From Lysobacterales bacterium (lineage in GTDB: Bacteria; Pseudomonadota; Gammaproteobacteria; Xanthomonadales; Xanthomonadaceae), in assembly GCA_019510125.1 (NCBI GenBank), contig JAEKKX010000009.1:62001-126000 (forward strand): a stretch of DNA of 64,000 bases, written 5' to 3'. The position numbers were made by a program, and so were the translations under genes. The stretch's first letter is position 1. Each line of letters begins with the position of its first letter. The notes beneath the pieces were generated by a model. That model ran no database searches and was not told where the DNA came from. It saw only the letters and a list, made by a program, of their open reading frames with translations. This document shows, piece after piece, positions 1-64,000 of this stretch.

Positions 1-11913
<11,913 letters not shown>

Positions 11914-11950
11914 CCGGATCCATCCATCGACCGACTGCCGCGCCCGTTGG

Positions 11951-12217
11951 TCAGGCGCTCTGTCCCAGTGCCCGCTCGTACACCCCGCACAGATCGCCGA
12001 CCGTGCGGATGTCGGTGATCATCACGTTCTCGTCCTCGAACGGATCGACCTCCAGCGTTTCCTCGAGCCGCGCGATCAGCGCCGCGACCGTCATCGACGA
12101 AAAGCCGAGCTCGTCGACGATTTCGGCGTCGTCCCGCAGTTCCGGCAGCGCGAGGCCGCGCTCCTCGGCGATCTCGCCGATCACGCCGCGCACCCTTTCC
12201 TTGACCGTTGCATTCAT
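11951..12217 (-). CDS. Free-standing acyl carrier protein
   Basis: Predicted 88-residue acidic carrier protein with the phosphopantetheine site in LGFSSMTVA (serine about residue 40-41). It lies 37 bp upstream of PKS C and 15 bp after the SDR gene. Together with the AMP-ligase and SDR genes it forms a plausible small module that activates a carboxylic acid, holds it as a thioester and reduces it, giving a starter or side-chain unit. The usual D in the DSL motif is replaced (FSS), which is tolerated in free ACPs. The substrate cannot be read from the sequence. Confidence 0.88.
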   Translation of the reverse strand: MNATVKERVRGVIGEIAEERGLALPELRDDAEIVDELGFSSMTVAALIARLEETLEVDPFEDENVMITDIRTVGDLCGVYERALGQSA

Positions 12218-12232
12218 CTGCTGCTTTCTCCC

Positions 12233-12970
12233 TCAGACTGTGAGACCGCCGTCGACGACGATGGTCTGGCCGGTGATGAAACTGGATTCGTCGGACAGCA
12301 GGAACCTGACGACGGCGGACACGTCGTCCACGGACCCCAGGCGCCCCGCGGGCGTCTGCCGGATGATCCGCGCCTTCTTCTTGTCCGAGAGCACGGAGGT
12401 CATGTCCGTCTCCATGAAACCCGGCGCGATCGAGTTCGCGCGGATGCCTTCCGAGCCCAGCTCCTTGGCGAGGCTGCGGGTCAGGCCGTCGAGCGCCGCC
12501 TTGGTCGTGCTGTAGGCGGCGACGCCCCTGAAGCCGCGGATGCCGACCACCGACGAGACGTTGATGATCACGCCGAAGCCGCCGACGATCATCTGCTTGA
12601 CGCAGGCCTGGGCCAGCGCGATCGCGCCGGCGAGGTTGACCTGCAGCATCTGCTCGACCTCGGAGGGCCTGGCCATCGCGATCAGGCTTTCGTGGGCGAC
12701 GCCGGCGCTGTTGACCAGGTAGCCGACGCGGCCGTAGCGCTGCTTGACGTTCTTCATGAACCCCGAAAGCTGGCGGCGATCCGAGATGTCGACCGCCTCC
12801 CAGTACAGGTGCTCCGGATGCGCCGACATCAGCGCTTCGAGTTCCGGCGTCCTCTTCCTGCTGAAGGTCGCGACACGATAACCGTCCTCGACCAGCGCTG
12901 TGCAGATGCTCAGTCCGAGCCCCCGGCTGCCGCCGCTGACGATCGCGACCCGTTCTTTCTTTTCCGTCAT
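12233..12970 (-). CDS. SDR-family 3-oxoacyl-ACP reductase (FabG-like)
   Basis: This 245-residue classical short-chain dehydrogenase has the cofactor motif GGSRGLG (about residues 13-19), the NSAG motif, a catalytic Ser in INVSS, and YSTTK with the Tyr/Lys pair. The C-terminal GQTIVVDGG is typical of FabG relatives. It lies between the AMP-ligase (34 bp upstream) and the free ACP (15 bp downstream), so a reduction of an ACP-bound keto group is likely. A role in fatty-acid synthesis proper is less likely because the other fab genes are absent. Confidence 0.9.
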   Translation of the reverse strand: MTEKKERVAIVSGGSRGLGLSICTALVEDGYRVATFSRKRTPELEALMSAHPEHLYWEAVDISDRRQLSGFMKNVKQRYGRVGYLVNSAGVAHESLIAMARPSEVEQMLQVNLAGAIALAQACVKQMIVGGFGVIINVSSVVGIRGFRGVAAYSTTKAALDGLTRSLAKELGSEGIRANSIAPGFMETDMTSVLSDKKKARIIRQTPAGRLGSVDDVSAVVRFLLSDESSFITGQTIVVDGGLTV

Positions 12971-13004
12971 TGCTCTTGCTCCATGATGGTCGTGGCGCCG
13001 GCGC

Positions 13005-14384
13005 TCACTCGGCGAGCGCCGGCATGCTGCGCATTTTCTTGAAGCGCGAACCCACCAGCGCTTCGTTCTTGGAAATGGTGATGTGCCCGGGCACCTTGTA
13101 CGGCGCGAGGTGCTTGCGGCATTCGGCGATCACGCGGCGCTTGAACGCAGAGGGGTCCTCGTCGCGTTCGAGCACGCATTCGGCCCAGATCATCTGGCCG
13201 ACGACCGGGCTCCGCTTCACGCGGATCACGACGTCCGCGATATTCTGGATCGTGAGCATGACGTTCTCGATCTCGACCGGGAACACCTTCTCGCCGGCCA
13301 CGTTGATGATCTCGGAATCGCGGCCGAGGATCCGGATGTACTCGCCGTCGACGAGCACCCGATCGCCGGTGTCGTACCAGCCCTGGGCGTCGAACGGGCT
13401 CGGGGCGTTGAGGTAGCCGAGCATCGCCTGTTCGCTCCTGATCCACAGGGTGCCGTTGCGGACCTCGACGTCGTAGCCGCATCCGCCGACCTTCATCCAG
13501 ACCGACGAGGAGTCCCTGGAACGGGTCGGCAACACGCCCATCTCGGACAGGCCGTAGCCCTGCTTGAGCGCGACCTGCGGGAAGATCCTGCGCAGTCCGC
13601 CCAGGGTCGACTCGGGCATGACTTCGGTGCCGTAGTTGATGATCCGCAGCGAGGACAGGTCGAACTCGCGGTGCAGGCCCGACATCAGCAGCATGGTCAG
13701 GAACGACGGCGTCGTCGGCAGCGCCTCGACCGCATGGCGCGCGATGGCCGCGCAGATGTCGCGGGGCTGGCGCGAGTCGCAGGTGACGATCGTCCCGCCG
13801 TTGAAGATGACGCTGAAGAGGCTGTTCAGGCCGGCGACGTGGTCGAGCTTCAGGAACAGCAGCGTGCGGTAGGCGTCGCGGACCCTGTCCCTGAACTTGC
13901 CGGTCATCCGCCCGTGGTCGAGCAGCACGGCCTTGCCCTTGCCGGTGCTGCCCGAGGTGAAGATCACGAACCCCGGCAGGCCCCCGGCCACCAGCGGCTG
14001 GAGCAACGGATTGAGCGTCTCGTCCTGCGGCTCCACCCGCTCGAACAGGAACGCCTCCGGCGCATCGGCGCACGCCGGCGGCACCCGGACCACCCACGAT
14101 ACGCAGGCGATCCCGAGCCTTTCCTGCAGCGTGCTGTCGTCGTCGGTGGGCAGCGGCACGACGATGCAGCCGATCCCGACCAGGGACTGCAGCAGCGCGA
14201 TCGCCTGGACGTGGTAGTCGGCGATCAACGCCACGCGGTCGCCCGCGCGGATGCCCCTTCCGAGGAGATCGTCGCGCCAGCGGTCGACCATGCCGACGAA
14301 CTGCGCATAGCTGACCTCGCCGCGTTCGTCGACCGCGATCGGCCGCCTGTCGAAGCCCAGGAAGCGCTCCCTGATCCAGTCCAT
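13005..14384 (-). CDS. AMP-dependent acyl-CoA/acyl-ACP ligase
   Basis: A 459-residue adenylate-forming enzyme. It shows the ATP-binding motif FTSGSTGKGKA (residues 142-152), the YDTGD motif, the hinge region around INVAGEKVFPVEIE, and the C-terminal lysine region SRFKKMRS. The ATG at 14384 is chosen because a purine-rich GGAAGG precedes it and the protein then begins like the family; upstream in-frame sequence is not protein-like. It is somewhat short for the family (commonly 500-550). It probably activates a carboxylic acid and loads it on the nearby free ACP (11951-12217). The acid is unknown. Confidence 0.88.
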   Translation of the reverse strand: MDWIRERFLGFDRRPIAVDERGEVSYAQFVGMVDRWRDDLLGRGIRAGDRVALIADYHVQAIALLQSLVGIGCIVVPLPTDDDSTLQERLGIACVSWVVRVPPACADAPEAFLFERVEPQDETLNPLLQPLVAGGLPGFVIFTSGSTGKGKAVLLDHGRMTGKFRDRVRDAYRTLLFLKLDHVAGLNSLFSVIFNGGTIVTCDSRQPRDICAAIARHAVEALPTTPSFLTMLLMSGLHREFDLSSLRIINYGTEVMPESTLGGLRRIFPQVALKQGYGLSEMGVLPTRSRDSSSVWMKVGGCGYDVEVRNGTLWIRSEQAMLGYLNAPSPFDAQGWYDTGDRVLVDGEYIRILGRDSEIINVAGEKVFPVEIENVMLTIQNIADVVIRVKRSPVVGQMIWAECVLERDEDPSAFKRRVIAECRKHLAPYKVPGHITISKNEALVGSRFKKMRSMPALAE

Positions 14385-14620
14385 GCCCCACCCCTTCCCT
14401 GTCGTGATCCATGCGACCGCGGACGACCGGCGTGTCGCACCGGTCGTCGACGGCATCCTTCGGGTCCATCGATGACAACGGCAAACGCGTCGAAAGCGTG
14501 CCATCGTCAATGACCGACGTTCGCCCGGGCCGGCGATCTCCCCCTCGCCGCCCGGGATGCCGGCGCCGGCGCCGCGCGGGGCGCGATGTCCTCCGCCCGA
14601 GCGCCGCCGCCGGCAGCCGC

Positions 14621-15415
14621 TTACTGCGCGGCCGGCGCCTGCACCACCGGCGGCGCGCCGTTCTCGCCGGGTTCGACGATGTAGTCGACCCTGGCGTTCT
14701 TGTACTTGTCCATGTCCATCATGCCCTGCATGTCGTGCAGGACCTTGAACATGCCTTCCTTCAGCGCGAAGTTCGCGAGGATGAAGTTCATGCCGCCCAG
14801 GTCGGTGTCCTGGGTGAACTCGATGTCCAGTTCGTTGTTCGGCAGCGGCGTCAGCTTCCAGTTGTTGTGGAGGTGGGTGACGCGGATGCAGCAGTTGTCG
14901 CGCGGCATCATGTCGGGCGCGGACATGATGTTGATCTCGATCTTGCGGCTGGCCGGATCCTGGTGGTGCTCCGCGAAGAGCACGTACTCGCGGGTCTTGA
15001 AGCCCGGGATCGGCGGATCGAACTTGAAGCGCACGTACTTGCCGTAGTAACCGGGCAGCATCTCCATCTGCCGGATCATCCTGGTGTCGTAGCAGTAGGC
15101 GTCGACGCAACTGTCGAGGTCCTCGAGCAGCTTGATCATGCTCGACAGGCGGGCCTTGATCTTGACGTGGGCCTTGACCCGGATGTACTCGCTGCCGGGC
15201 GACTTCTTCGTCCAGACCTGGACGCCGTCCTCGTTCCGCGCCAGCTCCCATTCGTTCGAGCCCGAGGCCGTCCACGCCAGCTTGCCGAGGAAGAACACGG
15301 CGATGGCGATCAGCACGGCATAGCCGACGCGTTTGAGCGTGAACCGCTTCGCCCGCTTCGTGCGAACCGAATCGTTGATACCGGTATCTTCCTGCTTGTT
15401 GTTTTCAGCGGTCAT
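14621..15415 (-). CDS. Membrane-anchored START-domain lipid-binding protein
   Basis: A 264-residue protein with a charged N-terminus, one transmembrane helix (about 29-49) and a START-type ligand-binding domain (about 53-250). The domain is recognised from the pattern WELARNEDGVQVWTKK, a middle PGFKTREYV and a long C-terminal helix. START domains hold one hydrophobic molecule in a deep cavity. The topology puts the domain on the periplasmic side or along the inner membrane. It sits between the hydroxylase and the ligase in the PKS operon, so carrying or presenting the polyketide is likely. An ATG 12 bp upstream (15427) is the alternative start; 15415 has the better purine tract (GGAAAC). Confidence 0.8.
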   Translation of the reverse strand: MTAENNKQEDTGINDSVRTKRAKRFTLKRVGYAVLIAIAVFFLGKLAWTASGSNEWELARNEDGVQVWTKKSPGSEYIRVKAHVKIKARLSSMIKLLEDLDSCVDAYCYDTRMIRQMEMLPGYYGKYVRFKFDPPIPGFKTREYVLFAEHHQDPASRKIEINIMSAPDMMPRDNCCIRVTHLHNNWKLTPLPNNELDIEFTQDTDLGGMNFILANFALKEGMFKVLHDMQGMMDMDKYKNARVDYIVEPGENGAPPVVQAPAAQ

Positions 15416-15466
15416 GTCCGTTTCCATTGAAGATGAGTAGTGCGACGTGCGCGTGCGTCCCGGGCC

Positions 15467-16675
15467 TCATTGCGGCCCTTCGTATTTCTCGACCAGCTTC
15501 AGGTAGTCGGCGTGCATCTTGCTGTTCCACTCGAAGTCGTCCAGTTCCTCGTCGATCCTGATGCTGTTCTTGAGTTCCTCCGGCAGGTACTTGAGCTTCC
15601 TGACGTAGTCCTCGTTGGCGCCTGGCTTGTCGGCGCCCATACCGAAGCTGTACGGCTTGAGCCTGCCGAAGTGGTGCATCGAATGCTGCGCGACCGTCTG
15701 CCGGTTGATGTCGGCCCCGGGGAACACGCCGGGAATGTACTGATGGGCATCGATGTCGCCCTTGATCTCGAGGTTGTAGATGAACATCGCCATCAGCGGG
15801 TTGTAGAACGGGATCGGCGCGCCGAGGCCATGCCGGGTGAAGCCCTCGAGGTGGCCGTTGCCCGCCACCCCGATCAGCCCGGACGGGATCGCGTCGTGAT
15901 GGCTGCCGTGCAGGTAGATGAAATCGAACTCGGAATTGTGGCTGAGCCAGTGGTCGCGGTAGTACCACGCGTTGAGGAGCTTCAGGTGCTGCGACTGGGT
16001 GAAGAAGTTGATCGCCAGGGTCGCGACCACGAACAGCACCGAGAAGTCGAAATGGGTGATCACGATGTACCAGGGCGCGATCAGGATGATGTGGGTGAGT
16101 ATCCCGGTGAGATAGGCGTGGGTGATCTCGACCGCCATGCTCCGCTGCTGCTCGATGTTCTTCTTCCACACCGTCTGCAGCAGCACCTCGCGCACGAGCG
16201 CCCGCTTGCGCAGGTGGGCGTAGTAGATGCAGGTCCGGTAGGCGGTGATCGCGCCGAAGTGGAGGTAGAACAGCCACAGCGCGATCTTGCGCATCAGTTC
16301 GACGTGATGCGGCCAGGTCGGCGTGATCCGGATCAGGTAATTCTCCAGCAGCAGCACCGCGATGCCGAAGAAATAGACCCACTTCAGGTTTTCCACCTTG
16401 TAGAGGATCGAGTAGAGGATTTCCTGCGGCCGCCTGACCACGAGCGGCACCGCCGGCGCCCAGCCATGCCGCATCGGGAAGGCCACCAGCATCCACAGCG
16501 AAGCGGCGATGCCGATGTAGGTGATCGGATTGTCCCTGCCGTAGGAAAACCACACGACGACCGCGCACAGCAGCGACATCAGTGCGTAGTCGAACGCATC
16601 GGTCTTCTTGTAGACGATCCTCCGCTTGCTTTCGCCGTAGATCCGGTGGTACTTCGATTTGTCGTATTCCGTCAT
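15467..16675 (-). CDS. Integral-membrane di-iron fatty acid hydroxylase-like enzyme
   Basis: A 402-residue protein with several hydrophobic segments and the histidine clusters of the fatty-acid hydroxylase/sterol desaturase superfamily: HWLSH (242-246, HxxxH), HGSHH (256-260, HxxHH) and HSMHH (331-335, HxxHH). These would bind two irons on the cytosolic face and allow O2-dependent hydroxylation or desaturation of a lipid-like substrate. The ATG at 16675 is chosen because GGAG lies six bases upstream; another ATG is at 16687. Its place between the GMC oxidoreductase and START genes makes it a likely tailoring enzyme for a membrane-located polyketide. Confidence 0.85.
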   Translation of the reverse strand: MTEYDKSKYHRIYGESKRRIVYKKTDAFDYALMSLLCAVVVWFSYGRDNPITYIGIAASLWMLVAFPMRHGWAPAVPLVVRRPQEILYSILYKVENLKWVYFFGIAVLLLENYLIRITPTWPHHVELMRKIALWLFYLHFGAITAYRTCIYYAHLRKRALVREVLLQTVWKKNIEQQRSMAVEITHAYLTGILTHIILIAPWYIVITHFDFSVLFVVATLAINFFTQSQHLKLLNAWYYRDHWLSHNSEFDFIYLHGSHHDAIPSGLIGVAGNGHLEGFTRHGLGAPIPFYNPLMAMFIYNLEIKGDIDAHQYIPGVFPGADINRQTVAQHSMHHFGRLKPYSFGMGADKPGANEDYVRKLKYLPEELKNSIRIDEELDDFEWNSKMHADYLKLVEKYEGPQ

Positions 16676-16733
16676 CGCGTGCTCCATCGCTGCTCGTGCT
16701 TTCGTTGACCTCGGCGCCCGGGGCGGGCGCGCT

Positions 16734-18116
16734 TCATGCGGTCGCCAGCGCGACCTTCCGGTATTGGGATGTCTGGCTCCCGGCCTGTTCCGGGGCGTCG
16801 CGCGATCCGGGCGCTTCCGCCAGGAGCCGCTTCGCCAGATAGCGGCTGAGGCACAGCAGGGTCACCGCCGGCGGCCCCTTCATGTCGTCCGGGATCACCG
16901 ATCCGTCGCACACGTGCAGGTTCCCGATCCGGGTCTGCAGATCGGCGTCGAGGTGCTCGCCGATCCTGACCAGCCCTCCCACCCGGCCCGCGACCGACAG
17001 TCCGAAATCGGTCACGTGCCGCGCGCCCATCTTCTCGAACAGCGCCAGCGCGTCCCGGCGTCCCTTCTCGAGCCTGGCGAGCACGTCGGCGTCCAACACC
17101 TTGCGCAGGCGTCCGTCCGGGGTCAGCTCGCCGCCGAGATCGTCGGCGACCTTGATGCCGATCCCGACGCATTGCTCGAACGGTAGGAAGTGGCGCAGCT
17201 TCATCCCGCCGAGCATCATCATCCGGTGGAAGGTCCTGGACATGTTGGCGTCGCCGAGCGAGATACCGTCCTCGCCGTCGCAGCCCATGCTGCTGACGTA
17301 GCTGTCCGACCCCGCGAGCCCCGGGACCAGCCCGTACATCGCATAGCCGGGGGTGCAGAAGAAGCCGCGGTTGCCGATCTCGTCGAGGCCCGCCGCGCGC
17401 AGCATCGCCGGCGTGGCGAGTTCTCCCGCCGCGATCACGACCTTCTTCGCATGGACCCGGTGCCTGCGCCTGCGCAGTCCTTCGCGCTTGACGAAGCCGA
17501 CGCCGACCGCCATCCCGTCTTCGACCAGGACCTCGTCCACCAGCGCGCCGCTGACGAGATCGGCGCCATGGCCGATGGCCTCGACGAGGTAGGGCCTGGC
17601 CTTCCACTTGGCGTTGTAGGCATAGCCGTGCGCGGACGCCGCGAGATCGACCAGCATGTCGCGCTTGATCCAGTCGTGTCCGCAGGCCAACGCGGCGTCG
17701 CGGAGCCGCAGGGTCTTCACGCCCAGCATGTCGTCCGGCAGCGCGTTGATCGGCAGTTCCGCCCTGACCCGCGCGAGTTCTGCCGAAAGATCGATGCCCA
17801 GCGCAGAGAACGTGGACAGGTCCGGGTAGGCGACGACCGCGAAGTACACGCCGGTCGATCCGCCCACCGCGACGCCCCGCGCCGCGGCGACCCCGCTGCC
17901 CTCGATCTTGATCTGGTCGATCATGGAGGCGATCGCGCCGAAGCTTTCCCGCAGCGCGACGTGCTTGCCGCGTTCGAGCACGAGCACCCGCTTGCCCGCC
18001 GAGGCCAGTTCGCGCGCGAGCGTCGATCCGCAGGTCCCGGAGCCCACGATGACGGCGTCGTAGGTCTTCCCCGACGCCTGTTCCGGCGCGATGTCCTTGC
18101 TGTGCTTGCTGTCCAT
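16734..18116 (-). CDS. GMC-family FAD-dependent oxidoreductase
   Basis: A 460-residue flavoprotein with the N-terminal FAD motif VGSGTCGSTLARELAS followed by LVLERG, a middle VIAAGELATP, and the C-terminal NLHVCDGSVIP typical of GMC enzymes, which oxidise alcohols to aldehydes or ketones. The position that often holds a histidine in relatives (AGHPGG-like) reads AGRVGG here, so the active-site base may differ. It has no signal peptide. The ATG at 18116 has a strong GAGGGG five bases upstream; an alternative ATG is at 18146. It follows the outer-membrane barrel gene and precedes the hydroxylase, suggesting hydroxylation followed by alcohol oxidation of the product. Confidence 0.85.
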   Translation of the reverse strand: MDSKHSKDIAPEQASGKTYDAVIVGSGTCGSTLARELASAGKRVLVLERGKHVALRESFGAIASMIDQIKIEGSGVAAARGVAVGGSTGVYFAVVAYPDLSTFSALGIDLSAELARVRAELPINALPDDMLGVKTLRLRDAALACGHDWIKRDMLVDLAASAHGYAYNAKWKARPYLVEAIGHGADLVSGALVDEVLVEDGMAVGVGFVKREGLRRRRHRVHAKKVVIAAGELATPAMLRAAGLDEIGNRGFFCTPGYAMYGLVPGLAGSDSYVSSMGCDGEDGISLGDANMSRTFHRMMMLGGMKLRHFLPFEQCVGIGIKVADDLGGELTPDGRLRKVLDADVLARLEKGRRDALALFEKMGARHVTDFGLSVAGRVGGLVRIGEHLDADLQTRIGNLHVCDGSVIPDDMKGPPAVTLLCLSRYLAKRLLAEAPGSRDAPEQAGSQTSQYRKVALATA

Positions 18117-18201
18117 GATGCCCCTCGATGATGTCCCCGTGCCCACCGGCCTCGCCGCGGCGGCAGGATGCCGCTACGTCGGCGCGCGCTCGCGCCTTCC
18201 C

Positions 18202-19770
18202 TCAGAACTGGTATTTCACGCGCAGTGCGACCTGGTCGGTGTCGCGATAGGTCCTCAGCGCCGCGTCGCGGTCGGTGTCGCCGACGACGTGGACGTCGAG
18301 CTGGAACGCCGTGCTTTCCCGCCACTGGTAGGACGCGCGCACCGACGACTGCAGGCTGGCGTTCGGGCGCGTCACGATCGTCAGCCAGTTGACCGTGAGC
18401 AGGTCGCTGAGGAAGGTGAAATTGGCGTTGAGGATCAGCGAGCCCTGGTTCCTCGGCGTGGTCGAGAGCGAGCGGTTCCAGCCGATGACGTGGCTGTTCA
18501 CCCACTCCATCCCCAGGCTCCTGGAGCCGCCCAGCGAATAGGTGACGCCGAAGGCGCTGTCGACCACCGCCTTGCTGCGCGAACGCAGCGCCTCGTCGAG
18601 GAAGCTCTTGTCCGACTTGTAGGCGATTTCGCCCTTGAACTGGAAGTTGCCACGCACGTGGTTGAACGTCGCGCCGACCATGCCGAAGCGCCTGGCGAAG
18701 CGATCGACCAGCAGGTGGCCGCCGCCATCGACGCCCACGACGTCGTAGGCGTAGTCGTTCTCGATCAGCGACGCCGCCATCAGGCTGAAATCGCTGCGGT
18801 CGTGGACCTTCTTCCAGCGTAGGCCGTATTCGTGCCGGTCGTTCAGGTCCGGATCCGAGCGGACCACCGCGTCGTCAGGGAAGAACGGCCGGTAGTAGGC
18901 GGTGCCCTTCTTCGGATAGCGGTTGAAGCGCGGCGACGGAACGAAGAAGGCGCTCCAGTGGCCGTGGTCGGTGAAGCGGTCCGCGGCGACCATGAACTGG
19001 CCGAGCCTCGATTCCTCCAGCGGGATCAGGAACAGTTCGGAGGCGTTCCTCGGACTGACCACGTCGGTGATCGCACCGCCCTCCGACTCGCCCCAGATCA
19101 TCTTCTGTACGCCGAGCTTGTAGCTGTTGTTGGAATCCGGCTGGCTGTACTGCAGGTACGCTTCCGGGGTGATGCTCTCGAGCACGAGGGTGTCGCCCTC
19201 CGCTTTCGCGCGGTGGTCGTTCGACCAGAACGCGGTCAGCTTGGAATCGAACTGCAGGAAGAAGTCGCCGAGGAAATACTTGGCGTATTCCAGCCGGATC
19301 GACGAGCGATTGTTGACGATGCCGGCCCCGGTCGTCGAAAGCGAGTTCTCGTGGATCAGGGTGACCCGGCTCGACTTCTGCCCCGGATCGCTCCCGGTAT
19401 CCCCGAACGGATCGGACACGTCGCCCGGCGACTGTCCGTCGATCGTCGTGTCCTGGCCGTCGAGGCCGGCCGCATCGGCGCCGGTCGCATCTGTGTCGCC
19501 CGCATTTGTGCCGGTCGTATCGGCGCCGGCGGGATCGCTGCCGCCGATGTCGATGCCGGACGCATCGGCGCCGACCGCCTGCCCCAGGGCGGCGTCGGTA
19601 CCGCCGGCCGCGCCCGGATCGGGGGCGTCCGGCGGCGTTCCCGCCGCGGCGTCCTGGTCCTGCGACGCGGCCGCGTTCGCGCGCGGGGCCCCGACGACGT
19701 CCTGCGCCGCCAGCGGCGCGCTCATCATCGTGGCCACGAGCAACAGGGCCACCTCTGCACGGGAGGTCAT
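18202..19770 (-). CDS. Outer-membrane beta-barrel protein (DUF1302-like) with repeat linker
   Basis: A 522-residue secreted protein. It has a signal peptide (1-22, cleavage near LAAQ), a long Asp/Gly/Ala-rich linker (about 30-130) and then alternating beta-strand sequence up to the terminal phenylalanine of VALRVKYQF, a classic outer-membrane insertion signal. Internal patterns such as TPEAYLQY resemble DUF1302-type barrels that accompany RND/MMPL lipid transporters. It starts 11 bp after the LolA-like gene and is likely the outer-membrane end of the same transport route. The family assignment is from memory of such operons, so the exact family is less sure than the barrel itself. Confidence 0.75.
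   Translation of the reverse strand: MTSRAEVALLLVATMMSAPLAAQDVVGAPRANAAASQDQDAAAGTPPDAPDPGAAGGTDAALGQAVGADASGIDIGGSDPAGADTTGTNAGDTDATGADAAGLDGQDTTIDGQSPGDVSDPFGDTGSDPGQKSSRVTLIHENSLSTTGAGIVNNRSSIRLEYAKYFLGDFFLQFDSKLTAFWSNDHRAKAEGDTLVLESITPEAYLQYSQPDSNNSYKLGVQKMIWGESEGGAITDVVSPRNASELFLIPLEESRLGQFMVAADRFTDHGHWSAFFVPSPRFNRYPKKGTAYYRPFFPDDAVVRSDPDLNDRHEYGLRWKKVHDRSDFSLMAASLIENDYAYDVVGVDGGGHLLVDRFARRFGMVGATFNHVRGNFQFKGEIAYKSDKSFLDEALRSRSKAVVDSAFGVTYSLGGSRSLGMEWVNSHVIGWNRSLSTTPRNQGSLILNANFTFLSDLLTVNWLTIVTRPNASLQSSVRASYQWRESTAFQLDVHVVGDTDRDAALRTYRDTDQVALRVKYQF
19453..19572 (-). repeat. Imperfect 15-bp tandem repeat (about 8 copies)
   Basis: Residues 67-106 of the barrel protein are built of about eight five-residue units with the pattern G-x-D/N-x-x (for example GADTT, GADAA, GIDIG). 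At the DNA level these are imperfect 15-bp repeats. The segment lies between the signal peptide and the barrel and would form a flexible acidic periplasmic linker that may vary in length between strains. Confidence 0.75.
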
Positions 19771-19781
19771 CTGGACGGCGC

Positions 19782-20681
19782 TCAGTGCTGGATGTCGGCG
19801 CGGAACTTCTCGAGGTTCCGCTCGCGGAACGCGAAATCGGTCAGGGCGCGCTGGCTGAGGAATTCCGGATCGACCTGCACGTTGTGGCGCATGGCGGTCT
19901 TGTCCATCTGGCTGATCCGCGACGTGCCGAGGTTGTTCATCACGACCTTGGTGACGACGTAGACCCCGTCGATCTTCTTGAGGCCGCTCTGGATCCTCTG
20001 CTTGTAGATCTTGCCGTTGCGGTACATGTCCTCCTTCAGGGTGAGGAAGGACTGCTTGTCGATCCAGGCGACCACCTTCTGGTACCGGGTCTTGCGCGCG
20101 CGCTCGGGCTTGGGCGTGATCTCGACCACCCACACCGGACGGTTCTGGTAGGTCGTCTCCTGCAGCAGCTTGTAGGTGTACTCGTAGACCTTGCGCGAAT
20201 CCGGATTCTCGGTGGTCTCGACCGAGAATTCGGAGCCGAAGACGCTGCCGCCCTCGTCCTCGTTGGCGATGACCCGGTTCACCTTCGCCAGCGCCGGCAG
20301 GTACACCCAGTTGTCGTTCTCGCGGCCCTTTTCGCCGTATTCGTAGACGAGCAGGCTTGATCCCTTGTCGCTGGAAGGCTCGCGGACGATCGAGAGCAGC
20401 CTCGCGTTGTAGAGACCGTCGATGATGTCGACCTTCTTGACGTTCTCGGTGAGCACGACGCGCGGCTGCTCGGAGCACTTCACCTTGCCGTCCACCATCC
20501 TGTACTTGCAGGTGGTGATCCTGGTGGTCGAGAGCTGGGTCGAGAACGCCTTGCGGGTGGCGTGGTCGGCCTTGACCATGATGTCGTCGACCGACAGTGC
20601 GTTCTCCGCGGAAGTGGTGAGGCTCGGAAGGAACAGGAGCGCCGTCACGAGGGTCAACTGCTTGATGTTGTCGAGTTTCAT
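19782..20681 (-). CDS. LolA-like periplasmic outer-membrane lipoprotein-sorting protein
   Basis: A 299-residue protein with a signal peptide (about 1-25) and a LolA-like single-domain beta fold. Recognisable patterns are the DDIMVKAD start, YEYGEKGRENDNWVYLPALAKVNRV, and KVVAWIDKQSFLTLKEDMY. This family (often named outer membrane lipoprotein-sorting protein) is commonly encoded beside RND/MMPL transporters and shuttles hydrophobic molecules through the periplasm. Here it lies 144 bp after the RND gene and 11 bp before the barrel gene, so it probably passes the polyketide or a lipid conjugate from inner to outer membrane. Confidence 0.87.
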   Translation of the reverse strand: MKLDNIKQLTLVTALLFLPSLTTSAENALSVDDIMVKADHATRKAFSTQLSTTRITTCKYRMVDGKVKCSEQPRVVLTENVKKVDIIDGLYNARLLSIVREPSSDKGSSLLVYEYGEKGRENDNWVYLPALAKVNRVIANEDEGGSVFGSEFSVETTENPDSRKVYEYTYKLLQETTYQNRPVWVVEITPKPERARKTRYQKVVAWIDKQSFLTLKEDMYRNGKIYKQRIQSGLKKIDGVYVVTKVVMNNLGTSRISQMDKTAMRHNVQVDPEFLSQRALTDFAFRERNLEKFRADIQH

Positions 20682-20739
20682 GTCGTTACCTGGATTTGCG
20701 ATGGCGAGCGCCCCGGGAGGACGATCGAGCGTGCCTGGA

Positions 20740-20753
20740 CCAGACTTGTCTGG
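20740..20753. promoter_or_regulatory. Small inverted repeat between RND and LolA-like genes
   Basis: A perfect CCAGAC-TT-GTCTGG palindrome sits in the 144-bp gap between the exporter and the LolA-like gene. It could be an operator for internal regulation or an mRNA hairpin. The rest of the gap shows no reading frame. Confidence 0.35.
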
Positions 20754-20825
20754 ATCGAACTTGCGAGGGCCGGGCGGAAGGCATCGGATGGCGGGCGTCG
20801 GCCGGGATGCCGACGCCGCTCCTGC

Positions 20826-23429
20826 TCAGGCGTCGGCGCTTCCGGCGGGAAGCCCGACCTGGGCGTGCGACGCCACATCCGCGGTGTCGCCGCGGAACTT
20901 CAGATCGAAGGCGATGATCAGGGCGGGCAGGAAGAACAGGTCGTTCAGCAGGCCGATGAGGATCGCCATCGAACCGTAGAAGCCGAGGTTGGCCGGGCCG
21001 GCGTTGGTGGCGAAGGCCATCACCCCGAACCCCAGGCCGAGGATCAGCGTCGTGAACACGATCGAGAGCCCGGTATCCTGGATCGTCGTCCGCAGGGCGC
21101 GGCGGATGTCCCCGTCCTGCACCACCTCGTAGCGATAGCGCATGACGAAGTGGACCGTGTCGTCGACCGCGATGCCGATGATGATCGGCGCGATCATCAT
21201 CGTGGTCACGTCCAGCGGCGTATTGGTCAGGCCGAGCATGCCGTAGGCGAGGATCGCCGGGATCAGGTTCGGTATGAGCGCGATCGCACCTGCCTTCACC
21301 GAGCCGAACAGCAGCAGCAGGATGACGCTGATCAGGACCAGCGCGAGACCGAAGCTGCTCAGTTCGGAGCGGGTGAGGTAGTCCGCGCCCTGCATCAGCA
21401 GCGGCAGCATGCCGGTGATCGAGACCTTGGCCTCCGGATATTTCGTCCGGATCGTCGCCACCGTCTCGTCGATGTCCGACTGGATCTCGCTCCAGGTCCG
21501 GGTGTATTCGTACGAACCGCGATCGTAGAGGCGCACGCTGATCCGCGAGCGGTCGTAGTTGTCGGTCGCGAGCTTGCGCCGGTCCTCCGGATTCGACTGG
21601 TTGAACAGGAACAGCGTCTGCGAGACGGCGTCGCGGGTGTCCGGGATCCGGTACATGTCGCTGCGCCCGTCGTTGAGCGTCATGTACGAATCCTTGACCG
21701 TCTCCACCAGCGATGTGGTCTGGACCACGAGATCGCCGTACTTGCTGCCGATCTTCGTCTGCAGCTTCTCGATCTCGCGCAGCACGAACGGGTCGTGCAG
21801 CGCGTTGACCTGGCCGAAATCGAGATAGATCTCCATGCTCTGCGCGCCCATCATGTGCGCATCGACGACCTCGGCGCTCTTGCGGATCGGCGAGTCCTTG
21901 GGGAAGGACGCCACCGGATCGGTGTCGACGCGGGTCAGGCTGGCGCCGTACAGGCACAGCGCGAACAGGGCGACGAAGGCCGTGATGAAGGCGTAGGGGC
22001 GCTTCTCCACCGTCGGCACGACGTGATCGAGCGCCGCGGAGACCCGCCTGGCGAAATCCGGGAAAAGCTTCGCGATCGAGCGCGCGTAGCGGTTGCGAAG
22101 CTGCCCGGACTGCGGCTTCGGCGCCCACAGGTCCAGCATCAGCGGCAGCAGGTAGATCGAGAAGAACAGCGGCAGCCCCACCCCGAGCACGCACATGAAC
22201 GAGAACACCTTGATCGGCACGATCGGGGTGATGCTCAGGGCCACCATCGCCACGATGTTCACGATCGTGGTCAGCAGGCAGGCGGCGCCGACGTGCGCGA
22301 AGCTGTGGCGCATCGCCGTCGGGTGGTCGTCGCCGCCGCGCCGGGCGGCGAGGTAGGCGGAAATGACGTGGACCGTGTCAGCGATGCCGACGGCGAGCGT
22401 CAGCATCACCGCGATCATCACGAACGAGGTCACCGGGAACCCGAGCCACGAGGTGATGCCGACCATCCAGACCACGCTCAGGACCACGATGACGATCGGC
22501 CACACGATCGCGCTCAGCGACCTGAAGAAGAACCACAGCAGCAGCATCATGATCAGCAGCGCGACGGCATTGAGCATGCCCATCTCGCTGATCATCTGCA
22601 GGTTGTTCTCCGCGGCCGCGGTGTTGCCGACGGCGTAGTACTCGAACTGCTTCGCGTACTCGGGCTTGTACATGATCGCCTTGATGTCGTTCATCAGGGC
22701 GATGTAGTCGGTCATCTCGGTCTGCTTGAACTTCGGGCGCTCCTCGCGGCTGACCTCGACGTGCCCGTCCTCCAGCCCGAGGTCTGCGATCTCGACGTTG
22801 CCCGCCTCCGCCGCCTGCGCCGGCTTGCCGTCGGCGCCGAGCGGAATCGCGCCGAAGTCGGTTTCGACCAGGATGCCGCCGTAGCGGTCGTCCTTCGAGA
22901 AATAGAACAGCGGGAAGGTCTTCTGCGAGCGGGCCACGCTCCTGATCGCCTCCAGCCGCGCCTTGTCCGACGGCACGTCGTCGCCGACGAGGCTCCGCGA
23001 GACCAGGGCGCCGTCGGTGGACCTCAGCACCGGGGCGTTGATCAGCGAATTGACCTTGACGACGTGCCTGAGCGCGGACGGGTCGCCCGGCTTCAGCCCG
23101 CGGACCCGGCTTTCGAGTTCGCGATGGAAGTCGCGGAGCGTCGTCAGCGATTGCGCGCTGAAGACGTCGCCGTCCTTCGGCTTGTAGACGATGTAGAGAT
23201 GGTCGTCGCTGCCGAAGTCGTTGTGGAACCAGTCGAACGCGACGATCAGCGGATCGTCCTTCTCGAACCAGCCCTCGATCGCGGTGTCGAACTTCGCGCG
23301 GGACATGCCGACGGTGAAGAAGGCGGTCGCGGCCACGAAGAACAGCCACGCCAGGATCTTCCGCCTCCTGAGCCAGTCGGGCACCCGGCCGAAGTAGGCT
23401 GACATCCCGTTCATGATCCGCTTCATCAT
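20826..23429 (-). CDS. RND/MMPL-family exporter (HAE3-like, sterol-sensing-domain fold)
   Basis: An 867-residue transporter with the RND layout: one TM helix after the basic N-terminus (about 22-42), a large periplasmic loop, a block of five to six TM helices (about 225-430), a second loop and a second TM block (about 660-840). It has the internal duplication and GIADTVHVISAYL-type motifs of MMPL/HAE3 proteins. Relatives export lipids, hopanoids and polyenes. The ATG at 23429 is chosen because GGAG lies six bases upstream. It follows the thioesterase gene by 54 bp and starts the exporter-LolA-barrel trio, so it probably extracts the product from the inner membrane. Confidence 0.93.
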   Translation of the reverse strand: MMKRIMNGMSAYFGRVPDWLRRRKILAWLFFVAATAFFTVGMSRAKFDTAIEGWFEKDDPLIVAFDWFHNDFGSDDHLYIVYKPKDGDVFSAQSLTTLRDFHRELESRVRGLKPGDPSALRHVVKVNSLINAPVLRSTDGALVSRSLVGDDVPSDKARLEAIRSVARSQKTFPLFYFSKDDRYGGILVETDFGAIPLGADGKPAQAAEAGNVEIADLGLEDGHVEVSREERPKFKQTEMTDYIALMNDIKAIMYKPEYAKQFEYYAVGNTAAAENNLQMISEMGMLNAVALLIMMLLLWFFFRSLSAIVWPIVIVVLSVVWMVGITSWLGFPVTSFVMIAVMLTLAVGIADTVHVISAYLAARRGGDDHPTAMRHSFAHVGAACLLTTIVNIVAMVALSITPIVPIKVFSFMCVLGVGLPLFFSIYLLPLMLDLWAPKPQSGQLRNRYARSIAKLFPDFARRVSAALDHVVPTVEKRPYAFITAFVALFALCLYGASLTRVDTDPVASFPKDSPIRKSAEVVDAHMMGAQSMEIYLDFGQVNALHDPFVLREIEKLQTKIGSKYGDLVVQTTSLVETVKDSYMTLNDGRSDMYRIPDTRDAVSQTLFLFNQSNPEDRRKLATDNYDRSRISVRLYDRGSYEYTRTWSEIQSDIDETVATIRTKYPEAKVSITGMLPLLMQGADYLTRSELSSFGLALVLISVILLLLFGSVKAGAIALIPNLIPAILAYGMLGLTNTPLDVTTMMIAPIIIGIAVDDTVHFVMRYRYEVVQDGDIRRALRTTIQDTGLSIVFTTLILGLGFGVMAFATNAGPANLGFYGSMAILIGLLNDLFFLPALIIAFDLKFRGDTADVASHAQVGLPAGSADA

Positions 23430-23483
23430 CCACAACTCCTGAAGTGTCCGCCGGCCCGTGAGGGTCGGCGCTGTCGAATTCGG

Positions 23484-26400
23484 TCAAACGGCCCGCGCCG
23501 TGCGCTTCCCTGCCCGCGGCTTGCGCTGCGGCGCCGCTTTCGCGGCGAACATGCGTTTCGCGACCTCGCCGGCCGCGGGCTTCTCGACGATCGAGAAGTG
23601 ATCCGCCGGCACCACGTGGACCGCCGGCGCGCGGGCGAGGAACCGCCCCCATCCGTAGTCGTCCGGGGCGCCCGCGTACGATTCGGCGGCGCGGAACAGG
23701 GTCACCTCGAGCGCACCCGGGATGGGTTCCGCGACGTATGCGCGGCACTGCCGTTCGCTGGCGGTGGCGACCGCGTACATCGCCATGAACCGATCCTCCG
23801 GAACGGCCAGCCCCGCCTTGCGCGCGTGCGCGAGCAGGAAGTCCGCCCGCTGCGCCTCCGGCACCCCGGCGAGCGTGTCGGCATCGAGCCCGGTCGCGCC
23901 GTCCGCCGCGCCCAGCAGGCGACCGAACACGGCGAGCATCATCGCTTCGACCGGCGCGTCGCGCAGATCCGGGAACAGCGTGTCGACCAGCGCCAGCGAA
24001 GCGACCCGTTCGCCGTCCGCGCGCAGTTGCCGCGCCATCTCGAACGCGACCACGCCGCCGTTGGAATAGCCGAGCAGCGCGTACGGACCCTCCGGCTGCA
24101 CGCGCTTCATGGCGCGGAGATAGAGCGCCGCCGTTTCCGCGACGCTGTCGGGAAGCGGTCCGCGGCCGTCGAGCCCGGGCGACTCGATGCAGTGGAAGGG
24201 GTGCGACGCGCCGAGCGCATGCGCGATCTGCTGCATCGAAAGCGCGTTGCCACCGGCGCCCGGGATCGCGAACACCGGCTGCGCCGCGCCTTTCGGCTGC
24301 AGCGTGACCACGCAGTCGCGGAGCATGGCGTCGTCGATGGGCTGCGCGCCGGCCTCCGGCAGGGCGTCGGACCGCCCTGCCCCGCCCTGCGGGACCGTCG
24401 ATCCGACGGCGGGCCGTCCGCACTGCGCGGCGACATGGCGCGCCAGCGCCCCGATGCTCGGGTGGGAGAAGATCGCGGCCGGACTCAGGCGGGTGCCGCA
24501 GGCGGCGTCGAGGCGGACGATCATCTCGGCGATCGACAGCGAGTCCATGCCCAGCTCGAGGAAGGTCCGGTCGTCGTCGACCGCCTCGGGCGCGATCCGG
24601 GCGCGGCTGGCGACGTACTCGCGCAGATCCGCCAGGATGGCGTCTTCCCCAGGCGCATGGGGCGCTTCCGCGCCCGGGGCGGCGGCGGCCGATGCGGACG
24701 CGCGCGCATCGCCGCGCGGTGCGGCCGGCGCGATCGGAGCGATCGGAGCAAGCTGTTCCGACCGCGTCGCGGCGTCCAGCGCCGGCGTCCCGTCGATGGC
24801 GAAGCGCTCGCCCTCGAAGGGATAGCACGGAATCGAGATCCTGCGCGCGTCGCCCTCGTCGCGCTGGCGCGCCCAGGGCATGCGGACGCCGTTGACCCAG
24901 AGCATCGCGACCTGCCGCCACTCGCGCTTCTGCTCGCACGCGAGCAACTGAAGCTCCGCCATTTCCGCGGTGATCAGCTTCGCCAGCGGCTGTCCTTCCG
25001 CCGCGGCGCTGCTGCCGACGTGGATGTCCTTCGCTTCGAGGGCCTTGTGCGCGTCGAAACCGCGATCGAGCAGGAAGCGCAGCTTCTCCAGCAGTTCGAT
25101 CCGGCTGGAAGCGACGATCGCGAGGCGCTCGCGGAAATCCACGCGGCCGCGCTGGGCCGTATGCACGATCGCGGCGAAGGTGTCCGCCTGATCCTCGCGC
25201 GACAGGAACGCGACGTAGCGCTCCGCGTAGCGTCGCAGCGTCGGCAGGTCGCGGGCCGAGAGCACGAACAGCCTGGGCACCCCGGGCGTCCGTTCCGCCG
25301 CGGTGCGATGTCCGTTGTCGTGCGCCTCGACCACGATGTGGACGTTGGCGCCGCTGTCGGCGAAGGAATTGACGCCGGCCCGCAGCGGGCCGCCGTCGCC
25401 GCCGCGGAGATCGGCTTCGGTCAATTCGCGGTCGGCGATGTACAGCGGATGCCGATCGTCCGCCACGTCGAGGAAACTGCTGAGCCTGCGCACCGTCGTG
25501 GTCGGCGGCATCCGCCTGTGGTGCAGGCCCAGCGCGACCTTGATGAGGCTGGCCAGGCCGCTGACCGGCTCCAGGTTGCCGATATTGCCCTTGACGCTGC
25601 CGAGCGCGAGCGACTTGCCACCGCCCCTGCGATCGCGGAACGCCGCCTTGATGCCTTCGTACTCGAACGAGTCCGCCCACTTGCTGGCGTAACCGTCGAC
25701 CTCGACGTAGCGGACCGTCGCCGGGTCGATCCCGGCGCGTTCGTAGCAATCGCGGAGCACCGCGGTGATCGCTTCGTGCCTGACTTCCGAGATGTGGCGC
25801 GCGGCCCCGCGATGGTTCTCGTGGCAGGCGCGGATCACGGCGTAGATGCGGTCGCCGTCGCGCTCGGCGTCGCCGAGCCGCTTGAGCAGCAGCGCCGCGA
25901 CGCCCTCGCCGCGGACGAAGCCGTTGGCGTCCTCGTCGAACACGCCGTTGCTGCCGTCCGGCGACAGGATGCCGTACTGCGACGCCGCGATGTAGTCGCC
26001 CGGGGTCAGGTGCAGCGAAGCGGCGGCAACGATGGCGGCGTCGCTTTCGCCCTGGCGCAGCGACTGGAACGCGCGGTTCACGGCGACCGCGGCGGACGCG
26101 CAGTTGACGTTGAACGCTTCGCTCGGCCCGCAGACGTCGAGCACGTGCGACACCCGGTTCGCCAGGTAGTAGGACGGACTCGAGGAACTGAACGGCGGCT
26201 TCCCGCTCGCGCCGTCCGGCTTCCGCCGCATCAGTTGCTCGAACTCGGAATATTCGTAGCCGACGAAGACCCCGGTCCGGGTCCCCGCGAGCACGGTCGG
26301 TGCGTAGCCCGCGTCCTCGATCGCGCGGTAGCTCTCCTGCATCAGCAGCCGCAACTGCGGGTCCATCATCGCGGCTTCTTCGCGGGAGACGCCGAAGAAG

Positions 26401-27212
26401 TCGGCGTCGAACCGATCCACGTCCTCCAGCAGCGCGCCCCACTTGGACACGGTGCGGCCGGCCTCGATGCGCGGCGCGTAATGCGCGGTCCAGTCCCAGC
26501 GCGTGACCGGGATCTCGGTCACGCTGTTCCTGCGTGCGATCAGGTTGTCCCAGAACGCCAGCGGATCGCCGGCGTCCGGGAAGCGGCAGCTCATGCCCAC
26601 GATCGCCACCGCATCGAGCCCCACGGGCGCCGCATGGCGCGCAGGGCGGACGGGCGCGAGGCGATAGTGCTGCGCGAGCGCTTCGGCGTGCTGTTCGACC
26701 AACGCATCGGCGATCGCCTCGATCGAACCGAATTCGCGGTAGGCCAGCTCGACGCCGTACAGGCGCTCGGCGCGCTCGACCAGGCGGGCGAGCCTGGCCG
26801 CGTCGCCTTGTCCGACAGCCGCGGCGACAGGCGCATTCTCGGGCGCGGCGACGGGCGCGGCGACTGGCATGGCGACGGGCGCGGCCGTTGCCACCGGAAG
26901 CGTCACAGTGCGCGCGATCGCGGGCGCCGCCGGTTGGGCCGGCTGGCCCGACCCGCCTTCCGCCTCCTCGATCATCGACTCGAGCAATCCGGCCAGATCT
27001 CGGGTCGTCTCGACGCCCGCGAAATCGGCCGGCGTGAGCGTCACCGCGAATTCGCTCTGGATGTTCGCCATCAGCTCCATCGCGATGAGCGAGTTCACGC
27101 CGAAGCTTTCCATCCCGGCATCGACGTCGATCCGGTCGGCCGGCACCTTGAGCATGCGCTCGATCAGCCGGAGCACGTCGCCGAGGACATCCCGTTCCAT
27201 CACGCTCGCCAT
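23484..27212 (-). CDS. Terminal polyketide synthase (PKS B): ACP-KS0-ACP-thioesterase
   Basis: A 1,242-residue terminal synthase. Domains: ACP (Ser41 in GVNSL), a 100-residue Ala/Pro linker, KS (about 190-620), ACP (Ser891 in GMDSL) and type I thioesterase (about 965-1220; GYSNG with Ser1050, later DHFSIV with the likely His). The KS keeps Cys371 (NCASA), but both catalytic histidines are gone. The usual EAHGTGT reads EVDGYAS (Asp506), and the usual NIGH reads NIGN (Asn546). It is therefore a non-elongating KS0 that can only pass the chain to the last ACP before hydrolysis or cyclisation. Its ATG overlaps the TGA of the small upstream gene by one base, so translation is coupled. There is no AT. 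Confidence 0.95.
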   Translation of the reverse strand: MASVMERDVLGDVLRLIERMLKVPADRIDVDAGMESFGVNSLIAMELMANIQSEFAVTLTPADFAGVETTRDLAGLLESMIEEAEGGSGQPAQPAAPAIARTVTLPVATAAPVAMPVAAPVAAPENAPVAAAVGQGDAARLARLVERAERLYGVELAYREFGSIEAIADALVEQHAEALAQHYRLAPVRPARHAAPVGLDAVAIVGMSCRFPDAGDPLAFWDNLIARRNSVTEIPVTRWDWTAHYAPRIEAGRTVSKWGALLEDVDRFDADFFGVSREEAAMMDPQLRLLMQESYRAIEDAGYAPTVLAGTRTGVFVGYEYSEFEQLMRRKPDGASGKPPFSSSSPSYYLANRVSHVLDVCGPSEAFNVNCASAAVAVNRAFQSLRQGESDAAIVAAASLHLTPGDYIAASQYGILSPDGSNGVFDEDANGFVRGEGVAALLLKRLGDAERDGDRIYAVIRACHENHRGAARHISEVRHEAITAVLRDCYERAGIDPATVRYVEVDGYASKWADSFEYEGIKAAFRDRRGGGKSLALGSVKGNIGNLEPVSGLASLIKVALGLHHRRMPPTTTVRRLSSFLDVADDRHPLYIADRELTEADLRGGDGGPLRAGVNSFADSGANVHIVVEAHDNGHRTAAERTPGVPRLFVLSARDLPTLRRYAERYVAFLSREDQADTFAAIVHTAQRGRVDFRERLAIVASSRIELLEKLRFLLDRGFDAHKALEAKDIHVGSSAAAEGQPLAKLITAEMAELQLLACEQKREWRQVAMLWVNGVRMPWARQRDEGDARRISIPCYPFEGERFAIDGTPALDAATRSEQLAPIAPIAPAAPRGDARASASAAAAPGAEAPHAPGEDAILADLREYVASRARIAPEAVDDDRTFLELGMDSLSIAEMIVRLDAACGTRLSPAAIFSHPSIGALARHVAAQCGRPAVGSTVPQGGAGRSDALPEAGAQPIDDAMLRDCVVTLQPKGAAQPVFAIPGAGGNALSMQQIAHALGASHPFHCIESPGLDGRGPLPDSVAETAALYLRAMKRVQPEGPYALLGYSNGGVVAFEMARQLRADGERVASLALVDTLFPDLRDAPVEAMMLAVFGRLLGAADGATGLDADTLAGVPEAQRADFLLAHARKAGLAVPEDRFMAMYAVATASERQCRAYVAEPIPGALEVTLFRAAESYAGAPDDYGWGRFLARAPAVHVVPADHFSIVEKPAAGEVAKRMFAAKAAPQRKPRAGKRTARAV

Positions 27213-27460
27213 CAGTCCAGCTCCTCGCACAGGGCTTCGAGGTCGGCCAGCACCCGCTGCCGCAGCGCTTCGAGGCGACCCGTCGCGACATCCCGTCCGT
27301 CCGCGAGCGCAGGGTGCCGCTGCAGGCGCGCGACGAGCGCGGCCTGTGCGTCCGCGTCCAGTCGCCGGAAGGCCTGCAGTGCGTCGTCCTTGCCGATGCC
27401 GCGCTCCAGCAGCGCATGCACCAGGTCTTCCGACAGCGTGTTCGTTCCGTGGTCGCTCAT
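27212..27460 (-). CDS. Small helical linker protein between PKS A and PKS B
   Basis: An 82-residue acidic, helix-rich protein (begins MSDHGTNTLS, ends EALCEELD) with no family I recognise. Its ATG overlaps the PKS A stop as ATGA, and its own TGA shares a base with the PKS B start. It is thus locked between two PKS genes that split one module (KS and degenerate DH on PKS A, the ACP on PKS B). Length, composition and coupling fit a discrete docking protein or a stability partner. This is inference from position only. It is not an ACP, as there is no DSL-like serine site. Confidence 0.75.
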   Translation of the reverse strand: MSDHGTNTLSEDLVHALLERGIGKDDALQAFRRLDADAQAALVARLQRHPALADGRDVATGRLEALRQRVLADLEALCEELD

Positions 27461-30400
27461 GGGGTCCGTTCCGGGATGCGTGCGGCCGGGGTCTCCGGGC
27501 GTTGGCGATGCAACGGGCCGACGTCGCCCGGCCGGCCGCGTTCGAGCGTTTCGAGCAGCGCCAGGAAGGCCGCTTCCGAAGCGCGCGCCGGGCCGCCGTC
27601 GCCGAAGCGCATGCCCCGGGCGCGCACGCAGACCCTGCCCGCGTCGTCGAGCAGGTCGAAATCGACGGCGGACGCCGCGTCGCCCGTTTCCGTCGCGAGG
27701 CGCACCTCCACCCGGATGCTGCCGCGGCAGGGCGCGAACACCTGCAGCGAGGACAGGAACGCAGGCCGCGCATCCGCCGCGCCGCTTTCGCCGGCGGCGA
27801 GGATCGCCGCCGCATGGACGGCGCTTTCGATCAGTTCCGGGGGAACGGTCCACGTCCGCGACGCATCGTCCGCCTGCCCGCCTTCGATCAGCCCCCCCTG
27901 GACCACCTCCGTCGCGAACCCGAATCGCCCCGGCGCGTGCAGGACCGGACCGCTGGCCCGCCACTGCCGGGCGAGCGCATCGAGGGCCAGTCGCGGAAAG
28001 CCCCCGGGCTCAGCTCCGCCGGCGCTGTCCGTCACCGCATCGAACGGCGCCGGGCCTGCGGAAGGCCTGTCGGCGCGGCGCAGCATCCGGCCGCGGCCGC
28101 GGCAGCGCAGGCGCCGCGCTTCGCGCGCCGGCGCAGGGTCGCGCTGCGGGGAGGCAGGCTTGTCGAAAGCGTTCGCCTCGAGGTCGTGGATCTCGAAGTC
28201 GACCCCGCCCTCCCCGCGTTCGAACAGATCGATCAGCAGGGTGCGGCCCGCCATGGTCGTCGGCAGATCGCACCAGGCGACGTCCGCAAGTTCGATGCCG
28301 ACCGCCTGCGCCTCGCCGACGAGCGCGAGGCCGAGCGCGGCAGAGGCCATCCCCGCGAGGGCGAGCGCGGACGGCCGGCCGACGGCGTCCGCCGGGAAGC
28401 GCTGCGTGCCGCCGAACCGCGAGCGGTAGCGCTGCAGCCGCAGGGTCGAGACGTTCTCATGCACCAGCGGGTGCAGCAGCGCGGCCGCGCCGTGTCGGCT
28501 GCCGGCGGCGGAATGCGCTCCACCGGCCTCGACCCAGTGGCGGTCGGGCGCGAACGGATAGGTGGGCAGGGACACGCGCCGCGTGCCGGTCGCGGGCCCG
28601 ACGGCCCCGGCTCGCCAATCGATTTCGGCGCCCTCCACCCACGCGCGGACCTGCGCCACCGGATCCCCGGCGAGCGGGCCCGGGGCCGCACCGTCGGCGG
28701 CGGCCTTCTGGCGGCGGGCCCGGCCGGCGAACAGGCCTTCGGGCCGCTCGCCGGCGGCGAACGCCTCGAACAGCCGCGCCGCCTGCGCGGTCGATTCGGC
28801 GACGAAACCCAGCCGTTCCTCCATCGCATCGCGGCCGACCTGGAGCGTGTAGGCCAGGTCGGACAGCGGCACGGCGTGCTCGCGCAGATGGCGCGCCATC
28901 GATGCCGCGTAGGCGCGCAGGCGCTCGGGATGCTTCGCCGAGAGCACGATCGGCTGCGGCCCGGGCGCGGACGCCGCGTCGCTGCGCGCCGGCAGCCGGT
29001 ACTCCTCGAGCACGGCGTGCGCGTTGGCGCCGCCCCACCCGAACGAACTCACCCCGGCGACCAGCGGCTGGGCGCTGCCGTCGGTTCCACGCGCGGGCTG
29101 CCAGGGCGTCGTCCTGTCGACGATGTAGAACGGGCTGCCTTCCAGGTCGATGTAGGGATTGAGCGTCTCGAAATGCAGCAGCGCCGGGATTTCGCGATGG
29201 CGGATCGCCAGCAGTACCTTGAGCAGGCTCGCCATCGCGGCCGCGGGCTCGAGGTGGCCGATGTTGGTCTTGACCGAACTGAGGCCGCAGTGCGGCACCT
29301 TCGGCGCGGCGTGGCCGTGCTGGCGGTAAAGGTCGGAAAACGCCTTCTTCAGCGCCTGGATCTCGATCGGATCGCCGAGGCTGGTGCCGGTGCCGTGGCA
29401 CTCGATGTAGCCGACCGACGCCGGATCGACGCCGGCGCTGGTGTAGGCCTCGGTCAGCAGTTCGGCCTGCGCCTTGGGATTGGGGGCGGTGAGCATGGTC
29501 ACGCGGCCGCCGTGGTTCTCGGCGGTGGCCTTGATCACCGCGTACACCGGGTTGCCGTCCTCCAGCGCCTTCGCCAGCGGCTTGATGAAGATCGCACCCG
29601 AGCCTTCGCCGCGGACGTAGCCGTTCGCGGACTTGTCGAACGCCTTGCACTTGCCGTCCGGGCTCAGCATCCCGGCGGTGCTCAGCGAGACGTGGCCGAT
29701 CGGCGTCAGCATCACCTGCACGCCGCCGACGATCGCCATCTCGCTGCTGCCGGTGTGGATCGATTCGATCGCCCGGTGCAGCGCGACCAGCGAGCTGGAA
29801 CAGGCGGTGTCCAGCGGCGCGCTGGGGCCGCGCAGGTTGAGCAGGAAGGAAATCCGGTTCGCCAGGATCGAATGCGAATTGCCCGACGCGGAGAAGCCGT
29901 CGAGGGTCGAGTGCTGTTCCGACAGCACGTCGATGTAGTCCTTGGCCGACACGCCGACGAACACGCCGGTCCGGGTCCCGGAGAGATCCGAGACCCGGTG
30001 GCCCGAATCCTCGATCGCCGCCCAGACCGTCTCGATGAAGATCCGCTGCTGCGGGTCCATCATCTCCGCCTCGCGCGGCGTGATCCCGAAGAACAGCGGA
30101 TCGAAGCGGTCGACGTGCTTCATGAAGCCGCCCCAGCGCGAGTACGACGTGTTCGCCTCTTCCGCCGGGTTGCCGTCGTAGTCTTCCCACGTCCAGCGAT
30201 CGCGCGGGATCTCGGTGACCAGGTCGCGGCCCGCCCGCAGATGGCCCCAGAACTCGTCCAGCGTGTCCGACTGCGGCATCGTGCCCGCGATGCCGACGAT
30301 CGCGATCGGCATCTCCCGGAAGCGATTGCGCGCGCCGCCGGACCAGGCGGCGCCGGGGGCGGCGGCCGCGGGCGGCGCCGGCGGCTGCCAGCCCTTGTCG

Positions 30401-33400
30401 ATCGCGAAGGGAGTCGTCGCGGCCTGGGTCGCCGCCGGGGTCGAGACGGCGATCGCCGCGGGCGTCGCCGCGGCGATCGCGCGATCCGCCGGTGTCGACC
30501 CCGAAACCGGCGCGCCGTGCGCGTTGCGCATGGCGGCCGCGTGCTCGTCGACCAGGACGCCGGCGATCGCGTTGATCGAGGGATACTCGAAGAACATCGT
30601 CGGATTGATGTCGAGCCCGTAGCGCGCATTCAGCGCGTTGGCGAACCCGGCGAGGCCGATGGAATCGAAGCCGAGGTCGAGCAGGATGCTGTCGAGCGAC
30701 AGGTCGTCCTCCTCGATCTTCAGCATCTCCATCACGATGCCGGACAGCGAGGCGACGACCGTGGACCGCAGGTCGCCAGCCGCTTCGTCCGACGCCGCGA
30801 CCGACGGCGCGGCGGCAGGCGTCGCTCCGGTCGCCGCGGACGCTTTCGGCTCGGCGATGCCCCAGGCCGATTCGATCTTGTCGGCGACGCCCTCGAGCAC
30901 GGCGAGCTGCGCCTGCTCGGACATCAGTCCGCGTTCGAACGCGCGCAGGCCGAAGTCGGTCCCCAGGGGCTTGATGCCGAGCTTGGTGCGGAAGAACAGC
31001 TCGGTCTGCTCGTCGAGCTTCATCCCGCCTTCGGCCCACAGCGACCAGTTCAGGCTGAGGCTGTGGCCGCGACGCTCGCCGCGGGCGCGGCGCCGCTCGC
31101 GCAGCGCGGCGTGCGCGTCCATGAAGTGGTTCGCGTAAGCGTAGTCGCACTGGCCGGCATTGCCGAACGCCGCGAGCGAAGAGAACAGCGCGAAGAAGTC
31201 GAGGTCGTCGTCGGCGGTCAGTTCGTCCAGCAGCAGCGTGCCGTCGACCTTCGGCGCCAGCACCGCGCGCATTTCGTCGCGGGTCTTCTTCCAGAGGAAG
31301 GCGTCGCGCAGCACGCCGGCGCTGTGCAGGACGCCGTCGATGCGGCCGAAGCGCGCCCTGGCCTCGGCGAGCAGCCGCGCCACGTCCTCCCGGCACGACA
31401 CGTCGGCGGCGACGTGCAGCACCTCCGCGCCCGCCGCTTCCAGCGACGCGACCCGGGCCCGGCTCGCGTCCGACAGCGCCGACCGGCCGGTCAGCACCAG
31501 CCGCGCCCGGCACGTGCGCGCGAGGTGCTCGGCGAAGATCAGGCCGAGCCCGCCGACACCGCCGGTGATCACGTAGACGCCGCGGTGGCGCAGCGCAGCG
31601 CCGACGCTGCCGGCGGCCGGGAGCGCGTCGTCGTCGAGCCGGTACAGCGTCCGTTCCGCGCGCACGCCGTCGACCCAGCGGACCGCGACGGCCTGGCGGG
31701 TGCGCTCGTCCAGTTCCGCGCCCACGCAGGCGGCGAACCGGTCGGGCGCGGCCGCGGCGCGATCGAGGTGCAGGACCTTGCATTCGATCCTCGGGTTCTC
31801 CAGGCGCACCGTCCTGGCGAAGCCGGCGAGCGCCACGTCGAGCGGGTCGGCCTCCTCGCCGTCGGCGCCGTGCGCGCACAGCAACTGCACGGCCTGCTTG
31901 GCCTTCCCGGCCATCAGCGCCTGGCACAGGAACAGCAGCGCATGGACGCCCAGGTCGAGGGTCGCCTCGACCGTATCGCGGCGCGCGTCCAGCGGCCAGG
32001 CAAAGCAGAGTTTCCCGCTGTTCCAGCCGGCCCCGCGCACGGCTTCGATCAGCCGGACGTAGTCGTCGCGGTTGCGCGGGTCGATGGTGTAGGCGTCGTC
32101 GCCCAGCGCCGCGAACGCCGCGCCGGGACGCACGCGCCAGACCCGCCCGGCCGCGGCGAGCGCATCGCCGCGTCGCGGGTCGGTCTCGAACAGCAGCACC
32201 TGGCCGAGTCCGGCCGGGGCGTCCGGCGCGGGCGTCGTCACCCAGCGCTGGCCGTAGAACAGTTCCGCGAAACCGTCGGCGTCGACCGCCGGCCTCGGCG
32301 CTGGCGACGGTGCGGACGGCGCGGCCACCGCGGCGACCTCGCTTGGCGCGGCCTCGGCGCCGCGGGACGCCTCCGCCTTGCCGTGGACGACGTTCAGCGG
32401 AACGCCGACCGACTCGCGGATGCGCATCAGCACGCGCCCGGTCTCGTCGAGGATCTCGAGATGCTGCTTCGCCAGGCCGCCGGTGGCGCTGCGATCGCCG
32501 GGCGAACGGGTCAGGTGGCTGTAGCAGGTCCTGGTCAGCGGGTGCAGCCGTTCGATCTCGCCGATCGAATACGGCACGCGCATTTCGCCGGTGTCGCGAC
32601 ACAACTGCGCGGCGACGCCGGCCTGCATGGCGGCGTCGAGGATGCACGGATGGAACACGAAGTCCTCGAAATCGCCGTCGCGGACCTCGGGCAGGCGCAG
32701 CAGGCCGAGCACTTCGTCGTCGTTCGCCCAGACCGTCTCGAGCAGGCGGAAGCTCGGCCCGTAGCGGAGGCCGACCCGCTCGAACAGCGGGTAGACCGTG
32801 CCGACGTCGGCGACCTGCGCGCAACGGGCGCGGATCGCCTCGAGATCGACGTACTCGGCGGGCGCGGACGCGACCGGGTCGGCGGCGTACAGCAGCTTGC
32901 CCTGGCAGTACGTCGTCCGCGCCCCGGCAGCAGCGTCGGCGTCGGCGAAGACCTCGAACAGCACGCCGTCGGCCGCGGGCCTGAGCTCGACCATCGCCGG
33001 CGTCGGCGAAGCCGCGTGCGCCGTCAGCGGACTCACCCAGGTGATGTTGCGGACGCGATCGACCCGCGCGCCGGCGGCGACCTCGCCGGCCTTGCGCGCG
33101 AGATCGACGTAGGCCGTACCCGGCAGCGTCGGCACCCCGGACACCACGTGGTCGTGGAGGAAGAACTCGTCCTCGCGGAATGACTTCCTGAACAACTGGC
33201 GCTGGAAGGTCGATTCGTTGCTGTCGATCAGCGGATGCAGCCCGGCGATCGCGCCAGCGACCGGGGCGTGGCGACGGGTCGGGTCCGGCAGCCAGTGGCG
33301 CTTGTCGGCGAAGGGATAGGTGGGCAGCGAGATCCGGCGGCCGTCCGCGGTCATGCCGCGGCAGTCCGCGAGCAGGCCCTCGGCCCACAGTTGCGCGATC

Positions 33401-36400
33401 TTGTGCGGCGCCTGGCGCTGCGACAGCAGTTCGAGGAATTTCGAGCGCTCCTCGTGGCTCAGCAGCCTGGCGATGCCGTCGGCGTTCCTGGCGTTTCCGG
33501 CGACGATGTCCGGATCGTTCGCGCCCGCCGCGTAGCGGCGCAGCTTCGCGACGAGGTCGGGCACGCCGTCGGCGACGATCGCCAGCCGGTGATCGAACGA
33601 CTTGCGGCCGTCCTGCAGGGTGAACGCGACATCGCCGGCGCGCGGCGGCGGCTCGGTCGTCTCCAGGCGACGGCACAGCGCCGCGGCCATGGCCCGCAAC
33701 TGGTCCTCGTTGCGGGCCGAGAGCGGGAACACCCGCGGACCCGCATCGCCGGATTCCACGCCGCGGTCGGCCGCCTCGAACGACTCGATGACGACATGGG
33801 CGTTGGCGCCGCCGGCGCCGAACGAGCTGATGCCGGCGCGCAGCGGCAGCGCCCGGCCGTCGAGCCGCTTCGGCGCCCACGGTTCGAGCGTGCGCTGGAC
33901 CCGGAACGGCGACGAGGAGAAATCGATGTGCGGATTCAGCGCCTCCGCGTGCAGCGACGGCGCCAGTTGGCGATGCTTGAGCTGGAGCAGGACCTTGCTG
34001 ACGCCGGCCAGCCCGGCCGCCGCTTCCAGATGGCCGATGTTGGTCTTGATCGAGCCGATCGGGACGCTGCCGACGCCCGCGTGGCCGGAGCCGAAGGCAT
34101 GGTCGAGGCCCGAGATCTCGACGGGATCGCCGAGCTCGGTGCCGGTGCCGTGCGCCTCGATGTAGCCGATCGAATCGGGCTCGACCCCGGCCTTGCGCAG
34201 CGCGGCGGCGATCAGCGCGCCCTGCGCCTTGGGGTTCGGGACGGTGTAGCTGCTGGTGCGGCCGCCGTGGTTGACCAGCGCGCTCTTGATCACGCCGTAG
34301 ACCTGGTCGCGATCCTCGATCGCCTTCGCCAGCGGCTTGATCAGGATCGCGATGACGCCTTCGCCGGCGACGTAGCCGTTGGCGCCGGCGCCGAACGTGC
34401 GGCAGACGCCGTCCTTCGACAGCGCCCCGCCGGCGTTGTTGATGTCGAACTTGTGCTGGTGCAGGTCGAGGTTGACGCCGCCGACGATGGCGCTGTCGCA
34501 GCCGCCGCCGCGGATCGCTTCGCAGGCGAGCTGCAGCGCGGTCATGCTGGAGGAACACGCGGTGTCGACCGTGAGGCTCGGCCCGGTCAGGTTCATCCAG
34601 TAGGAGACCCGATTGGCGATGCTCCACAGGAACGAGTTCGGGTGCAGTTCGTCCCCGAGCACTTTGCGCTCGACGCCGAGCATCTGGTACATCGTCCAGA
34701 CCGCGCCGACGAAGACGCCGACGTTGCGCGGCGCATTGTCGGGGGCGAGGATCTCGGGATAGTAGCCGGCGTCCTCCAGCGCTTCCCACGCCACCTCCAG
34801 GAACAGCCGCTCCTGCGGGTCGAGCATCTCGGCTTCGCGCGGGGAGACGTTGAAGAACAGGGAGTCGAAGCGGTCGATGTCGTCCACGAACCCGCCGCGA
34901 TAGCGGCGCGAGAACCCGGTGTGCAGCCGGCGCGCGTAGCGCGACTCGGGCAGTTCCTCGATGCAGTCGACGCCGTCGCGCAGATTGCGCCACAGCGCTT
35001 CGGCGTCGCGCGCCCGCGGATAGCGTCCGGCCAGGCCGACGATCGCGATGTCGAAACTCTCGTCCGTCGCCGCCGGCGGGACGACGGACGCGCCTCCCGG
35101 CGTGGCCCGCGCGGTGCGCGGAGTGTCGATCCTGACTGCAGGCGCATCGACGGCCGGCGCGCCCGACCCGGCGACGTCCGCATCGCGGACCGGCGACGAC
35201 GCCGGATTCAGGTAGCCGAGCAATGCGTACTTCGCGTGGACATCGCCCGGCGCGTCGGCGCCGGACAGCCGCGGCACGTTGGGCATGCCGGCGAAGGCCG
35301 CCACCAGCCGCCGGGCGATCTCGTCCGCGGCGGACGCCGCGAGGCCCACCGGGATCGCCAGCCGGATCAGCCGGTTCAGCGCGGTGCCCTTCTGCATGCC
35401 GACGCTGTGGGCGGCGGCCCGGACGCCGGTGTTGAGGTACAGGAACGCGAGGCATTCGGCGACCGGCAGCGCGGAGCCGGCGAATGCCGGGATCGCCCCG
35501 GCGTCGATCAGGACGCAGTGCCCGCCGACCGGCGCGACGACCGGCACCCCGGCCGCGTCCAGCGCCTTCCAGATCGTCTCGACGGCACGGACGCGGCGAT
35601 CGATCTGCAGTTCGATGTGGCGTCGGTCCTGCAACGCGAGGCCGACAAGCTTCTTCTCGATGACGTCCAGGCCGCCGCCGTCCTGGTCCAGGACCTTCTG
35701 CAGGCGGCGCAGCAGCGACGGGTCGCGGGTCGCGACCAGGCCGCCCTTGTCGATGCAGAAATCCTTGGCGAGGCTGCCGATGATCGCGTCGGCGAACCCG
35801 AGCAGTGCGCGCGCGGCCTGCCACATCCCCTCGCCCGCCGTTCCGGAGCCGTCGCGGGTCAGGAACCATGCGTTCTCGAGCACGCGGGTGGCGTCGACGA
35901 CCAGCGGGATCGAACGCGGGGCGAGCAGCGCCTTGACCTCGCGCAGGTGCTCGATGGCGATCGGCACGCCGCCGGCCGCGTTGTCGCTGACCTCGATGCA
36001 GACGTAGGCGATGTCGTCGCCGTGCGCCGCCAGTTCCTCGCGCAGCGCATCCAGGCACAGTCCGGCCTTGGCCGGATCGTGCGACCGCAGGTCGAACAGC
36101 GCCGGATGCGGCAGTTCGCGCGGGGTGAATCCCTTGTCGATCTGGTGGTAGAGGCAGGTCGGGAACAGCAGGTTCTGCAATACCCGGCCCTTGCGCTCGA
36201 AGGCCTTGCACAGCAGGTGGTCGGCGCTGCGTCCGGCGTCGGTCAGCACGAAATGCTCGAACGGGAAGATGGCCCGGAGCTGTTCGTGCAGGTTCACCGG
36301 CTGCTGCAGGCGGCTGCGCAGGTGCGCCATGCGCTTGCCGACGAAGGCGCTGTCGAGCTGCGCCCAGGAGTCGGTCTTGAGGTCGAAATCGACTTCCGCG

Positions 36401-38064
36401 GACGCGAGGTTGAGCGGATTGAAGCCCGCTTCCGCCAGCGCGCGCGCACGGGGAACGTCCACCGAGGCGTCCATGCCCGCCTCCGCAACGGCGGCGGGTC
36501 GCGCCGCGGGCGCGCCCACGGCACGGGGCACGGGCGGGTTGTGGTTCTCGGTGTCCGGGGTCTGCGCCTTCGCCGGGTCCGCGATCATCATGATGATGTC
36601 GAGGACGTTGTCGGCAGGGCCGGCGTCCTTCGGGCGGCAGAGGTAGATCGTCCGGTTCTCGGGGCGGAACTTGTTCTTGAACTGCAGGTTGCCTTCGTCG
36701 TTGAAGATCTTCTGGCTGTGCAGGTCGTCGAGGATCCTGTCGACCGCCGGGTCGGCATGCGGCGACGTCTCCAGCCGGCAGCCGTAGGTGCCGCCGAGGC
36801 TGAGCATGTCCCGCCCTTCGGCCACCAGCGCCGCGATGATCTGCACGATCGCGTATTCGAGCCCGCCCAGCGGCATCTCCGGCGGGTAGAACTCCAGGTC
36901 CATCAGATAGCCGTTGAGCGCCCCGCTCATCCCCGAGATGAGGATGACGTTCTGCAGCGCATCGTCGAGATAGGTCAGGAAGATGCGGTGCTGGGGATGC
37001 AGGCTGCCGTCGAGGATCTCCTGGCGGACGATGTGGATCAGCGGGTTGACCATCGTCCTGGCTTCGCACCAGCGGTCGATGATCCCGGCGATGGCGCGGT
37101 CGGTCGCCGGATCGCTGCCGCAGGCGTATTCGACCGTGCGGCAGGCACCGCTCTTCTCGAACTTGCCGACGAGGTAGCGCAGGCGACGCATCGCGCCGCC
37201 CTCGAGGGTGAAGTGCTTGAGGTCGAGGATCCGCTGCAGCGCGCCGAACGGCGTGGACGAGTACGCGGTGTCGCCGATCGATTCCAGCACTTCGTCGATG
37301 AAGAAGTTGAGCTGGAAGCCCTTCTCCACGCAGTAGCGCTGCATCTGTTCGGCGATCTCGCCGAACAGCGCCTGGGGCCCGGTGTAGGCGTAGACCAGGA
37401 TCAGCCGGCCGCTGCGGCTGTAGTTGAAATACCCGCGCCGCTGGCTGTCGATGAACAGGTTGGGGGCGATGTTGCGGGTGCCGCGCGAGACGCAGCCTTC
37501 GTTCTTGTACTGCTCGTAGATGGCCTGCAGCGCCGACTGCAGCGCCGGGAACGCTTCGAGGTCGCGCTCGAGCATGCGCACGCTTTCCGCAGGCGGCTCC
37601 GGCGACGGCGGCTCCGGCGGCGGCTCGACCGCATGCGCCTGCGCGCGCGCTGCGCCGGCCTGCGCCGCGCGCCCGGGCGTCGGGTGAGGGATCGGCGCCG
37701 ATGCCGATGCCGGGTCCGGAATGGCGACGGCCGGCGTCGCATCGACCGAAGTCGGCCGGGCGGTCGTGGACGTCGACGTGGACGTGGACGTGGAGAACTT
37801 CGCGACCAGCGTGTCGGCATGCCTGTCGACGAAGTACCGGGCCAGCGATTCGATGTTGAAGTTCTCGAACAGCAGCGTCTTCGGCAGCGTGCCGAAGTCC
37901 GCTTCCAGCGCCTTGATGATCTTGAGGACGCGGAAGGAATCGACGCCGAGATCGCCGAACGACGTCGCCGCATCGAACCCCGACCGGGCGATGCCGCTGC
38001 TTTCGGCGACGAGAGACGCGAGGTAGCGCTCGGTCGGCTCGATCAGTTGCGTTCGATCTGACAT
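27457..38064 (-). CDS. AT-less polyketide synthase (PKS A) with embedded DUF2156 and PLP beta-lyase domains
   Basis: A 3,535-residue first PKS of the operon. Order: ACP (Ser43 in GVDSF), Ser/Thr/Pro linker, DUF2156/GNAT-like domain (about 164-495), tryptophanase-like PLP domain (about 547-929; Asp724, Lys767), KS (about 1005-1430; Cys1170), DH (about 1600-1870; HVVSGVPTLP with His1639, and DAAMQ), KR (about 2155-2345; TGGVGGLG, DYAYAN), ACP (Ser2468), KS (about 2582-3015) and a degenerate DH-like tail (about 3190-3510) with no catalytic motif. The starting ACP must belong to a module that begins on another protein, and the final KS continues onto the ACP of PKS B. The ATG at 38064 has GAGGT just upstream. 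The stop overlaps the next start (ATGA). The DUF-PLP pair resembles the sulfur-inserting DUF-SH didomain of leinamycin synthases. Confidence 0.95.
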   Translation of the reverse strand: MSDRTQLIEPTERYLASLVAESSGIARSGFDAATSFGDLGVDSFRVLKIIKALEADFGTLPKTLLFENFNIESLARYFVDRHADTLVAKFSTSTSTSTSTTARPTSVDATPAVAIPDPASASAPIPHPTPGRAAQAGAARAQAHAVEPPPEPPSPEPPAESVRMLERDLEAFPALQSALQAIYEQYKNEGCVSRGTRNIAPNLFIDSQRRGYFNYSRSGRLILVYAYTGPQALFGEIAEQMQRYCVEKGFQLNFFIDEVLESIGDTAYSSTPFGALQRILDLKHFTLEGGAMRRLRYLVGKFEKSGACRTVEYACGSDPATDRAIAGIIDRWCEARTMVNPLIHIVRQEILDGSLHPQHRIFLTYLDDALQNVILISGMSGALNGYLMDLEFYPPEMPLGGLEYAIVQIIAALVAEGRDMLSLGGTYGCRLETSPHADPAVDRILDDLHSQKIFNDEGNLQFKNKFRPENRTIYLCRPKDAGPADNVLDIIMMIADPAKAQTPDTENHNPPVPRAVGAPAARPAAVAEAGMDASVDVPRARALAEAGFNPLNLASAEVDFDLKTDSWAQLDSAFVGKRMAHLRSRLQQPVNLHEQLRAIFPFEHFVLTDAGRSADHLLCKAFERKGRVLQNLLFPTCLYHQIDKGFTPRELPHPALFDLRSHDPAKAGLCLDALREELAAHGDDIAYVCIEVSDNAAGGVPIAIEHLREVKALLAPRSIPLVVDATRVLENAWFLTRDGSGTAGEGMWQAARALLGFADAIIGSLAKDFCIDKGGLVATRDPSLLRRLQKVLDQDGGGLDVIEKKLVGLALQDRRHIELQIDRRVRAVETIWKALDAAGVPVVAPVGGHCVLIDAGAIPAFAGSALPVAECLAFLYLNTGVRAAAHSVGMQKGTALNRLIRLAIPVGLAASAADEIARRLVAAFAGMPNVPRLSGADAPGDVHAKYALLGYLNPASSPVRDADVAGSGAPAVDAPAVRIDTPRTARATPGGASVVPPAATDESFDIAIVGLAGRYPRARDAEALWRNLRDGVDCIEELPESRYARRLHTGFSRRYRGGFVDDIDRFDSLFFNVSPREAEMLDPQERLFLEVAWEALEDAGYYPEILAPDNAPRNVGVFVGAVWTMYQMLGVERKVLGDELHPNSFLWSIANRVSYWMNLTGPSLTVDTACSSSMTALQLACEAIRGGGCDSAIVGGVNLDLHQHKFDINNAGGALSKDGVCRTFGAGANGYVAGEGVIAILIKPLAKAIEDRDQVYGVIKSALVNHGGRTSSYTVPNPKAQGALIAAALRKAGVEPDSIGYIEAHGTGTELGDPVEISGLDHAFGSGHAGVGSVPIGSIKTNIGHLEAAAGLAGVSKVLLQLKHRQLAPSLHAEALNPHIDFSSSPFRVQRTLEPWAPKRLDGRALPLRAGISSFGAGGANAHVVIESFEAADRGVESGDAGPRVFPLSARNEDQLRAMAAALCRRLETTEPPPRAGDVAFTLQDGRKSFDHRLAIVADGVPDLVAKLRRYAAGANDPDIVAGNARNADGIARLLSHEERSKFLELLSQRQAPHKIAQLWAEGLLADCRGMTADGRRISLPTYPFADKRHWLPDPTRRHAPVAGAIAGLHPLIDSNESTFQRQLFRKSFREDEFFLHDHVVSGVPTLPGTAYVDLARKAGEVAAGARVDRVRNITWVSPLTAHAASPTPAMVELRPAADGVLFEVFADADAAAGARTTYCQGKLLYAADPVASAPAEYVDLEAIRARCAQVADVGTVYPLFERVGLRYGPSFRLLETVWANDDEVLGLLRLPEVRDGDFEDFVFHPCILDAAMQAGVAAQLCRDTGEMRVPYSIGEIERLHPLTRTCYSHLTRSPGDRSATGGLAKQHLEILDETGRVLMRIRESVGVPLNVVHGKAEASRGAEAAPSEVAAVAAPSAPSPAPRPAVDADGFAELFYGQRWVTTPAPDAPAGLGQVLLFETDPRRGDALAAAGRVWRVRPGAAFAALGDDAYTIDPRNRDDYVRLIEAVRGAGWNSGKLCFAWPLDARRDTVEATLDLGVHALLFLCQALMAGKAKQAVQLLCAHGADGEEADPLDVALAGFARTVRLENPRIECKVLHLDRAAAAPDRFAACVGAELDERTRQAVAVRWVDGVRAERTLYRLDDDALPAAGSVGAALRHRGVYVITGGVGGLGLIFAEHLARTCRARLVLTGRSALSDASRARVASLEAAGAEVLHVAADVSCREDVARLLAEARARFGRIDGVLHSAGVLRDAFLWKKTRDEMRAVLAPKVDGTLLLDELTADDDLDFFALFSSLAAFGNAGQCDYAYANHFMDAHAALRERRRARGERRGHSLSLNWSLWAEGGMKLDEQTELFFRTKLGIKPLGTDFGLRAFERGLMSEQAQLAVLEGVADKIESAWGIAEPKASAATGATPAAAPSVAASDEAAGDLRSTVVASLSGIVMEMLKIEEDDLSLDSILLDLGFDSIGLAGFANALNARYGLDINPTMFFEYPSINAIAGVLVDEHAAAMRNAHGAPVSGSTPADRAIAAATPAAIAVSTPAATQAATTPFAIDKGWQPPAPPAAAAPGAAWSGGARNRFREMPIAIVGIAGTMPQSDTLDEFWGHLRAGRDLVTEIPRDRWTWEDYDGNPAEEANTSYSRWGGFMKHVDRFDPLFFGITPREAEMMDPQQRIFIETVWAAIEDSGHRVSDLSGTRTGVFVGVSAKDYIDVLSEQHSTLDGFSASGNSHSILANRISFLLNLRGPSAPLDTACSSSLVALHRAIESIHTGSSEMAIVGGVQVMLTPIGHVSLSTAGMLSPDGKCKAFDKSANGYVRGEGSGAIFIKPLAKALEDGNPVYAVIKATAENHGGRVTMLTAPNPKAQAELLTEAYTSAGVDPASVGYIECHGTGTSLGDPIEIQALKKAFSDLYRQHGHAAPKVPHCGLSSVKTNIGHLEPAAAMASLLKVLLAIRHREIPALLHFETLNPYIDLEGSPFYIVDRTTPWQPARGTDGSAQPLVAGVSSFGWGGANAHAVLEEYRLPARSDAASAPGPQPIVLSAKHPERLRAYAASMARHLREHAVPLSDLAYTLQVGRDAMEERLGFVAESTAQAARLFEAFAAGERPEGLFAGRARRQKAAADGAAPGPLAGDPVAQVRAWVEGAEIDWRAGAVGPATGTRRVSLPTYPFAPDRHWVEAGGAHSAAGSRHGAAALLHPLVHENVSTLRLQRYRSRFGGTQRFPADAVGRPSALALAGMASAALGLALVGEAQAVGIELADVAWCDLPTTMAGRTLLIDLFERGEGGVDFEIHDLEANAFDKPASPQRDPAPAREARRLRCRGRGRMLRRADRPSAGPAPFDAVTDSAGGAEPGGFPRLALDALARQWRASGPVLHAPGRFGFATEVVQGGLIEGGQADDASRTWTVPPELIESAVHAAAILAAGESGAADARPAFLSSLQVFAPCRGSIRVEVRLATETGDAASAVDFDLLDDAGRVCVRARGMRFGDGGPARASEAAFLALLETLERGRPGDVGPLHRQRPETPAARIPERTP
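35280..37575 (-). other. DUF2156 + tryptophanase-like PLP didomain within PKS A (candidate cysteine-lyase unit)
   Basis: The first half (37575-36580) matches the lysylphosphatidylglycerol-synthase C-terminal/DUF2156 pattern: FTLEGGAMRRLRYLVGKFEK, then NGYLMDLEFYPP, then a GLEYAIVQIIAALVAEG helix and a SLGGTYG end. The second half (36425-35280) follows tryptophanase/tyrosine phenol-lyase along its length: TDS near the start, DNAAGGVP before the cofactor, VVDATRVLENAWF with the PLP-N1 aspartate (Asp724), SLAKDF with the Schiff-base lysine (Lys767), and GGHCVLIDAG. The arginine in LIRLAIP corresponds to one that binds the substrate carboxylate in that family. A beta-elimination on an amino acid such as a cysteine adduct is therefore chemically possible. 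Confidence 0.85.
37769..37797. repeat. 6-bp tandem repeat in PKS A linker
   Basis: Consecutive gacgtg-type hexamers encode an (ST)n tract (STSTSTSTS) directly after the N-terminal ACP of PKS A. It acts as a flexible hinge between ACP and DUF2156 domain and is a likely slippage site. Confidence 0.8.
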
Positions 38065-38585
38065 TTCAACCTCGATGAAGCGATTTCCGGTGGTGCACCC
38101 CGCCCGACGATGGCGGCGCGGGCATCGGCGCGCGGCGCATCGGCGTGGTTTCGGCTGGAAGGACGCAGGCGATATCCCGTCGCGTCGCGACGCCCTGCGG
38201 CGCATCGGCGCGCAGCGAACCGCACGGGCGATTCGTGCGCCGACGACAGGCCGGCGGGCGTCCGCGGCATCGCGGACCTGGTACGGGATTCGGAAGTTCG
38301 TTGGAAGCGGGGAATCGCGTCCCCTGCGGCACGGCGGCCTCGAGACAAGGCTCCGCCCCGTGATGTCGCATCCCCTGCGAATCACAATCCCTTGCTTCGT
38401 CCATGTACAACCGAAGCCGATCCCCGACTTCGTCCTGCTCCTGCTCGTCGACGACGGGCGTCGACGCACTCCCCTGCTTTCAACCTATCAGAATCCGGAA
38501 CGACGGGTCAACGAATGGCTGCATCCGCCGCGCGGGATCCGGATTTTCGAGCGCCGGGTCGCGCGAATACGTTTGCAGGAAACGG
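38065..38585 (-). promoter_or_regulatory. 521-bp leader between the antiterminator gene and PKS A
   Basis: No protein-like frame is seen. The stretch holds several strong stem-loops: a 7-bp stem with GCAT loop at 38260-38277 (GTCCGCG/CGCGGAC), a bulged stem at 38330-38362 (CACGG...CCGTG), and a 12-bp palindrome GCGTCGCGACGC near 38179-38190. A 14-bp direct repeat (gcggcgcatcggcg) occurs near 38133 and 38198. This is the region where a NusG-type operon-specific factor would load onto RNA polymerase, and it may also carry the PKS promoter. I could not point to a convincing -35/-10 pair. Confidence 0.45.
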
Positions 38586-39113
38586 TTACAGCATGGTGAT
38601 CGCATCGCTTTCGACCTCGACGCTCACGCTGCTGGCGAGCAGATGCACGTTGATGACCAGGCGATCATGGCGCTTGACCCGGACCAACTCGCCGCAGGCG
38701 CCGGCGAACGGACCGGAAGCGATCTTCACCCGCTGTCCGGGCGTCAACTGCGGGTCCACCCGGAGTTCGGCGCCGCTGTTGACGAGGATCTTCACCGCGT
38801 CCAGGTCGCCTTCGCACAGGGTGGCCGGCCGCGATCCACACAGGATCAGGCCGCAGGAGCCGCGGATGTAGCGGATGTTGTCGAACTGATCGGCGGTGGG
38901 CCGGACGAAGACGTAGCCCGGGAACAGCGGCAATGCCACGACCCGACGCTTTCCCTTCCACTGCCGCAGGACGTTCCGCCTCGGCAGGTACGCATCGATC
39001 CTCTTGTGCTGGAGCGAGGTTTCGACCACGTCCTCGTGGCGACTCCGGGTCTTGAGCACCAGCCACGGGGCGGGCCCGGGCGCTTCATCCTTGATAGCTG
39101 TCGTGTCCTTCAT
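38586..39113 (-). CDS. NusG-family operon-specific transcription antiterminator (LoaP/TaA/RfaH-like)
   Basis: A 175-residue protein with an NGN domain (about 14-110; PWLVLKTRSRHEDVVE, then ALPLFPGYVFVR) and a C-terminal KOW domain (PGQRVKIASGPFAGACGELVRV). It is shorter and more divergent than housekeeping NusG and lacks the rpl/sec neighbours of true nusG. Paralogs of this kind (LoaP in Bacillus, TaA in Myxococcus, RfaH in enterics) let polymerase read through terminators in very long operons, including PKS operons. The ATG at 39113 has GGAG eight bases upstream. Its position at the head of a PKS operon of at least 38 kb strongly suggests it serves that operon. Confidence 0.87.
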   Translation of the reverse strand: MKDTTAIKDEAPGPAPWLVLKTRSRHEDVVETSLQHKRIDAYLPRRNVLRQWKGKRRVVALPLFPGYVFVRPTADQFDNIRYIRGSCGLILCGSRPATLCEGDLDAVKILVNSGAELRVDPQLTPGQRVKIASGPFAGACGELVRVKRHDRLVINVHLLASSVSVEVESDAITML

Positions 39114-39680
39114 TCCCTGCTCCTGAAATCTCCATGCCGATCGCATCCGCGCCGCCCGCGTACACGGACCGAAGCTGAACGCGCCCGGCTTCCGCAATCG
39201 CGCTTGCCATGCATTCAACGCGAAGGACGCGATCGACAGGACAAATGCGATCGCGACCGCCGCGCGCGCTGCATCCGCCGCACTCGACGCCCGGGCGGAC
39301 AGGCGCCGGCGCGATATCGCGCAAGGACGAGGGACACGATCGGCGCCTTCGATGCCCGGGCCGCCGTGGACACGGCGTCGCTGTCGCCATGCCGCACGGA
39401 GGCGGCAGGCGCCGGGGATGAAGTGTCGAAAAGGCCGCCGACGGCGGCGCGCGACGATCCTTTGTCTGTTCAAACGCGACTGCGGAATCAGGCTATCCGA
39501 TCACCGAATTGGCAGCAAGACGGTACGCCAGTGTGCCGCCACATCATGTCAATTCATCGAGGCCGCGGACGGACCATCCCCGCCGCACCGCCGGTCGACG
39601 CCGAAGGAAATCGATACGCGGGACGCTTCCGGGAAAGATGCAGGGCGAGACCAGGCGACGGTACGACCGGACAGGCGTCT
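39114..39680. promoter_or_regulatory. 567-bp intergenic region with possible promoter of the PKS operon
   Basis: No protein-like frame is seen. GC is a little lower than around it. On the minus strand a perfect TTGACA lies at 39552-39547, but the sequence 17-18 bases downstream (GGCGTA/GCGTAC) is a poor -10. A second, weaker candidate -10 (GATAGC) lies near 39495. The promoter for the antiterminator gene, and perhaps for the whole operon, is probably in this stretch. Confidence 0.35.
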
Positions 39681-40103
39681 TCAGAATCCCTTGCAGACGT
39701 CCCACACTTCGTCGTCGAGCCGGCGCAGGAGGTCGAACGTGCGCTTGAGGCCGACGCGTTTCAGTTCGGCCTGGCGCCTGGCCTTGGCCGCGCGGCACGG
39801 ATCGATCGCGGGCGGTTTGCGGGACGCGGGCGTGCGGACGATGCGCACCCGACCGTCGCCGCGATTGCGGCGATCCATTTCCGCCGCGATCGCGCGACTG
39901 TGCGCGACCAGGTCCGGATCGGGGTTCACGATCGCATACGACCGGCTCCCGACGGATCGCCCGTCGCGGCCGCACGGCGCGTCCTGGTAGGTGCGATGAC
40001 CGCGTCCGTCTTCGCAGACATGAACGGTGTAGGGGGCGGCCTGCGCCGCCGGGCCGAAGGCGACGCAAGCGAGCAGCGCAATGCAGCGGAGGGACGGAAG
40101 CAT
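39681..40103 (-). CDS. Secreted protein, DUF4124-like N-terminus
   Basis: A 140-residue protein with a clear signal peptide (1-22, ending AAQA) and a short exported domain that begins YTVHVCEDGRGHRTYQDAPCG. This resembles the DUF4124 pattern (a cysteine, a glycine turn, TYQD.PC). The C-terminal half is basic with two more cysteines (DPCRAA, DVCKGF), so two disulfides are possible. The function of DUF4124 proteins is unknown. It lies between the PKS operon and crcB and probably belongs to neither. Confidence 0.75.
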   Translation of the reverse strand: MLPSLRCIALLACVAFGPAAQAAPYTVHVCEDGRGHRTYQDAPCGRDGRSVGSRSYAIVNPDPDLVAHSRAIAAEMDRRNRGDGRVRIVRTPASRKPPAIDPCRAAKARRQAELKRVGLKRTFDLLRRLDDEVWDVCKGF

Positions 40104-40217
40104 CGGCGGAGGTCCGGGAAGCGCCGGTCGGCGCGGTCCGCACAGCGTCGCGCTGCGGGGCGTCCGAAGCTGTCGGCGGACGCCGCGGACACGGCCGGAA
40201 TCCTCTCCGTGCGTGGG

Positions 40218-40619
40218 TCAGGAAAGCCTGAGCGCCGCCGCCGTCCGCGCGCCGAGCCAGACCAGCCCCAGTCCGGCGGCGAGCGTGACCGCGAGATAGC
40301 CCAGCGCCCAGTCGCCGCGGCTGGATTTCGCGAACAGCAGGCACTCGACCATGAGCGCCGAATAGGTGGTCAGTGCGCCGAGGATCCCGACCATCAGGAA
40401 CGCGCGCCAGTACAGGGCCGCCGGGCCGCGTTCCTCCAGCCAGATCGCGAGGAAACCGGCCGCGAACGAACCGATCAGGTTCACCGCCAGCGTGCCCCAC
40501 GGGAAGCCGCTGCCGATGTGGCGCAGCAGCAGGCCGCCCAGCCAGAAGCGGAGCATCGCGCCCAGCGCGCCGCCGGCGGCGACCAGTCCGAGCTGCTGCC
40601 ACCACACGCCGGGGATCAT
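40218..40619 (-). CDS. crcB: Fluoride ion channel CrcB (Fluc)
   Basis: A 133-residue small membrane protein with four hydrophobic helices. It has the motifs of the fluoride channel family: GGALGAMLRFW near the start, GTLAVNLIGSF in helix 2 and GALTTYSALMVE in helix 3. It works as an antiparallel dimer that exports fluoride. The start at 40619 (MIPGVWW) is preferred because GAGG lies six bases upstream and the length fits the family; an upstream ATG at 40667 would add 16 residues. It follows rarA on the same strand, an arrangement common in Xanthomonadales. Confidence 0.92.
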   Translation of the reverse strand: MIPGVWWQQLGLVAAGGALGAMLRFWLGGLLLRHIGSGFPWGTLAVNLIGSFAAGFLAIWLEERGPAALYWRAFLMVGILGALTTYSALMVECLLFAKSSRGDWALGYLAVTLAAGLGLVWLGARTAAALRLS

Positions 40620-40689
40620 GCGCGGCCTCGCGCGCGCCGGGTCGGAGGTGTTTTCATTTCGATGCATCCAGTCATGGCCGTGGAAAGAC

Positions 40690-42153
40690 TCATGCGCCGC
40701 GCGCGCCGTCGTCGTCGACGTCGTCGCCCGGATCGGCGTCGGTGCCGGCGCGCGGGCTGGCGCCTGTGCGGGCGCGGGCCTGCTCGCGGTCCGCGCGGAG
40801 CCTGTCGAGCTTGTCCTTGAGCTTGATCTCCAGGCCGCGGGCGACGGGCCGGTAGTAGACGCGTTCGCCCATGGCGTCGGGGAAACCGGTCTGCTCCAGC
40901 GCCACCCCGCCCGCGCTATCGTGGTCGTAGCGGTAGTCCTTGCCGTAGCCGATCGACTTCATCAGCTTCGTCGGCGCGTTGCGCAGGTGCAGCGGCACTT
41001 CCTGGGTGCCGTACTCGGACACGTCGCGCTTCGCCGCGCCGAAGGCGGTGTAGGCGGCGTTCGACTTGGCGGTGCTGGCGAGATAGATCACCAGTTGCGC
41101 CAGCGCCAGTTCGCCCTCGGGACTGCCGAGCCGGTCGTAGGTGTCCCAGGCGTCGATCGCCATCTGCAGCGCGCGCGGGTCGGCCAGGCCGATGTCCTCG
41201 ACCGCCATCCGGGTCATGCGCCGGGCGAGGTAGATCGGATCGCAGCCGCCGTCGAGCATCCGCGCCAGCCAGTACAGCGCGGCGTCGGGATTGGAGCTGC
41301 GCACGGACTTGTGCAGCGCCGAGATCTGGTCGTAGAACTGCTCGCCGCCCTTGTCGAAGCGGCGCGTGCGGTCGGCCAGCACCTGTTCGAGGATGTCGGC
41401 GGTGATGACGCCGCCCTGCCCGCCTTCGCCGTGCGCATCGGCCTCGCCGGCGAGTTCGGCGGCGATCTCCAGCAGGGTCAGGCCGCGGCGCACGTCGCCG
41501 TCGGCGGCGACCGCGATCAGGTGGAGCTGCGCCGGCGCGATCCGCAGTCCGCGGTCGCCGAGTCCGCGCTCGGGGTCGTCCAGTGCGCGCTGCAGCGCGA
41601 CCGCGATGTCGTCGGCCGACACCGCTTCCATCACGTGGACCCGGCAGCGCGACAGCAGCGCCGAGTTCAGCTCGAACGACGGGTTTTCGGTGGTCGCGCC
41701 GACGAACAGGATGGTGCCGCGCTCGATGTGCGGCAGGAACGCGTCCTGCTGCGCCTTGTTGAAGCGGTGGACCTCGTCCACGAACAGCACCGTGCGCCGG
41801 CGCTCGGCGAAACGCTGCGCGGCCTCGGCCAGCACCTGGCGCACTTCCGGCAGGCCCGAGAGCACCGCGGAGATCGCGCGGAAATCGGCGTCGGCGTACT
41901 TCGCCAGCAGCAGCGCGAGCGTGGTCTTGCCGCAGCCCGGCGGGCCCCACAGGATCATCGAATGGACGTGGCCGGACTCGATCGAGCGTCGCAGTGCGGT
42001 GCCGGGCGCGAGCAGCCGGCGCTGCCCGACCATGTCGTCCAGCGTGCGCGGGCGCATGCGCTCGGCCAGCGGACGCAGCGCCTCCCGATCGATGGACAGG
42101 AGGTCGGCGACGCCGGAACCGGGAGACGACGACGGGCGACCGGATCGGGACAA
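40690..42153 (-). CDS. rarA: Replication-associated recombination protein A (RarA/MgsA ATPase)
   Basis: A AAA+ ATPase related to clamp loaders, acting at stalled replication forks. Seen: PLAERMRPRTLDDMVGQ at the start of the conserved region, Walker A GPPGCGKTTLAL, Walker B VLFVDEVHRFNKAQQDAF, sensor GATTENPSFELNSALLSRC, and the C-terminal tetramerisation domain with LARRMTRMAVEDIGLADPRAL. No ATG fits well. TTG at 42153 gives 487 residues with a short family-like N-terminus; the ATG at 42267 would add an Arg/Pro/Ser-rich stretch that does not look coded. The Ala/Asp-rich C-terminal tail is longer than usual. Confidence 0.93.
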   Translation of the reverse strand: MSRSGRPSSSPGSGVADLLSIDREALRPLAERMRPRTLDDMVGQRRLLAPGTALRRSIESGHVHSMILWGPPGCGKTTLALLLAKYADADFRAISAVLSGLPEVRQVLAEAAQRFAERRRTVLFVDEVHRFNKAQQDAFLPHIERGTILFVGATTENPSFELNSALLSRCRVHVMEAVSADDIAVALQRALDDPERGLGDRGLRIAPAQLHLIAVAADGDVRRGLTLLEIAAELAGEADAHGEGGQGGVITADILEQVLADRTRRFDKGGEQFYDQISALHKSVRSSNPDAALYWLARMLDGGCDPIYLARRMTRMAVEDIGLADPRALQMAIDAWDTYDRLGSPEGELALAQLVIYLASTAKSNAAYTAFGAAKRDVSEYGTQEVPLHLRNAPTKLMKSIGYGKDYRYDHDSAGGVALEQTGFPDAMGERVYYRPVARGLEIKLKDKLDRLRADREQARARTGASPRAGTDADPGDDVDDDGARGA

Positions 42154-42402
42154 GGAAGACGGTGGGGCGGAGGAATCGCGCCACCTTAGCAGGTCGGCGC
42201 TGCGCCGGCCGGGACGCAGGGCGCCGGCGGGGCGTCCGCACCGGCGCGGGGGTGCCGGGCGCCGCATGTTCGCGTTAAGCGGAATCCGTCACATTTATTT
42301 TGCGAACCGGGCTGCAGAGTCGGCGCGGGGCAGTGTGAACGGGCCGTCGAGCCCGGCGCGGCAGGGGGATGCCGCCCGATTCGCCGCCAACGGCGAACAT
42401 CG

Positions 42403-42424
42403 CCCGCCTCGAGGGAGAGGCGGG
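42403..42424 (+). promoter_or_regulatory. Hairpin in the leader of the 42463 gene
   Basis: A perfect 8-bp stem, CCCGCCTC/GAGGCGGG, with a six-base loop is followed by TTT about 40 bp upstream of the secreted-protein gene. No plus-strand gene ends before it, so it is more likely an mRNA leader element or weak attenuator than an ordinary terminator. Confidence 0.4.
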
Positions 42425-42462
42425 TTTCCGCAAGTGGATACCTCAACGAAAGGAATGTCGTC

Positions 42463-43485
42463 ATGAAGGTCATCGTCTTGTTTTCGAGCCTTGCGCTCGC
42501 CATCGCCGCGGGCAGCGCGGCGCTCTCGCTCCAGGCCGTGCAGCCGTCGCCCGCCGCCGGTTACGCCGAAGGCATCTATGCCGACTACGCCCGGGATGCG
42601 GGCGGGCAGATCGCGTTCGACCTGCGCGTGGTCGCGGCCGGCAACCTCAAGGCGCTGGAGGGACGCCCGCTGTCGAGCATCGTCGGCATGCCGCGCTACG
42701 TGATCGGCACCGACCAGCAGCGCTTCAACCTGCGCAACGCGCGCTTCGAGAACGCGGCCGGCGAAGTCGATCGCCACGAGCTGGACGCCGACGTCGCAGG
42801 CTTCGACGCCGTCGGGCTTCCGGTCGAACTCGGCGACTATCGCCTGCTCGCGGTGCGCGCCACCGTGGCCGGCAAGTCGCGCACCCACCAGGCGATCGAA
42901 TTCTGCTGGAAGTCCCTCGACCACTGCGTGGTCTACGACCCGAGCATCGAGTTCCTGGATTCGGTGGTGAACAACCATCGGCTCGCCAAGGCCGTCGGTT
43001 ACCGGCCGTTCGTCTCGCAGACCGACGGGCCCCGGATCGCGTCGCGATCCATCGCCAAGGCGGGCGTGTGCGGCCTGGCCAGCAACCCGGCCTACATCGG
43101 GCGTTCGCTGACCTGGGGCGCGTGGAGCGTCGACTACAAGGACATCTTCGGGATCACCCTGGCCCACAAGAGCCTCGGCGGGCAGCAGGCCGGCCTGCGC
43201 TGCAACAGCTCCTGCTACCCGGCGCCATACGGCTACAGCAACAGTTCCAGCGGCTACGGCAACCTCGGCTACAGCGTCGATTGCGGCTGGTCGCACAACA
43301 GCGGCACCACCGGCCGGACCGGCAAGTGGATCGCCGAGACCAAGTGCGCGCACAAGCTGGTGGGCTCGGCGAAGGCGGACGTGACCCTGAAGGGGACGGG
43401 TTCGGGCGTCAGCCTGGCCTGGGATACCAACGGCGGCATCGATTCCAACGGCGGCGCGTACACCGACACCTGCGGTTATTTCTGA
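42463..43485 (+). CDS. Secreted protein of unknown function, Cys-containing
   Basis: A 340-residue predicted exported protein: signal peptide about 1-25, then a soluble region with eight cysteines, most in the C-terminal half (AGVCGLA, RCNSSCYPAP, VDCGWS, TKCAHK, DTCGYF). A Tyr/Ser/Gly-rich segment (about 248-270) and glycine-rich end suggest a small disulfide-bonded domain. I do not recognise the family. AAGGA precedes the ATG. It is flanked by rarA (divergent) and the lolA pair (convergent) and looks like a single-gene unit. Confidence 0.8.
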   Translation: MKVIVLFSSLALAIAAGSAALSLQAVQPSPAAGYAEGIYADYARDAGGQIAFDLRVVAAGNLKALEGRPLSSIVGMPRYVIGTDQQRFNLRNARFENAAGEVDRHELDADVAGFDAVGLPVELGDYRLLAVRATVAGKSRTHQAIEFCWKSLDHCVVYDPSIEFLDSVVNNHRLAKAVGYRPFVSQTDGPRIASRSIAKAGVCGLASNPAYIGRSLTWGAWSVDYKDIFGITLAHKSLGGQQAGLRCNSSCYPAPYGYSNSSSGYGNLGYSVDCGWSHNSGTTGRTGKWIAETKCAHKLVGSAKADVTLKGTGSGVSLAWDTNGGIDSNGGAYTDTCGYF

Positions 43486-43569
43486 TCGAAGCGCCGATCG
43501 AAGGGGCATCGATCCACTGATCGACCCCGGTGCGTCGGGCCGGGACCGGCGACGGTCCCGGTATCGCGC

Positions 43570-44274
43570 TCAGTGCGTGTCCGGCGGTTGCGCCGCCTCG
43601 GACGCCGCTTCGTCGTCGAGCGTGTACGCCGCGCGCAGCCAGTTGCGTTCCTTGCGGTCGTAGAGCCCCTCGACGTGCACCGGGGCGGTGCCGTCGCGGC
43701 CGAAGTCGGCGATGCCGCCGGCGTCGATCCGGTAGTAGCGCGGCCCGGCCTCGAGGGTGTCGATCCGGTCGAGCTGCAGCCGCGCATGCTGGCCGCCGAA
43801 TTCCTCGCCGAGCTTGCCGGCGATGCTTTCCTCCAGTTCGCGGACCAGGGTCGCGTCGTTGGGCACGATGCGCCCTTCGGGACCGACGGTGCCGATCTTG
43901 AGATCGGGATAACCGGCGCTTTCCAGCACCGCGTCGTAGAGCGTGACGAAGCGGAAGCCGATCCACTCCTCGGCGCTGTCGATCTGCAGCGCGCCCTGCC
44001 CGCTCACCCTGCGGTCGCGCAGGCTGGTGGCCTGCACGTCCACGCGATCGAGGCGCAGCTTGACCGCGCGTCCGCCCAGTTGCTCCGACAGCGCGCCGAC
44101 CAGCGCCGCGGCGACGACGCCGTCGAGGGTCTCGCGTTCGCGGGCGACCTGGGCCTGGCGCGGATCGATCGCCACCCGCGGCTGCGCCTGCGCGGCGCAC
44201 GCGAACGCGACCCCCAGCGCGGCGAGCAGCCAGGCGATGCGGACATCTCGGGCCGTGGCGCGCGAGGCGCTCAT
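43570..44274 (-). CDS. Secreted protein of unknown function, coupled to lolA
   Basis: A 234-residue protein with an N-terminal export signal (about 1-31, ending AAQA) and a soluble domain without cysteine pairs or recognisable motif. Two similar halves may exist: RAVKLRLDRVDVQ at about 69 and HARLQLDRIDTLE at about 165 look like an internal repeat. The ATG overlaps the lolA stop (ATGA), so it is translated together with lolA. A role in the envelope is plausible but not shown. Confidence 0.75.
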   Translation of the reverse strand: MSASRATARDVRIAWLLAALGVAFACAAQAQPRVAIDPRQAQVARERETLDGVVAAALVGALSEQLGGRAVKLRLDRVDVQATSLRDRRVSGQGALQIDSAEEWIGFRFVTLYDAVLESAGYPDLKIGTVGPEGRIVPNDATLVRELEESIAGKLGEEFGGQHARLQLDRIDTLEAGPRYYRIDAGGIADFGRDGTAPVHVEGLYDRKERNWLRAAYTLDDEAASEAAQPPDTH

Positions 44275-44888
44275 TCGCCGCCGACGACGTCCACGCCCTT
44301 GGGCGGCGTGAAGCGGAAGGTGCCGGCCGCGAAGCGCGGGTTGCGCTGCCAGCCGGTGAACGCGATCTCGGTGCGCTGGCCGAGGCCGTCGACGATCTGC
44401 ATCCGCGCCAGCGCCTGGCCGGAGAAGCCCAGGCGCGCCCGCGAGAAGCCCGCGCCGTCCTTGCGCTTGGGCGCCAGTTCCAGCCACGCGAGCCCCTCGG
44501 CCTGCCCGGCCTCGGAGACGGTGAAGGTCTGGTCGAGCTTCTTCGGGTCGGTCAGCGCCGCCAGCGGGCTGTTCTGCTCCTCGGCGCCCTGCGACCGGGT
44601 GGTCACCTGCTTCAGGTCGGGGTCGTAGATCCAGACCTTGGCGCCGTCTGCGACAATGAGCTGCGGATAGGGCTTCACGTATTCCCAGCGGAACAGCTTC
44701 GGGGTCGACAGCGCGACGTGGCCGGAGGACGTTTCCTTCTTGCGGCCCTGCGCGTCGAACACCTGCTGGCTGAAGTCGCCCTCCAGGCCCTTGAGGTCGC
44801 GGGTGAAGGCGTCGAGGCTGTCGCGGGCGCCGGCATGGGCGAAGCCGCAGACAGCGGCCAGGAGCAGCACGGACAGGCGTGATTTCAT
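44271..44888 (-). CDS. lolA: Outer-membrane lipoprotein carrier LolA
   Basis: A 205-residue periplasmic chaperone that takes lipoproteins from LolCDE to LolB. Signal peptide about 1-19; mature part with DSLDAFTRDLKGLEGDFSQ, a conserved LFRWEYVKPYPQLIVADG and FTGWQRNPRFAAGTFRFTPP near the end, all typical of LolA. It lies downstream of ftsK, as in many gammaproteobacteria, although here a small gene (45081-45314) lies between. The LolA-like gene of the PKS operon (19782-20681) is a distant, specialised relative, not a copy. Confidence 0.94.
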   Translation of the reverse strand: MKSRLSVLLLAAVCGFAHAGARDSLDAFTRDLKGLEGDFSQQVFDAQGRKKETSSGHVALSTPKLFRWEYVKPYPQLIVADGAKVWIYDPDLKQVTTRSQGAEEQNSPLAALTDPKKLDQTFTVSEAGQAEGLAWLELAPKRKDGAGFSRARLGFSGQALARMQIVDGLGQRTEIAFTGWQRNPRFAAGTFRFTPPKGVDVVGGE

Positions 44889-45030
44889 CGTGGAGACGGT
44901 CCCGTGAAGAGGCGGAAACGAGTCTGAACGGCGTTTCCTGAACGGCGATTGGCCGCCCCGGGCCGGCGGCGCTTCGCATGACCGGCCCGCCGCCGCCTGC
45001 AGATCGCAAGGGGCGCGGCCATCCGCTGGC

Positions 45031-45036
45031 TATACT
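45031..45036 (+). promoter_or_regulatory. Candidate -10 box for the DUF6289 gene
   Basis: TATACT (5 of 6 to the sigma-70 consensus) lies 45 bp upstream of the ATG at 45081. No good -35 is seen 16-18 bases before it. Confidence 0.4.
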
Positions 45037-45080
45037 CGGCCGGCAGCCGCACCGGCTGTTCGTCGATTGAAGGAACGATC

Positions 45081-45314
45081 ATGACGCTGAAGCACATCCT
45101 GGGGTCCGCGGCGCTGGTCGCGGGACTGGCGCTCGCGGGCGTGGCCGCCGCGCTGCCCTATTCGTACACCCTGATCTACTACGCCGATGCGACCTACACG
45201 ACCGAAGTGGGCGAGGCCTTCGTGTCCTGCAGCGGCACGGTGACCATGACCTGGGGCGTGAAGAGCCGCTATCGCAGCGCCCCGCAGCCCGAGGACCTCT
45301 GCCCGGGGCCGTGA
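45081..45314 (+). CDS. Small secreted DUF6289-family protein
   Basis: A 77-residue protein: signal peptide about 1-24 followed by a short exported peptide with YYADATYTTEVGE, two cysteines (VSCSG, DLCPG) and TMTWG. This pattern is that of the DUF6289 family, small exported proteins common in Lysobacteraceae, with no assigned function. It is a single-gene unit transcribed opposite to its neighbours. GAAGGAA lies just upstream of the ATG. Confidence 0.8.
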   Translation: MTLKHILGSAALVAGLALAGVAAALPYSYTLIYYADATYTTEVGEAFVSCSGTVTMTWGVKSRYRSAPQPEDLCPGP

Positions 45315-45330
45315 ACCCGGCCGACCCGGG

Positions 45331-47685
<2,355 letters not shown>

Positions 47686-47925
47686 TGTCGGCAGTACCTG
47701 AAGAATCCGTTGCAGATATTTGATCTTACAGGGAAAAGCCGGCGCTTTGCATGCGTCCGGCCAGCTCTGATGCGGGGGCGGGGCCGAACGGCGATGCGCA
47801 CCCGCATGCCTGTTCGCGCCCCGTGGGATGTTAATGCATCGGCTTCGCCGCGGTGGCGGGCCCGGCCCCGGCCGGCGTCGGAAGACGATGCCGTATCCTG
47901 TCGCCCCGTTCCGCCAGCCAGCGTC

Positions 47926-48639
47926 ATGCGCCTCAACAAGCACATCAGCGACACCGGATTCTGTTCCCGCCGCGAGGCCGACCGCCTGATCGGCGAAGGC
48001 CGGGTCACGGTGAACGGCGTCCGCGCGCGCATCGGGGCCGAGCTCGGCGAGGGCGACGAGGTCCGGATCGACGGCGAGGCGCTGCGCGCCCGCACCGCCG
48101 CCAAGGGCCAGCGCCGGCACGTCTACATCGTCCTCAACAAGCCGGTCGGCGTGACCTGCACCACCGAGGAGCACGTCAAGGGCAACATCGTCGACTTCGT
48201 CGGCCACGAGCAGCGGATCTTCCCGATCGGCCGCCTCGACAAGGACTCCGAGGGCATGATCCTGCTGACCAGCAACGGCGACATCGTCAACGCGATCCTG
48301 CGCGCCGAGAACAAGCTGGAGAAGGAATACCTGGTCGCGGTGAACCACCGGGTCACCGACGAATTCCTGCGCGGCATGAGCCGCGGGGTGCCGATCCACG
48401 GCCAGACGACCCTGCCCTGCAAGACCGGCAAGCTGGGGCCGTTCGGCTTCCGGATCGTGCTCACCCAGGGCCTCAACCGGCAGATCCGGCTGATGGCCGC
48501 GCACTTCGGCTATCGCGTGAAGCAGCTCGTGCGGGTGCGGATCGGCAGCCTCAGGCTCGGCCACCTCAAGCCCGGGAAGTGGCGCAACCTCACCGACGCC
48601 GAACTGCGCGGGCTGCTGCCCGACCATCAGGACTGGTAG
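47926..48639 (+). CDS. rluF: 23S rRNA pseudouridine synthase (RluF-like)
   Basis: A 237-residue enzyme of the RsuA/RluB/E/F group. N-terminal S4 RNA-binding domain ([22 protein letters not shown]...VTVNG), catalytic core with [19 protein letters not shown] holding the catalytic aspartate, and the family ending [12 protein letters not shown]. RluF modifies U2604 (E. coli numbering) of 23S rRNA; the relatives RluB and RluE are the alternatives. It converges on the DUF2063 gene with a 13-bp overlap of the coding ends. Confidence 0.9.
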
Positions 48640-49433
48640 GCGCTGTCCCAGCCGGCGACCACGCCATCGTCGCACCACTGCCGCAGCAGGCGCAGCGCCT
48701 CCGACGGCACGGCCTCGGGCGTGTACAGGGTCAGCAGCGCATGGCAGCCCCCGGCGAATTCGCCGCCGTCGCGGAAGTGCCCCAGCAGCAGCACCTCATC
48801 CGGCGCCATCGAGCGGAAGCGCGTCACCCGGTCCACGTCCCGGTACAGCAGCCAGTCGGACGCGACGCGCACCGCGTCGGGCGGCGTGTCGCCGGCCTTG
48901 AGCGCCGACCAGATCTCCACCGCGTTCCACTCGCAGGCGACGTGGCGCAGGCTCGGATGGAACGTCGGCCGCAGCATCGGCCAGTCCGCCGCCGGCCGCG
49001 CCATCAGCGACGGCCAGTCCGCGACGGGCGCGTCGGCCGCATCGAAGCAGTCCAGCAGCAGGCGCTCCAGCATCGCGATCTCGGCCACCTGCGGCATCGC
49101 GCAGAACGGCGCGGCCTGCGCGAGGTGGGCCGGCAAGGCATCGCCGAACCTGCGCAGCGAGCGGACCCGCGACGGGTGCGCGGCGAGGTAGCCCGCACAG
49201 AGCAGCGCCCAGGCGTCGTCGCCCAGGTAGGTCCCCAGCACTGCGTGGTCGCTCTCCAGCGCCTCGCGCAGGCGGGCCGCATAGGCGTGGCGGTAAATGC
49301 CGAGCCCGCGGGTGCGCGGGACGCCACCGTCGCGCAGCGCCGCCTCGATCCCGCCCGGTCCGGCGCCGTGCGACGCTTCTGCTCGCAGCTCGGCGAGGAA
49401 CGCACGCTGCAGCGCGGCCAGCCCCGCGCTCAT
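48627..49433 (-). CDS. bufC: Bufferin partner protein BufC/HvfC (DUF2063)
   Basis: A 268-residue DUF2063 protein, recognised from [10 protein letters not shown] at the start, [24 protein letters not shown] and the [23 protein letters not shown] segment. These proteins bind the leader of the bufferin precursor and present it to the DUF692 iron oxygenase. Its start overlaps the end of bufB (ATG at 49433, stop of bufB at 49430), giving tight coupling. It is the last gene of the bufA-bufB-bufC operon. Confidence 0.87.
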
Positions 49434-50317
49434 GCCGCCTCCCGGCGCGCAAGTGCGCGCTGCGCGGTCGCGCGCATGCGCTCGACCTCGACCAGCAGTT
49501 CCTGCAGCGGGGGGATGTGGTCGTCGCGTTCGATCATCGAGCTGACCGGGCCGAACGCCGCGATCGCGTCTTCGTACAAGGCCCAGACCTCGGTCGGCAC
49601 ATCCTGGTCGTGGGTGTCGATCACGCAGTCGCCGTAATCGCTGTGCCCGGCCAGGTGGATCTGCCAGACGCGATCGGCGGGGATGCCATGCAGGTAGGCG
49701 CGCGGGTCGAAGCCGTGGTTGCGCGCGCTGACGTGGACGTTGTTGACGTCGAGCAGCAGCCGGCAGCCGCTGCGCCGGGCGATCTCGGCGACGAATTCCC
49801 ATTCCGGCATCGCCGAACCCGAGTATTCGACGTAGGAGCTGAGGTTTTCCAGCAGCAGCTCGCGCCCCAGCACGTCCTGCACGCGCTGCACGCGCGCGCT
49901 GACGTGCGCGATCGTTTCCTCCGTGTACGGCAAGGGCAGCAGGTCGTGGCTGTTCACGCCGTCGACGCCGGTCCAGCACAGGTGGTCGGACACCCAGAGC
50001 GGTTCGATCCGGCGCGCCAATGCCTTCAGCGCCTGCAGGTACGTCATGTCGAGCGGATCGATGCTGCCGATCGACAGCGACACGCCGTGCATCGCCATCG
50101 GATAGTGCTCGCGGATGCGATCGAGGTAATGCAGCGGCTTGCCGCCATCGACCATGAAGTTCTCGGAGACGACCTCGAACCAGTCGACGGGCGGACGCGT
50201 ATCGAGGATCGCGTCGAAGTGCTCGGTCCGCAGTCCCAGCCCGAAACCGGCGAACGGGCGTCCTCCCGACGCGATCGCGTCGGGAGGCGCCGTACCGCGG
50301 ACGGCGTGGCGTTCCAC
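49430..50317 (-). CDS. bufB: DUF692 multinuclear iron oxygenase, bufferin-modifying BufB
   Basis: A 295-residue DUF692 enzyme (MNIO family, TIM-barrel fold). Metal-ligand motifs are visible: FEVVSENF, AMHGVSLSIGS, WVSDHLCWTG, LLENLSSYVEY, LLLDVNNVHV and QIHLAGHSDYG. In the bufferin system the enzyme converts cysteines of the BufA precursor into thiooxazole-type groups that bind copper. The start is GTG at 50317, two bases after the bufA stop; no ATG fits as well. It is the central gene of the operon. Confidence 0.9.
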   Translation of the reverse strand: MERHAVRGTAPPDAIASGGRPFAGFGLGLRTEHFDAILDTRPPVDWFEVVSENFMVDGGKPLHYLDRIREHYPMAMHGVSLSIGSIDPLDMTYLQALKALARRIEPLWVSDHLCWTGVDGVNSHDLLPLPYTEETIAHVSARVQRVQDVLGRELLLENLSSYVEYSGSAMPEWEFVAEIARRSGCRLLLDVNNVHVSARNHGFDPRAYLHGIPADRVWQIHLAGHSDYGDCVIDTHDQDVPTEVWALYEDAIAAFGPVSSMIERDDHIPPLQELLVEVERMRATAQRALARREAA

Positions 50318-50319
50318 GG

Positions 50320-50775
50320 TCAGCCGGCCTGGCCGCCGACCTTGGCGCAGGTCGACGCCGGCAGCGCGACGAAGCCCCTGCCCTTGCAACTGCCATGGCC
50401 CTTGCAGGCGTTGTCGGCGGTCTTGCAGTCGTTGTGGCCCTTGCAGGCGTTCACGCCGACGCAATGCACCATCGCGACCTTCGCGGCGTCGACCTTGAAC
50501 GTCGAGCCGGCGTCGACCTTGCCGCCCATGCCGGTGCAGGCGGCCGCGGGCGCAGCGACGAAGCCCTGCCCCTTGCAACTGCCGTGGCCGGCGCAGGCGT
50601 TCGCGGCGGTCCTGCAATCGTTCTGGCCCTTGCAGGCGTTGACGCCGGAACAGTGGACCATCGCCACCTTGCCGGATTTGGACGCGGCAGCGGCCGGGCC
50701 GGCGCCCGAAGCGAGGCCGGCGGCGAGCAGCGCGAGGGACACGCCGGAAAGGATCGAAAGCGCATCGGTTTTCAT
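50320..50775 (-). CDS. bufA: BufA2-type periplasmic bufferin precursor with duplicated core
   Basis: A 151-residue precursor: signal peptide about 1-31, then two copies of one cysteine-rich unit. Copy 1 is about 36-80 and copy 2 about 99-143, with a period of 63 residues. Each has six cysteines in the order HC, NAC, NDC, NAC, GSC and a last AC or TC, and shares VAMVHC, GVNACKG and GHGSCKG. BufA proteins are exported, ribosomally made copper-binding peptides modified by BufB/BufC and protect against copper. Most family members I know of have a single core of this kind. The ATG at 50775 has GGAG about ten bases upstream. Confidence 0.85.
   Translation of the reverse strand: MKTDALSILSGVSLALLAAGLASGAGPAAAASKSGKVAMVHCSGVNACKGQNDCRTAANACAGHGSCKGQGFVAAPAAACTGMGGKVDAGSTFKVDAAKVAMVHCVGVNACKGHNDCKTADNACKGHGSCKGRGFVALPASTCAKVGGQAG
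50347..50670 (-). repeat. Internal duplication of the bufferin core
   Basis: The coding stretch 50670-50536 and its second copy 50481-50347 encode two 45-residue segments that differ at about nine positions, separated by an 18-residue spacer. Together they carry 12 cysteines. Confidence 0.9.
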
Positions 50776-50815
50776 CGAGGGAACTCCTGTCGGGAACGGT
50801 GTGGTCGGGCGATGA

Positions 50816-51982
<1,167 letters not shown>

Positions 51983-52127
51983 AGCCCGCCCGCGGAGGGC
52001 ACGCCCGGCCGTCCGCGCGGTCGCCGGGCAGTCTGCGCCGGGCGGCATTCGTCCGCGGCGGACCGGTGCGCGACGGCGGGTTCTCCGGCATCCTTGTCGC
52101 CGCCCCTTCCCACGGATCCCCGGTGCC

Positions 52128-52559
52128 ATGTTGCGGACCAGCACGGCGTTCGACGACATCGATTTCGCGCTGGTCCACGACTACCTGTCCCGCGAGTCCT
52201 ACTGGGCCCGCGGGATCCCGGCGGAGACGCTGGCGCGCGCCCTGCGGCATTCGCTGTGCTGCAGCGGCTTCGTCGATGGCCGCCAGGTGGCCTTCGCCCG
52301 GGCGGTGACCGACGAGGCGACCTTCGCCTACCTCGCCGACGTGTTCGTGGTCGCCGATCAGCGCGGCCGCGGCCACGGTCGCGCGATCGTCGAGGCGCTG
52401 ATGGCCGACCCCCGCCTGCAGGGCCTGCGCCGCTGGCACCTGGTCACCCGCGACATGCAGCCGCTGTACGCGAAGCTCGGCTTCGAGCCGCTGTCGCAGC
52501 CGGAACGGCACATGCAGCGGCACGATCCGGGCGTGTACCTGCGCAACGACGCCGCATGA
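52128..52559 (+). CDS. GNAT-family N-acetyltransferase
   Basis: A 143-residue small GNAT acetyltransferase. The acetyl-CoA loop is visible as QRGRGHGRAIVEALM after a beta-strand ending DVFVV, and the C-terminal LYAKLGFEPL is typical. The substrate cannot be predicted. Its stop overlaps the start of the next gene (ATGA), so the two are co-translated, and a third gene (aat) follows with another four-base overlap. Confidence 0.88.
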   Translation: MLRTSTAFDDIDFALVHDYLSRESYWARGIPAETLARALRHSLCCSGFVDGRQVAFARAVTDEATFAYLADVFVVADQRGRGHGRAIVEALMADPRLQGLRRWHLVTRDMQPLYAKLGFEPLSQPERHMQRHDPGVYLRNDAA

Positions 52560-53728
52560 CCCTCCGCGCCGTTCCCGGTCTCGATGCGATCCCCGCCGCG
52601 CACTGGGACGCCCTCCACGACGGCCGCAATCCGTTCGTCTCGCACGCCTTCCTCGCAGGGCTGGAAAGCCACGGCTGCCTGCGCGAGGACTGGGGCTGGA
52701 CGCCGCTGCACCTGACTCTGTGGGACGGCGAGGCGCTGGTGGCCGCGGCGCCGGGCTACGTGAAGACCAATTCGCACGGCGAGTTCGTGTTCGACCACGC
52801 CTGGGCGCGGGCCTATGCGCACTATGGGCAGGACTACTACCCGAAGTGGCTGTGCGCCGTGCCCTACTCCCCGGTGACCGGGCCGCGGCTGCTCGCGCGC
52901 GATGCGGACGCGCGCGCGGCGCTGGTGCGCGCGATGCCCGCGCTCGCGCGCGCGGCCGGATGCTCGTCCGCGCACGTGAACTTCCATGCCGACGCCGACG
53001 AGGCCGCGTTCGCCGCGGACGCGCCGGGCGACGGCTGGCTGTCGCGGATCGACCTGCAGTACCACTGGCGCAACGACGCCGGCTGGACGGACTTCGACCG
53101 CTTCCTCGCCGCGATGGACCACAAGCACCGCAAGAACATCCGCCAGGAGCGGGCGAAGGTCGCGCGCGCCGGCGTGCGCTTCCGCATCGTCCACGGCGAC
53201 GAGGCGAGCGAGGCCGACCTGGCGGCCATGCACGGGTTCTACCGGCGGACCTTCGACGACTACGGCAACGCGCCGGCGCTGACCCTGCCGTTCTTCCGCC
53301 ACCTCGCCCAGGCGCTGCCGCGCGGGCTGGTGCTGATCCTCGCGGAACTCGACGGCGCGCCGATCGCGGGCGCGTTCTGCCTGCGCGGCGGCGACACCCT
53401 GTACGGCCGCTACTGGGGCGCCGCGCGCGCGCTGCCCGGCCTGCATTTCGAGACCTGCTACTACCAGGGCATCGACTACTGCCTGCGCGAGGGACTGACC
53501 CGGTTCGAGCCCGGCGCGCAGGGCGAGCACAAGATCGACCGCGGTTTCCTGCCGAGAGTCGTGCGCAGCCGGCACTGGATCGCCGAGGCCGGCTTCGCCG
53601 ACGCCCTCGCCCGCTGGTGCGACGAGGAGGCCGAGGCGACCCGGCGCTGGGCGGCGGAACTGGCGACCCATTCGCCGTTCCGCAGGCCGGCACCGACACC
53701 GGCCCCGCCAACGGCCACGACGCCGTGA
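52556..53728 (+). CDS. GNAT-like peptidogalycan biosynthesis protein (DUF482/FemAB-like)
   Basis: A 390-residue DUF482-type protein with a double-GNAT fold. Seen: the start NPFVSHAFLAGLE, KTNSHGEFVFDHAWA, YPKWLCAVPYSPVTGPRLL, KHRKNIRQERAKV, and LPGLHFETCYYQGIDYCLREGL, then GAQGEHKIDRGF near the end. All are hallmarks of this family, often annotated as acyl-CoA N-acyltransferase or peptidogalycan synthesis protein; its true substrate is unknown. It overlaps its neighbours by four bases at both ends (ATGA, GTGA), so it is part of a GNAT-DUF482-aat operon. Confidence 0.9.
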   Translation: MTLRAVPGLDAIPAAHWDALHDGRNPFVSHAFLAGLESHGCLREDWGWTPLHLTLWDGEALVAAAPGYVKTNSHGEFVFDHAWARAYAHYGQDYYPKWLCAVPYSPVTGPRLLARDADARAALVRAMPALARAAGCSSAHVNFHADADEAAFAADAPGDGWLSRIDLQYHWRNDAGWTDFDRFLAAMDHKHRKNIRQERAKVARAGVRFRIVHGDEASEADLAAMHGFYRRTFDDYGNAPALTLPFFRHLAQALPRGLVLILAELDGAPIAGAFCLRGGDTLYGRYWGAARALPGLHFETCYYQGIDYCLREGLTRFEPGAQGEHKIDRGFLPRVVRSRHWIAEAGFADALARWCDEEAEATRRWAAELATHSPFRRPAPTPAPPTATTP

Positions 53729-54459
53729 GCCTGCGCCTGGCCTGGCTCCCGGCCGACCCGGCCGCGCCGTTCCCGCCGCCGGCGAGCGCGCTGGAGGATC
53801 CGAACGGTTTGCTCGCCGCCGGCGGCGACCTGCATCCGCTGCGACTGCTCAACGCCTACCGGGAGGGCATCTTCCCCTGGTTCTCCGAGGGCGAACCGAT
53901 CCTGTGGTGGTCGCCCGCCCCGCGCGCGGTGTTCCGCACCGACGGCCTGCACCTGTCGCGGCGCGACCGGCGCACGCTGCGCGGTTCGGGCTGGACCGCG
54001 CGCGCCGACACCGCGTTCGCCGAGGTCGTCCGCGCCTGCGCCGGCACGCCCCGACGCGGCCAGGACGGGACCTGGATCACCGCCGGCATGCAGGCGGCGT
54101 ACCGTGAACTGCACCGGCTCGGGCACGCCCACAGCGTCGAGGTCTTCGACCCCGACGGACGACTGGTCGGCGCGATCTACGGCGTCGCCATCGGCAGGAT
54201 GTTCTTCGGCGAGAGCATGGTCAGCCTGGCGTCCGGAGGCTCGAAGGCCGCGCTGGCCGCCCTCGCCCACCGCCTCGCCGCCTGGGGCTGGCCGCTGATC
54301 GACGCGCAGGTCGAGCATCCGCATCTGGCGCGGCTCGGGGCCGAAGCCTGGCCGCGGGATCGCTTCCTGGCGGCGATCGCCACGCTGACCGCGGCGCCGG
54401 GACGGATCGGCGCATGGACCGGCGCTTTCGGCGCGATGCCGGCGTCCGAGTTCGCCTGA
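53725..54459 (+). CDS. aat: Leucyl/phenylalanyl-tRNA--protein transferase
   Basis: A 244-residue enzyme that adds Leu or Phe from tRNA to N-terminal Lys/Arg, making N-degrons. Seen: EDPNGLLAAGGDL, YREGIFPWFSEGEPILWWSP, TWITAGMQAAYRELHRLGHAHSVEV, GRMFFGESMVS and the closing IDAQVEHPHLARLGA. The GTG at 53725 overlaps the previous stop (GTGA). Its N-degrons are delivered by ClpS to ClpAP, both encoded within 4 kb, a shared-pathway grouping. Confidence 0.95.
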   Translation: MSLRLAWLPADPAAPFPPPASALEDPNGLLAAGGDLHPLRLLNAYREGIFPWFSEGEPILWWSPAPRAVFRTDGLHLSRRDRRTLRGSGWTARADTAFAEVVRACAGTPRRGQDGTWITAGMQAAYRELHRLGHAHSVEVFDPDGRLVGAIYGVAIGRMFFGESMVSLASGGSKAALAALAHRLAAWGWPLIDAQVEHPHLARLGAEAWPRDRFLAAIATLTAAPGRIGAWTGAFGAMPASEFA

Positions 54460-54471
54460 GTCTCCGGCGTT

Positions 54472-54500
54472 TTGCGCGAACCGCCCGTTCGTGGCAGAAT
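54472..54500 (+). promoter_or_regulatory. Candidate promoter of infA
   Basis: TTGCGC (54472-54477), a 17-bp spacer and CAGAAT (54495-54500) lie 50 bp before the infA ATG. The match to consensus is moderate, but spacing and place fit. Confidence 0.45.
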
Positions 54501-54549
54501 ACGCGGCTTCGTCGGGCCATTCGCCCGGCCTCACCACGATGCAGGGCGC

Positions 54550-54768
54550 ATGGCGAAAGACGACGTCATCGAATTCGAAGGGACCGTTTCCGAAACGCTC
54601 CCGAACACCATGTTCCGAGTGAAGCTCGAGAACGGGCACGAAATCATTGCCCACATCTCGGGCCGGATGCGCAAGAACTACATCCGCATCCTCACCGGCG
54701 ACAAGGTCAAGGTCGAAATGACCCCCTACGACCTGACCAAGGGTCGCATCACGTATCGCATGAAGTGA
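54550..54768 (+). CDS. infA: Translation initiation factor IF-1
   Basis: A 72-residue OB-fold protein, the normal family length: [64 protein letters not shown]. It binds the 30S A site during initiation. It is followed by a strong terminator shared with clpA, in the aat-infA-clpA order common in Xanthomonadales and pseudomonads. Confidence 0.98.
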
Positions 54769-54787
54769 TGCTTGCAACCAATTGAAA

Positions 54788-54814
54788 ACAAAGGCGGCCG
54801 ATGGCCGCCTTTGT
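54788..54814. terminator. Bidirectional intrinsic terminator between infA and clpA
   Basis: A perfect 12-bp stem (ACAAAGGCGGCC/GGCCGCCTTTGT) with loop GAT lies 20 bp after the infA stop and 37 bp after the clpA stop. An A-rich stretch precedes the hairpin on the plus strand and a T-rich one follows, so it can stop transcription from both sides. Confidence 0.88.
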
Positions 54815-54850
54815 CGTTTCAGGACCAAGCCACCCGCGCGGTGGCGGCCC

Positions 54851-57136
54851 TCACTCGACCGTCGCCGGCAACAGCTTCTCCGGCTCGGCCTGGGCCTCGA
54901 CCACCAGTTCGTCGTCGCGCACGTCGATCGACACCCGGCCGCCGTTCACCAGCTTGCCGAACAGCAGTTCGTCCGCCAGCGGCCGCTTGATCCGGTCCTG
55001 GATGACCCGGGCCATCGGCCGCGCGCCCATCAGCGGGTCGAAGCCGTGCTCGGCCAGCCAGTCGCGGGCCGCCGGGGTGGCCGACAGCGACACGTCCTTC
55101 TCGTGCAGCAGGGTTTCCAGCTCGATCAGGAACTTGTCCACGACCCGGAGGATGTGGTCGAAGCCCAGCGCCTGGAACTGCACCACCGCATCGAGGCGGT
55201 TGCGGAATTCCGGGCTGAAGCTGCGGCGGATGATCTCCATCGCGTCGGTGCTGTGGTCCTGCTTGGTGAAACCGATCGACCGCCGCGCCGCCTGCACCGC
55301 GCCGGCGTTGGTGGTCATCACCAGGACCACGTTGCGGAAATTCGCCTCGCGGCCGTTGGTGTCGGTCAGGATCCCGCGGTCCATCACCTGCAGGAGGATG
55401 TTGAAGATGTCCGGGTGGGCCTTCTCGACCTCGTCCAGCAGCAGCACGCAGTGCGGCGTCTTGACGATCTTCTCGGTCAGCAGGCCGCCCTGGTCGAAGC
55501 CGACATAGCCGGGGGGCGCGCCGATCAGGCGGCTCACCGAATGCGGCTCCATGTATTCGCTCATGTCGAAGCGGACCAGTTCGATCCCGAGCTGCAGCGC
55601 GAGCTGGCGGGTGACCTCGGTCTTGCCGACGCCGGTCGGGCCGGCGAACAGGAAGCTGCCGATCGGCTTGTCCGGGTTCGCCAGTCCCGAACGCGCGAGC
55701 TTGATCGCCGCGGTCAGGGTGTCGATCGCCGGATCCTGGCCGAAGATCACCATCTTCAGGTTGCGCTCGAGGTGCTGCAGCACGTCCTTGTCGGACGCGC
55801 TGACCTGCTTGGGCGGGATCCGCGCCATCTTGGCGATGATCAGCTCGACCTCCTCGACGTCGATCCGCTGCTTGCGCGACTCCGGCGCCAGCAGTTGCTG
55901 GCGCGCGCCGGCCTCGTCGATCACGTCGATGGCCTTGTCCGGCAGCAGGCGGTCGTTGAGGTGCTTGACCGACAGGTCGACCGCCGCCTGGATCGCGTCG
56001 TCGGCGTAGGTGACGTTGTGGTGGGCCTCGTAGCGGGGCCGCAGGCCGCGCAGGATCTCGACCGCCTCGCCGATGGTCGGCTCGACCACGTCGATCTTCT
56101 GGAAGCGGCGGGCCAGCGCCCGGTCCTTCTCGAAGATGCCGCGGTATTCCTGGAATGTCGTCGAACCGATGCAGCGCAGGTCGCCCGACGCCAGCGCCGG
56201 CTTGATCAGGTTGCTGGCGTCCATGGTGCCGCCGCTGGCCGAGCCCGCGCCGATGATGGTGTGGATCTCGTCGACGAACAGGACCGCGTGCGGGATCTTC
56301 TTCAGCGCGGCCAGCACCGACTTCAGGCGCTTCTCGAAGTCGCCGCGGTACTTGGTGCCGGCGACCAGCGCGCCGAGGTCGAGCGAGTAGATGACCGCGT
56401 CGGCGAGCACGTCCGGCACTTCGCCGTCGACGATGCGACGCGCCAGGCCTTCGGCCAGCGCGGTCTTGCCGACGCCGGCCTCGCCGACGTAGAGCGGGTT
56501 GTTCTTGCGCCGGCGGCACAGGACCTGGATGGTGCGCTCGATTTCCTCGGCGCGGCCGACCAGCGGGTCGATCCGGCCTTCGCGGGCCATCTGGTTGAGG
56601 TTGGTCGCGAATTCGCCCAGCGGATCGTTGCGGCCTTCGCCGCCCTCGCCCGCCTCGCCGCCCTGTTCGCCGGACTCGGGCGCCGGCTGCGACGGCAGGT
56701 CGCCGGCCTTGGTGATGCCGTGGGACAGGAAATTGACGACGTCCAGCCGGGTCACGCCCTGCTGGTTGAGGTAGTAGACGGCGTAGGAATCCTTTTCGCC
56801 GAAGATCGCGACCAGGACGTTGGCGCCGGCGACCTCGGTCTTGCCCGAGGACTGAACGTGGTAGACCGCCCGCTGCAGCACGCGCTGGAACCCCAGGGTG
56901 GCCTGGGTGTCGCGCGCGTCGCCCTCGGGCAGGGTCGAGACGGACGTCGAGATCGCGTGCTCCAGATCGGCGCGCAAGCGCTGGAAATCCACGCCGCAGG
57001 CCTTGAGCACGCCCTCGGCGGAAGGATTGTCGATGAGCGCCAGCAACAGGTGCTCGACGGTCATGTATTCGTGCCGCGCCTCACGGGCGTGCTTGTAGCA
57101 CTGGCCGATGGCGAATTCGAGATCTTTGCTGAACAT
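54851..57136 (-). CDS. clpA: ATP-dependent Clp protease ATP-binding subunit ClpA
   Basis: A 761-residue AAA+ unfoldase. N-domain (SKDLEFAIGQCYKHAREARHEYMTVEHLLLAL), an acidic spacer, the first ATPase module with Walker A GEAGVGKTAL and EIHTIIGAG, and a second module with GPTGVGKTEVTRQL and LLLDEVEKAHPDIF. The ClpP-binding IGF-type loop region is in the second module (VQAARRSIGFTKQ). It partners with ClpS, encoded 282 bp upstream on the same strand. The gap between them shows no gene. Confidence 0.97.
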   Translation of the reverse strand: MFSKDLEFAIGQCYKHAREARHEYMTVEHLLLALIDNPSAEGVLKACGVDFQRLRADLEHAISTSVSTLPEGDARDTQATLGFQRVLQRAVYHVQSSGKTEVAGANVLVAIFGEKDSYAVYYLNQQGVTRLDVVNFLSHGITKAGDLPSQPAPESGEQGGEAGEGGEGRNDPLGEFATNLNQMAREGRIDPLVGRAEEIERTIQVLCRRRKNNPLYVGEAGVGKTALAEGLARRIVDGEVPDVLADAVIYSLDLGALVAGTKYRGDFEKRLKSVLAALKKIPHAVLFVDEIHTIIGAGSASGGTMDASNLIKPALASGDLRCIGSTTFQEYRGIFEKDRALARRFQKIDVVEPTIGEAVEILRGLRPRYEAHHNVTYADDAIQAAVDLSVKHLNDRLLPDKAIDVIDEAGARQQLLAPESRKQRIDVEEVELIIAKMARIPPKQVSASDKDVLQHLERNLKMVIFGQDPAIDTLTAAIKLARSGLANPDKPIGSFLFAGPTGVGKTEVTRQLALQLGIELVRFDMSEYMEPHSVSRLIGAPPGYVGFDQGGLLTEKIVKTPHCVLLLDEVEKAHPDIFNILLQVMDRGILTDTNGREANFRNVVLVMTTNAGAVQAARRSIGFTKQDHSTDAMEIIRRSFSPEFRNRLDAVVQFQALGFDHILRVVDKFLIELETLLHEKDVSLSATPAARDWLAEHGFDPLMGARPMARVIQDRIKRPLADELLFGKLVNGGRVSIDVRDDELVVEAQAEPEKLLPATVE

Positions 57137-57418
57137 GGTCGCTGCCGCCCTCCGAGAAGTTCTGCCGTTCGAGTCCGGAATCGACGTCCCGCGGCAGCGG
57201 CAGGTCGAATCTGGACACGGGGATCAGAATGGGTCGCCCCACCCTGACGCGAAATACCGGGGATCCGGAACACTGCGTCGTGCCGGAACGTCGCAATCGC
57301 GGCGTTCCCGTCCATGCGTCACGACAATGAGCCGTCGTGTGCCCGGATGCAAGAACGCAAGTTCCGCGCCAGAAGGCGCGATCGATCGGTACCGCGTCGG
57401 CCGGAGTTGGGGCCTGGG

Positions 57419-57745
57419 TCAGGCCTTTTCCATGGTGCACAGCAGCGGATGCTGGTTCATCCGTGCGAATTCGTTCACCTGGGCGACCTTGGACTCGGCG
57501 ATCTCGCGGGTGAACACCCCGCAGACGCCGCGGCCGCGGGTGTGGACGTGGAGCATGACCTGGGTCGCCTTCTCCAGCGGCATGGAGAAGAAACGCGTCA
57601 GCACTTCCACCACGAAGTCCATCGGGGTGTAGTCGTCGTTCAACAGCAGGACCGCGTACAGCGGCGGTCGCGCCAGTTCGGGCTTGCTGACCTCGACGGC
57701 GACGCCATGTCCGTGATCGGATTCGTGTTCTGGATGACCGGCCAT
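57419..57745 (-). CDS. clpS: ATP-dependent Clp protease adaptor ClpS
   Basis: A 108-residue adaptor that delivers N-degron substrates to ClpAP. Seen: [20 protein letters not shown] with the N-degron pocket residues, [24 protein letters not shown] and the ending [10 protein letters not shown]. The first 30 residues are a flexible His/Glu-rich arm. The start MAGHPEHES at 57745 fits the family. The Aat transferase that makes its substrates is encoded at 53725-54459. Confidence 0.96.
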
Positions 57746-58146
57746 GTGCGAATTATACGGCGCACGGTACGACTCGACGACGGGCATCGCGGCACGTCGG
57801 AGGATCGCGACGCGCCGGGACCGACCCCGCCCCGGGCTGGGCACCCCGCGACCGGCGCCGCGCCATCGCATCGATCGACGGCGACGCCGCGTCCGGCGCG
57901 GGCGATGCGGGCATGTCGCCCGACGGCGGTCCGCGATCGTGCGATCCACCGGCAAGCGATCCGCCGACGCGCGACCGCCGGTCGATCCGGCCGTCGCGGC
58001 CCGTGCCGACGGACGCGCGCGAGGCGCCACCCCCGCATCTGCGGGGGGGCGGAAGACCGCCGGACCGTGGACGACGGTCCAGCCGTCGGGACACAATGCC
58101 GACCGCAGACGGCCGTCCCGGCCGTCCTCTCAAAGGGGAATCGTTC
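57746..58146. other. 401-bp gene-free stretch with several hairpins
   Basis: Frames here have biased Arg/Ser/Pro composition and look like shadows. Visible structures are an 8-bp stem CCCCCGCA/TGCGGGGG with a two-base loop (58030-58047) and a 7-bp stem GGACCGT/ACGGTCC with a five-base loop (58062-58080). The stretch must hold the promoters of clpS (leftward) and of the secreted-protein gene (rightward), but I cannot name a convincing pair. Confidence 0.5.
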
Positions 58147-58632
58147 ATGTCGCTGGTTCGTACCTCGGTCATCGCCTCCACGCTGTTCGCCGCCGCCCTC
58201 GCGCTGGCGCCCGCCGCCCACGCCGAGGACGCCTCGGTGAAGTCCCGGCTCGATGCCCAGGGCATCAAGTATTCGGTCGACGACGACGGCGACTTCAAGG
58301 TCACCTACAACTACAGCAAGGAAGGCCGGACCCAGCTCGTCTTCGTCAGCGGCAGCACCGAGAGCGTCGGCGGCTACAGCATCCGCGAGGTCTTCGCGCC
58401 GGCGGCGCGGGTCGAGAAGGACGGCATCAACGGCGCCAAGGCGCTGGAACTGCTCGCCGAGAGCCGCAAGAACAAGCTGGGGAGCTGGGAGATCGGCGGC
58501 GACGTGCTGTATTTCGTGATCAAGCTGCCCGACTCGATCAACGCCGCCCAGCTCGAGGCCGCGATGGACATCGCCGCCGAGACCGCGGACGACATGGAGA
58601 TCAAGTTCAGCGGCGACCGCGACGACCTCTGA
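58147..58632 (+). CDS. Exported YbjN-like small protein
   Basis: A 161-residue protein with a signal peptide (about 1-26, ending AHAE) and a soluble domain: VKSRLDAQGIKYSVDDDGDFKVTY, then a beta-hairpin and the C-terminal NAAQLEAAMDIAAETADDME. This resembles the YbjN/type III chaperone-like fold, but the assignment is by pattern only. AAGGGGAA precedes the ATG. It is followed by the nudix gene after 16 bp, so the two may be co-transcribed. Confidence 0.75.
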   Translation: MSLVRTSVIASTLFAAALALAPAAHAEDASVKSRLDAQGIKYSVDDDGDFKVTYNYSKEGRTQLVFVSGSTESVGGYSIREVFAPAARVEKDGINGAKALELLAESRKNKLGSWEIGGDVLYFVIKLPDSINAAQLEAAMDIAAETADDMEIKFSGDRDDL

Positions 58633-58648
58633 GGTCGATCGAAGGCCG

Positions 58649-59113
58649 ATGACCTATCGCGAAGGCCGTTTCTGGCAGCCGGACGTGACCGTGGCCACCG
58701 TGGTGGTGGCCGACGGTCGCCTGCTGTGCGTCGAGGAGCGGGTGAACGGCCGCCTGGTGCTCAACCAGCCGGCCGGCCATCTCGAACCCGACGAAAGCCT
58801 GCAGGACGCGGCCCTGCGCGAGACCCGCGAGGAAACCGGCTGGGACGTGCGCCTGACCGGCTTCCTCGGCGCCTACCAGTGGAAGGCGCCGGAGACCGGC
58901 CGCCACTACCTCCGCTTCGGCTTCGCCGCCGAACCCGACCGTCACGACCCGGCCCGTCCGCTCGACGACGGCATCGTCCGCGCGCTGTGGATGACGCCGG
59001 AGGAGTTGCTCGACGCCCGCGACCGGCATCGCAGCCCGCTGGTCTGGCAGGTGGTCGCCGACCACCTCGCCGGCCACCGTTTCCCGCTGTCGCTGCTGCG
59101 ACACCCCGCCTGA
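58649..59113 (+). CDS. NUDIX hydrolase (NudJ-like)
   Basis: A 154-residue hydrolase with a full nudix box at residues 43-65 (GHLEPDES...RETREETGW). The start [18 protein letters not shown] and the following [17 protein letters not shown] are characteristic of NudJ, which removes pyrophosphate from HMP-PP and nucleoside triphosphates. It lies 8 bp before mnmA, an arrangement frequent in gammaproteobacteria. Confidence 0.9.
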
Positions 59114-59121
59114 GCGGGCGC

Positions 59122-60249
59122 ATGGCCGCCCCTCGGATCATCGTCGGCATGTCCGGCGGCGTCGATTCCTCGGTCGCCGCGCTGGTCCTGCGCGACGCGG
59201 CGCTGGCCGGCGGACCCGCCGTCGCCGGTCTGTTCATGACCAACTGGGCCGACGACGGCAGCGGCGACTGCCGCGCCGAGGACGACCGCCGCGACGCGGT
59301 CGCGGTCTGCGGCCGGCTCGGCCTGCCGATCCACTTCCGCGATTTCTCGAAGGAATACTGGGCCGGCGTGTTCGAGCATTTCCTGGCCGAATACGCCGCC
59401 GGGCGCACGCCCAACCCGGACGTGCTGTGCAACCGCGAGATCAAGTTCAAGCATTTCCTCGACGCCGCCCGCGAACTGGGCGCCGACGCGATCGCCACCG
59501 GGCACTACGCGCGGGTCGACGCGCGCGACGGCGCCTGGCGGCTGCTGCGCGCCGTGGACCGGAGCAAGGACCAGAGCTACTTCCTGCACCAGCTCGGGCA
59601 GTCGCAACTGGCGGCGACCCGCTTCCCGCTGGGCGGGCTGATCAAGACCAAGGTGCGCCGCATGGCCGCCGAGGCCGGGCTGCCGACCGCCGCGAAGAAG
59701 GACTCGACCGGCATCTGCTTCATCGGCGAGCGCGACTTCCGCAGCTTCCTGTCGCAGTATCTGCCGGCCAGGCCCGGGCCGATGGTCACGCCGGACGGCC
59801 GCCGCATCGGCGAACACCCCGGCGTGTTCTATTTCACGCTCGGCCAGCGCGAGGGCCTGCACATCGGCGGCGTGAAGGGCTTCGCCGCCGCGCCGTGGTT
59901 CGTGGTCGGCAAGCGGGTGGCGGACAACACCCTCATCGTCGACCAGGGCAGCGATTCGCCGTACCTGTTCTCGCACCGGCTGTGGACCGAGCCCGCGCAC
60001 TGGATCGCCGGCGCGCCGCCGGCGCGGGCGTTCGCCTGCACCGCACAGACGCGCTACCGCCAGCGCGACGAAGCCTGCACGGTCGAGGTCCGCGACGACG
60101 GCACGCTGGCGGTGGGCTTCGCCGACCCGCAGCGCGCGGTCACCCCCGGGCAGTCGCTGGTGCTCTACGACGGCGAGGTCTGCCTCGGCGGCGCGGTGAT
60201 CGCCGCCACCGACGCGCCGCTGGAGGATGCGGCGTCCGCCCGCGACTGA
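59122..60249 (+). CDS. mnmA: tRNA 2-thiouridylase MnmA
   Basis: A 375-residue enzyme that adds sulfur to U34 of Lys, Glu and Gln tRNAs. PP-loop GMSGGVDSS (9-17), [12 protein letters not shown] with the first catalytic cysteine, [15 protein letters not shown] with the second cysteine, and the [13 protein letters not shown] segment. It follows the nudix gene by 8 bp and precedes hflD by 31 bp, an operon conserved in many gammaproteobacteria. Confidence 0.97.
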
Positions 60250-60280
60250 CCGCAGGGCGCTTCCCGGCTATCCTGTGGGG

Positions 60281-60895
60281 ATGACGACACCGGATCTCCG
60301 TTCCCGCACGCTGGCCCTCGCCGGCCTGCTCCAGTCCCTCAAACTCGTGCGCCAGATCGCCGACACCGGCCATGCCGACGCCGACGGCGAGCGCGCCATG
60401 CTCGACAGCGTGTTCCGGATCGACGCGGACACCGCCGATGCGGTCTACGGCGGCGCGCACGCGCTGCGCAACGGGCTGAAGCTCCTGCACGCGCAACTCA
60501 CCGACCGCGGGGGCGACGAGTCCCTGTCGCGGCTCGGCCTGTCGGTCCTGCGGATCGAACGCGGCTTCGTCGCCGACCCCGCGATGGCCCGCCGCATCGG
60601 CGACGCCCTGCGCGACCTGCAGGCGACGGCCGAACGCCAGGGCAGCCTGCATCCGGACGTCATCGGCCGCCTCGGCCGGCTCTACGCCGACACCATCAGC
60701 CACCTGCAGCCCAAGGTCATCGTCCACGGCAACCCGCACTACCTGCAGCAGCCGGACGTCGTCGCCGAGATCCGAGCGCTGCTGCTCGCCGCCCTGCGTT
60801 CGGCCGTGCTCTGGCGGCAGATGGGCGGCAGCTACTGGGACTTCGTGTTCCGGCGCCGGGCGATGGCGGCCGTGATCGACGCGGGTCTGGCGTAA
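60281..60895 (+). CDS. hflD: High-frequency lysogenization protein HflD homolog
   Basis: A 204-residue all-helical peripheral membrane protein. Family marks are LALAGLLQSLKLVRQIADTG near the start, SVFRIDADTADAVYGG, LSVLRIERG, and the closing AALRSAVLWRQMGGSYWDFVFRR. In E. coli it binds lambda CII; its housekeeping role is unclear, but it usually follows mnmA as here. It converges on the TPM-domain gene with only two bases between the stops. Confidence 0.94.
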   Translation: MTTPDLRSRTLALAGLLQSLKLVRQIADTGHADADGERAMLDSVFRIDADTADAVYGGAHALRNGLKLLHAQLTDRGGDESLSRLGLSVLRIERGFVADPAMARRIGDALRDLQATAERQGSLHPDVIGRLGRLYADTISHLQPKVIVHGNPHYLQQPDVVAEIRALLLAALRSAVLWRQMGGSYWDFVFRRRAMAAVIDAGLA

Positions 60896-60897
60896 CC

Positions 60898-62127
60898 CTA
60901 CCAATCGGAACCGCCGCTGGACCCCGAATCGAAGTCGCCTCCATCATAGGAACTGCTGCTGTCGCTGCTGCTGCCGGAAGTTCCACTGGAACTGCTGCAG
61001 AAATCGCCGTTCACGGTCCGGCTGCTCACTTCGACATCGCGCCAATCGATCGATTCGTAGGTGGTGTAAACTTTTTGCGTGCATGAGCTGGAGGTTGTTT
61101 TCTCGCTCAGGCAATTGCCGACGGGCACTGCAGTCTTCGATGCCAGGCGATGGGCTTTCGCCTGCTTGTCGTACACGTAGTAGTGGTCGAAGCAGGCCGC
61201 GCCTTCCGCGCTTATCCGCGTGTAGCGGTGGTACGGCTGCTGGGCCTGCCAATGGGCCAGGCCGAAGCAGCTTCCGATGATTGCCGTGATGGCCGCAAGC
61301 ACCACGGCCAGGCAGCCGCGCCCATTCATTCCTCCGCCGTTCGGCTTCGCTGCGGACCCTTCGGCGCGGCTGGCCGGAGACGTGTACAACCGCAGCATCT
61401 CCGCGACACCGCTCTTGAACCCGCCCACATGGTCGCCCGCCTTGAGTCTCGGCGCGATGACCTGGCTGGAAATGCGGTTGAGCTGCGTCGCATCGATCTT
61501 CGGCGCGACGCCGTTGCCGGTGACGATCTGGATGCGCCGCGGGTTCAGCACCACCACGATGTACACGCCATTGTCGATGTCGTCGCGGCCGACGCCGAGT
61601 TCCTGTGCGCGTCGGCGCGCGTAGTATTCGACGTTCTCGGTGATCGTGTTGACGGTTTCCACCGCAACCACCAACTGCGATTCGATCGAGCGCAGATACG
61701 CCAGCAAATCGGCCTCTTGCGCATCGCTCAGCAGGTTCGCGGTGTCCACGACCAGGTCGTTCTTGCGGATGGCGGCGGCGGCATCAACGACGACCATCCG
61801 CGCATCGACATCGAGAAACTCGTTGCGGCAGTCCAGGCACCGCCACTTGCCGGTGTAGCCGTCCTGCTTGAGCTGGGTGCCGCCGCAATTGGGGCAGACG
61901 AACACCCGGCCGGCCGCGATGTCCGCGCCGCGCGGCGCGTTTTCGTCGCCAACCGAAACGACGGCGGTCCGGGTGGCTGCCCAGTGCGCCCGGCAGTACA
62001 GGCAGGTCCACTCGCCCGTTTCCGGATGCTGGAAGACCTGCGACGAGCCGCAATGCGGACACGTGGTCTCCGCGATGCCGTCTGCGGATTTCTGCGAGTA
62101 CCCTGTGGGAGAGTCGTGCCCGGACAT
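60898..62127 (-). CDS. TPM-domain protein with two zinc ribbons and one TM helix
   Basis: A 409-residue protein. Two CxxC-type zinc ribbons lie at the N-terminus (Cys23, 26, 42, 45 and Cys78, 81, 97, 100), then a TPM (TLP18.3/Psb32/MOLO-1) domain (about 125-245; VVDTANLLSDAQEADL, DNGVYIVVVLNPRRIQIVTG), a TM helix (about 270-292), and an extracytoplasmic tail ending in a Ser/Gly/Asp-rich stretch. TPM domains occur in membrane-linked repair proteins. The zinc-ribbon addition is uncommon. GC is slightly lower than its neighbours. Function unknown. Confidence 0.85.
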   Translation of the reverse strand: MSGHDSPTGYSQKSADGIAETTCPHCGSSQVFQHPETGEWTCLYCRAHWAATRTAVVSVGDENAPRGADIAAGRVFVCPNCGGTQLKQDGYTGKWRCLDCRNEFLDVDARMVVVDAAAAIRKNDLVVDTANLLSDAQEADLLAYLRSIESQLVVAVETVNTITENVEYYARRRAQELGVGRDDIDNGVYIVVVLNPRRIQIVTGNGVAPKIDATQLNRISSQVIAPRLKAGDHVGGFKSGVAEMLRLYTSPASRAEGSAAKPNGGGMNGRGCLAVVLAAITAIIGSCFGLAHWQAQQPYHRYTRISAEGAACFDHYYVYDKQAKAHRLASKTAVPVGNCLSEKTTSSSCTQKVYTTYESIDWRDVEVSSRTVNGDFCSSSSGTSGSSSDSSSSYDGGDFDSGSSGGSDW

Positions 62128-62154
62128 GCGCGAATGCTAGCAGCGCGCCGTCCG

Positions 62155-62189
62155 AACGGAAACGCCCGGCATTGCCGGGCGTTTCCGTT
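62155..62189 (-). terminator. Strong hairpin terminator downstream of acnB
   Basis: A perfect 16-bp stem (AACGGAAACGCCCGGC/GCCGGGCGTTTCCGTT) with loop ATT lies just after the acnB stop (62206) and before the TPM gene start. The T-rich end of the stem on the minus strand supports termination of acnB. Confidence 0.85.
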
Positions 62190-62205
62190 GCATCGCATGC
62201 CTCGA

Positions 62206-64000
62206 TCAGGCGGCGACGCCGTCCGCGACCTGCTTGTAGTCGGCGATCCGGTCGAAGTTCATGTAGCGATAGATCTCCGCGCCCTTCTCGTTGATCACGC
62301 CGATGTCGGCCATGTACTCGGCCTTGGTCGGGATGCGGCCGAGGCGCGAACAGATCGCCGCCAGCTCGGCGGAACCGAGGTAGACGTTCGAGTTCTTGCC
62401 GAGGCGGTTCGGGAAGTTGCGGGTCGAGGTCGAGAACACGGTCGCGCCCTCGCGCACCTGCGCCTGGTTGCCCATGCACAGGGAGCAGCCCGGCATTTCC
62501 ATGCGCGCGCCCGCCGTGCCGAAAGTGCCGTAGTGGCCTTCCTTGGTCAGCTCGGACGCGTCCATCTTGGTCGGCGGCGCGACCCACAGGCGGGTCGGGA
62601 TGTCGCGCTTGCCTTCCAGCAGCTTCGCCGCGGCGCGGAAGTGGCCGATGTTGGTCATGCACGAGCCGATGAACACTTCGTCGATCACCGCGCCGGAGAC
62701 TTCCGACAGGGTCTTCACGTCGTCCGGGTCGTTCGGGCAGGCCACGATCGGCTCGTGGACGTCGGCCAGGTCGATCTCGATCACCGCGGCGTATTCGGCG
62801 TCGGCATCGGGCTCGAGCAGTTGCGGGTCGGCGAGCCACGCCTCCATCTTGGCGATGCGACGGGCCAGCGAACGCGCGTCCTGGTAGCCCTCGGCGATCA
62901 TCCACTTCAGCAGGGTGATGTTGCTGGTGAGATATTCGATGATCGGCGCCTTGTCCAGGCGCACCGTGCAGCCGGCGGCGGAGCGCTCCGCCGAGGCGTC
63001 GGACAGCTCGAACGCCTGTTCCACCTTGAGGTCCGGCAGGCCTTCGATCTCGAGGATGCGGCCGGAGAAGATGTTCTTCTTGCCCTGCTTGGCGACGGTC
63101 AGCAGGCCCTGCTTGATCGCGTACAGCGGGATCGCGTTGACCAGGTCGCGCAGGGTCACGCCCGGCTGCATCTCGCCCTTGAAGCGGACCAGCACCGATT
63201 CGGGCATGTCCAGCGGCATCACGCCGGTGGCGGCGGCGAAGGCGACGAGGCCGGAGCCGGCCGGGAAGCTGATGCCGACCGGGAAGCGGGTATGCGAGTC
63301 GCCGCCGGTGCCGACGGTATCGGGCAGCAGCATGCGGTTGAGCCAGGAGTGGATCACGCCGTCGCCCGGGCGCAGCGAGATGCCGCCGCGGGTCGAGATG
63401 AATTCCGGCAGCGTGTGGTGGGTCTTCACGTCGACCGGCTTCGGGTAGGCCGCGGTGTGGCAGAACGACTGCATCACCAAGTCGGCGGAGAAGCCGAGGC
63501 AGGCCAGGTCCTTCAGCTCGTCGCGGGTCATCGGGCCGGTGGTGTCCTGCGAGCCGACCGAGGTCATCTTCGGTTCGCAGTAGGCGCCCGGACGGATGCC
63601 CTGGCCTTCCGGCAGGCCGCAGGCGCGGCCGACCATCTTCTGCGCCAGCGAGAAGCCCTTGCCGCTGTCGGCGGGCTGCTGCGGCAGCCGGAACAGGGTC
63701 GACGGCGCCAGGCCCAGCGCCTCGCGCGCCTTCCCGGTCAGGCCGCGGCCGATGATCAGCGGGATGCGGCCGCCGGCGCGCACTTCGTCCAGCAGCACGT
63801 CGGACTTCAGCACGCTCTCGGCGATCTGGCGGCCGTCCTTGAACGCGGTGACCTTGCCGCTGGCGTGATCGATCTTCAGTTCGACCACGTCGCCCATGTG
63901 CATGTCGGCGACGTCGATCTCCAGCGGCAGCGCGCCGGCGTCTTCCATCGTGTTGTAGAAGATCGGGGCGATCTTCGAGCCCAGGCAGACGCCGCCGAAG
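62206..64000 (-). CDS. acnB: Aconitate hydratase B, C-terminal part (5' end outside window)
   Basis: About 598 residues of the bifunctional aconitase/2-methylisocitrate dehydratase, open to the right edge; the first third of the gene is outside. Seen: [58 protein letters not shown] and the iron-sulfur ligands in [12 protein letters not shown] and [11 protein letters not shown]. The protein continues upstream of the internal methionine at 63948 with [20 protein letters not shown]. It acts in the TCA cycle, converting citrate to isocitrate. Confidence 0.97.

Follow-up and report, generated by a model that had tools for sequence, protein, structure and literature searches.

The SH domains of three leinamycin-family polyketide synthases (PKSs) are thiocysteine lyases, and 109 DUF-SH clusters fall into four families, three of them non-leinamycin, according to the accessible part of Meng et al. 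(2021; PMC8479088). In the leinamycin-type last module, the two acyl carrier proteins (ACPs) differ and beta-branching takes place on the first only; the available text of Phillips et al. (2024; PMC7618002) leaves open which of the tandem ACPs receives the sulfur, suggests the second ACP for off-loading, and describes non-leinamycin DUF-SH modules with a single ACP and no thioesterase (TE). Table 2 of Milano et al. (2013; PMC3870968) lists a protein of the order CP-DUF2156-PLP-KS-KR-CP-KS in Kordia algicida (A9ECY5) and one with the same order and a further KR in Lysobacter sp. ATCC 53042 (F8TUA6); the study treats PLP domains, and its available part gives no sulfur chemistry for these two proteins. 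Since such proteins and the DUF-SH families are, as far as the accessible parts of these papers go, already in print, the kind is a known one, and an earlier reading made from the sequence alone was mistaken in taking the known systems to be actinobacterial.

The window studied here, i.e., the whole stretch of 64,000 nucleotides (70% G+C), corresponds to positions 62001-126000 of contig C7 in a 4.08 Mb genome of 44 contigs. It harbors PKS A (27454..38064), which is located on the minus strand, like every other gene and domain for which window coordinates are given below, and encodes 3535 aa from the ATG at 38064. Custom profiles gave the order ACP-DUF-SH-KS-DH-KR-ACP-KS-DH(degenerate) of a trans-AT PKS, and Pfam matched PP-binding, LPG_synthase_C/DUF2156 (PF09924, E 4.5e-14, aa 229-477), Beta_elim_lyase (PF01212, E 4e-22, aa 591-862), KS, DH and KR. 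The N-terminal ACP (37828..38049, aa 6-79) is of the Ser-Phe type without a Trp flag. It is followed by the DUF2156/LPG_synthase_C-like domain, the DUF of DUF-SH (36574..37575, aa 164-497; Pfam, custom profiles and structural model), the SH domain, which resembles PLP-dependent C-S lyases (35266..36456, aa 537-933; custom profile match aa 538-933), and a KS with its active-site residues kept in the custom profiles (33775..35046, aa 1007-1430). The remaining domains by custom profiles are DH (aa 1607-1884), KR (aa 2162-2338), an ACP, KS (aa 2588-3023) and a last, degenerate DH lacking the catalytic His motif (27619-28476, aa 3197-3482). The sequence-only reading had proposed an ACP, a DUF2156-like and a tryptophanase-like PLP domain and then KS modules at 35280-38064; translation and Pfam, with matches to both LPG_synthase_C and Beta_elim_lyase as it had anticipated, bear this out, and the interval fits the gene start at 38064 and the SH end at 35266. 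Its mid-chain placement of the didomain also holds, as two more KS modules follow in PKS A. The aminotransferase identity that would have counted against it was ruled out, as the 15 Pfam families listed for PKS A include no aminotransferase family. No adenylation domain was detected by Pfam in PKS A or PKS B; the leinamycin-type clusters are hybrid NRPS-PKS systems of eight modules.

When 84,980 genomes were scanned with a DUF alignment, 120 relatives were obtained, and loci were classified for the best 80 of them. Fifty-three carry ACP-DUF-SH-KS at the start of a PKS (designated type I) and belong to Pseudomonadota, Bacteroidota and Acidobacteriota; the ACP is a separate gene in six of these, L075 ends in SH at a contig end and L043 is broken over several frames. 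KS-DH-KR follows SH in 43/53 type I loci, and no TE was found after SH with two TE profiles in the available stretch of any of the 53. The actinobacterial loci (21 of the best 80, two Saccharothrix coeruleofusca records representing one species) show DUF-SH-TE after one or two ACPs, L108 being cut after SH. In the remaining six, which are acidobacterial or deltaproteobacterial, DH-KR-ACP directly precedes DUF-SH, with two ACPs in L096. The deltaproteobacterial MAG contig JAHZIX010000008.1 contains two different DUF-SH loci, L093 and L096, ∼13 kb apart. SH followed DUF in 79/80 loci with a score >60, the 80th, L075, running off its contig. The 40 less similar relatives may be largely actinobacterial, and since the best-80 cut favors window-like loci, the mid-chain form is not claimed to be the commoner one. 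Among these best 80 of 120, the named loci closest to the window come from Massilia, Lysobacter, Pseudoduganella and Lysobacteraceae records, and the window's genome is taken to be Lysobacter-like. SH was present in 8/11 genomes of the window's genus; DUF was absent from 24 genomes representing 24 other genera of the family, and 24 further genomes of the order gave one weak partial DUF match.

As far as Table 2 of Milano et al. (2013) gives them, the Kordia and Lysobacter proteins share the domain order of PKS A, and Kordia algicida was recovered here as one of the loci. Similarly, the non-leinamycin DUF-SH families of Meng et al. (2021) and the modules of Phillips et al. (2024) resemble the window, in the parts of these sources available, in having a single ACP, DUF-SH and no TE in the module. 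Membership of the window in one of the non-leinamycin families of Meng et al. (2021) is very probable.

Alignment of the SH domain with a tyrosine phenol-lyase placed D724, K767 and R901 of PKS A opposite D214, K257 and Arg404 (the carboxylate Arg), and T564, S566, G611, R612, F634, N695 and R727 matched likewise. The aligned positions of the lyase are presumably PLP- or carboxylate-binding sites. The columns of D724, R727, N695, K767 and R901 were invariant in 80/80 SH rows (best 80 of 120 relatives), and the residue match is hence not due to chance; Asp724, Lys767 and a carboxylate arginine had been noted as kept in the sequence-only reading, and the arginine is R901. AlphaFold2 models of the DUF and SH domains were confident, with a mean pLDDT of 95.3 and 95.8, respectively. 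In the SH tree, built by a quick method without bootstrap and with an odd letter make-up in many rows, a split at 100 separated the 80 SH rows from five tyrosine phenol-lyase/tryptophanase rows, the 53 type I rows including the window formed one group (SH-aLRT 94), the 21 leinamycin-type rows grouped at 100 and the six acidobacterial/deltaproteobacterial rows fell in two places. The SH of Pseudoalteromonas luteoviolacea (L080) stood out as a flagged long end branch (1.1), perhaps with a changed function. Scores with the NCBIfam tyrosine phenol-lyase and tryptophanase models were 160.9 (cut-off 285) and 134.4 (cut-off 720.7). SH as one of these two lyases proper was ruled out, as it lies outside the free-standing clade and scores below both cut-offs.

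A protein search of a plasmid collection matched 77 records, four of which covered at least 80% of the didomain. These four, all from Streptomyces or Kitasatospora, are leinamycin-type clusters whose DUF-SH shares 39.1-42.5% identity with that of the window over 88-95% of the query length. Genes for an LnmK-type acyltransferase/decarboxylase, a carrier protein and an HMG-CoA synthase are annotated beside the PKS in three of them; the fourth is unannotated, and its frame, inspected by eye, ends in ACP-ACP-DUF-SH-TE. The other 16 rows listed matched the PLP part only (15 annotated as tryptophanase or tyrosine phenol-lyase and one unannotated). Compared through stand-ins, namely the leinamycin-type loci of the scan and these plasmid clusters, the DUF-SH of LnmJ, GnmT and WsmR resembles that of the window in the homology of both domains, their order and the PLP residues kept. 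The window didomain is, by the homology of both its domains and the grouping of its SH with the leinamycin-type SH, a DUF-SH, as the sequence-only reading had supposed. That reading had spoken of an independent or mid-chain version. Only the second part of this stands: SH, DUF and the type of ACP appear to share ancestry with their leinamycin counterparts, and an independent origin is favored neither by the SH tree nor by the ACP type.

The window is nevertheless unlike leinamycin in several respects. Its cassette opens a PKS and is placed mid-chain, carries a single ACP and has a KS, not a TE, after SH. The leinamycin-type terminal module KS-ACP-ACP-DUF-SH-TE was not seen, the TE of the window being in another protein (PKS B), and the sulfur module has no first ACP of the beta-branch type. 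To characterize the lone ACP, profiles were built from the 21 first and 21 second tandem ACPs of the leinamycin-type loci. The second-ACP profile was preferred by the lone ACP before DUF in 54/54 type I cases, the window included (49.5 bits vs 24.5 with the first-ACP profile), and by the ACP before DUF in 6/6 acidobacterial/deltaproteobacterial loci; it was preferred by 18/145 other ACPs of the loci and by 0/15 of the window's PKSs. The 145 other ACPs were those with a score >8 bits and a match to a loose pattern, frames >600 aa without KS, DUF or SH being skipped. The ACP preceding DUF in the window is thus most like the second tandem ACP of the leinamycin-type loci. A Phe after the carrier Ser was read in 51/53 type I loci (L047 and L049, misread by the pattern, have it as well), in 20/21 second ACPs (one unread), 0/21 first ACPs, 3/6 acidobacterial/deltaproteobacterial ACPs, 3/145 other ACPs (38 unread) and 0/15 other ACPs of the window; the Phe count is circular for six discrete ACPs, which were chosen by position and re-read with a pattern containing Ser-Phe. 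Only 8/54 type I ACPs beat the best of the 160 other ACPs with the second-ACP profile and 41/54 passed their 95th percentile, so the likeness is partly shared with a wider ACP class; the ACP tree has few columns and flagged long branches that meet. As the lone type I ACP is second-ACP-like and no TE was found after SH in the available stretches, the second-ACP type is more simply understood as the putative carrier for DUF and SH than as an off-loader.

The other PKSs of the cluster indicate where the chain on this ACP may come from. PKS C, D and E were parsed with custom KS, DH, KR and ACP profiles only, and the start codons of D and E are not fixed. PKS C, whose first part, with KS modules, occupies 1..11913 and which continues to about window -5963, ends in KS-DH, and PKS D starts with KR-ACP; PKS D ends in KS, and PKS E starts with DH-KR-ACP; PKS A ends in KS-DH, and PKS B starts with ACP. 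Since the other junctions of C, D, E, A and B pair up, the one ACP-less end that remains, the terminal KS-DH of PKS E, would fall to the ACP of PKS A. Hence, we infer that PKS E hands its chain to PKS A. The KS-DH end of PKS E was used as a query against the genomes of 43/53 type I loci, in sets of 20, 18 and 5 genomes (one genome in two sets), and was matched in all 20, 18 and 5. Without the C32-like loci described below, 37 loci in 36 genomes remained. The frame stops 1-24 aa past the KS-DH match in 36 of these 37, the 37th, of Aliikangiella, being cut short; KR-ACP directly precedes the partner KS in 21/21 loci of the first set. The His and Asp of the partner DH are kept in 37/37 loci and in the window, and the Cys and both His of the split KS in 38/38 rows (37 loci and the window); of the 22 rows tabulated for the DH motif HxxxGxxxxP, five have another residue in place of its Gly. 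A loading-module (starter-unit) reading of ACP-DUF-PLP was set aside because the other PKS junctions pair up and a PKS ends in KS-DH in 36/37 loci.

The split KS, keeping its Cys and both His, may condense. As the split module has no KR, its DH would then need a reductase acting in trans. The operon encodes a FabG-type short-chain reductase (12233..12970; Pfam, NCBIfam), possibly a trans ketoreductase; if the KS condenses, this protein would be a candidate to act before the DH, or else the sulfur would land elsewhere.

A second cassette is present in the same genome (C32:7899-21760, minus strand; L008/L009), with discrete ACP and DUF genes and an SH fused to KS-DH-KR-ACP-KS-KR-ACP-KS-ACP; it is adjoined by discrete KS and ECH genes, a P450 and a histidine kinase gene. 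In the SH tree it belongs to another subgroup of the same type I. A KS-DH partner was not found for this copy. In four of six loci of this C32-like sister type a partner was judged present, by the Gly of EGHGTGT and by position, and all four have a change at a DH catalytic position: the His is Leu in L131 and L153 (the latter cut by a contig end) and Thr in L152, and the Asp is Glu in L154; L155 and L156 gave no clear partner. With the DH of these partners broken, a DH-made acceptor cannot be general for type I. To judge from these residues, it is in keeping with the window's type but not with the sister type, in which the acceptor must be made otherwise than by the partner DH.

PKS B (23484..27815; start codon not fixed) has the order ACP-KS0-ACP-TE by Pfam and custom profiles, its KS lacking both catalytic His, and is the predicted end of the line. 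A discrete ACP ahead of PKS C (11951..12217; Pfam) is possibly the starter carrier. A beta-branching cassette is largely present, comprising HMG-CoA synthase, ECH and AT by Pfam and a further ECH and donor ACP by eye; no decarboxylating KS of such a cassette was recognized in the cluster. PKS C (window 1-11913 and L006) carries two pairs of tandem ACPs, each with the same Ser core of 16 residues and a Trp flag, and a long crotonase-like stretch seen by eye. Trp-flag ACP pairs are present in PKS C and D, with none in the sulfur module, and those of PKS C are predicted to serve beta-branching elsewhere in the chain. The acceptor in the window would apparently be derived from the DH of the split module, in contrast to leinamycin, where it comes from an HMG-synthase branch set on the sulfur module. 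Within the PKS operon, the region 14621-23435 encodes an MMPL-type exporter, a LolA-like protein and a GMC-type FAD enzyme, along with proteins of 406 and 268 aa that have no Pfam match and by eye resemble a membrane hydroxylase and a START-like lipid protein. No S-processing gene was recognized among the operon genes run through Pfam.

One member of the family can probably be linked to a described product. The trans-AT cluster of cuniculene is reported, in the parts of the sources available, from Aquimarina Aq78, Aq349, EL33, A. muelleri and RHTr2 (PMC9323603, PMC9860996). ACP-DUF-SH loci were found here in Aquimarina sp. Aq78 (L066), RhTr2 (L067) and A. muelleri (L051), and Aq78 also carries a KS-DH partner. 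All 13 matches over the cut-off to a RhiE-like KS-linker in Aq78 lie on its contigs C15, C21 and C32. The linker was also matched in the control genome of Corynebacterium glutamicum, which we take to have no trans-AT PKS, and is therefore a mere proxy for trans-AT PKSs. Open frames on contig C15 of Aq78 encode 3524, 1276 and 6447 aa, and the 4680-aa frame with the KS-DH end lies on C21; the length and positions of L066 fit a placement on C15. The cuniculene cluster thus very probably holds an ACP-DUF-SH cassette. The PKS of Aq78 is like the window in combining an ACP-DUF-SH-KS locus with a KS-DH partner, and the same product is not claimed for both. In the literature covered, which takes in few subscription journals, no report was found of a sulfur product from a Gram-negative DUF-SH cluster, nor of a fixed KS-DH partner, the ACP likeness or a product link for such a cluster; the split sulfur module, the second-ACP likeness of the lone ACP and the very probable presence of the cassette in the cuniculene cluster are apparently new.

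In its domain order, split, intact residues, ACP type and kinship, the ACP-DUF-SH part of PKS A is best read as the latter half of a sulfur-insertion module that is split and lies mid-chain. The chain would be passed from the ACP-less KS-DH end of PKS E to the ACP of PKS A, or elongated there, and dehydration would give an α,β-unsaturated thioester, to which DUF would add cysteine or thiocysteine via its sulfur. Cleavage by the PLP domain at the C-S bond of the amino-acid moiety would then set free pyruvate and ammonia, with SH or SSH remaining on the chain, and the next KS would continue for two more modules until release by PKS B, the sulfur presumably being retained in the product. From the enzymology of the relatives, it is considered quite probable that (thio)cysteine is added, and the adduct cleaved by the PLP domain, on the ACP of PKS A. 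A wider scheme is offered tentatively, with almost as much to be said for it as against it: ACP-DUF-SH would be one three-domain sulfuration cassette common to at least four phyla, with the Ser-Phe type ACP as its own carrier, and the Gram-negative form would act mid-chain on an enoyl thioester from the DH of a split KS-DH//ACP module. Carried over to leinamycin, this reasoning would place sulfur addition on the second of its tandem ACPs (pathway b of Phillips et al., 2024); products of the cuniculene type would likewise bear sulfur or go through a sulfur-bearing stage.

It is unlikely that the sulfur is transient, with (thio)cysteine addition and cleavage followed by thiol loss, the net result being no more than a shifted or newly set double bond in a polyene-like product. 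The KS-DH-KR order after SH in the 43 type I loci is indeed that of an ordinary polyene-type line, and the words "sulfur" and "thio" are absent from the accessible part of the cuniculene paper (PMC9323603), in which no structure appears. However, leinamycin-family products retain their sulfur, as stated in the available text of Meng et al. (2021), and an elaborate cassette is not expected to be kept over several phyla for a step that a DH could do. More doubtful still is a route in which DUF, like some of its fold relatives, uses aminoacyl-tRNA to load an aminoacyl group that then serves as the substrate of the PLP domain, with no plain addition of free thiocysteine. The DUF profile matched 11 PDB sequences, of which seven are labeled alanyl- or lysyl-phosphatidylglycerol synthases/transferases, three bear other names (acid-regulated proteins and one hypothetical) and one is a designed protein, and an FK-KF-P stretch is shared; the similarity is, however, weak (best E 1.3e-11 with the profile), and the published leinamycin model proposes a DUF-driven addition of thiocysteine. 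Elimination by the PLP domain from a non-cysteine adduct (tyrosine-, tryptophan- or serine-like), leaving no sulfur, is very improbable: tyrosine phenol-lyase and tryptophanase are among the sequence kin of SH, but SH groups with the leinamycin-type SH away from those lyases, its closest PDB sequence, 9cen_A, is labeled "Polyketide Synthase Protein", and, in the part of Milano et al. (2013) available, Tyr53 is replaced in the modeled Lysobacter domain and Arg381 is missing in all embedded domains aligned. That the didomain is a non-functional remnant, for which the DH of PKS A without a catalytic motif (aa 3197-3482) might be cited, is hardly credible against an open frame, intact key residues and SH in 8/11 genomes of the genus.

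With mid-chain sulfur insertion as the preferred reading, the strict conservation of the arrangement points to how the sulfur step may work. Sulfur-adding PKS domains yield reactive groups, e.g., that of leinamycin, and one member of the family probably makes a compound that has already been isolated, cuniculene. The second-ACP likeness of the lone ACP bears on the question of the leinamycin sulfur carrier. With its single ACP and fixed KS-DH partner, the system is simpler than the leinamycin module for asking which carrier is used and what DUF acts on.
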